Shown: piece by piece, positions 1 to 33,769 of the stretch
Layout: each line of letters begins with the position of its first letter
Numbering within the stretch: position 1 is the first letter of the stretch
NCBI GenBank assembly: GCA_903922465.1
Contig: CAIXTV010000288.1
Location: 1-33,769, forward strand
DNA: 33,769 nucleotides
Direction: 5' to 3'
Origin: an uncultured bacterium
GTDB lineage: Bacteria; Bacteroidota; Bacteroidia; Bacteroidales; CAIXTV01
Position numbers and translations under genes: made by a program
Notes under the pieces: model-generated
Seen by the model: only the letters and a program-made list of their open reading frames with translations
What the model was told of the DNA's origin: nothing
Databases searched by the model: none

Positions 1-1
1 A

Positions 2-319
2 AACGCAAGAAAAAACAGCAATGACAACGGATTGGTTGTGCTTTCTGAGAAAATCTGTATCAATTCAAATCTTAACTACGTTGCAGATTTTTTCTTTCAG
101 CTTCTGAATGAATTAAAAGTTGACGGGAAACCTGTGATTTCTGCTACCAATACTCAGATTGCGCAACTCTTTAGCAATAATTTTGTCGATAAAAATGGAA
201 AACCAATAACCGTTCGCTCAATTCAAACAATTCTTGAAATAAACAGGCCCGAAAAGCGACCAAAAGAAGGAAAGAGGTTTAAGCCAGGCGGATTCCCTAA
301 TACTTCCGAAAAGGCGTAA
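2..319 (+). CDS. Small mobile-element protein, 5' end cut by window edge
   Basis: The reading frame is open from the first complete codon of the window to a TAA at 317-319, so the true start probably lies upstream; a TTG at 32 is the first start-like codon inside. The visible part (about 95-105 aa) holds a stretch rich in NTQIAQLF and FVDKNGKPI, followed by a basic tail (RPEKRPKEGKRF). I know similar sequences (an AxxLxxNFVxKxGKPxxxxSI pattern) from small proteins of Bacteroidota mobile elements, often next to HTH/excisionase-like genes; this is from memory of the family pattern, not a search. The basic tail and HTH-like spacing suggest DNA binding, but function is unknown. The stop codon itself lies within the first GGCGT box of the following intergenic repeat region. 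Confidence 0.55.
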   Translation, partial: NARKNSNDNGLVVLSEKICINSNLNYVADFFFQLLNELKVDGKPVISATNTQIAQLFSNNFVDKNGKPITVRSIQTILEINRPEKRPKEGKRFKPGGFPNTSEKA

Positions 320-595
320 ATGAATCAAAGTTAACATGTAAGTAGTAACAGTATATCAGGCGTTTAACCCTAAATATAGGCGTAAACGCCTTTTTTAATT
401 TATTTTTTCTCAGCTTTGGCATGGAGCAAAATAACGTACCCCAAAGCATATTGAGCCAAACTCTTTTTCTGAACACTTCGAATAATCCGCAATCCGCATT
501 TGATATTTAAAAGGCGTATTTGCTTCTCTTCATTACCCTTAATATATATTGAATTTCAGTTAGTTATATTATAAAATAGGCGTAACGCCCTTTTT
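313..595 (+). repeat. Cluster of GGCGT boxes in a 340-bp intergenic region
   Basis: The pentamer GGCGT, usually as aGGCGTa or aGGCGTt, occurs at 313-317, 359-363, 379-383, 513-517 and 579-583, with its complement ACGCC at 386-390 and 585-589. Two copies are paired into hairpins (annotated separately). Part of a CAATCCG-type heptamer repeat is at about 484-499. The spacing is irregular, so these are not classic iterons, but repeated boxes next to a HTH protein and a replication module could be protein-binding sites. No gene is supported between 320 and 659. Confidence 0.4.
378..396 (+). terminator. Rho-independent terminator
   Basis: AGGCGT (378-383) pairs perfectly with ACGCCT (386-391) across a 2-nt loop and is followed by a run of T to 396. 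It lies about 60 nt after the stop of the first gene and would end its transcript. Confidence 0.55.
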
Positions 596-596
596 A
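579..596 (+). terminator. Possible second hairpin terminator
   Basis: GGCGT and ACGCC form a tight hairpin (579-589) followed by CTTTTT. It is a near copy of the hairpin at 378-396. The very short loop makes it a weak terminator; it may instead be a protein-binding palindrome upstream of the HTH gene. Confidence 0.3.
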
Positions 597-659
597 CGCT
601 TTTTCGCCCAAATTTTATTATATTCTTTTGCTTCCTCAAACTTTTAACCCCTAAAGAAT

Positions 660-962
660 ATGGAAGCAATCATCATCCCCAAAGATCAGTTTCAAGATCT
701 CATCAGCAAGGTAAACACCATCCACCTTCAGGTAATAAACCTGCACAAGCGACCGGAAGAAGTCCTTATCGACAACACCGAATTCATCGAATACTTGCAT
801 CTCTCTAAACGCACGGCGCAGACCTGGCGCGACGAAAAGCGAATCCCTTTTATCCAGATTGGGGCCAAGATTTATTACAAACTCACCGATGTCCTGAAAT
901 TCATTGAGCAAAACACAACCCGGAGCAGCACATTTGAAGCTCGTTCAAATGCTGAAAGATAA
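660..962 (+). CDS. Helix-turn-helix (HTH_17/excisionase-like) protein
   Basis: A 100-aa protein with a MerR/excisionase-type winged helix at about residues 40-90: the segment TEFIEYLHLSKRTAQTWRDE is the recognition helix region, and IPFIQIGAKIYYKLTDVLKF is the wing typical of HTH_17 proteins. Residues 1-35 look like a short coiled coil. Such proteins are very common at the edge of Bacteroidota conjugative or mobilizable elements, where they act in excision or in control of replication and transfer genes. ATG at 660 follows the leader with GGCGT boxes, which are plausible binding sites (inference). The next gene starts 46 nt downstream, so the two may be co-transcribed. Confidence 0.75.
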   Translation: MEAIIIPKDQFQDLISKVNTIHLQVINLHKRPEEVLIDNTEFIEYLHLSKRTAQTWRDEKRIPFIQIGAKIYYKLTDVLKFIEQNTTRSSTFEARSNAER

Positions 963-1008
963 TCATTACTTTCATACACATAAGTTTTATTCTCAAACAC
1001 TTATTGCC

Positions 1009-1278
1009 ATGTCAAAATCCCTTCTCCAATCCCTAATTTCTTTCTTCACATTGAAAGACCCCTCAACTGATCAACAACCCGTTCAACCTGAAAAAATCCA
1101 AACTATTCAGGACGCACTCGAAAAGCTCCACGAACAATACTCTCCCCACGACCTCAAACGCTGCGAAGAACTCTCCGACCTACAACGCACCCTCAAAGAT
1201 GCCCAATCCTTCAATCCACTTACACCCACCAGCACACTCCCAACCTCCAAAAAGAACCTTATCCGCAAATACCTGTAG
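1009..1278 (+). CDS. Small hypothetical protein of the mobile element
   Basis: An 89-aa protein of unknown function. The frame is open further upstream to 904, but that would overlap the HTH gene by about 60 nt; the ATG at 1009 gives a compact protein beginning MSKSLLQSLISFF. Predicted content is helical and polar with a KIQTIQDALEKLHEQY amphipathic helix and a basic C-terminus. Codons are C-rich at the third position like the neighbouring replication genes, which supports it as coding. No family recognised. Confidence 0.45.
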   Translation: MSKSLLQSLISFFTLKDPSTDQQPVQPEKIQTIQDALEKLHEQYSPHDLKRCEELSDLQRTLKDAQSFNPLTPTSTLPTSKKNLIRKYL

Positions 1279-1306
1279 TACACCTAAAAATGAAACTCGG
1301 AAATTC

Positions 1307-1368
1307 TGCAACCCCTCAACAACTCAACCCCTCAACAACTCAACATCTTAACCCCTCAACCCCAAAAA
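1307..1368 (+). repeat. Short direct repeats of a CCCCTCAACAACTCAA unit
   Basis: The leader of the SSB-like gene contains two near-perfect copies of CCCCTCAACAACTCAA and a third, degenerate CCCCTCAACCCC. The tract ends just before the ATG at 1373. Several genes of this module have similar low-complexity leaders. Confidence 0.5.
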
Positions 1369-1372
1369 AAAC

Positions 1373-2038
1373 ATGGAAATCATCGCATCCTCCAACTCCA
1401 GCGGAAAATCCTTTTCCCCTGTCGAAGCCGGTAACTATGTAGCCAGGTGCTACAGTATGATACATATCGGCACCATCCCCGATGAATACAAAGGGGAAAA
1501 GAAAGAAGCCAACAAAGTCCGGCTAACTTTCGAACTTCCAACCGAAACCAAAGTGTTCAAAGAAGAAAACGGCGAACAACCCTATGTTATTAGCAAGGAA
1601 TTTACCCTCAGCCTCCACGAAAAGGCATCCTTACGCAAGTTCCTCGAATCCTGGCGTGGCAAAGCCTTTACCGAGCAGGAAGCAAGCCATTTCGATGTCT
1701 CGAAATTGCTCGGCAAACCATGTATGCTCAACGTCATCCACAAAACCAAACTGGATGGAAATATCCGTGCCGATATCAGTTCAGTTAGCCCAATTCCAAA
1801 AGGACTTTCCTGCCCGGCACCAGTATTGGTTCCGGTTATCTTCACTGTAAATTCTTTTTCAAAGGAAGTATTCGACACCCTTCCAGAATTCCTACGTGAT
1901 AAAATTATGTCTTCCAGGGAATACAAGCAACTTTCCGTTCCAGCTAACGAAGTTGTCACCCCTCCGGAACATGAATCCCCCATCGATCCTGATCCAATCA
2001 TCACCGGCGACGAAGATCCCGAAGACCTTCCCTTCTAA
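1373..2038 (+). CDS. Phage-type single-stranded DNA-binding protein
   Basis: A 221-aa protein. The N-terminal about 145 residues are beta-rich (GNYVARCYSMIHIGTIPDEY, then NKVRLTFELP, then SKEFTLSLHEKASLRKFLES and LLGKPCMLNVIHK) and match the pattern I know from phage and mobile-element OB-fold SSB-like proteins. The last residues, GDEDPEDLPF, closely resemble the acidic SSB tip (DDDIPF) that docks SSB onto replication and repair partners. A low-complexity Pro/Asp linker joins the two parts. It would coat single-stranded DNA during element replication and recruit the ATPase and primase-like protein encoded downstream. ATG at 1373 directly follows the short leader repeats. The family assignment rests on motif recognition only. 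Confidence 0.7.
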   Translation: MEIIASSNSSGKSFSPVEAGNYVARCYSMIHIGTIPDEYKGEKKEANKVRLTFELPTETKVFKEENGEQPYVISKEFTLSLHEKASLRKFLESWRGKAFTEQEASHFDVSKLLGKPCMLNVIHKTKLDGNIRADISSVSPIPKGLSCPAPVLVPVIFTVNSFSKEVFDTLPEFLRDKIMSSREYKQLSVPANEVVTPPEHESPIDPDPIITGDEDPEDLPF

Positions 2039-2058
2039 AAAAACCTGCTATGCATCGT

Positions 2059-2263
2059 CCTCCCCTGTTTTCCAGGGGAGGTGCCGACAGGCGGAGGGGT
2101 ACAAAAGGCAACAAAATCTCCTTATCAAGTCACCCCTCTCTTTTCTTCAAAGAGAGGGGCCGGGGGTGAGTTTTTTAAACAACCGTATGACCCATTACCA
2201 CAAAACCCCCTTAGCACAACCCTCCCCTTTTTTCAAGGGGAGGTGCCGCAGGCGGAGGGGTAC
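2059..2263 (+). repeat. Hairpin repeat modules A1, B1, A2
   Basis: Two palindromic modules alternate. Module A (2059-2102 and 2221-2263) has CCTCCCC pairing with GGGGAGG, then GTGCC, GCA or GACA, and GGCGGAGGGGTAC. Module B (2130-2169) has TCACCCCTCTC pairing with GAGAGGGG and GGGGGTGA, followed by a T-run. Both can form strong hairpins. They fill the gap between the SSB-like gene and the next one; apparent ORFs across them are repeat translations. I know such REP-like modules as dispersed intergenic repeats of some Bacteroidota. Confidence 0.75.
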
Positions 2264-2349
2264 TGAAAATACGCCTTAAGTTTCTGGATGTTCCAATTCT
2301 CTCAGTTTCCAATTGTCACATTTTCAAATTAACACATTATCACATTACT

Positions 2350-2817
2350 ATGAAATCCCCACTCTCCCTCTTCACCAAATTCCCATCAACAAAGCGCGAG
2401 CGCGAATACTATATCCACACCGCAATCGAAGAAATCCTCAATGGCGACCACAACCCGTTACAAATCGAAGTCAGGTTAAAAAACCTCGAAGAGATAATAA
2501 AAGGAATCCGTACAAGCACCACACTGAAAAATGCCATCCTCGATGAAGTGTACCGGTATCCAGAAAAAACATTTGAAGCTTACGGAGCCAGGATCACCAA
2601 GACCACCCGACGCGAATGGATTTTCGATGAGTGCAACGACAGCATCCTCACCGAATTCAAAACCCAACTCACCGACCTTCAAAAAGCCATCAAGGACCGC
2701 GAAACCTTCCTTCAAACCCTAAAACCCGGTATGATAGCCGTTGACGAAGCCACAGGCCAACAACTCCAGCCACCATCAACCACCGAAAAAACCATCCTCC
2801 AAATCTCCATCCTTTGA
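2350..2817 (+). CDS. Hypothetical protein of the replication module
   Basis: A 155-aa mostly helical, charged protein with no family I can name. Visible features are a conserved-looking N-terminal segment (KREREYYIHTAIEEILNG), a central TKTTRREWIFDECND and a coiled-coil-like stretch (about residues 95-125: LTEFKTQLTDLQKAIKDRETF). The pattern of two helical segments with a Lys-rich middle is reminiscent of small phage proteins encoded next to SSB and RepA genes. It lies between two blocks of hairpin repeats and shares their C-rich codon usage with its neighbours. ATG 2350 follows an ACACATTATCACATTACT leader. Confidence 0.6.
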   Translation: MKSPLSLFTKFPSTKREREYYIHTAIEEILNGDHNPLQIEVRLKNLEEIIKGIRTSTTLKNAILDEVYRYPEKTFEAYGARITKTTRREWIFDECNDSILTEFKTQLTDLQKAIKDRETFLQTLKPGMIAVDEATGQQLQPPSTTEKTILQISIL

Positions 2818-2847
2818 CCTCAAACCACAAAACTCTCTTAGCACAGC

Positions 2848-3155
2848 CCTCCCCTGTTTTCCAGGGGAGGTGCCACAGGCGGAGGGGTACAAAGGACAAT
2901 AAACCCCCTCAGCAAGTCACCCCTCTCTTTTCTTTAAAGAGAGGGGCCGGGGGTGAGTTTTTTAATCTCAGCACAACCCTCCCCTTTTTTCAAGGGGAGG
3001 TGCCGTCAGGCGGAGGGGTACAAAGGATCCAAAACCCCCTCAGCAAGTCACCCCTCTCAAAAAAATAAAGAATTCCGCTTCCCTTCTCCTTATTTCAAGG
3101 AGAAGGTGCCCGCAGGGCGGATGAGGTTAAGAGAGTGGCCGGGGGTGAGTTTTTC
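2848..3155 (+). repeat. Hairpin repeat modules A3, B2, A4, half B3 and a composite copy
   Basis: This block repeats the same two modules: A3 2848-2890, B2 2917-2956, A4 2978-3021, a B half-copy cut off at 3048-3058, then a diverged composite at about 3081-3155 in which an A-like arm (CTTCTCC pairing with GGAGAAG) is followed by the right half of B (GAGAGTGGCCGGGGGTGAG). The 300 nt hold no supported gene; the leader to 3259 is low-complexity (ATTAACACATTAACACATTA). Confidence 0.75.
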
Positions 3156-3259
3156 AAACCACTGCATGCCTCCAATACCTCATTACCGCATTAACACATT
3201 AACACATTACCCCACCGCCTCCCCCCCCAACCACCCAACAATTTATAGTCATTTAATTT

Positions 3260-4453
3260 ATGAATAAGGAACAAACAGACCCTGATAACCCTTATGGATT
3301 AGCAGCATTTAATCTTCCACCCAGCAATGATAATTCATCCATAAAAACCCAGGAACCCGGGTTCGAGTTCGAAAAATTCGGTATAGGCATTCAGGAAATT
3401 ACAAACGAAGTGGAAAACCAATTGCAGCAATTCCACGTAAACAACGAAAACAAAGGACTTTTCAAAGTTAAGTCAGCCAACAAGTGGCTTGAACAAGCAA
3501 AAACCAGACCAGTCCCACGCATGTTGTTTGGTGAGTTTTGGTTCGAGGGCGAGCTCTGTATTTTATTTGCTGACACAAATCTCGGCAAATCGATTTTAGC
3601 GGTTCAAATAGCCAACAGCATCACCAAAGGGGAATTTATAAATGGCTTCCGACTTGAAGCTTCAGCCCAAAAAGCCATTTACTTCGATTTTGAATTGTCT
3701 GATAAACAATTCGAAAACCGGTATTCGGTTCAATTTTTAAACCATTACTGGTTCGATGAAAAATTCGACCGTGTCGAAATCAACCCCGATTCCGAAATAC
3801 CCGAAAACCAAAGTTTTGAAGACTTTCTCAACGCATCCCTCGAAAAAGTCATTGTTGAAACAGGTGCCAAAATCCTCCTTATCGACAACATTACATACCT
3901 GCGCAGCGAAACCGAAAAGGCCAAGGATGCGCTACCCCTTATGAAACACCTCAAAGCCTTAAAAAGCAAATACGGCCTCTCAATCTTGGCTTTGGCCCAC
4001 ACTCCCAAGCGCGACCTGTCCAAACCTATAACCCGTAACGACCTGCAAGGAAGCAAAATGCTTATCAATTTCTGCGATAGCTCCTTCTCTATTGGCGAAA
4101 GCAATGTCGATAAAAAACTACGTTACCTAAAGCAAATCAAGTCAAGGAATACAGAAATTATTTACGATACCGATAATGTCTGTGTCTGTCAAATCGACAA
4201 GCCTTATAATTTTTTGCAGTTCGAATTCCTCAACTTTGGTAGCGAAAGGGAACACCTCAAACAGCAAACTGAAACCGAAAAAACCGAATTGCATACTAAA
4301 ATAAACGAACTCATCGAAAAAGATTGCAACATTTCGGCTTATGCAATTGCCAAAGCCCTGCCGCACGACGAAAGCAAATTCAATAGCTTCAAAGTAAAAG
4401 TCAGCCGTATTGTAAATAAGATCCGCAAAAATAGTAACGACAGTAACAAGTAG
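3260..4453 (+). CDS. RepA/DnaB-like P-loop ATPase (replicative helicase-type)
   Basis: A 397-aa AAA_25/RepA-like RecA-fold ATPase. Walker A is ADTNLGKS (residues 104-111), Walker B is ILLIDN (205-210), and LALAHTPKR (about 243-251) fits the sensor segment after strand 4 seen in hexameric RepA helicases. The N-terminal 75 residues are polar and probably linker; the C-terminal about 70 residues (KINELIEKDCNISAYAIAKAL) look like a winged-helix domain. Likely role: helicase or loader for replication of the mobile element, working with the SSB-like protein upstream and the zinc-ribbon/Toprim protein downstream. The start at ATG 3260 is the first in frame. Codon use matches the module rather than the AT-rich defence genes further on. 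Confidence 0.8.
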   Translation: MNKEQTDPDNPYGLAAFNLPPSNDNSSIKTQEPGFEFEKFGIGIQEITNEVENQLQQFHVNNENKGLFKVKSANKWLEQAKTRPVPRMLFGEFWFEGELCILFADTNLGKSILAVQIANSITKGEFINGFRLEASAQKAIYFDFELSDKQFENRYSVQFLNHYWFDEKFDRVEINPDSEIPENQSFEDFLNASLEKVIVETGAKILLIDNITYLRSETEKAKDALPLMKHLKALKSKYGLSILALAHTPKRDLSKPITRNDLQGSKMLINFCDSSFSIGESNVDKKLRYLKQIKSRNTEIIYDTDNVCVCQIDKPYNFLQFEFLNFGSEREHLKQQTETEKTELHTKINELIEKDCNISAYAIAKALPHDESKFNSFKVKVSRIVNKIRKNSNDSNK

Positions 4454-4534
4454 TAACTCCTGTTACCAACGTTACTAATCGTTACTAAAAAAGGTTCCTC
4501 CTGGCACTCAATTGTAAAATTCCATAATCCCTCT

Positions 4535-4680
4535 CAATCCGCAATCCGCATTCCGCAATCCGCAATCCGCATTCCGCAATCCCCAATCCCCAATCCCCAA
4601 TCCGCAATCCGCAATCCGCAATCCGAAATCCGCAATCCGCATTCCGCAATCCCCAATCCGCAATCCGCAATCCCCCATCC
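4535..4680 (+). repeat. CAATCCG heptamer tandem array
   Basis: About 20 head-to-tail heptamers, mostly CAATCCG with variants CATTCCG, CAATCCC and AAATCCG, run to within 3 nt of the ATG of the next gene. The repeat thus occupies the whole translation-initiation region. A stray pair of the same unit is at about 484-499, so the repeat is dispersed. No spacer structure is present, so it is not a CRISPR array. Confidence 0.9.
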
Positions 4681-4682
4681 CC

Positions 4683-5876
4683 ATGTCCTACAAATACACC
4701 CTCGAAACCTCCACTATCCAACCTGCTTTCGATAACTCAAAACGCAACACCATCGGAACATGCCCTTTTTGCGGCAAAAGCAACAAAGATGGCAAGTTTG
4801 TTCCCTATGTGGGCTTTAAAGATAAAGGTCGTTGCTTCTCATGTGGCCAGCATTCTCTCATCGGTGTCCACACCTGTCCCTCCTGTAAAACGGAGAAAGC
4901 ATTTAACAGGTATATCAATACAAATACGAAGGAGTACATTGCCGGTATTGTCGGCAAATGCCTATGCTGCGGGTACCATTATCCTCCAAAACAATATTTC
5001 GAAAACAATACGGCTCTGAACAGTCCACAGATACCTAAACACCAGCCTGGCTTTCAACAAGCTTTTCAAATACCCGTTCCTTCGGAACCACCAATTATTG
5101 CCACTTCCTTCATACCTGTCGATATTTTCAAAGCCAGCCTCAATAACCATAAGCAAAATAATTTTGTCAAGTTTTTGCTCAGCCTTTTCGGCAATACCGT
5201 TACGAGCCGGTTAATAAGTCAGTATTTTATTGCAACCTCCAAATACTGGCCGGGAGCAACTATATTTTGGCAAGTAGACACTTCAGGCAAAGTCCGTACA
5301 GGTAAGATCATGCTCTACGATTCCAAAACAGGAAAACGAATAAAAGAGCCAGTAAGCCGCATTGCCTGGGCACATGTTGTTTTAAAAAGAAAAGACTTCC
5401 AACTCCGCCAATGTTTCTTCGGCGAGCATCTTTTAATCGACAAAAACAAACCTGTAGCCATTGTCGAAAGCGAAAAAACCGCCATCATAGCAAGTGTCTA
5501 TCTGCCGCAGTTTATATGGCTTGCTGTTGGAGGCAAGGAAGGTCTGAATTCCGAAAAGTTCAGGGTCCTGACCGGCCGCAGTGTTACCCTTTTCCCCGAT
5601 CTGAATGCATTCGACTCATGGAGTGCCAAGGCAAAAGAACTTTCACACCTGGCACACATTACAGTTTCCGGATTATTACAAAACAATGCAACCCCTTCCG
5701 AACGCCAACAAGGCCTCGACCTTGCCGACTACCTCATAAAATTTGATTACAAACTATTTGCAAAACACACAACTGATCCTGTCGGGGAACTCTCCCCAGC
5801 CTTTGAACCTCAGCAACCATCAGCATCGGTAAACAATTCTCCTCCTCTACTAAAGCCTTTCATTCATAAAAATTAA
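4683..5876 (+). CDS. DUF6371-type zinc-ribbon/Toprim primase-like protein
   Basis: A 397-aa protein. The N-terminus holds zinc-ribbon cysteine pairs C27/C30 with C51/C54, and C65/C68 with C93-C96. The middle carries a FWQVDTSGKVRTGKIMLYD core (about 195-213), and residues 257-311 form a Toprim-like unit with VESEKTA (261-267) and FPDLNAFD (304-311), the acidic residues expected to bind metal. This layout (zinc ribbons, then a Toprim fold) is that of the Bacteroidota DUF6371 family and resembles DnaG-type primases of phages. Likely role: priming replication of the mobile element. Its start codon sits directly behind the heptamer array. The stop is followed in the same frame by the next small gene. 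Confidence 0.75.
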   Translation: MSYKYTLETSTIQPAFDNSKRNTIGTCPFCGKSNKDGKFVPYVGFKDKGRCFSCGQHSLIGVHTCPSCKTEKAFNRYINTNTKEYIAGIVGKCLCCGYHYPPKQYFENNTALNSPQIPKHQPGFQQAFQIPVPSEPPIIATSFIPVDIFKASLNNHKQNNFVKFLLSLFGNTVTSRLISQYFIATSKYWPGATIFWQVDTSGKVRTGKIMLYDSKTGKRIKEPVSRIAWAHVVLKRKDFQLRQCFFGEHLLIDKNKPVAIVESEKTAIIASVYLPQFIWLAVGGKEGLNSEKFRVLTGRSVTLFPDLNAFDSWSAKAKELSHLAHITVSGLLQNNATPSERQQGLDLADYLIKFDYKLFAKHTTDPVGELSPAFEPQQPSASVNNSPPLLKPFIHKN

Positions 5877-5894
5877 GATATCAGGCAATACTAT

Positions 5895-6161
5895 TTGGAT
5901 GAATTAAACAAATCAAAAAAATCAATCTACAACAATCAATCCGGCTCATGGGGTCATGAAATTCTATCCCTCGAATCCTTTTTCAGCTCAATCCAACTTC
6001 CCGATCCGCCCCTCCGTCTCAACCAATGTTCAGTTATTCTTGATATTCCCAAATTTATATCAGGTCATTTAACTGTCTTACGCACTTATAATGGAAAGCC
6101 AACTTTCCTTCCATATCTCCATAGATTACAACTGCTTATGAAAATTATTAATTCCCCTTAA
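5895..6161 (+). CDS. DUF6965-like small protein
   Basis: An 88-aa protein read from a TTG at 5895 (no in-frame ATG nearby). It shows the pattern I associate with DUF6965 of Bacteroidota mobile elements: LPDPPLRLNQCSVILDIPKFI (LPxxPLxLxQCxxIxDxxKFI), then a helix ending in FLPYLHRLQLL. Function unknown. The frame is the same as that of the preceding gene and is open from its TAA (5874-5876), so the two are separated only by one stop and 18 nt; the real start could be an alternative codon, or the two could be read together by stop read-through. Family members I know are stand-alone, which favours a separate gene. Confidence 0.5.
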   Translation: MDELNKSKKSIYNNQSGSWGHEILSLESFFSSIQLPDPPLRLNQCSVILDIPKFISGHLTVLRTYNGKPTFLPYLHRLQLLMKIINSP

Positions 6162-6342
6162 ATGAGCAGTCAAATAGTCTGAATATTTGATTTGAACAAA
6201 TGTATAAAAAGTGCTGCTAGTCATATTTTCCCGATTGTTTTTAAATTTCTTTTGCTTTTAAAACTGACTGTCCTTTAGAAAAAATTTACACCTTAATAAA
6301 CTTTCTTTTTAGCAACTTCCTAACTTAGCATCATCTAATTGA

Positions 6343-6376
6343 TTTGTTTAACTTAATTTCGCGATTCTTACCTTTC
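6343..6376 (+). promoter_or_regulatory. Candidate Bacteroidota-type promoter of the sspBCD operon
   Basis: TTTG at 6343-6346 and TACCTTTC at 6369-6376 match the Bacteroidota -33/-7 consensus (TTTG and TAnnTTTG) with one mismatch and a 22-nt spacer. Transcription would start only a few nt before the ATG at 6390. Confidence 0.4.
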
Positions 6377-6389
6377 TATCTTTTTTTTC

Positions 6390-7301
6390 ATGGAAATTAA
6401 CCAGGAAACTCGCTATAAATATACTTTCTCCGGCCACGAATCTTTTCAATGTCGGCAACTTTGGCTTAAAAAAGGTTATGATTTCATTGCTGCGGGAAAA
6501 TCATTTAGATCAGAAGATGCGGTTGTAACTCTTGGAGTAGGAAAAAATATGGTTTCGTCAATCAAATTCTGGTTAAAGGCTTTTAACCTTATAGATGTAA
6601 ATGACAAACTCACTGAATTCGCTTTTGTTATTTTTGACGATGAAACAGGGTTTGATCCTTATCTTGAAGATGAAGCAACATTATGGTTGCTTCATTATCA
6701 ACTAATTAAAAATCGTTTCGCTTCCACTTATTCATTAATATTCAATGAACTGAGACGTGAAAAAATAGAATTTACTAATGATCATTTTGTTTCGTTTATT
6801 AAGAGAAAATCTGAAACTGAGTCCTCGTTATCTTTCAATGCAAATACAATCAATGCTGATTTTGAGGTTTTTAGAAAGATGTATTATGCCGAAAATTCTA
6901 ACACTCAAACTGAAGAGGGTTATTCAGGATTATTGACGGACCTGGGTCTTCTCAAAAGCTATGAGAAAGAAATTCCGGTTGGCAGTTTTAAAAACGTTCG
7001 GAAAGATATTTTCTATATTGAAAATAATGAGCGTAAAAGCATCCCCCCAGAAATATTCCTTTACACTATTATCGACAATTCTAAGTATGACCTAATTGTT
7101 AATTTTAACTCTATTGAACAAGATTATGATAGCTCAGGTTCTATTTTTGCGTTGAACCATGTAGGCTTAAAAAATAAAATTGATGAGTCTGTCGATATGT
7201 TTGACTTTATCACTTTTAGTGACCATGCAGGAATAAAAGAACTACAATTTAAGTACAAACCTTCATCTATTGAAATATTGAGGAGATACTATGAAAAATA
7301 A
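6390..7301 (+). CDS. sspB: DUF4007 family protein, SspB-like nickase of DNA phosphorothioation
   Basis: A 303-aa DUF4007 protein. The family signature is at the N-terminus: FSGHESF (13-19), then R22 and W25-LKK, followed by a helix-turn region (VVTLGVGKNMVSSIKFWLKA, about 45-64) typical of the family. In the Ssp single-strand phosphorothioation system, SspB is the DUF4007 protein and is reported to nick DNA to allow sulfur insertion. The gene overlaps the ATPase gene downstream by 11 nt and is followed by an ATP-pyrophosphatase gene, giving the order sspB-sspC-sspD. I assign the role from family and gene order; which residues are catalytic cannot be told here. The base composition is clearly more AT-rich than the genes before 6160. 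Confidence 0.8.
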   Translation: MEINQETRYKYTFSGHESFQCRQLWLKKGYDFIAAGKSFRSEDAVVTLGVGKNMVSSIKFWLKAFNLIDVNDKLTEFAFVIFDDETGFDPYLEDEATLWLLHYQLIKNRFASTYSLIFNELRREKIEFTNDHFVSFIKRKSETESSLSFNANTINADFEVFRKMYYAENSNTQTEEGYSGLLTDLGLLKSYEKEIPVGSFKNVRKDIFYIENNERKSIPPEIFLYTIIDNSKYDLIVNFNSIEQDYDSSGSIFALNHVGLKNKIDESVDMFDFITFSDHAGIKELQFKYKPSSIEILRRYYEK

Positions 7302-10300
7302 TTTCACGCCGTCAATAAATATTCTTCGTGATACGGACAGGGATTTCTACTATATCCCAACTCCCAATGCACAGCGAATTGTAAGTCAACTTGTTTTGGA
7401 CTTCAAAGCCGGAATTAGGTCATTTAATATAATCGGGTCATACGGTACAGGTAAATCCTCATTTCTTTTAGCATTAGAACAAACTCTTAGAAATAAAAAG
7501 CCATATTTTAATGCAAGATTTGTCCAGGATCAATCCTATGATGTTATAAAAATTATTGGCAATTATTGCTCTTTAAAATCTGCTTTTGTCGATCACTTTG
7601 ACTTAAGTAATTACAATATAAAAAGTGAATTCATATTTGCTGAGATCTTTAACCGATATAATGATATTGACAAGAAGACACCTCTATTATTTATCGAAAT
7701 TGATGAATTTGGAAAGTTTCTTGAATATGCAGCTAGTAACAATCCGGAGCAGGAGCTATATTTCATTCAGCAACTTTCAGAATTTGTCAGTAATCCATCA
7801 AACAATATCGTTCTTCTTACAACTATTCATCAAAGCTTTGAAAGTTATGGATTTTCACTTTCAGATAATCAAAGACAGGAATGGACAAAAGTTAAAGGCC
7901 GTTTACGCGAAATTCCATTTAATGAACCTGTTGAACAATTATTATTTCTGGCTTCAGAATTTATTTCTGACTCTGTCAACGTCGAAATAGAACAAGAAAA
8001 GCTTGTTAATTCGTATGAGATATTCAAAAAAACGAGGGCTTTCAATTTTACAGAGCGGTACAGCCAGGAAATCAATTCCAAGATTTATCCTCTTGATGCT
8101 TTGTCTTCAAATACTTTAACGCTTGCATTACAAAGATATGGTCAGAATGAAAGGTCTTTATTTTCATTTCTCGAGGCTACTGATCATACAAGTTTAAGCC
8201 ACTTTAAGAAAGTAGATGCAGATTTCTATAATCTTGCGAGTGTTTACGATTACCTAAACTTTAACTTTTATAATTTCCTAAATTCTCGTTTTAATCCTGA
8301 CTTTGCTTTGTGGGCTTCGATCAAGTCGGCACTTGAATCCGTTGAAAGAGAACTTGATTATAATATTCACGACTTTTCAAAGATAATTAAAACGATAGGG
8401 TTGTTAAATATTTTTGCCGCATCAGGCTCAGACTTAGGCAAACAATTTCTATCCGAATATGCATTAGTTTGTTTGAACATTTCCCAGCCAGAAGAACTTA
8501 TCGCAAAGCTAACATCAAAACATATCATTAGGTTTCGTAACCATAGCAGAAGATATGTACCTTTTGAAGGTACTGATCTTGATATCCAGACAGCTCTTAT
8601 TGAAGCCGCAAATAAAGTTAGTTTAGGCAATGATCTTGTAACTTTGATCAATAGGCATTGTACATTTAATAATAAAACTGCTAATGCTTATTCTTATGAA
8701 AAAGGAACTATCCGTACTTTTAAATATGAGGTTTCTGATTCTCCGCTTCATTTTGAACCTGAAGGTGACATTGATGGATATATTAATTTGATATTCAGTG
8801 AATATCAAACTGTAAATGACATCAAAAAAGCTTCGTCAGTTCAGGGCGAGGCAATACTTTATGGATTTTATCTTAATACCAAGGATATTCAAAAACACAT
8901 TTTGGAAATTGAGAAAACTCAAAATGTGATAAATGAAAATTCGGATGATAAAGTAGCTAAAAGGGAGTTAGAAAACATACTTCAGCATCATAAAAATTTG
9001 CTTAATCACAGTATTGAAAGCACCACTTTTGGTGAAAAAAGCGAAGTGGTTTGGATTTGGAATGGTGAAATAAAAGAGATTGATTCACCAAAATCATTCA
9101 ACAAATTACTGTCATTAATTTGTTTCACTACATATGATGCAACTCCCGTTTTTAAAAATGAGTTAATAAACAAGCATCGTATCTCCAGTCAAGCACACTC
9201 CGCAAAAAGAAATTATTTTAAAGCACTTGCAAATAGCTGGCAGGACCCAAACTTAGGTTTTGATCAGGATAAATTTCCACCTGAAAAGACAATATTTATA
9301 ACATTGCTGAAAGAAAACGGCCTTTCTCCCTACCGCGATGATTTTAATCTGAATAATTTCTTTCCTTCCAATGATTCATTTCGTCCATTATGGGAAGCTT
9401 CTGTTAAATTTTTAGAAAGTGCTAAAAATGAAAAGAGAAAGATCACCGAATTGATTGAACATCTGCAGAAAAGACCTTTCAAATTAAAGCAAGGACTTAT
9501 CGATTTTTGGGTACCCACATTTTTATTCCTAAAACGCGATGAGTTTGCGCTTTTCAGTCAGAATGGTTTTATTCCTAATCTTAGTGATGATAACTTGGAA
9601 TTAATCTCAAAAGACCCAACAGCCTATCAAATTAAAACCTTTGACATTGATGGTGTTCGGCTCGATCTTTTTAATAGCTATAGGGTTCTATTAAATCAGG
9701 AAACAAAAGAAAAATTAAGTTCTGACTCATTTATTGAAACCATCAAACCGTTCCTGATATTTTATAAGCAACTCACCGAGTACTCAAAACACACGAAGAG
9801 GCTGAGCAAAGAGGCTCTTTTGATTCGACAAGCAATTGTTGACTCAAAAGATCCGGAAAAAACTTTCTTTGAAGATTTTCCTAGAGCTCTCAGAACTTCT
9901 TCTGAAGACCTTGCCAATGACAAAGAAAAACTTGCTGAGTATTCCGATCAGCTTCAATCAGCTATTCGTGATATCCGAACAAGTTTCGATAGATTGGCAG
10001 ATCGCTTTGAGGAGTTTATCCAGGATCAGGTTGTTTTCGAGAAAGTTGAGTTTGATTTTTATAAGGTTAAATTACAGAAACGTTTTAGCGTTGTTAAATC
10101 TCATTTGATGTTGCCATATCAAAAGACCTTTGTTCAACGCATCGAATCCGCACTTGATGATCGCCGTGCTTGGCTGAGTTCAATAAGCCAATCTGTCGTC
10201 AATAAACCTCTCGAGAATCTTTCCGATGAAGATGAGGCATTACTATACGACCGGTTTAAATCATGGGTTATGGAGCTTGATAGCCTTACAACAATGTCAA

Positions 10301-10512
10301 AAGCAATTGTTGATTCTGATAAAGAGGAACTTTTAGGTATTCAGTTTGATTCTTTTATAAATGGCATCAAGAAAACAATGGTTCGTTTGCCCAAATCAAA
10401 AACAATAGAGATTGAGAATATCAAAGAATCAGTTAAAACAGTACTCTCTGATGATAAGTCATTGAACATTGCTGCACTTACAAGGTTGTTAAAAGAAATA
10501 TTAGGTCAATGA
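7291..10512 (+). CDS. sspC: Large P-loop ATPase, SspC-like
   Basis: A 1073-aa protein with an N-terminal P-loop ATPase domain: Walker A GSYGTGKS (49-56) and Walker B LLFIEIDEF (132-140), followed by LLTTIHQSF, a sensor-like segment (about 177-185). The remaining about 800 residues lack motifs I can name and are mostly helical, with coiled-coil-like stretches near residues 890-925. Length, position after a DUF4007 gene and before a DndC-like gene match SspC, the ATPase of the SspABCD DNA phosphorothioation machinery, which is thought to power strand opening or complex remodelling. It overlaps sspB by 11 nt and sspD by 4 nt (ATGA), so the three are translationally coupled. Confidence 0.75.
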   Translation: MKNNFTPSINILRDTDRDFYYIPTPNAQRIVSQLVLDFKAGIRSFNIIGSYGTGKSSFLLALEQTLRNKKPYFNARFVQDQSYDVIKIIGNYCSLKSAFVDHFDLSNYNIKSEFIFAEIFNRYNDIDKKTPLLFIEIDEFGKFLEYAASNNPEQELYFIQQLSEFVSNPSNNIVLLTTIHQSFESYGFSLSDNQRQEWTKVKGRLREIPFNEPVEQLLFLASEFISDSVNVEIEQEKLVNSYEIFKKTRAFNFTERYSQEINSKIYPLDALSSNTLTLALQRYGQNERSLFSFLEATDHTSLSHFKKVDADFYNLASVYDYLNFNFYNFLNSRFNPDFALWASIKSALESVERELDYNIHDFSKIIKTIGLLNIFAASGSDLGKQFLSEYALVCLNISQPEELIAKLTSKHIIRFRNHSRRYVPFEGTDLDIQTALIEAANKVSLGNDLVTLINRHCTFNNKTANAYSYEKGTIRTFKYEVSDSPLHFEPEGDIDGYINLIFSEYQTVNDIKKASSVQGEAILYGFYLNTKDIQKHILEIEKTQNVINENSDDKVAKRELENILQHHKNLLNHSIESTTFGEKSEVVWIWNGEIKEIDSPKSFNKLLSLICFTTYDATPVFKNELINKHRISSQAHSAKRNYFKALANSWQDPNLGFDQDKFPPEKTIFITLLKENGLSPYRDDFNLNNFFPSNDSFRPLWEASVKFLESAKNEKRKITELIEHLQKRPFKLKQGLIDFWVPTFLFLKRDEFALFSQNGFIPNLSDDNLELISKDPTAYQIKTFDIDGVRLDLFNSYRVLLNQETKEKLSSDSFIETIKPFLIFYKQLTEYSKHTKRLSKEALLIRQAIVDSKDPEKTFFEDFPRALRTSSEDLANDKEKLAEYSDQLQSAIRDIRTSFDRLADRFEEFIQDQVVFEKVEFDFYKVKLQKRFSVVKSHLMLPYQKTFVQRIESALDDRRAWLSSISQSVVNKPLENLSDEDEALLYDRFKSWVMELDSLTTMSKAIVDSDKEELLGIQFDSFINGIKKTMVRLPKSKTIEIENIKESVKTVLSDDKSLNIAALTRLLKEILGQ

Positions 10513-11612
10513 GCAAAGTCCGTCATTTATTAGGAATTTCAGGAGGTAAGGACAGTGCTGCTTTAGCTATTTACCTATTCAATAAATATCCAAAACTCGA
10601 TATTGAATACTATACTTGTGATACAGGTGAAGAGCTAGATGAGACTTATCAGTTAATTCAGAATCTTGAAAACTACTTTGGTAAAAAAATCCTGAATTTA
10701 CGTGCAGCTGAGAATAGTTCGATTTCACCATTTGACCATTTTTTAACAATGTATGGTGGATTTCTACCATCATCAAATTCCAGATGGTGTACCAAAAAAT
10801 TGAAGCTTGAACCGTTTGAGAATTTTGTCTCATCTGATCAAGTTATCTCCTATGTTGGAATACGAGGCGATGAAGACCGAGATGGATATATTTCACGAAA
10901 AACTAACATTCAATCCATCTTTCCTTTTCGCCGGAATATTTGGAGTGAAGATGTTGTTCGTAAATTTTTGAATAACAGTATTATTGATCAATCTATTTCT
11001 TGTTGTGAGTTAGTTGATTTAAGCAATAAAAGAAATCGTTTTGTTGAGCTGCTTTCAAAGCCATTATCTCCTTCTTTTACAATGCAGAATAAATTGAATT
11101 TACTTTTTGACCTAGGAATAAAGGAAACTAATCGCCTCATTTTTGAATTTCTAAAAAGCACGGAATACCCTTTAGCTAAAGAAACAGATTTCCCATTATT
11201 AGATAATGAAGAAATTCTTGTTCGGGATGACATATTCCGGATTTTAGAAGAAAGCGGGGTAGGAGTCCCGGAATATTATAAAAAAATTGAATTTGAAGTG
11301 AATGGCAAAAAAGGTGATTATTCCCGGAGTCGCTCTGGCTGTTACTTCTGTTTTTTTCAGCAAAAAATCGAATGGGTCTGGCTATATGAACAGCATCCTG
11401 ATCGATTTTCACAGGCTCAGGAGTATGAAAAAGATGGTTATACCTGGAACCAGGAAGAGAGTTTGGCTCAATTAATACAGCCAGAAAGAATAATAAAAAT
11501 AAAAGAAGATTATTTAAAAAGGACATTGCGTAAGGCTAAACAAAAATCACCATATTTGCTCGATATTTTAGGGGAAGCGGAAGGTGAAGGATGTGCTGCT
11601 TGTTTCATTTAA
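10509..11612 (+). CDS. sspD: SspD/DndC-like ATP-pyrophosphatase (PAPS reductase family)
   Basis: A 367-aa PP-loop enzyme. The ATP-binding loop SGGKDS is at residues 11-16, followed by the CDTGEELDETY segment (37-47) and RWCTKKLK (92-99) typical of phosphoadenosine-phosphosulfate-reductase-like proteins. Cysteines C94, C278, C281 (SGCYFC) and C362/C365 (CAACFI at the very end) are candidate ligands of the iron-sulfur cluster known in DndC. Role: activates the DNA backbone phosphate and receives persulfide sulfur from the cysteine desulfurase. It begins in a 4-nt overlap with sspC and ends 14 nt before the MORC-like gene. About 50 residues between 140 and 190 differ from a minimal PAPS-reductase core and probably carry substrate specificity. 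Confidence 0.85.
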   Translation: MSKVRHLLGISGGKDSAALAIYLFNKYPKLDIEYYTCDTGEELDETYQLIQNLENYFGKKILNLRAAENSSISPFDHFLTMYGGFLPSSNSRWCTKKLKLEPFENFVSSDQVISYVGIRGDEDRDGYISRKTNIQSIFPFRRNIWSEDVVRKFLNNSIIDQSISCCELVDLSNKRNRFVELLSKPLSPSFTMQNKLNLLFDLGIKETNRLIFEFLKSTEYPLAKETDFPLLDNEEILVRDDIFRILEESGVGVPEYYKKIEFEVNGKKGDYSRSRSGCYFCFFQQKIEWVWLYEQHPDRFSQAQEYEKDGYTWNQEESLAQLIQPERIIKIKEDYLKRTLRKAKQKSPYLLDILGEAEGEGCAACFI

Positions 11613-11626
11613 AAGAATATACAATT

Positions 11627-13381
11627 ATGGAAGTTGATCTTGATATAAATGCCGGAAGATTACTTTTTGGGCTGAGTCGAATTGGGTATACAACATCGTC
11701 TGCTCTATGTGATATCATAGATAACTCTATTCGAGCTAATGCGAAGATTATAAGATTAGTAATCTTAAAAGAGCGTAATGATTTTTCAGACCTCAAAAGG
11801 AATAATATTAAAGAATATATAATTATTGATGATGGGGATGGTATGAATAGGTTGGGTATCATTAAAGCCCTAGGTCTCGGATCCTCATCTGAAGACTATG
11901 GTATGCATTCATTGTCAAAATTTGGATTAGGTTTAAAGTCGGCAGCCTTTTCACAAGGCAATATCTTAGAAATTATTTCTTCAGATGGAAATGGATTTAA
12001 CAAATTTCAAGTTTCCTTACCAAAAATTATTGGAACCACATTTTATAAAGCCGATGAATGTGATTTAAACAGTACAGACCATTTGTTAATTCAGCAACAC
12101 TTGGCAGGAGGAAAAGGTACTATTATTAGAATTTCTGAGATTAGAAAGAATAATCATCCGAGTGTTAGTAATACAATAAAAGAATTAAATACTAAAGCAG
12201 GAGTAATCTATTATTATTTCATTCAAGAAAGAGATGTTAAAATTTTTATAGGCGAAAACCAGATTTCTGCAATAGACCCTCTGTTTATTGATGAAGCAAA
12301 CTTAAATGGGAATTTGGATGAGAATGAGTGGGGAGGAACAGACGTTAAGTGGATAGAGAAAACGAAAACAATTACTCTTGATAATGAACTTAGTATAACA
12401 GCTGAAATAGAAATTACTCAATTACCTTACCCGCCAATTTTCAGAATTAAGAATTTTGGAGAATCGAAAGACGCTGAAATAAGGAGAAAATATATGATCG
12501 AAGCTGCGAATTACGGTTTCTATGTTTATCGCAATAAGAGATTAATTTCTTGGGCATCGCATTTAGAGGGTATAATACCATTTGATCAAGATTTTTATGC
12601 ATTTAGAGGTAGGATTTCAATAGACGATACTGCAGATGACTTTTTTAATATTGATGTAAAAAAATCGACTCTTACTCTTTCAGAAGAAGCACTTAGGATT
12701 ATTAATGATGTGACAAGAGAAGCTCGAGCAAAAAGCAAGAATGCATGGTTAAATGCAGGTAAAATCCGAAGAGATATTATTAACAGAGATCCAAATGAAA
12801 TAGCTAATAAAATATTAAGTGATTTTGATCAAATAGAGATTCTACCTGGTGACACAGAACCCTCTCTTGAAGAATCTACTCATCGTATTGATCAAATTAC
12901 CCAAGATATGGCTAGTAGAGTCAAGATTATTATAAAAATGATGAGGCAGGATAAAGGCGAAGATGTAGTTGAACCAGTTGAAATTACAACTGAAGAAAAA
13001 GAAAGAGCGGTTAAGGGAGAGATTAACCCAGAACTTTCCAAGATTTTTCGAGTAAGTTCAGTAATTGACAATCTTTTGTGGGAACCATATTATGATACAG
13101 ATTTGGGGAACTGTGTACGTATAAATAAACTTCATAGGTTCGCATTATATGTTTATGAGAATAATGCAAATAACCAAGATCTCCAAATATCCTTTGATCT
13201 TCTTATGTTACAGCTTGCAGATTCAGAGTTCTACGCTTACAAAAACATAACAGATTTTGATTATGAACAAATAAAAAAAATATTATGGGATTTTCGAAGG
13301 ATAGTATCTGAATTTCTTGCTAACATGGTAAGAAAGTTAGAAAACACATTACCACCTAATTACAATTCATCAAATGAATGA
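11627..13381 (+). CDS. MORC-like GHKL ATPase in the phosphorothioation operon
   Basis: A 584-aa protein with a GHKL (Hsp90/MutL/MORC) ATPase domain. The motifs are: N box CDIIDNSIRA (28-37), G1 box DDGDGM (68-73), and G2 box SKFGLGLKSA (97-106). A transducer-like domain follows with the lysine-containing strand FFNIDVKKS (about 343-351). The C-terminal about 200 residues are unassigned. The layout fits prokaryotic MORC-type ATPases, which occur in restriction neighbourhoods. I start it at ATG 11627, 14 nt after sspD; the longer frame from 11591 would run into sspD and adds an unlikely CCLF leader. Its stop overlaps the GIY-YIG gene by 4 nt, so ATPase and nuclease are coupled. It may act as the ATP-driven clamp that loads the nuclease on unmodified DNA (inference). 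Confidence 0.75.
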   Translation: MEVDLDINAGRLLFGLSRIGYTTSSALCDIIDNSIRANAKIIRLVILKERNDFSDLKRNNIKEYIIIDDGDGMNRLGIIKALGLGSSSEDYGMHSLSKFGLGLKSAAFSQGNILEIISSDGNGFNKFQVSLPKIIGTTFYKADECDLNSTDHLLIQQHLAGGKGTIIRISEIRKNNHPSVSNTIKELNTKAGVIYYYFIQERDVKIFIGENQISAIDPLFIDEANLNGNLDENEWGGTDVKWIEKTKTITLDNELSITAEIEITQLPYPPIFRIKNFGESKDAEIRRKYMIEAANYGFYVYRNKRLISWASHLEGIIPFDQDFYAFRGRISIDDTADDFFNIDVKKSTLTLSEEALRIINDVTREARAKSKNAWLNAGKIRRDIINRDPNEIANKILSDFDQIEILPGDTEPSLEESTHRIDQITQDMASRVKIIIKMMRQDKGEDVVEPVEITTEEKERAVKGEINPELSKIFRVSSVIDNLLWEPYYDTDLGNCVRINKLHRFALYVYENNANNQDLQISFDLLMLQLADSEFYAYKNITDFDYEQIKKILWDFRRIVSEFLANMVRKLENTLPPNYNSSNE

Positions 13382-13833
13382 TACACACAAAAGTTGACAA
13401 TATCCATAATGGTATTGATACAGCATACATATACATTTGGTTATCTAAAGGCTATTCGGTCATATATATAGGGATGACTAACAATTCTTGTGGACCAATA
13501 GGTAGGGCTCAGGGTCACTTTTATGCCTCAGGCACTTTCAGAAAAAGATTTCTTCAAGAGAGAGGAATTGGAATAGAAAAAGTTCTTGATATGACACTTC
13601 TAAGTTTCCCTCTTCCTAAAAAAAGAGAATACACAGGATTAGAGAGCTCTTATAGAGAGTCAGTTGAATATCTTGTAATGAGGGAGTTGCAAATTCAAAG
13701 AGGAACGCTGGTTCCGAGTTTTGACGTTGTATCATGGCATGATAGAGTTCCCAGAAGGACAAGAAATAGTGAGGTTAAAAACTTGGCAAACTTTATTGTA
13801 ACGGATTTCATTGCAGCTTATCCAACTTTATAA
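13378..13833 (+). CDS. GIY-YIG family nuclease
   Basis: A 151-aa protein with a recognisable GIY-YIG core: AYIYIW (16-21), then VIYIGMT (28-34), the conserved Arg R43 in IGRAQGHF with H47, and a glutamate helix ESVEYLVMRELQ (94-105) that would supply the metal-binding Glu. GIY-YIG enzymes cut DNA by hydrolysis of a phosphodiester. The gene overlaps the MORC-like gene by 4 nt (ATGA) and is the last of the five-gene plus-strand operon. It is a plausible restriction nuclease paired with the ATPase. The protein is a single domain of near-minimal length with a short C-terminal extension that may confer specificity. Confidence 0.8.
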   Translation: MIHTKVDNIHNGIDTAYIYIWLSKGYSVIYIGMTNNSCGPIGRAQGHFYASGTFRKRFLQERGIGIEKVLDMTLLSFPLPKKREYTGLESSYRESVEYLVMRELQIQRGTLVPSFDVVSWHDRVPRRTRNSEVKNLANFIVTDFIAAYPTL

Positions 13834-13959
13834 TTATATATTTCACCATAATTCTGATAATATGTAATAAATAAAGTTAAAGGTCCTCAATTTGTTACAA
13901 TTGTTCATCTATTTTCCTTTAAAGAAATCACCTTAGTTTATTAAGTATACTGTTATCAT
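13834..13959. other. Convergent intergenic region between the two phosphorothioation operons
   Basis: The plus-strand operon ends at 13833 and the minus-strand operon at 13960. The 126 nt between them are AT-rich with only a weak palindrome (TTTCCTTTAAAGAAA, about 13914-13928) and no clear bidirectional terminator. Confidence 0.4.
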
Positions 13960-14472
13960 CTAAGTTGCTATCCTTTTGTCTTGATTTTTAAGGAACCCAA
14001 CCGTATTCAACGTATTTTCAAAATATGTTGGATCATCTTTAACTTGCTTTTCAATAATTTCAAATCCGCCTTTAGCGTAGCTTTCTAATAAATATAGCAA
14101 TTCATTTGCTTTATCATTTGCCTGTTCCTCAGTCAAATCTTCAATTTGTTCAAACTCGAAATCAGCCAGTGCCAATAAACTCATAAATATATACTGGGTA
14201 AGCGGCTTTGGTTTCCAGGATTCAATCTTAAGGAACTTCGTCCCTTCAGCCCGGTTAAATGGCAATGCATTATTTGCTCTCATGCCAATAATAGCAGCGT
14301 ACATATAACATTCATAATAAGAACCAAAGGATTTTCCTCTCTCAAACTGTTCTTCATCAGTGCCCTCTGATGTACTTACTTCTTTTTTTCTCGATAATTT
14401 TTCTACCAAATTTCTGTAAACATTCGGATAATGTGGTTCTTTTGATTCAAATTTTTCTATTAATGTCTTCAT
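13960..14472 (-). CDS. Unknown 170-aa protein, last gene of the minus-strand operon
   Basis: An acidic helical protein, 170 aa, with no family I recognise. Visible segments: LTEEQANDKANELLYLLESYAKGGFEII (helix-rich, in two parts) and a central RGKSFGSYYECYMYAAIIGMRANNALPF segment with clustered aromatic residues; I give only the general pattern. It overlaps the start of the DndD-like ATPase gene by 4 nt, so it is translationally coupled to it and probably binds it. In described phosphorothioation-linked SspFGH-type modules small partner proteins accompany the large ATPase and helicase; this one may play that part, but that is inference from position. Confidence 0.65.
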   Translation of the reverse strand: MKTLIEKFESKEPHYPNVYRNLVEKLSRKKEVSTSEGTDEEQFERGKSFGSYYECYMYAAIIGMRANNALPFNRAEGTKFLKIESWKPKPLTQYIFMSLLALADFEFEQIEDLTEEQANDKANELLYLLESYAKGGFEIIEKQVKDDPTYFENTLNTVGFLKNQDKRIAT

Positions 14473-16646
14473 ATTAAGTCAACTGCTTTAATGTTTATCG
14501 ATAATTCTTTCCGATTGGTAGAGACAACTCCAGTAGGTAGATCTAACTGTATAACATTTATTAATTTACCTTCTTGTTGTAGTGAATCTCTCAAATCTTT
14601 AAGCCTCTTGCCATCTGGCGAATAGCGGTTAGTCCTGGTACTATCATCAATTAAATAATCCATCACAATAATAATACTTTGAGAAAAAGTATTTGATGCC
14701 TCAATTAGGAATGATTTGGCTTTTTTTGCATCAAAGTCAGAGATCGGAGCATCTGCAATCAGTGGATACCTATCTGCATATCCTCTTTTATGATTAGCTG
14801 TAATAATGGCCATAATTATAGCGAGCTTCATTGATGATGTCTGAGAAGTATTCAGGTTTGAAACTCTCTCACCACTATCATCAAAAATCTCGGGAATAAA
14901 ACCACCTCCAGTAGTTTCAATGAATTTTATATTTCCATAAAATGCTCCAGTAGGTTTATTTATTCTCTCATAATGTTCGTTCGCTTTCGTTTGCAATAGA
15001 TCCACTAGGCCTTTATATTCAGTAGCTTTTATTCGTATTGCAAGCTGAGCCAGGTCACTAAGTAATTCCATTTTTTTTGTGATGAGTGAATCAATTTCTC
15101 CAATGGAAAGACTTTTCAACTTAGATTCAAAAAATTTAAGCGAATTTTCTAAAGCCTCTTTGTCGCGTTCAAGTTTACCTATCGTTTGTGAATATTTCTG
15201 TAAATCCTGGTTAGAAACGGTTGCCATTGCAATAATATCGGCGGCTTTTTCAACCCCACTATTCAATATCTCATTGTTAACACTACTCACCAATGCTTCA
15301 ATTTCATCTTTCAACTCTTTCTGCCGTACAACAAGTTCATCTTTTTTCTTTATTGCTTCAATAATTTCCTGATCAGCTCTCCCTGATTTTTCAGTCATCG
15401 TAAAACCAGCGTTCCACAACTTTCTGAGATCATATTCAATATCTTTAATTGAATTCTTCTTTGTAGCTGTTTCAGGCAATAGTTGTTCGATCGATTTATA
15501 TTCAGGAGTTCCTTTTTTTGCAGGTCTATCGCATACTAAACAATGCTGTTTATCAAGCATGCTTTGTACATGCATCCTTTCGGGAATGCCTCTTGGCAAT
15601 CTGTCTTGACTTTGCGAAGCAAGGTCTTCTGTCGTTTTCCTGATCCTCAGATTTTCTAAATATCTATTGTATTTTTCTTCATACTTTAATAGAAACTGCT
15701 TTGTATCCATTAAGAGCCAGGACTCTTTAAAAAGCCCTTTGGTGAAATTTAAGTGAGAGTTTTCGATTTCACTTGTAACATTTTTGTATTCTTTGATCTT
15801 ATCTTCTTTTTTTCGTTCAATTAAGCTTATTTTATTTGCTGATGAAAGCTTACCTATTACCGCGTTTGATTTTTCGCTGGCAGCCTCTCTGTTTTTCTGG
15901 GCATTTTTTAACTCCTCAATACAGATGACTAATTTGCTTTGTGCATCACGCTGTTTCTTAATTAAATCATCGTAATCTTGCCTGTTTCTAGTTGATGATT
16001 TTAAAGCAGTGTTGAATTGATTTGTTGCGGTGATTGCTGCTTTTTCCGAAATCGCAATATATTCATCCCATCTTTCAATGTCAGAAAGCCTTTCGATAAC
16101 TCTCTTTAGAGAATCCTTGCTTGATGTATCAATAATGCTATTAACTCCTCGTTCACCCTGGAACCAGACATAGGGCATAACTTCATCAGGAATTAGTTTT
16201 TGAGTTATGCTTTGAGCGAAATCCTCACTAACTGGCTTGAAGTGAATAACATCCTTTTTATAAACATCTAATGAACTCGATCTGGCTTCAATCCATATTT
16301 CATCACTCTGTTTTGTTGCAAAATATTTTCTGATTAGCTGATAGGTTTCTTGTGCTAATGTAACTTCTATTATAACTTCACATTTTAATTTATCACCAAT
16401 CTTTGCTTCAGCCAAAGCTTTGTCTGATATCAAAGCTTTTTTTAACTGTTCAGTTTGTTTTAATCTGCCCGTAACCTTTTCATCTGTAATCCCATCCTTA
16501 AATACCCATTGAAAAGCATCATAAAGCTTCGATTTCCCATAACCATTTGCTCCAAGAACCAGATTTAATCCATCTTTAAAATCAATACGATTATTTTCCC
16601 CATAGTAGCAAAGGAAATTTTTTAACTGTATACTGTGTATCTTCAT
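14469..16646 (-). CDS. DndD/Rad50-like SMC-type ATPase with zinc-hook-like CxxC
   Basis: A 725-aa ATPase of the RecF/Rad50/DndD type. The Walker A GANGYGKS is at 32-39, after the typical N-terminal strand LKNFLCYYGEN. An ABC-signature-like LNTSQTSSMKLA lies at about 598-609, and the Walker B region is LIADAPISDFD (629-639). Between them are two coiled-coil arms (about 220-300 and 420-530) that meet at HCLVCD (C369/C372), which resembles the Rad50 zinc hook. DndD in the Dnd system has a similar build, and the gene sits two genes downstream of the cysteine desulfurase. Likely role: ATP-dependent DNA-binding or nicking-control subunit of the phosphorothioation-linked restriction module. It overlaps the 170-aa gene by 4 nt and follows the 72-aa gene by 14 nt. 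Confidence 0.75.
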   Translation of the reverse strand: MKIHSIQLKNFLCYYGENNRIDFKDGLNLVLGANGYGKSKLYDAFQWVFKDGITDEKVTGRLKQTEQLKKALISDKALAEAKIGDKLKCEVIIEVTLAQETYQLIRKYFATKQSDEIWIEARSSSLDVYKKDVIHFKPVSEDFAQSITQKLIPDEVMPYVWFQGERGVNSIIDTSSKDSLKRVIERLSDIERWDEYIAISEKAAITATNQFNTALKSSTRNRQDYDDLIKKQRDAQSKLVICIEELKNAQKNREAASEKSNAVIGKLSSANKISLIERKKEDKIKEYKNVTSEIENSHLNFTKGLFKESWLLMDTKQFLLKYEEKYNRYLENLRIRKTTEDLASQSQDRLPRGIPERMHVQSMLDKQHCLVCDRPAKKGTPEYKSIEQLLPETATKKNSIKDIEYDLRKLWNAGFTMTEKSGRADQEIIEAIKKKDELVVRQKELKDEIEALVSSVNNEILNSGVEKAADIIAMATVSNQDLQKYSQTIGKLERDKEALENSLKFFESKLKSLSIGEIDSLITKKMELLSDLAQLAIRIKATEYKGLVDLLQTKANEHYERINKPTGAFYGNIKFIETTGGGFIPEIFDDSGERVSNLNTSQTSSMKLAIIMAIITANHKRGYADRYPLIADAPISDFDAKKAKSFLIEASNTFSQSIIIVMDYLIDDSTRTNRYSPDGKRLKDLRDSLQQEGKLINVIQLDLPTGVVSTNRKELSINIKAVDLI

Positions 16647-16660
16647 AATTTTTTATTTAT

Positions 16661-16879
16661 CTATTTAAGCCTGTGGTCCAGTACTGTATTTAATTGAGCT
16701 GCGGCAACATTAATAGAAGGAGCTTCAGCTTGTTTTACTATCAATTCTTTAACCAATGTTATCATAATGTTTGGTTCTGACACGGTCATATTAAGTGAAT
16801 CAATATGTTCGTCATCAATTTTGTATTTTGCTTTAATTTCTGGATCTTTTAAAAAAGTCCTAAGTACTTCAATTTGCAT
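16661..16879 (-). CDS. 72-aa unknown protein between helicase and DndD-like ATPase
   Basis: A small, mostly helical protein of 72 aa with an acidic/hydrophobic pattern (LRTFLKDPEIKAKYKIDDEH, VKELIVKQAEAPS). It lies 12 nt after the helicase stop and 14 nt before the DndD-like start, in the middle of a compact operon, which is the main reason to believe it is real. Its size is smaller than DndE (about 110 aa) and it lacks features by which I could link it to that protein. It is a plausible small subunit of the complex; function unknown. Confidence 0.55.
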   Translation of the reverse strand: MQIEVLRTFLKDPEIKAKYKIDDEHIDSLNMTVSEPNIMITLVKELIVKQAEAPSINVAAAQLNTVLDHRLK

Positions 16880-16891
16880 AATTATCGGATT

Positions 16892-19117
16892 TTATTTGAG
16901 TTCTTCATGTAAAGTATCTAAATTCAGATCATAGTAATTGCATATTTCACGCAGAGATTCTATCGCTTCATATTTATTGATTGCCATGTAAGCAAAATGC
17001 ACAACTCTCTCCAACTCCTTTTTAACCAGGTTTCTTTCAATATCGAAACTTAGGCTACTTAAGGAAACTTTTGGAATTACTACTAGGTCATATATTTTAG
17101 CAAATCGTTTTTCGGGATGCTTTCTTAAAATTCGTCCCCTCCTCTGAATAAATTGTCTTGGATTTCCTGTACTTGAGCAGAATATAGCCTTCTCAGCCCT
17201 GGGAATATCAACGCCTTCATCTAAGCATTTCATAGATAAGAGAACATCAATTTTTCCTTTTTCAAACCCACTCAATATCAGTTCCTTATCTTCTGATTCA
17301 CTTGTATACTGTGTAACAGTTGTTTCAGGAGAAACTGTGCGTATTATGTTTGAATAATAATCAATAATCCTGCTGTCAGATTCTACTTCTGGAAAAGAGT
17401 CTTCTAATGTTTCTTCATCATTATAATATCCTTCCGGAGCATAAACTAACAAATATTGTAATCCATTCACTTCTTTTCTTAGATTACTTATAATGCTCTC
17501 AAAAGCTGTTAACTTATCTTTAGCTTTATGAATAATCCTCTTTCGAAGCATCAATAAATCCTCATATCGTTTTTTAGCATCCTTATCTTTCGCACTCAGT
17601 TGAAATACTTTTACTATTTGCAATGTGATTTCATTGTAGTGAACCATTTCATCAATAGTCAACTCAACCACTTTGGGATAGTAATAATATTGTGTCAATA
17701 TTCCCTCTTCAATAGCCCTGTCCATCGGGAAATTATATGTATACGGCTCTTTATCATGGAAAAAAGCTTCCATACTTTCAGAACCTTCGGGATCATAATT
17801 TCTCTTTGGTGTCGCAGATAAGCCTATCCTTTTATTAATATCAGTGATTTCTAACTTTTTTTTCACTGCTAATGCACCAATGTTGTGAGCTTCATCTGCA
17901 ATAAGTATTGCTTTGGTTTTTACGGAGGTTACAAATTCTTGGAACTTTGCCGAGATAAAAGTCTTATAAGTTGAGATAATTACAAAAGATTCATTCAAAC
18001 CAAACAATTCTTTTACTCTTAAATTATCAAGTTCTTTTTTCCAGTCATTATTTTTTGAAGAAGCTTTAACTAATCCCTGAAAATTAAATTTCTTAACCTC
18101 TTTTTCCCATTGCTCAACCAGGACAATTGTAGGAACCAAAATAATAACCTTGTAAAAATTGCATTTCGAATATTCATTCAATACACAGTTCAGAGCAGTT
18201 AGTGTTTTCCCGGTCCCGGTTGCCATTGCAAAAATACCCTTATATTCATTTTTACACCAATTTTCATATGCTTCAACTTGATAATCACGCGGACCTTTTG
18301 AAAATGGGAACTTAGGATTCCTAGCTAATATTTCAATCTTGGCATTTATTTTTTCGAATGATTTTCTGATTCCATTGTTTTCAAGAACCTTGTTTTTTTC
18401 AAAAGCAAGCTCCTTTTCTTTAATGATCAGTTCATTAATTGTTTTATCTCCAAATTCGTTTCTGATAGCAATTATAACATCTTCAACTTCATGATAAGCA
18501 ACAAAATCAGCTTCTTCTGAGAATATTTTTTCAAAATATTTTTTTTGTCCATTAATATATTTGTTTGACCTACCATTCTCCCAGGATAAAAAACTTTCTA
18601 ATTCTTCTAGATTTTCTAACAATCCATATGCTGTGAAATTGCATGAGGCTTTAAATCCAACGGAATCTATCCCATCAAAGAAAACACCCGATTTATAATG
18701 TGCTATTCCTTTTCCGTTTTTAGGCCCGATTATTTTTATATTTATTTTTTCATTTCCGATTAACCAGGAAAGGCATTCAAAAAAATGCTTTCCATATTCA
18801 TTTAATGAACTTTTCAGCTTTTTAATATCAGATAGGTCTAAAGCATCAATCGGAATCTCTCCATCAAGGCCAGTTTTTATAGCATCTTTATCTTCTTGGG
18901 ATAGTACATTATTTATAACCATCCTCATTGTTCCTCCGGTATATAAAAAGGAAGCAAATCCTAACGATAAAACATTTATTGCTGCTGAGCTAAAGTATCC
19001 AAGTAATAAATCAAAATTGGTACTATTACATAATCCATCTAAGTAGAATTGGACTGCTTCATTTTCGCTCCCACTTCTATAAGACCTATCCTCTGACCAA
19101 TCAACCTCTCTAAGCAT
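16892..19117 (-). CDS. PLD-nuclease/SF2 DEAH-box helicase fusion
   Basis: A 741-aa protein with two modules. Residues 30-180 form a phospholipase D-like domain: H140 and K142 (HYK), an Asp at 148 and N160 with an E171/E174 region make a single HKD-type motif, so a nuclease active site would need a dimer. Residues 275-690 are an SF2 helicase: ATGTGKT (299-305), DEAH (408-411), LSATP (433-437), and QRRGR (658-662). The fusion is the known layout of restriction-associated DEAD/DEAH helicases that cut DNA while translocating, and the copy next to a cysteine desulfurase is common in phosphorothioation loci. The first codon overlaps the cysteine-desulfurase gene by 8 nt. Probable role: restriction effector on unmodified DNA. 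Confidence 0.85.
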   Translation of the reverse strand: MLREVDWSEDRSYRSGSENEAVQFYLDGLCNSTNFDLLLGYFSSAAINVLSLGFASFLYTGGTMRMVINNVLSQEDKDAIKTGLDGEIPIDALDLSDIKKLKSSLNEYGKHFFECLSWLIGNEKINIKIIGPKNGKGIAHYKSGVFFDGIDSVGFKASCNFTAYGLLENLEELESFLSWENGRSNKYINGQKKYFEKIFSEEADFVAYHEVEDVIIAIRNEFGDKTINELIIKEKELAFEKNKVLENNGIRKSFEKINAKIEILARNPKFPFSKGPRDYQVEAYENWCKNEYKGIFAMATGTGKTLTALNCVLNEYSKCNFYKVIILVPTIVLVEQWEKEVKKFNFQGLVKASSKNNDWKKELDNLRVKELFGLNESFVIISTYKTFISAKFQEFVTSVKTKAILIADEAHNIGALAVKKKLEITDINKRIGLSATPKRNYDPEGSESMEAFFHDKEPYTYNFPMDRAIEEGILTQYYYYPKVVELTIDEMVHYNEITLQIVKVFQLSAKDKDAKKRYEDLLMLRKRIIHKAKDKLTAFESIISNLRKEVNGLQYLLVYAPEGYYNDEETLEDSFPEVESDSRIIDYYSNIIRTVSPETTVTQYTSESEDKELILSGFEKGKIDVLLSMKCLDEGVDIPRAEKAIFCSSTGNPRQFIQRRGRILRKHPEKRFAKIYDLVVIPKVSLSSLSFDIERNLVKKELERVVHFAYMAINKYEAIESLREICNYYDLNLDTLHEELK

Positions 19118-20276
19118 TACTTAATGTGTAGTCGATTAATAAATTATGTATAATTTGGATAGCACTTGTTATTTCCTCTTCAGTATTGAACTTTCCAAGA
19201 GAAAAACGTATGGATGCCATTGCATCATCTTCGCTGAGGCCCATAGCTTTTAATACATGTGAAGGTTCTAGTAAAGCCGATGAGCATGCTGAACCAGTAG
19301 CTACTGCAATGTTTTTCATCTTTCCTATAAGTATGTCTGCATCAATTCCGCTAAAACAAATATTGCTAACATTATAAATTCTATTTTTCTTATTTCCATT
19401 CAAACAAGAATTTGGTAATTCCAATAGTTCTTTTTCCAGTTTATCCCTTAATAATCCAATTCTATAAGTATTAGCATTCATTTCTTTCTTTGCAATCTCA
19501 CAAGCTTTACCTAGTCCAACAATCCCGGGAACATTCAATGAGCCGCTTCGAAGTCCATTTTCATGTCCCCCTCCATAAATCAACGGTTTAATTTTAAATC
19601 TATTTCTTTTAAAATCATTAATATATAACACACCAACACCATAAGGTCCATAAAACTTATGCGAAGAAAAAGCCATTATGTCAATTCCTAAATTCCGAAC
19701 ATCAACTTCAATCTTACCTACTGCCTGTGTTGCGTCACACATAAAAATTGCTCCGGCCTGATGCGTAATATTTGAAATCTCTTTAATTGGTTGTATTACA
19801 CCTGTCTCATTATTGACAAACATAACACAAACTAAAATCGTGCCTTCTCTTAAAGTGTTTTTCAGTAGATTTAAATCAATAAGGCCATCAGAAATAACCG
19901 GCAAATAAGAAATTTCGAATCCAATTGATTCAAGGTACTTACAAGTTTCTAGAGTAGCTTTATGTTCCGTTTCTACAGTAATAATATGATTGCCATTCTG
20001 TTGATTGGCAACAGCAAATCCTTGTAAAGCGATATTTATACTTTCGGTGCCTCCTGAAGTAAATACAATTTCAGGTGGACCTGCATTAATCAGGTTAGCA
20101 ACCTTTAATCGGGCGTTTTGGATATCATTTAATATTTTTAATCCGAAACTGTGCGAGCTTGACGCATTAGCGTATAATTCAGTGAAATAAGGCAACATTG
20201 CTTCCACAACACGGTCATCCGTTTTTGTGGTAGCATTATTGTCTAGATATATAAAATCCTTATTCAAGCTATTCAA
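19110..20276 (-). CDS. sspA: Cysteine desulfurase (SspA/DndA/IscS-type)
   Basis: A 388-aa pyridoxal-phosphate enzyme of the NifS/IscS family. Signature elements: LDNNATT near the N-terminus (11-17), EH105 in VETEHKATL, the PLP-binding lysine in SSHKFYGP (K207), RSGSLNVP (243-250), and the catalytic cysteine C331 in ATGSACSSALLEPSH (327-340). It removes sulfur from cysteine and passes it as persulfide. Next to the ATP-pyrophosphatase system across the convergent operon, it most likely supplies sulfur for DNA phosphorothioation (SspA/DndA), as the first gene of the minus-strand operon. An alternative housekeeping iron-sulfur role cannot be excluded, because IscS-type proteins are also used for DndA function; the 8-nt overlap with the helicase argues for the defence role. 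Confidence 0.85.
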   Translation of the reverse strand: MNSLNKDFIYLDNNATTKTDDRVVEAMLPYFTELYANASSSHSFGLKILNDIQNARLKVANLINAGPPEIVFTSGGTESINIALQGFAVANQQNGNHIITVETEHKATLETCKYLESIGFEISYLPVISDGLIDLNLLKNTLREGTILVCVMFVNNETGVIQPIKEISNITHQAGAIFMCDATQAVGKIEVDVRNLGIDIMAFSSHKFYGPYGVGVLYINDFKRNRFKIKPLIYGGGHENGLRSGSLNVPGIVGLGKACEIAKKEMNANTYRIGLLRDKLEKELLELPNSCLNGNKKNRIYNVSNICFSGIDADILIGKMKNIAVATGSACSSALLEPSHVLKAMGLSEDDAMASIRFSLGKFNTEEEITSAIQIIHNLLIDYTLSNA

Positions 20277-20611
20277 GCATATTGGGTGATAAAAGCGTGT
20301 AAATTTATAACAAATTCTTCAGCAAACATTAAAGCAGCTTTTGTTTTGTGCCAAATGGTTTTTTAGTAACCCTGTGTAACACCGATACTGCGCAAATCCT
20401 TTCGCTTTGTGCATTCATTTTCATTTGTAATTCCGGTCAAATAAAGCCAGAGAATCCAATCCAAAGTGAGCCATTTATGGCACAATTATTTGTCCCCTAT
20501 TGTCTTATCTAAGTATCCGTTCTGGCGCATCCTCATCTCTGTAGAGTTCGCTTAAATCTCCTTCTAACACCCCTGTAGCACACGTTTCTAACGCGTGTTG
20601 GTAATTTTAGT
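20277..20611. other. Intergenic region between sspA and the HEPN-like ORF
   Basis: No gene is supported here. It should hold the promoter of the minus-strand sspA operon (upstream of 20276), but I see no clear -33/-7 match at normal spacing. A small imperfect hairpin (ACACG and CGTGT around 20580-20600) precedes the next ORF. Confidence 0.4.
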
Positions 20612-20926
20612 TTGTTCTCATCTTATTCCCTGCAATACACGATAAAAGAAATTATGTACTTTTGTTATTCACTAATAAAAACAACTTATTATGACAATAG
20701 CAGGTTTTGTTTTCACACAATAGATACAAAGAAAATATCCAAACTTAGAAATAAGATAGCTCATATAAATGATATCATAAACACGGAAAAGTCATTTAAT
20801 AGTGATAAACCATACAACTACAATGGTTTGCATGAATATATCCTGTATGCTATATCTTTTTTTAACTCTTATGATCATTTGGAAGAAGCTTTAGATAAAG
20901 CAATTAACCCCGCTGGCGTTAATTAA
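20612..20926 (+). CDS. HEPN-like small protein or remnant
   Basis: A 104-aa frame from TTG 20612; an internal ATG at 20654 gives 90 aa. It contains LRNKIAHIN, the R-x4-H motif of HEPN domains (candidate RNase residues R and H), followed by a helix with hydrophobic aromatic residues (GLHEYILYAISFF). It is shorter than most HEPN proteins and lacks a clear N-terminal half, and its last codons lie in a hairpin (20902-20924). Both facts suggest a truncated or degraded gene. HEPN proteins are common toxins and antiviral RNases, so its place between two defence modules is notable. Confidence 0.35.
   Translation: MFSSYSLQYTIKEIMYFCYSLIKTTYYDNSRFCFHTIDTKKISKLRNKIAHINDIINTEKSFNSDKPYNYNGLHEYILYAISFFNSYDHLEEALDKAINPAGVN
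20902..20924 (+). repeat. Hairpin over the end of the HEPN-like ORF
   Basis: AATTAAC (20902-20908) and GTTAATT (20918-20924) are perfect 7-nt inverted repeats around CCCGCTGGC. The stop codon of the HEPN-like frame lies at its edge. It may be the border of a dispersed repeat that has cut the gene. Confidence 0.4.
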
Positions 20927-21038
20927 TAACTATTGCTTTCGCTTAGTCAACGTTGCTGCACATTTCTTACTAAATTAGACAAGTCATTTATAATTACTAA
21001 TTTTACATCATATAAACTGAGGTTTTTAACTAATTTCT

Positions 21039-21491
21039 ATGACTCAACTTTTCTTGAATGCTTTAATGTCTGGAATTAACACCCCTCCTGAAGGTTACAT
21101 TAATTTTAATTCATCTGATCATATCCGTTATCAAGATGGACAGGATGTCTCAGGCCATAATTATAACTGCAATAGGATTGTAAAAATCGAGAAAAATATC
21201 AGTGGCAATCAAGGCTATACCGTTACAATTTTCAATGCAGATGGAAACCATCCCTTTTGGGGCGATAACATTCAAATGGCCCCCAAACAAATGAAGTTTG
21301 TTGGTAAACACGATAATATCATTGAACTGAGAGGTTTCGGTTACGATGAGAATGCACTCGCAATAGGTGCACCGGCAAATGATGCTTCATTTGCTCATTA
21401 TGGAATTCTACTACTTGTTGAAAACAAACAAATAGAACGAATCCAACTGAATATGTATGACAGAAATATTAGTATCCTTTACTTTAAATAA
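21039..21491 (+). CDS. Unknown 150-aa protein, first gene of the five-gene operon
   Basis: A 150-aa protein with a strongly beta-rich look (GYTVTIFNADGNHPFWGDN, KFVGKHDNIIELRGFGYDEN). No family I can name and no catalytic motif; the pattern of short strands separated by loops fits a small beta-barrel or jelly-roll domain. It stands 8 nt before the SF1 helicase gene, so it is co-transcribed and presumably part of the same system, perhaps as a sensor or specificity subunit (inference). ATG 21039 is preceded by an AT-rich leader; a TAATTTTA (20998-21005) is a possible -7 element without a convincing -33 partner. Confidence 0.7.
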   Translation: MTQLFLNALMSGINTPPEGYINFNSSDHIRYQDGQDVSGHNYNCNRIVKIEKNISGNQGYTVTIFNADGNHPFWGDNIQMAPKQMKFVGKHDNIIELRGFGYDENALAIGAPANDASFAHYGILLLVENKQIERIQLNMYDRNISILYFK

Positions 21492-21499
21492 CTGATAAT

Positions 21500-24400
21500 A
21501 TGGCAGAGTTTGAAAGAACAGAAGCAAATGGATTATATGTTGAAGAAACAAATATAATTCCAATAATCATAAAATATAATGACAACAGTGAAAAATGGCA
21601 CAACGAACATTCAAAAACGAAATTTCAAGATGCTATTAAACAATATGAAGGAACTCATAATTGTTTCTTTGTTTTCGATGGCATTTCAACAAAAGGGAAA
21701 AACCCTCAGCCACAAGTTATTATCATGCTGGAAAACACAGCTTTGAGTATTAAGGCACTGATTGAAGGTGGGGAACGTTCTTTTTGGGGACTATCACTAC
21801 TTGATGAAGGGTTTATTGTTCCAAACGACCAATCTGAATATATTCATAGTCGTTGTAGTATTCGATTCATCAACTCAGATATAGATGTAATAGATGTCAT
21901 CATCACAATGTCTTGGGGGCAAAGACTACAAGAAGTAAAAGCTTTTATTATAAAAATCTCAAAACTACCTCGTCCATTAAAAGAAATTAGGAAAGAAGAA
22001 GACCAAGCAATATGGAAATCATATTCTGATGGATTGGACGCCTTAACTAAAGCCAAACAGGAACTTCAAAAAATCAAAAAAGTAGGACAAATTTATACTG
22101 AATTTGATAAAAATAAACACAAAATAAAATTTATAGATTTAGAAGTTGAGGCACTAAACTATGAAGAAATGTTGAGGCAACAACTTTTAGAGGAATTGCA
22201 AGATTATCCTGTAATTCCGATGTTTGCATCAGAAAAAAAAGGAAAAGTTTGTCATATCATTTTCGACGAGTTTCGTCAAATACCAGAAATCGACTTGCAA
22301 AATCTTAATTCTGCTGCTGAACAATCTGTTTACAGAATAGATAATCCCTTACAGCCTACATATAAAATTGAAGGAATTTTTAAGTCGAAAGCTACAGAGG
22401 CGGATAATCAACAAATTCTTTCTGAATTTGAAGATGTGTTAAAGAATTATGATGATAATTATCCATCAAAAACGGACAATGTTTACGCTTTTAATACCGA
22501 TAAAGATACAGCTTTTGCATTAGAACAAATTGAACAACGATTTGGAAGTGTAATTAAAGCAACACCTTCTACAAATTTAATTTGCTCGTTCTCAAGTAAT
22601 TTACAAACCGATTTAGAACAAAGAATCAGAAACAGAATTGGTAGTATAGATATTAAAACACAAGGCAATTTTTTGGTGGTTTCATCTAAAAAAGCAATTA
22701 ATTTAGACGAAATTGAATCTTATGGATTATCTTTTGACAGTTGTCGAATTAATGTAAAACCAAGCAGTTTTGATTCAAGCGTTCAAGTTCCTGCAGCCCT
22801 CTCTGTTAAAGATGGTTTTTATCAAGCAATCATTGCAGATAGGTCGCAAATAGAGGTTCGTCCAAATGGTTGGATTCATGCCATTCCAAAAGCATATAAA
22901 AAGCAAGGAAAAAATATAAACTGTCAAATTTCAGAGTATACTTATGTTTTTCGCAGAATTGTTGATAAAGAATCATTAAAAACGCTTGCTCGAATACTTG
23001 GAAATGAAAATAAAATAAGTATAAAAACTGCTTTAGGAAAAGCAGTTTGCACACCTTCAAGTGTTGATGAATATGAAAATATTAAAGAAAAAATTCGTAA
23101 TGTACTACCTGTTGAAATAATACCTCAGTTTGATGATTATAAGCCGACAATAACAATTTCATTTTTAAATGAAGACGCTGATTTTGCACATAATAACTAT
23201 ACAGCCATTCAAAACGCTTTAAGCAACTATGATTTAAAATGGAATGAGAGTAAAGATAGCCTTTCATTTTCATTTGTCTTTGAAGATGAAGAAAAACGGG
23301 AATCAGTCAAATCTGCAATCTTAGAAGTTTATAGCAAATTCCTACAAATATTAAACCTTAATTTTAGCAATTCTACTGGACAAACTATTATTTCTTTTCA
23401 TGAAGAAAAAGAACTTAAAATCGAGAGAGAAAAAGAGTTACAAGGAGATTTCGGTAGACAATCAGTAAACCTTGTTCCCTCAAAATTCGATAGTATTCTC
23501 GATGAAATTAAAGAAGCAGATGGTGAAGGAAATTGGGATGAAAAAAAGAAACTTCAGCGTGCGCAACGAGTAATGCTATCTAAAGCCGAACAAATAGGAA
23601 CTTGCACGCAAAGAACCGCTTTAAACATAAAAATTGAAGTAGATGAAGAATTCCATAATAAACTTGAACTCAAAGATATTTCCATTAAAGTTGGGGATTA
23701 CATTCAATTTCCTCTAATTGGTGAATCAATGAATGTATCGCGCCAAAAAGAAGCTATGGATAGAATACTCACCCCTGGTGTAAAAAATCGATATTACAAA
23801 GTTATACCTCCAGCGATAAATCCAAATCTGTCAAACTTTTTATTTGATCCACGATATGCGAAAGAAACAGAGAGTGATATTGAAGCAGTAAAAGTCTTAA
23901 TTAGAGAACGACAGATTGAGTCAAATATGAATGACCGCCAATGCGAAGCAGTAGCAAAAGCAATAGAAGCACAGGATATTGCCTTTATTCAAGGACCTCC
24001 GGGAACTGGTAAAACAACTGTTATTGCAGAAATAATCTGGCAGGAAATACTGCGTAATCCTAAATGTAAAATTTTGCTTACTTCTCAAACCAATCTTGCG
24101 GTTGATAATGCACTTGAACGGCTACAAGGAAAACGTGGTATACGTCCTATTCGAATAGTAAGTTCTACTAGTGAAAATAAAATAGGGCGAGAAGGTAAAA
24201 GGTACTTGCTTTCACAAATGGATAATTGGAGCGCGATGCCAAATGTTGAGAATATTGACAATGCCGCCAATCTTTGGATTGATACAATTCTTAGTGAAAT
24301 GGATTCTTCAGATAAATATTCCACTGTCATTTCACAATGGAAAAAAGACTTGTCTCAAAAAGATGAATTTGTTCGTACAACTTTTACAAATGCTTACACT

Positions 24401-25417
24401 CGTAACGTGAATCTTGTGGCAGCTACTTGTAGCATTTGTGGAGCAAAAAATTTCTCTTCAGTTTACAAAACATTATACGGTGAAAATTTAGAGCCTCAAT
24501 TCGATGTCGTTATAATGGATGAAGCTTCCAAAGCCACACCACTTGAAATGGCAATACCAATGGTATTAGGAAAAAAGATAATTGTTATTGGAGACCATAA
24601 ACAATTACCCCCGATGGTCGACGATGAAGAAGTGAAAGATGCTCTTCGTAAAATTGGCAGGAACGACCTTATTGAAAGTTTAGAGAATATCAAAGAGTCA
24701 CAATTCAAACTCTTATTTGAAGCTTCTCAAAAAGTGCGCAAATCTTTAGTTGCAACGCTGGACACCCAATACCGTATGCACGAGCACATTATGAATAGTA
24801 TTTCTCATTTCTATGAAGATGATGTTGTAGGCGGGTTGAAATGTGGTATTATCGAAAATATGAACAGCGAAGATTTCTCAAATCGAGGCAGCAGGTATCA
24901 TGGTCTAAACAATCCGCCATTTGTAAATCCAAATGTTCACGCAATTTGGGTTGATGTTGATGGAAAAGAAGAAAAAGTCGGAACATCAACAATGAACAGA
25001 GCCGAACTTGCAGCTATCAAAAAAGTTCTTAAAAATATTCGAGAATCAGATGGCTATAACAAATACTTGAATCATTGTACTCGTCCAGAGGACAAAGAAA
25101 TTGGGATAATTACTTTTTACGGTGCACAAGCCAAAGGTATAAAAGAGATGAAAAAATCAGGCGAGTTAGGCGAAGGTGATTTTCGTATTGATGTTGTGGA
25201 CAATTTTCAAGGTATGGAAAGAAATATCATAATAGTATCAACAGTTAGAACTTCAACAATGGGTTTCGCCAAGGCCATAGAACGTATAAATGTTGCATTC
25301 TCTCGTGCCAAAAGACTGTTGATTGTCGTTGGCGACAAAGATTTCTTTGCAAAAAATTCAGATTACAGAACTTCAATCTCCGCAATGGAAGTTGTGGATG
25401 TAAAACAACTAAATTAA
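21500..25417 (+). CDS. SF1 (UPF1-like) helicase with a long N-terminal region
   Basis: A 1305-aa protein. The C-terminal third has all SF1B helicase motifs: Walker A GPPGTGKTT (832-840), motif II DEAS (1007-1010), motif III GDHKQLPP (1031-1038), motif IV YRM (1091-1093), motif V DNFQG (1234-1238) and motif VI VAFSRAKR (1265-1272). Together these match the AAA_11/AAA_12 UPF1-like helicases found on nucleic acids. The first about 800 residues have no domain I can name; they show alternating beta-alpha stretches, for example GSIDIKTQGNFLVVSSKKAI and YVFRRIVDKESLKTLARILG, which could be tandem beta-alpha-beta units. It lies 8 nt after the 150-aa gene and 6 nt before the PLD gene. Likely role: translocate on invading DNA or RNA and deliver it to the nuclease. 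Confidence 0.85.
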   Translation: MAEFERTEANGLYVEETNIIPIIIKYNDNSEKWHNEHSKTKFQDAIKQYEGTHNCFFVFDGISTKGKNPQPQVIIMLENTALSIKALIEGGERSFWGLSLLDEGFIVPNDQSEYIHSRCSIRFINSDIDVIDVIITMSWGQRLQEVKAFIIKISKLPRPLKEIRKEEDQAIWKSYSDGLDALTKAKQELQKIKKVGQIYTEFDKNKHKIKFIDLEVEALNYEEMLRQQLLEELQDYPVIPMFASEKKGKVCHIIFDEFRQIPEIDLQNLNSAAEQSVYRIDNPLQPTYKIEGIFKSKATEADNQQILSEFEDVLKNYDDNYPSKTDNVYAFNTDKDTAFALEQIEQRFGSVIKATPSTNLICSFSSNLQTDLEQRIRNRIGSIDIKTQGNFLVVSSKKAINLDEIESYGLSFDSCRINVKPSSFDSSVQVPAALSVKDGFYQAIIADRSQIEVRPNGWIHAIPKAYKKQGKNINCQISEYTYVFRRIVDKESLKTLARILGNENKISIKTALGKAVCTPSSVDEYENIKEKIRNVLPVEIIPQFDDYKPTITISFLNEDADFAHNNYTAIQNALSNYDLKWNESKDSLSFSFVFEDEEKRESVKSAILEVYSKFLQILNLNFSNSTGQTIISFHEEKELKIEREKELQGDFGRQSVNLVPSKFDSILDEIKEADGEGNWDEKKKLQRAQRVMLSKAEQIGTCTQRTALNIKIEVDEEFHNKLELKDISIKVGDYIQFPLIGESMNVSRQKEAMDRILTPGVKNRYYKVIPPAINPNLSNFLFDPRYAKETESDIEAVKVLIRERQIESNMNDRQCEAVAKAIEAQDIAFIQGPPGTGKTTVIAEIIWQEILRNPKCKILLTSQTNLAVDNALERLQGKRGIRPIRIVSSTSENKIGREGKRYLLSQMDNWSAMPNVENIDNAANLWIDTILSEMDSSDKYSTVISQWKKDLSQKDEFVRTTFTNAYTRNVNLVAATCSICGAKNFSSVYKTLYGENLEPQFDVVIMDEASKATPLEMAIPMVLGKKIIVIGDHKQLPPMVDDEEVKDALRKIGRNDLIESLENIKESQFKLLFEASQKVRKSLVATLDTQYRMHEHIMNSISHFYEDDVVGGLKCGIIENMNSEDFSNRGSRYHGLNNPPFVNPNVHAIWVDVDGKEEKVGTSTMNRAELAAIKKVLKNIRESDGYNKYLNHCTRPEDKEIGIITFYGAQAKGIKEMKKSGELGEGDFRIDVVDNFQGMERNIIIVSTVRTSTMGFAKAIERINVAFSRAKRLLIVVGDKDFFAKNSDYRTSISAMEVVDVKQLN

Positions 25418-25423
25418 GAGACA

Positions 25424-27688
25424 ATGGAAATAACAGAAAAAAATATAAATACAACAGAGATAGAAGATTCGTTAGAATTGAGAGTTGCCAAGTCCATTGC
25501 AGCGATAAAACGAACTTCGGAACGTGTTGTAGGTATTACAGCAACTGATTATAAATTTTTGCAAATAAAATACAGTGGAACGACTATTCGCCCCGTGCCA
25601 ATTACTCCATTAGAACGAGCTATAGGTGGAATTCTTGACATTGACGAAAGCGGAACTATCGGCGGAATTGGTAAAATTCTTGGTCTGGATGTTATCCATG
25701 ATATTGCCGAACAAAGTATGCTTAATGAAGCAATCAATAAAATGAAGGGCTATGGGGTTCTAGAAGGTGATGAAAGTTATCTGACACTAACACCCAAAGG
25801 CATGATATTTGCAAAAGAAGGCGAGAGACCTGAAACGTACGATAGAAAATTTGAAATTTTCTATGATTCTACTCATGCAGATTATGTCTATGTTAGTTCC
25901 GATTTTGAAAAATCTAAAAAAGAAATTTCTAAATTAGACGATACAGGCATCCCCATACTTGATATTGAGTCCATTAAATCCTTTGCTGAACATCAAGCAC
26001 CAGCTGTCCAAAATGCAAAAAATCGCTACATACTTCAATCTGTAAGTTTTCTCAATGCAGAATCTGTTTCTGTCCGAGTATATGTTGCCTTCTTGCAATC
26101 TATTAGAAACGAGAAGGAAATTCGAGTAATTGCTTACGACGATTCACAAAATATTATTTTACCTCATTTTTCTGAACTTATACAGAATGATACAGAATGG
26201 TTTACTCTACTTCTAAGCAAGTGTATAGCAACTTCGCTTGATAAAAGAATTGAAGATGGTGGTTGGGAACGAGTTGCCATTTCTCAAGAAAAACATGAAA
26301 CTCAAAAAGCCATCGAAGCAGAAGTCGTAAAACTTGAAGACGAGGAAGCCGAAGGTCAGTCATTTATAGGGTACAGCGAACTTGAGCGTTTACATAAGAA
26401 ATCACTTTACGACCAAACTTCGTTTGAACTTGAATTGGAAAACATATTCAAAACTGATAAACCTGACGAAGTGTGGATGATAAGTCCATGGGTTAGCTAT
26501 ACTTTTGTCAAAAAGCGCGTTACTCAATTTGAGCCATTACTTAAAGCAGGGAAACGAGTTTTTATTGCATACTCCGAATCTGAACCAGACAGCAGAGGAA
26601 ATATGCAAGAAATGGTTACGACACAAGCACATGCAGAGATCAAACGCTTAAATGAGAAATATCCAAACTTCTATTGTGTTGAATTGCCGCCATTTCATAC
26701 AAAACATGTTTTGGAAGTTAAAAATGGGCAATGTGTTCTCTTTAATGGTAGTTTTAATGTTCTTTCATTTGAGGCAATTTTAAGAAATGGGAAAGTTCGA
26801 AGAGAAGAAATGGCATTAGTTCACCATCAAACAGCTATAACAAAACATCAAGAATATATTGGTATTTTCACAGAGATTTACCTGAAAAATGCAATTGCGG
26901 ATTTTGAAAATCTTGAACCTGAAAAAATCGCAAAATACAAGAGTGACCGTATTGATTATTTGCACGAGATTTCATTAAAAAAAGAAGGCTTTGTTGATTT
27001 CTATGCCGAGTTAGAAGAGAAACAACTAAACGCTCAAAACTCTGTTTGGTTAAATAAGTATGATACTGTGTTCGAAGAGATTGAAAAGGCAATCAATGTT
27101 GGATTTATTGGTTACAACGAGCATAAGCAGTTAAATAATAGAATCAATTCGTTGATTAGAGAAAGCGTTTCACTAACAATTAGCAATGAAGTTCTTGATA
27201 CGCTCAACATACAGAATGAAAAGTTGAACAATCTGTCAAGAAATAAAGATAGTAAAAAAGACAATGGGAACAAATTGACACAAAATTCAAATTCATCTAC
27301 TTCTGACAGAGCAAAAGATATTCTTAAAAACAAGAACTTTGATTCTGAATTAAATACAGCCCGATTTGTTGCCTCATTAAATTTCCTCCATACAAATAAA
27401 TTATTTAATAATCCAATTGAAGGCTCCCAGTACCTTAATGCTCTTATTACCAATGGAAAAGGGTATAGCCAACTTTCAGTTTTCAACTGCGTGGTTAATA
27501 AAATCAATGAAAACAAAGCCGATGTCCAAATCGGTGTTGGCGGTTATTCTTTCTTTCTACCATTTATATTGAATGCAGCCTCAGCAAGTAAACTTGTTTC
27601 AAAAATAAAAAGACCACACAGCATCAAGTTAGAAAATGTATTTAAGGACAAGGTCGAACAAGTATTGTTAAAACTATTAAACCAGTGA
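25424..27688 (+). CDS. Winged-helix and PLD-nuclease-like protein
   Basis: A 754-aa protein. The N-terminus shows a winged-helix-like stretch (about 70-135: NEAINKMKGYGVLEGDESYL and LTLTPKGMIFA). Residues about 345-450 form a phospholipase-D-like domain: the strand DEVWMISPWVS, the turn KAGKRVFIAYS, then H425-x-K427 and GSFN at 442-445, the last Asn being the conserved one. The usual Asp of the HKD motif is not obvious. With a single motif the enzyme would need to dimerise. The C-terminal about 300 residues are helical and unassigned, with a Ser/Asn/Lys-rich linker (about 604-630) before a final globular part. It sits 6 nt after the helicase gene and 3 nt before the DUF1257/DUF2997 gene. Likely role: nuclease effector of the operon; DRM- or DISARM-like PLD proteins are a different family. 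Confidence 0.75.
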   Translation: MEITEKNINTTEIEDSLELRVAKSIAAIKRTSERVVGITATDYKFLQIKYSGTTIRPVPITPLERAIGGILDIDESGTIGGIGKILGLDVIHDIAEQSMLNEAINKMKGYGVLEGDESYLTLTPKGMIFAKEGERPETYDRKFEIFYDSTHADYVYVSSDFEKSKKEISKLDDTGIPILDIESIKSFAEHQAPAVQNAKNRYILQSVSFLNAESVSVRVYVAFLQSIRNEKEIRVIAYDDSQNIILPHFSELIQNDTEWFTLLLSKCIATSLDKRIEDGGWERVAISQEKHETQKAIEAEVVKLEDEEAEGQSFIGYSELERLHKKSLYDQTSFELELENIFKTDKPDEVWMISPWVSYTFVKKRVTQFEPLLKAGKRVFIAYSESEPDSRGNMQEMVTTQAHAEIKRLNEKYPNFYCVELPPFHTKHVLEVKNGQCVLFNGSFNVLSFEAILRNGKVRREEMALVHHQTAITKHQEYIGIFTEIYLKNAIADFENLEPEKIAKYKSDRIDYLHEISLKKEGFVDFYAELEEKQLNAQNSVWLNKYDTVFEEIEKAINVGFIGYNEHKQLNNRINSLIRESVSLTISNEVLDTLNIQNEKLNNLSRNKDSKKDNGNKLTQNSNSSTSDRAKDILKNKNFDSELNTARFVASLNFLHTNKLFNNPIEGSQYLNALITNGKGYSQLSVFNCVVNKINENKADVQIGVGGYSFFLPFILNAASASKLVSKIKRPHSIKLENVFKDKVEQVLLKLLNQ

Positions 27689-27691
27689 ATT

Positions 27692-28321
27692 ATGTCCAGA
27701 TTTGAATCTTCTCGTTTTGTCAGAAATAGCAATGTTATGAATGCTGATGTGTTAAAATCGGCTTGTGATACACTTGGATGGAAATATTCCATTAAAGATA
27801 ATCTGCTAACAATTTCAGACGCCAATCAAAAACAGAATATGTATGGCGAATATGTGCTACAATTGAATGTAACAACAAATCAAGTGAGTTACAACACATA
27901 TTACACACCCAATGCAGCCCAAAAACTAGCAGAACTACAAACTGCATTTTACAAACTCAATGCTGAATATGCTCGCAAATCGCTCATTCAGTCTTTCAAG
28001 CGCAAAGGTTTCACTTATTTAAGTAACGATAAATTTAATCCGACCGAAGAAGAAGTGTACTCTTTCTTTATGGTTGGACGCTCGAAAGATGAAGATGAGC
28101 CGATTGCTCAAATCAAATTTATTATTCTAAAAGACGGCACTATTGTTACAGATTCTGATTATTTACCAAACGACGTTAATGAGAGAGCACATGATGCTAT
28201 GGACGAACTTGAAATATTATTGGGCAATGAACGAGTGATGACAAAAAAAGAAGTGCCAACTATATACTTACATAAGATGAAACCTCGAACAATAAATATT
28301 ATTGAACAAAAAAATATTTAG
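27692..28321 (+). CDS. DUF1257 (Ycf35)/DUF2997-like fusion protein
   Basis: A 209-aa protein made of two parts I associate with the Ycf46-linked families. Residues 1-110 fit DUF1257/Ycf35: MSRFESSRF at the start, then VLKSACDTLGW (20-30) and YGEYVLQLNV (51-60). Residues 138-180 fit DUF2997: AQIKFIILKDGTIVTDSDYL, then a helix RAHDAMDELEILLG. These proteins are usually separate genes beside a Ycf46-type AAA ATPase in bacteria, cyanobacteria and plastids, so finding them fused and directly before such an ATPase (2-nt gap) supports the assignment. Their biochemical function is unknown; a substrate-adaptor role for the ATPase is a reasonable guess. Confidence is moderate because I recognise the patterns only by eye. 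Confidence 0.6.
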   Translation: MSRFESSRFVRNSNVMNADVLKSACDTLGWKYSIKDNLLTISDANQKQNMYGEYVLQLNVTTNQVSYNTYYTPNAAQKLAELQTAFYKLNAEYARKSLIQSFKRKGFTYLSNDKFNPTEEEVYSFFMVGRSKDEDEPIAQIKFIILKDGTIVTDSDYLPNDVNERAHDAMDELEILLGNERVMTKKEVPTIYLHKMKPRTINIIEQKNI

Positions 28322-28323
28322 AT

Positions 28324-29925
28324 ATGGAAGATATATTTGAAAAAATAGGACAAATGCTTCGAGCATATTACCCTGTTCTCTACTTAATAAGTTTTGAATA
28401 CGAAAGAACAAAGCAAAAAATACGGAGCATAGTAAATAACATTGCGCCTCAAGCCAATTTTTATTGTTGGGATTGTGTAAATGGGTTGTATGAGTATTCA
28501 ACAAATGGTCAAAAAGAGATTGAAAACAAAGAAGAGCCTGAAGAGATACTTAAATACATTTTGTCAATCACAGACAAATCAAAAAAGGATATTTTCATTC
28601 TCGAAGATTTCAATAACTTTATTGAGGAAACAAAAATTAAACATCTTATGCGTAAAATTGCCGAAAAGGCAAAATTCACGAATACTCATGTAATCATAGT
28701 TTCAGCATCCTACAAACTTCCTTCTGAACTTGAAAAATATGTTACTGTATTAAATATCCCATTGCCAAGCAGGTCAGATATTGAAAAAACGCTACAACAA
28801 GTAGAAAAAGATTCCAAAGCGACATTAGGTATTGATTTACGCAATAAATTGATAGACGCAGCTTTAGGCATGACATCAATGGAAGCAGATTTAGCGTTTT
28901 GTCTCGCTGCTGTAAAAGATAACCTCGGACCAAATGCGCCACTTACTGTGTCTTCTGAAAAAGAACAAATAATTAAGAAATCTGGCATTCTTGATTATTT
29001 TCCAAAAAATGAAAGTTTGAAAGATGTGGGCGGTATGGATATTCTAAAGAAATGGTTGCAACAACGCCAAAAAACTTATGAGACAAATGCTCGCGAATTT
29101 GGTCTTCAAGAACCTAAAGGTCTTTTATTACTCGGTGTTCCTGGTTGCGGTAAAAGTTTAACTGCAAAAAGTATTGCTTCTTTTTGGAATATGCCATTGC
29201 TCCGCCTCGATATCGGTAAAGTATTTCAAGGGCTTGTAGGAAGTAGTGAGGACAATATACGAAAAGCGATTGCTACAGCTGAAGCCGTTGCACCATGTGT
29301 TTTATGGATAGATGAAATAGAAAAGGGATTAAGCGGGGTGCAATCAAGTGGCAGTACAGATGGTGGAGTTTCTTCTCGTATATTTTCTACAATTCTAACA
29401 TGGATGCAAGAAAAAACTTTACCAGTTTTTGTTGTTGCAACTGCAAATAATGTCACTTTACTTCCTCCCGAACTTCTTAGAAAGGGGCGTTTTGACGAAA
29501 TTTTCTTCGTGGATTTGCCTACAAAAGAAGAGCGGCAAAATATCTTTAAAATTCATTTAGAAAAGAGAAATCAAAATCCTTCCAACTTTGCAATGGAGAA
29601 ACTCACTGAGGAAACTGAAGGTTTTAATGGAGCAGAAATTGAAGAGTGTATAAAAGAATCTATGTTTGCTGCTTATGTAGAAAATCCTCAACAGCCAAAA
29701 CTTCTAACTAAACATTTGATAGACGCAATAAAATCCACTGTTCCTTTATCAAGAACAATGGAAAGGCATATTTCCGATTTAAGAAACTGGGCAGCAACAC
29801 GTACAAGAAACGCCTCTTCACTTCCAAAAATACAAAAAGAAATGCCAATTTTGCTTACAAGACAAGAATTTGAGATGGAACGATCTTTTGAATTAATTGA
29901 TAATAAAGAAAAGAACAATAAATAA
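28324..29925 (+). CDS. Ycf46-like AAA+ ATPase
   Basis: A 533-aa AAA+ protein with the Ycf46 layout: a degenerate AAA-like domain in residues 1-230 (FILEDFNNFIEE is its eroded Walker B area), then an active one with Walker A GVPGCGKS (271-278), Walker B VLWIDE (326-331), sensor 1 ATANN (372-376), and arginine finger LLRKGRFDE (384-392). A C-terminal lid helix region follows. Ycf46 and Ycf35 (DUF1257) are linked by gene order in bacteria. Here it is the last gene of the five-gene operon, 2 nt after the DUF1257/DUF2997 fusion. A hexameric ATPase that remodels or regulates the helicase/nuclease pair is the best guess; AAA+ subunits also act as sensors in several defence systems. Confidence 0.85.
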   Translation: MEDIFEKIGQMLRAYYPVLYLISFEYERTKQKIRSIVNNIAPQANFYCWDCVNGLYEYSTNGQKEIENKEEPEEILKYILSITDKSKKDIFILEDFNNFIEETKIKHLMRKIAEKAKFTNTHVIIVSASYKLPSELEKYVTVLNIPLPSRSDIEKTLQQVEKDSKATLGIDLRNKLIDAALGMTSMEADLAFCLAAVKDNLGPNAPLTVSSEKEQIIKKSGILDYFPKNESLKDVGGMDILKKWLQQRQKTYETNAREFGLQEPKGLLLLGVPGCGKSLTAKSIASFWNMPLLRLDIGKVFQGLVGSSEDNIRKAIATAEAVAPCVLWIDEIEKGLSGVQSSGSTDGGVSSRIFSTILTWMQEKTLPVFVVATANNVTLLPPELLRKGRFDEIFFVDLPTKEERQNIFKIHLEKRNQNPSNFAMEKLTEETEGFNGAEIEECIKESMFAAYVENPQQPKLLTKHLIDAIKSTVPLSRTMERHISDLRNWAATRTRNASSLPKIQKEMPILLTRQEFEMERSFELIDNKEKNNK

Positions 29926-31078
29926 ATTATCGTGGTAAAACGCAATTCCACACATTGTTTAAAACTTTCGAAAAATTAATATTCTGAAAACTATAATCGG
30001 GCACAAAATGCCATTTGCTTGGCATTCAAACCTTTTGTAGATGAAAAGATGATAGATACAGTTATGAAGATCATACTTTGACTTCCCACACAGGCAGTGC
30101 CGGATGGCTCCATGTACGTTTTCCTGTCATGGTTATTGCAATTGCTGTCCACTCATCCCTCCCAATAAGGCACACTGTCGGCTATAAGCCCTCCCACAAA
30201 AACCCCTCGCAATTATGCCGCCAGTAAGCCTTCCCAACGCACACCAGCGTAAGGCATATTGTCGCTGTGCAAGCAATCGCCCAACAAGAACCCAACCCAA
30301 AATTGCACATCGCCAACAAGCCTTACATCAGCAAGCAATAACCACGCCAGCAAAAACGCACATTCCACCACCGGTAGCTACTTTACATAATAGGCTCTTA
30401 TGGTCTTGGTAGAAAGCCCATAAGCCCATTATGCACAAGGGCTAAAGCCAAGTAGCCACTGCCTGTCTGCCACCCCAACCTGCCCACCCCGCCCACTTCC
30501 CCAGCCATTATAGAGGTACCCTTATTTTTTTATAGGTATTCTTGCTTATACGGGTACCCCTATAATTGGCTCACGCAGGGGCACATGCCGTATGGTCGAA
30601 AAACACTTATGTATTACTATTATTTTGGTATAAATGTTTTCGCCCATCCGTCATAAGCCCCTAAAACCCTCCCACTTACAGTTCTACAAGAGAAACAAGC
30701 CGCCTTACAAGTAGTACAAGTTAGTTCTACGGGTTTTGAGCCATGTTGACAAGGAATTTGAGTTATAAGCGGTATTTATTGCTCATGCTTCGCCCGTTAT
30801 GTAGAAAATCCAGTAGTAAAGGGGAAAATGTTATTTCCACAAAACCCCATATTTCAAGATAGAAACTTGTTTTCTTTACCCCTGGATTCTCCGGTCAACA
30901 AGGCAAAAATCCTATTTGATACAAAAATTACTTTGCATCTGAGAAGCTATAAAATAACTATAAAGATTATATTAATCTGTCCTGTATCACAAGCAGTTAT
31001 CCTAAAGCATCTATATAAAATAGGTGAAATATTATTTTGGGTTGCAAGCAACAAATTCTGTTTTTTCAAGCCAAATTC
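29926..31078. other. Long repeat-rich non-coding region
   Basis: About 1.15 kb without a convincing gene. Degenerate copies of words such as TAAGCCCTCCCAC (about 30184, 30651) and AAGGCAnAnTGTCG (about 30167, 30250) recur. One strong inverted repeat is annotated separately. Short frames here are basic, low-complexity and repeat-driven, so they are not called. Confidence 0.6.
30503..30571. repeat. Strong imperfect inverted repeat with KpnI-like GGTACC arms
   Basis: The left arm 30503-30521 (AGCCATTATAGAGGTACCC) and the right arm 30552-30571 pair over about 18 of 20 positions with one mismatch and one indel; the loop is 30 nt and T-rich. It can form a long stem in either strand. It may be a transcription terminator, the fold of a small dispersed element, or a recombination site. 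Confidence 0.6.
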
Positions 31079-33370
31079 CTACTTTTTTAATGGTTCATAT
31101 AGTTTTTGAAATTGCCTGTAACCGGTTTTGCTTGTGTACCAATCCGGGTATTGTAATCCTGCTGTTTGGGACCAGTCAGGAAAATAAGTATATCCTTCAA
31201 TTATTGCCGTTTTTTCAATGGTATAATCAAAACGTACAGGTACGTTCAAAGCCCACGGAAGATTTTTGTCGGTTTTATAATAGCGTCCTGCAACGATATT
31301 TGAATTATCAGCAGAAGTACCGAAAAGAGAAGTGTTTGCAAGTGAAGTTGGTGGTCTATCTGTAAGGTGTATCTCTACACCGCGTACTCCATTTTGGATA
31401 AGAAATGGGTTATATGGCGGAACCCCAACAGTCAATATGGGAAGGGGCGTGGAGAGGTGGATAGATATCTTCACCGTATCTGCACTTCCTGAAAGTGTTC
31501 CAGGCACAGTATTAAAATAACTACCTGTTCCCTGTCGGTGAATTACATTATTGTAGTCGTCGAATACTATTATAACCGCTTTCGTCTGCCCATTCTCTAC
31601 CCCGTTCGAAGCCAATGAAATATATGAACCTTTCACTGAACACCCTGAAACTGATGCAATCTGGCCAGGGAGCAAACCATCAATCTGAAACCCAAATCCA
31701 TTCTTGAATGCCGACCCGGCAGCTCGCACATAATAATCAGATTTAATATCAACAATATTGTTCAGAGCGTTCGTCACTGTTTTTGTGCGGTAATCTACCA
31801 CCAGGTCGTTCAGGTCATAGTCCCCCTGTCCTGGCCATAAATCTTCAAATGCAAGTGTCCCGAATCCTGTTTGTGATGGGTAATAATTGTCAAAAGCTCG
31901 GGTTGGATCTGTTGGGTATTTATCCAATGTATTAGCCACACCATCACCGTCAGTATCCGTAACCGGGGGTACACCTCCGTTTCCTTCCGGGTTACAGAGC
32001 GAAACAGGGATAATGTTTTGCGTGGTTGAGATTTTGGTTAGTGTGGCCCCATTGATAAAGTTTGCACTTCCACCACTAACTAAAGTCCCTGTTGGAGTGG
32101 TCATTTCAATGGAACCACTTACTTTGTTTGCTGCAGCAATCTGGCCGGAGCCAGTGATCTTTATTTCGCTCCGCCCTCCTGTTCCTTGTATATCAGCATT
32201 TTGTTGATAAGTAGAAGTAGAAATCATCGAATTGTTCTTCATTAAAAGAGCAGTGCTTGAATTAATCTGGATTTTTCCAAATTCTTTCAAGTATGCCCCA
32301 TTCATCACCAGACTACCGCTGTTTAGATTCAGGTCTTCGTGGACAACCAGCCTGCAATTGTTATAAAAATTGCCGCTGTTCAGATACAAATGACCATTGA
32401 TTTCTATTGGGCCATTGTTTGTGACCGAAGAATTGATATTCAAATTCCCGTTGATACTGAGTGAGTCTGTCGTCACAAAAAGTCCAAGATCAGAATTGAT
32501 ATTTAAACCATTGTTAAGTTTCATAGAACCATAATTCTCTACCGAACCACTCGGCGAAAACTGAGAATCTATAACCCAATCATGGCAGCGATTGATTATT
32601 CGCGCTGTTCCATTCATATTCAGCCCTCCAAGGTGTATGTGTGAATTACTGTAAGCCGTTAACCTGGACCCGCTTCCGATTACAAGATTGTTGTCATAAA
32701 TAAAGGTTCCGCCTTGTGTTACAGTTATAAAGCAAGTGTTATTCATACCATTGATTGCTACAGGGTGTAAAGTGCCACAAACATTGATTGACCCTCCGGT
32801 CCCACTGAAATTGATTGTGCCAGTGAAAGAACCCGTTACATAGTATAGGGTGCCATTACTGATGTTAACAGTCTGATTTCCTGATATGGTGTGCGTAGGG
32901 GTTGCGCCTGAACAGTCAGGATCGGCTGTAGCAGTATTTTCATTTTTTAAGACGGATTGTTTAAACATGTAGTTCACTTTGTCACTCACCGCTACACTAT
33001 CGGATAACATTGCAGTACTTCCATCCTCTGCCTGTAAATAAAGCGTATTAAGTGTAGATGTAATCCGAAGTGGAATTTCAAATGGGGAATTGTACCCAGC
33101 AGCGCCTGTTGCCAGTATATTCCCTCCTTTACTGGGATCACCATCGAAAACCGCTATTCGGCTCAATGTACCAATGTGCGCAGGCAACATATCAATACCC
33201 ACAGTAAGTGTAATATCACGTGTGCTTTCCCAATTGAAAGATGAAGAAACTTGGAGCTCATTCATTGTTGCAACACGGGCATTGCCTGGATCATCCCCTT
33301 TTTTACACGATGCAATCACTGTCAGTATTAGTATTTGAAGTAAAAAACTGCAGAAGTATAATTTTCTCAT
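31079..33370 (-). CDS. LruC-domain outer-membrane lipoprotein with beta-solenoid-like region
   Basis: A 763-aa protein. It starts with a lipoprotein signal (hydrophobic core LLQILILTVIASC, lipobox cysteine C22, followed by KKGDD, a composition compatible with surface export in Bacteroidota). Residues about 160-430 are repeat-rich Asn/Gly strands (INGNLNINSSVTNNGPI, LNSGSLVMNG) that look like a beta-solenoid or adhesin-type surface domain. A DTDGDGV calcium-binding motif (about 474-485) is followed by the LruC domain (about 490-735), with FEDLWPGQGDYDLNDLVVDY as its signature. LruC lipoproteins are Bacteroidota cell-surface proteins of unknown role. It is not part of the defence genes and probably belongs to the flanking chromosome. 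Confidence 0.8.
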   Translation of the reverse strand: MRKLYFCSFLLQILILTVIASCKKGDDPGNARVATMNELQVSSSFNWESTRDITLTVGIDMLPAHIGTLSRIAVFDGDPSKGGNILATGAAGYNSPFEIPLRITSTLNTLYLQAEDGSTAMLSDSVAVSDKVNYMFKQSVLKNENTATADPDCSGATPTHTISGNQTVNISNGTLYYVTGSFTGTINFSGTGGSINVCGTLHPVAINGMNNTCFITVTQGGTFIYDNNLVIGSGSRLTAYSNSHIHLGGLNMNGTARIINRCHDWVIDSQFSPSGSVENYGSMKLNNGLNINSDLGLFVTTDSLSINGNLNINSSVTNNGPIEINGHLYLNSGNFYNNCRLVVHEDLNLNSGSLVMNGAYLKEFGKIQINSSTALLMKNNSMISTSTYQQNADIQGTGGRSEIKITGSGQIAAANKVSGSIEMTTPTGTLVSGGSANFINGATLTKISTTQNIIPVSLCNPEGNGGVPPVTDTDGDGVANTLDKYPTDPTRAFDNYYPSQTGFGTLAFEDLWPGQGDYDLNDLVVDYRTKTVTNALNNIVDIKSDYYVRAAGSAFKNGFGFQIDGLLPGQIASVSGCSVKGSYISLASNGVENGQTKAVIIVFDDYNNVIHRQGTGSYFNTVPGTLSGSADTVKISIHLSTPLPILTVGVPPYNPFLIQNGVRGVEIHLTDRPPTSLANTSLFGTSADNSNIVAGRYYKTDKNLPWALNVPVRFDYTIEKTAIIEGYTYFPDWSQTAGLQYPDWYTSKTGYRQFQKLYEPLKK

Positions 33371-33769
33371 ACGATCATTTTTTAATGAAGTTAAAAGTAC
33401 TATAAATTTCTATTCTCCACAAGCTACTTATTTTTAGAATAATTGCTTTAAATTTCAAATTTTAGAGTAGCACATAGAATTTCATCTTCTTGTATGTTAT
33501 AAACATAACAATCTATATTCTCAGTTTTTATCAGCCATTCCAATGTTATTTCTTGGTAATAATCACATATTATGGGCAGTTTATTTATATTTCTGGTATG
33601 GCAATAAAAATCACCTTTGCCCTTACTTTGTTGCTGCAAGCCATGTCGTTCACTCTTCATTACTTCCTCATTACTTCCTCACTACATTACATGCACATTT
33701 CGGCTACATAAGTTCCCGCAGGTTCGGTCATTCCTGGACGCCTCCTTCGTCAGCGTCCACTCATTCCCA
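33371..33769. other. Mostly non-coding end of window
   Basis: A minus-strand frame of 70 codons at 33448-33660 exists, 77 nt upstream of the LruC gene, but it has no recognisable motif and I give it little weight. The sequence at 33655-33690 contains short direct repeats of CATTACTTCCT. No RNA gene or att site is visible. Confidence 0.4.

What the first reader, a model, noticed from the sequence alone, without database searches (positions are those of the whole stretch)
11627..13833. MORC-like GHKL ATPase and GIY-YIG nuclease as a possible new phosphorothioation-linked effector pair
The two genes are in the sspBCD operon, 14 nt after sspD and overlapping each other by 4 nt. Known partners of SspABCD that I recall are SspE (DUF262/DUF1524) and the SspFGH-type set, neither of which is MORC + GIY-YIG. 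GHKL ATPases act as ATP-gated clamps and GIY-YIG domains cut DNA, so this pair could read the absence of sulfur and cut.
Basis: partly seen in the sequence, partly recalled or inferred. Interest (0 to 1): 0.78.

Follow-up and report, generated by a model that had tools for sequence, protein, structure and literature searches.

The report
MORC–GIY-YIG pair beside DNA-sulfur genes
Beside genes that put sulfur into a bacterium's own DNA sits a two-gene cassette, a MORC-type ATP-driven clamp and a small DNA-cutting enzyme, that was found next to DNA-sulfur genes at every one of its loci examined and is probably an undescribed weapon against phage DNA lacking the sulfur mark.

Summary
sspBCD (6390-11612) is followed after 14 nt by a MORC-like GHKL ATPase (11627-13381) that overlaps a small GIY-YIG-type gene (13378-13833) by 4 nt.

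The pair recurs: 14 loci, 14 of 14 with GIY directly after MORC and 14 of 14 with phosphorothioation (PT) genes upstream (12 Ssp, 2 Dnd). In two genome samples 3 of 3 and 6 of 6 clade members found are PT-linked. Ten of the 14 are near-copies of one flavobacterial island: about five independent contexts. MORC-GIY is better conserved than the neighbouring SspB and SspC and combines with divergent SspBCD lineages and with Dnd, so it behaves as an exchangeable effector cassette.

More widely, 12 of 22 SspC-bearing genomes in a 395-genome Bacteroidota sample carry one of three GHKL types near SspC.

Best reading: MORC senses PT status and licenses GIY-YIG nicking of unmodified DNA. PT linkage is well supported; cutting, its direction and phage defence are inferred. 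Known kind (PT-based restriction-modification), new effector variant; not found in print here.

The parts
6390..7301 (+). sspB (DUF4007)
   Evidence: PADLOC SspB 2.4e-107; PF13182 3.2e-72
7291..10512 (+). sspC (large ATPase of the Ssp modification module)
   Evidence: PADLOC SspC E=0, 1436 bits
10509..11612 (+). sspD (PAPS-reductase-like / ATP pyrophosphatase)
   Evidence: PADLOC SspD 6.9e-92; PF01507 7.2e-6
11627..13381 (+). MORC-like GHKL ATPase, 584 aa; predicted ATP-gated clamp/sensor of the effector pair
   Evidence: HATPase_c_3 1.3e-19; profile hits MORC4/2/3, SMCHD1, MutL; GHKL motifs invariant; tree clade 100/99
13378..13833 (+). GIY-YIG-type endonuclease, 151 aa; predicted (nicking) nuclease of the pair
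   Evidence: family profile reaches UvrC and exonuclease-GIY-YIG proteins; Y30, G32, R43, H47, E97 invariant; low-confidence AF2 model whose best Foldseek rows are UvrC GIY-YIG domains at E 0.25 or worse
13960..14472 (-). pbeD-like / dnd_assoc_4, 170 aa
   Evidence: TIGR04062 4.7e-11, below its cut-off; position after pbeC
14469..16646 (-). pbeC-like SMC/ABC ATPase, 725 aa
   Evidence: PADLOC PbeC 1.7e-27
16661..16879 (-). pbeB-like small ORF, 72 aa
   Evidence: position only: 67-79-aa ORFs occupy the same slot in L036, L079, L081, L083; no model hit
16892..19117 (-). pbeA, SF2 helicase, 741 aa
   Evidence: PADLOC PbeA E=0, 1033 bits; TIGR04095 1.2e-125, below its cut-off
19110..20276 (-). sspA/dndA-type cysteine desulfurase
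   Evidence: PADLOC SspA 1.7e-156

Best explanation
MORC-GIY is a two-protein effector cassette of phosphorothioate-based defence. SspABCD (elsewhere DndCDE) puts sulfur into the backbone of self DNA. The MORC protein, an ATP-dependent GHKL clamp, loads on DNA and tests PT status. On DNA without PT it stays engaged and presents the DNA to the GIY-YIG nuclease, which nicks or cuts it; on self DNA, meeting PT triggers release, as published for DndI, whose ATPase is stimulated by PT and which then dissociates. Shown here: gene order, family identities, conserved active-site residues, recurrence, and PT genes at every pair locus examined. Inferred: complex formation, PT sensing, cutting, preference for unmodified DNA, and phage defence.
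For: GIY directly follows MORC in 14 of 14 loci and PT genes lie upstream in 14 of 14: window, L034, L036; L112-L119; L174, L175, L177; repeated with more queries. Samples: 3 clade members among 395 genomes of the phylum, 3 of 3 PT-linked, and 6 among 397 genomes of one family, 6 of 6 PT-linked (G355 is in both). The GIY family has 3 full-length hits in the 395, in exactly those 3 genomes. Tree: the pair's MORCs form one clade, 100/99, with Ssp- and Dnd-linked subclades. Cassette behaviour: window vs L112/L034, MORC 68/51% and GIY 53/44%, while SspC is 39/26% and SspB 43/31%; of the loci compared, the closest SspC (57%, L079) sits in a locus without the pair. GHKL-SspC co-occurrence: 8 genomes hold both, each pair within 8 kb; with the seed genome set aside 7 observed, 1.2 expected, P 6e-5. 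An HTH_3 gene precedes sspB in the flavobacterial island (tested in L112 and L117), like a restriction-system control gene (recalled), which weakly fits a self-toxic effector. One other MORC branch (L031-L033, L038, L178) has an HNH-type gene next to MORC, in L031-L033 with dcm and vsr. DndI mechanism: passages of PMC11662687.
Against: No experiment. No PT-sensing surface could be identified; both AF2 models are poor (pLDDT 48 and 52). Ten of the 14 loci are 83-100% identical DNA copies of one island, so about five independent contexts. In this window PbeABCD could be the effector. Eleven of 14 loci also carry the ~820-850-aa GHKL protein, so the pair may not suffice there; the window's genome has no match to it. 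SspD, unlike SspB and SspC, is about as conserved as MORC and GIY (55-56%). In L034 an IS-type transposase gene and the large GHKL gene lie between sspD and MORC.
Confidence: 0.57

Rival explanations
1. The pair is PT-activated, as SspE is: it needs PT-marked self DNA to be licensed and is inert in PT-free cells, so losing sspABCD silences it rather than making it toxic.
For: SspE works this way (passages of PMC8092258; of PMC11662687). GHKL ATPases can be switched on or off by a ligand (established family knowledge).
Against: Operonic coupling to the modification genes and an HTH regulator upstream in the flavobacterial island fit a potentially self-toxic effector better, but weakly. No DUF262/DUF1524 in the pair.
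Confidence: 0.2
2. A backup suicide effector: GIY-YIG destroys DNA indiscriminately when the PT system is inhibited by an invader.
For: Proposed for standalone URI (GIY-YIG) nucleases at the borders of Dnd loci (section 17 of PMC10853773, read whole).
Against: Here the GIY gene is not a loose border gene: it directly follows a MORC ATPase gene and is co-directional with the modification genes in 14 of 14 loci.
Confidence: 0.12
3. The pair belongs to the modification machinery (MORC remodels DNA and GIY nicks it for sulfur insertion) and is no effector.
For: It follows sspD or dndE, and no pair locus without modification genes was found (14 of 14).
Against: Only 2 of 22 SspC-positive genomes in the sample have it, so modification loci usually do without. 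SspABCD modification is published without it (passages of PMC8092258).
Confidence: 0.06
4. The pair is an accessory of the neighbouring PbeABCD-like effector.
For: PbeABCD-like genes face the pair convergently in the window and in L036.
Against: No Pbe genes were detected in the other 12 of 14 loci (several are cut by contig ends, L119 most), and Pbe-like sets occur beside SspBCD without the pair in L079, L081+L102, L082+L103 and L083+L104.
Confidence: 0.03

Closest known systems
DndI with IscS-DndBCDE (PMC11662687, passages)
   Same: NTPase plus nuclease effector beside PT modification genes; PT stimulates the ATPase, leading to release from self DNA; nicks PT-free DNA.
   Different: One protein, DUF262 + DUF1524 (HNH); no GHKL, no GIY-YIG.
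SspFGH (PMC8092258, passages)
   Same: Multi-gene effector beside sspBCD, reported to damage non-PT DNA.
   Different: Walker-A protein plus FtsK-like SspH; three genes; no GHKL or GIY-YIG described in the passages read.
PbeABCD (PMC6459918, passages)
   Same: PT-linked multi-gene effector; a like set is present in the same island.
   Different: PLD-helicase and SMC-like ATPase; reported to stop replication without cleaving DNA.
MORC/paraMORC restriction-modification islands (PMC2292703, passages; plasmid loci L031-L033)
   Same: Bacterial MORC plus helicase and nuclease beside a modification enzyme; authors propose looping between mark and cut site.
   Different: Marks are base methylation; nucleases named in the passages are HNH, EcoRII-like, VSR or other RE-fold, and a few HKD (PLD) domains; GIY-YIG, Dnd and PAPS have 0 occurrences in its text.
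URI/GIY-YIG genes at Dnd loci (PMC10853773, section 17 and passages)
   Same: GIY-YIG nuclease near PT genes.
   Different: Described as standalone border genes, probable suicide backups; MORC and GHKL have 0 occurrences in the main text.
MZA system, MzaB
   Same: MORC-type ATPase of an anti-phage system.
   Different: 81 bits against a cut-off of 850. Near the MORC-branch rows of the tree outside the pair's clade, my queries find no ssp or dnd modification genes.

Membership tests
PT-based Ssp modification system | sspB, sspC, sspD and a cysteine desulfurase | tested here: met
   all four in the island, sspA in the convergent operon
MORC branch of GHKL ATPases | N-box, DDGxGM and GLGLKSA motifs with N33 invariant | tested here: met
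MORC branch of GHKL ATPases | nearest solved relatives by profile are MORC proteins | tested here: met
   MORC4 3e-6, MORC2, MORC3, then SMCHD1 and MutL, mostly marginal E-values
MORC branch of GHKL ATPases | S5 transducer domain and MORC signature motif | tested here: inconclusive
   model pLDDT 52; Foldseek top MORC2-DNA 4.7e-10 but TM-scores about 0.25; signature motif not tested
GIY-YIG (URI) nuclease superfamily | GIY and YIG strands, Arg and Glu catalytic residues | tested here: met
   Y30, G32, R43, H47, E97 invariant in 11; profile reaches UvrC and exonuclease-GIY-YIG proteins; which residues are catalytic is recalled
GIY-YIG (URI) nuclease superfamily | curated Pfam PF01541 cut-off | tested here: not met
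   window protein no hit; best relative 22.4 bits vs 22.6. The formal Pfam threshold fails, so membership rests on motifs and profile
GIY-YIG (URI) nuclease superfamily | GIY-YIG fold | tested here: inconclusive
   pLDDT 48; UvrC GIY-YIG top by Foldseek at E 0.25; no convincing PDB sequence match
SspE / DndI | DUF262 + DUF1524 | tested here: not met
   neither protein of the pair matches
SspFGH | Walker-A protein plus FtsK-like SspH beside sspBCD | tested here: not met
   no such family in the pair; no model named SspF, SspG or SspH appeared in the libraries' answers
PbeABCD (for the convergent operon, not for the pair) | PbeA PLD-helicase, small PbeB, SMC-like PbeC, ~150-aa PbeD | tested here: met
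   PbeA and PbeC by PADLOC; PbeD-like by TIGR04062 below cut-off; PbeB by position only
MZA | MzaB equivalog score | tested here: not met
   81 of 850 bits
PT-based restriction effector | activity dependent on PT status of DNA | not testable with these tools
   needs experiment

The most novel reading that the evidence does not exclude
GHKL/MORC ATPases are a general, repeatedly recruited reader of backbone sulfur in DNA. At least three separate GHKL types (the MORC-GIY clade; a helicase + GHKL + PLD set; an ~820-850-aa GHKL protein) serve SspBCD, and one of them also Dnd; they account for many SspBCD loci so far called orphans. Bacterial MORC would then be an epigenetic-mark sensor for a non-base mark, a parallel to eukaryotic MORC silencing.
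Probability: 0.3. Interest if true: 0.82.

Novelty: new variant of a known kind. Interest (0 to 1): 0.63.

Why it matters
The SspFGH paper reports that most sspBCD loci (printed as 2,211 of 2,678, 83.9%) have neither SspE nor SspFGH and asks whether other restriction partners exist (passages of PMC8092258). In a sample of 395 Bacteroidota genomes, 12 of 22 SspC-bearing genomes have a GHKL ATPase gene within 8 kb of sspC, so this is a concrete, testable answer for that phylum. It would also give bacterial MORC proteins a defined context, PT DNA, in which clamp function and mark reading can be measured.

Tried and rejected
Pair as Pbe accessory: rejected, no Pbe genes detected in 12 of 14 loci. 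Pair Ssp-specific: rejected, 2 of 14 are with Dnd. D29 instead of Glu as a sign of a dead ATPase special to this protein: rejected, Asp is common in the branch. GIY identity by Pfam alone: failed for the window protein, rescued by profile and relatives. Solved-structure search for GIY: nothing convincing; for the large GHKL: nothing up to E 1. Plasmids with two GIY proteins: no match; plasmids with MORC: 41 records, all under 60% identity; the three opened lie in dcm/vsr islands. Phages with MORC: 3 partial matches, not opened. Viral contigs: 3 distant MORC relatives without PT genes by my queries; no GIY relative. Promoter and terminator scan at chance level. AF2 models too weak for interface or pocket claims.

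Limits of the counts. The genome search scored at most 2 or 3 first-look candidates per genome for MORC, SspC and the large GHKL, and 9 for GIY, so tallies are lower bounds. Other phyla were not sampled with the genome search. Neighbourhoods were opened for 18 of the 24 MORC-positive genomes (not G123, G126, G175, G203, G322, G358) and 21 of the 28 (not G486, G508, G568, G670, G678, G733, G735); the unopened ones are partial matches of under 40 bits. PT genes were sought at E <= 1e-3 with window queries and wider sets; one search repeated the opened neighbourhoods with the widest set, so very divergent genes could still be missed. Genes come from a simple ORF caller of my own except in annotated plasmids. 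That the sample is Bacteroidota is inferred: G698's contig equals a named Flavobacteriaceae contig and is of the window's class. Supplementary files of papers could not be read. Trees: searches (55 rows; 48 rows) agree on the clades; not put in either: L128, L182, L186, L188-L192 (short, split or unmatched frames) and copies L173, L175, L176; dropped: long branches L187, L131, L136, L185 and near-copies L114, L115, L118.

Full report
OBSERVATION. The two genes exist as described: MORC-like GHKL ATPase at 11627-13381, 14 nt after sspD, and a small protein at 13378-13833 overlapping it by 4 nt. sspB, sspC and sspD are firm by PADLOC. Family evidence for the ATPase is strong (HATPase_c_3 1.3e-19; MORC4/2/3, SMCHD1 and MutL as nearest solved relatives by profile). 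Evidence for GIY-YIG is indirect but converges: the window protein alone has no Pfam hit, two relatives have weak ones below the cut-off, a profile of 11 relatives also finds a UvrC and two exonuclease-GIY-YIG proteins (Pfam identities), Y30, G32, R43, H47 and E97 are invariant, and a low-confidence model (pLDDT 48) gives UvrC GIY-YIG domains as the two best Foldseek rows and 9 of the first 21, all at E above 0.2. A PDB sequence search with the same profile found nothing convincing.

On the other strand, convergent with the pair, lie sspA (20276-19110), a PbeA helicase, a 72-aa ORF in the pbeB position, an SMC-like PbeC and a 170-aa pbeD-like gene. PbeABCD is a published PT partner (PMC6459918, passages). 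So the window is Ssp modification plus two candidate effector sets.

RECURRENCE. In 395 genomes of the phylum the window MORC finds 24 genomes and SspC finds 25, of which 22 strongly, E below 1e-80 (the other three at E 2e-5 to 2e-4). Eight genomes have both, each pair within 8 kb. Setting the seed genome aside, 7 observed against 1.2 expected, P 6e-5 (hypergeometric on co-occurrence alone, not allowing for kinship). The members of the window's own clade in that sample are window, G030 and G355, 3 of 3 with GIY next door and PT genes upstream; the GIY profile has full-length matches in exactly those three genomes. In 397 genomes of one family (that of G355), 28 have some MORC match and 6 belong to the clade, 6 of 6 with GIY and PT genes. 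After removing overlaps (L173=L112, L176=L117; G355 counted once) there are 14 loci: 12 with sspBCD and 2 with dndC-D-E (L036; L119, where DndE is fused to a HerA/FtsK-like ATPase). L174 and L175, from two genera, are identical over 18.7 kb. Ten of the 14 are one flavobacterial island, 83-100% identical DNA over 13 kb or more across genera, one pair (Marinirhabdus, Winogradskyella) 99.4% over 21.7 kb. Independent contexts are therefore about five. All tallies are lower bounds, since few first-look candidates per genome were scored.

CASSETTE LOGIC. Between the window and L112/L034, MORC is 68/51% and GIY 53/44% identical, but SspC only 39/26% and SspB 43/31%; SspD (55/56%) does not follow this contrast. 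The window's SspBCD is closer to two loci carrying other effectors (L079: SspB 56%, SspC 57%, SspD 68%; L076: 51%, 49%, 71%). The pair has thus been combined with divergent SspBCD lineages and with Dnd. The tree (48 rows; quick tree of 55 rows) puts the pair's MORCs in one clade (100/99) with Ssp and Dnd subclades, apart from a second Ssp-linked clade (99/97) of 9 loci: L043, L047, L048, L076, L077, L078, L126, L180, L184. There an SF2 helicase is found in 9 of 9, and a PLD-type nuclease gene related to those of L077, L043 or L047 in 9 of 9 by phmmer, 7 of 9 of them also matching PLDc_2 in Pfam, weakly and mostly below its cut-off (L184 had no Pfam match, the L048 gene was not scanned). A third type, an ~820-850-aa GHKL protein, stands beside sspBCD in 10 flavobacterial loci and L034, and in 5 of the 22 SspC genomes (G030, G188, G122, G385, G267). 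G267's SspC frame is short and no SspD was found there. Five more distant members of that family (G103, G171, G255, G158, G039) show no ssp/dnd modification genes (one search had a weak DndB-like hit near G158's). Together 12 of the 22 SspC genomes have a GHKL neighbour within 8 kb. A Pbe-like set is beside SspBCD in 5 of 22 (window, L079, L081+L102, L082+L103, L083+L104; PbeD not matched in L082), and two more (G167, G270) have a PbeA-like helicase; the window is in both counts.

MECHANISM. Shown: coupling, conserved ATPase and nuclease residues, PT genes at every pair locus examined. Inferred: MORC as ATP-gated clamp testing PT status, GIY-YIG as nickase licensed on unmodified DNA. The nearest published logic is DndI, whose ATPase is stimulated by PT and which then leaves self DNA (passages of PMC11662687), and the MORC-loops-DNA proposal for restriction systems (passages of PMC2292703). 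An HTH_3 gene upstream of sspB in the flavobacterial island (L112, L117) resembles control genes of restriction systems (recalled) and fits a self-toxic effector, weakly. SspE-like PT activation is the main rival.

PRIOR ART. Searches for phosphorothioat* with MORC and GIY-YIG, with GHKL, mixed terms, sspBCD and Pbe/Ssp names gave no paper whose listing describes this pair. The one paper (PMC3482391) names MORC as an accessory of restriction systems and phosphorothioation only for DndB, in unrelated passages. The 2024 reappraisal of PT systems names URI (GIY-YIG) genes near Dnd loci as likely suicide backups and has no GHKL or MORC in its main text. The 2008 MORC paper has no GIY-YIG, Dnd or PAPS in its text. 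Figures and supplements of these papers were not available to me, most other listed papers were not opened, and most subscription papers are not held, so an earlier mention cannot be excluded.

VERDICT. Real, recurrent, PT-linked; a new effector variant of a known kind. Confidence about 0.9 that the pair belongs to PT systems, about 0.8 that GIY is a DNA nuclease, 0.57 for the full mechanism.

Noticed in passing
L043, L047, L048, L076, L077, L078, L126, L180, L184: A second, separate set beside sspBCD: SF2 helicase (~540 aa) + GHKL ATPase (~600-660 aa) + PLD-type nuclease gene (~300-455 aa), 9 of 9 loci. It looks like Pbe with the PLD split off and a GHKL in place of the SMC-like PbeC.
   Followed up: partly
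L034 11637-14090; L080, L084, L085, L086, L112-L118, L174, L175, L177: An ~820-850-aa GHKL protein family: 5 of 10 genomes with a hit among 395 have it beside sspBCD, and it is upstream of sspB in the flavobacterial MORC-GIY island.
   Followed up: partly
window 21039-29925: A Mokosh-like set: 1305-aa SF1-type helicase (PADLOC MkoA 3e-112), 754-aa protein (MkoB 4e-5), a 209-aa protein and an IetA-like AAA ATPase. Homologues of the first three also lie beside sspBCD in L081.
   Followed up: partly
window 660-5876: Likely mobile-element genes: HTH_17, AAA_25 ATPase, DUF6371 with zinc ribbon. The window is the whole contig C288, so element ends were not traced.
   Followed up: no
L079, L081+L102, L082+L103, L083+L104: Pbe-like sets beside sspBCD and sspA; the passages read describe Pbe with Dnd.
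   Followed up: partly
L119 4240-5790: DndE fused to a HerA/FtsK-like ATPase, directly before MORC-GIY.
   Followed up: no
L130 9890-20996; L132 1178-9200: GHKL proteins beside a BrxC-PglZ-BrxL set with a cysteine desulfurase (L130) and beside dndB-C-D and a desulfurase in Kitasatospora (L132): possible further sulfur links.
   Followed up: partly
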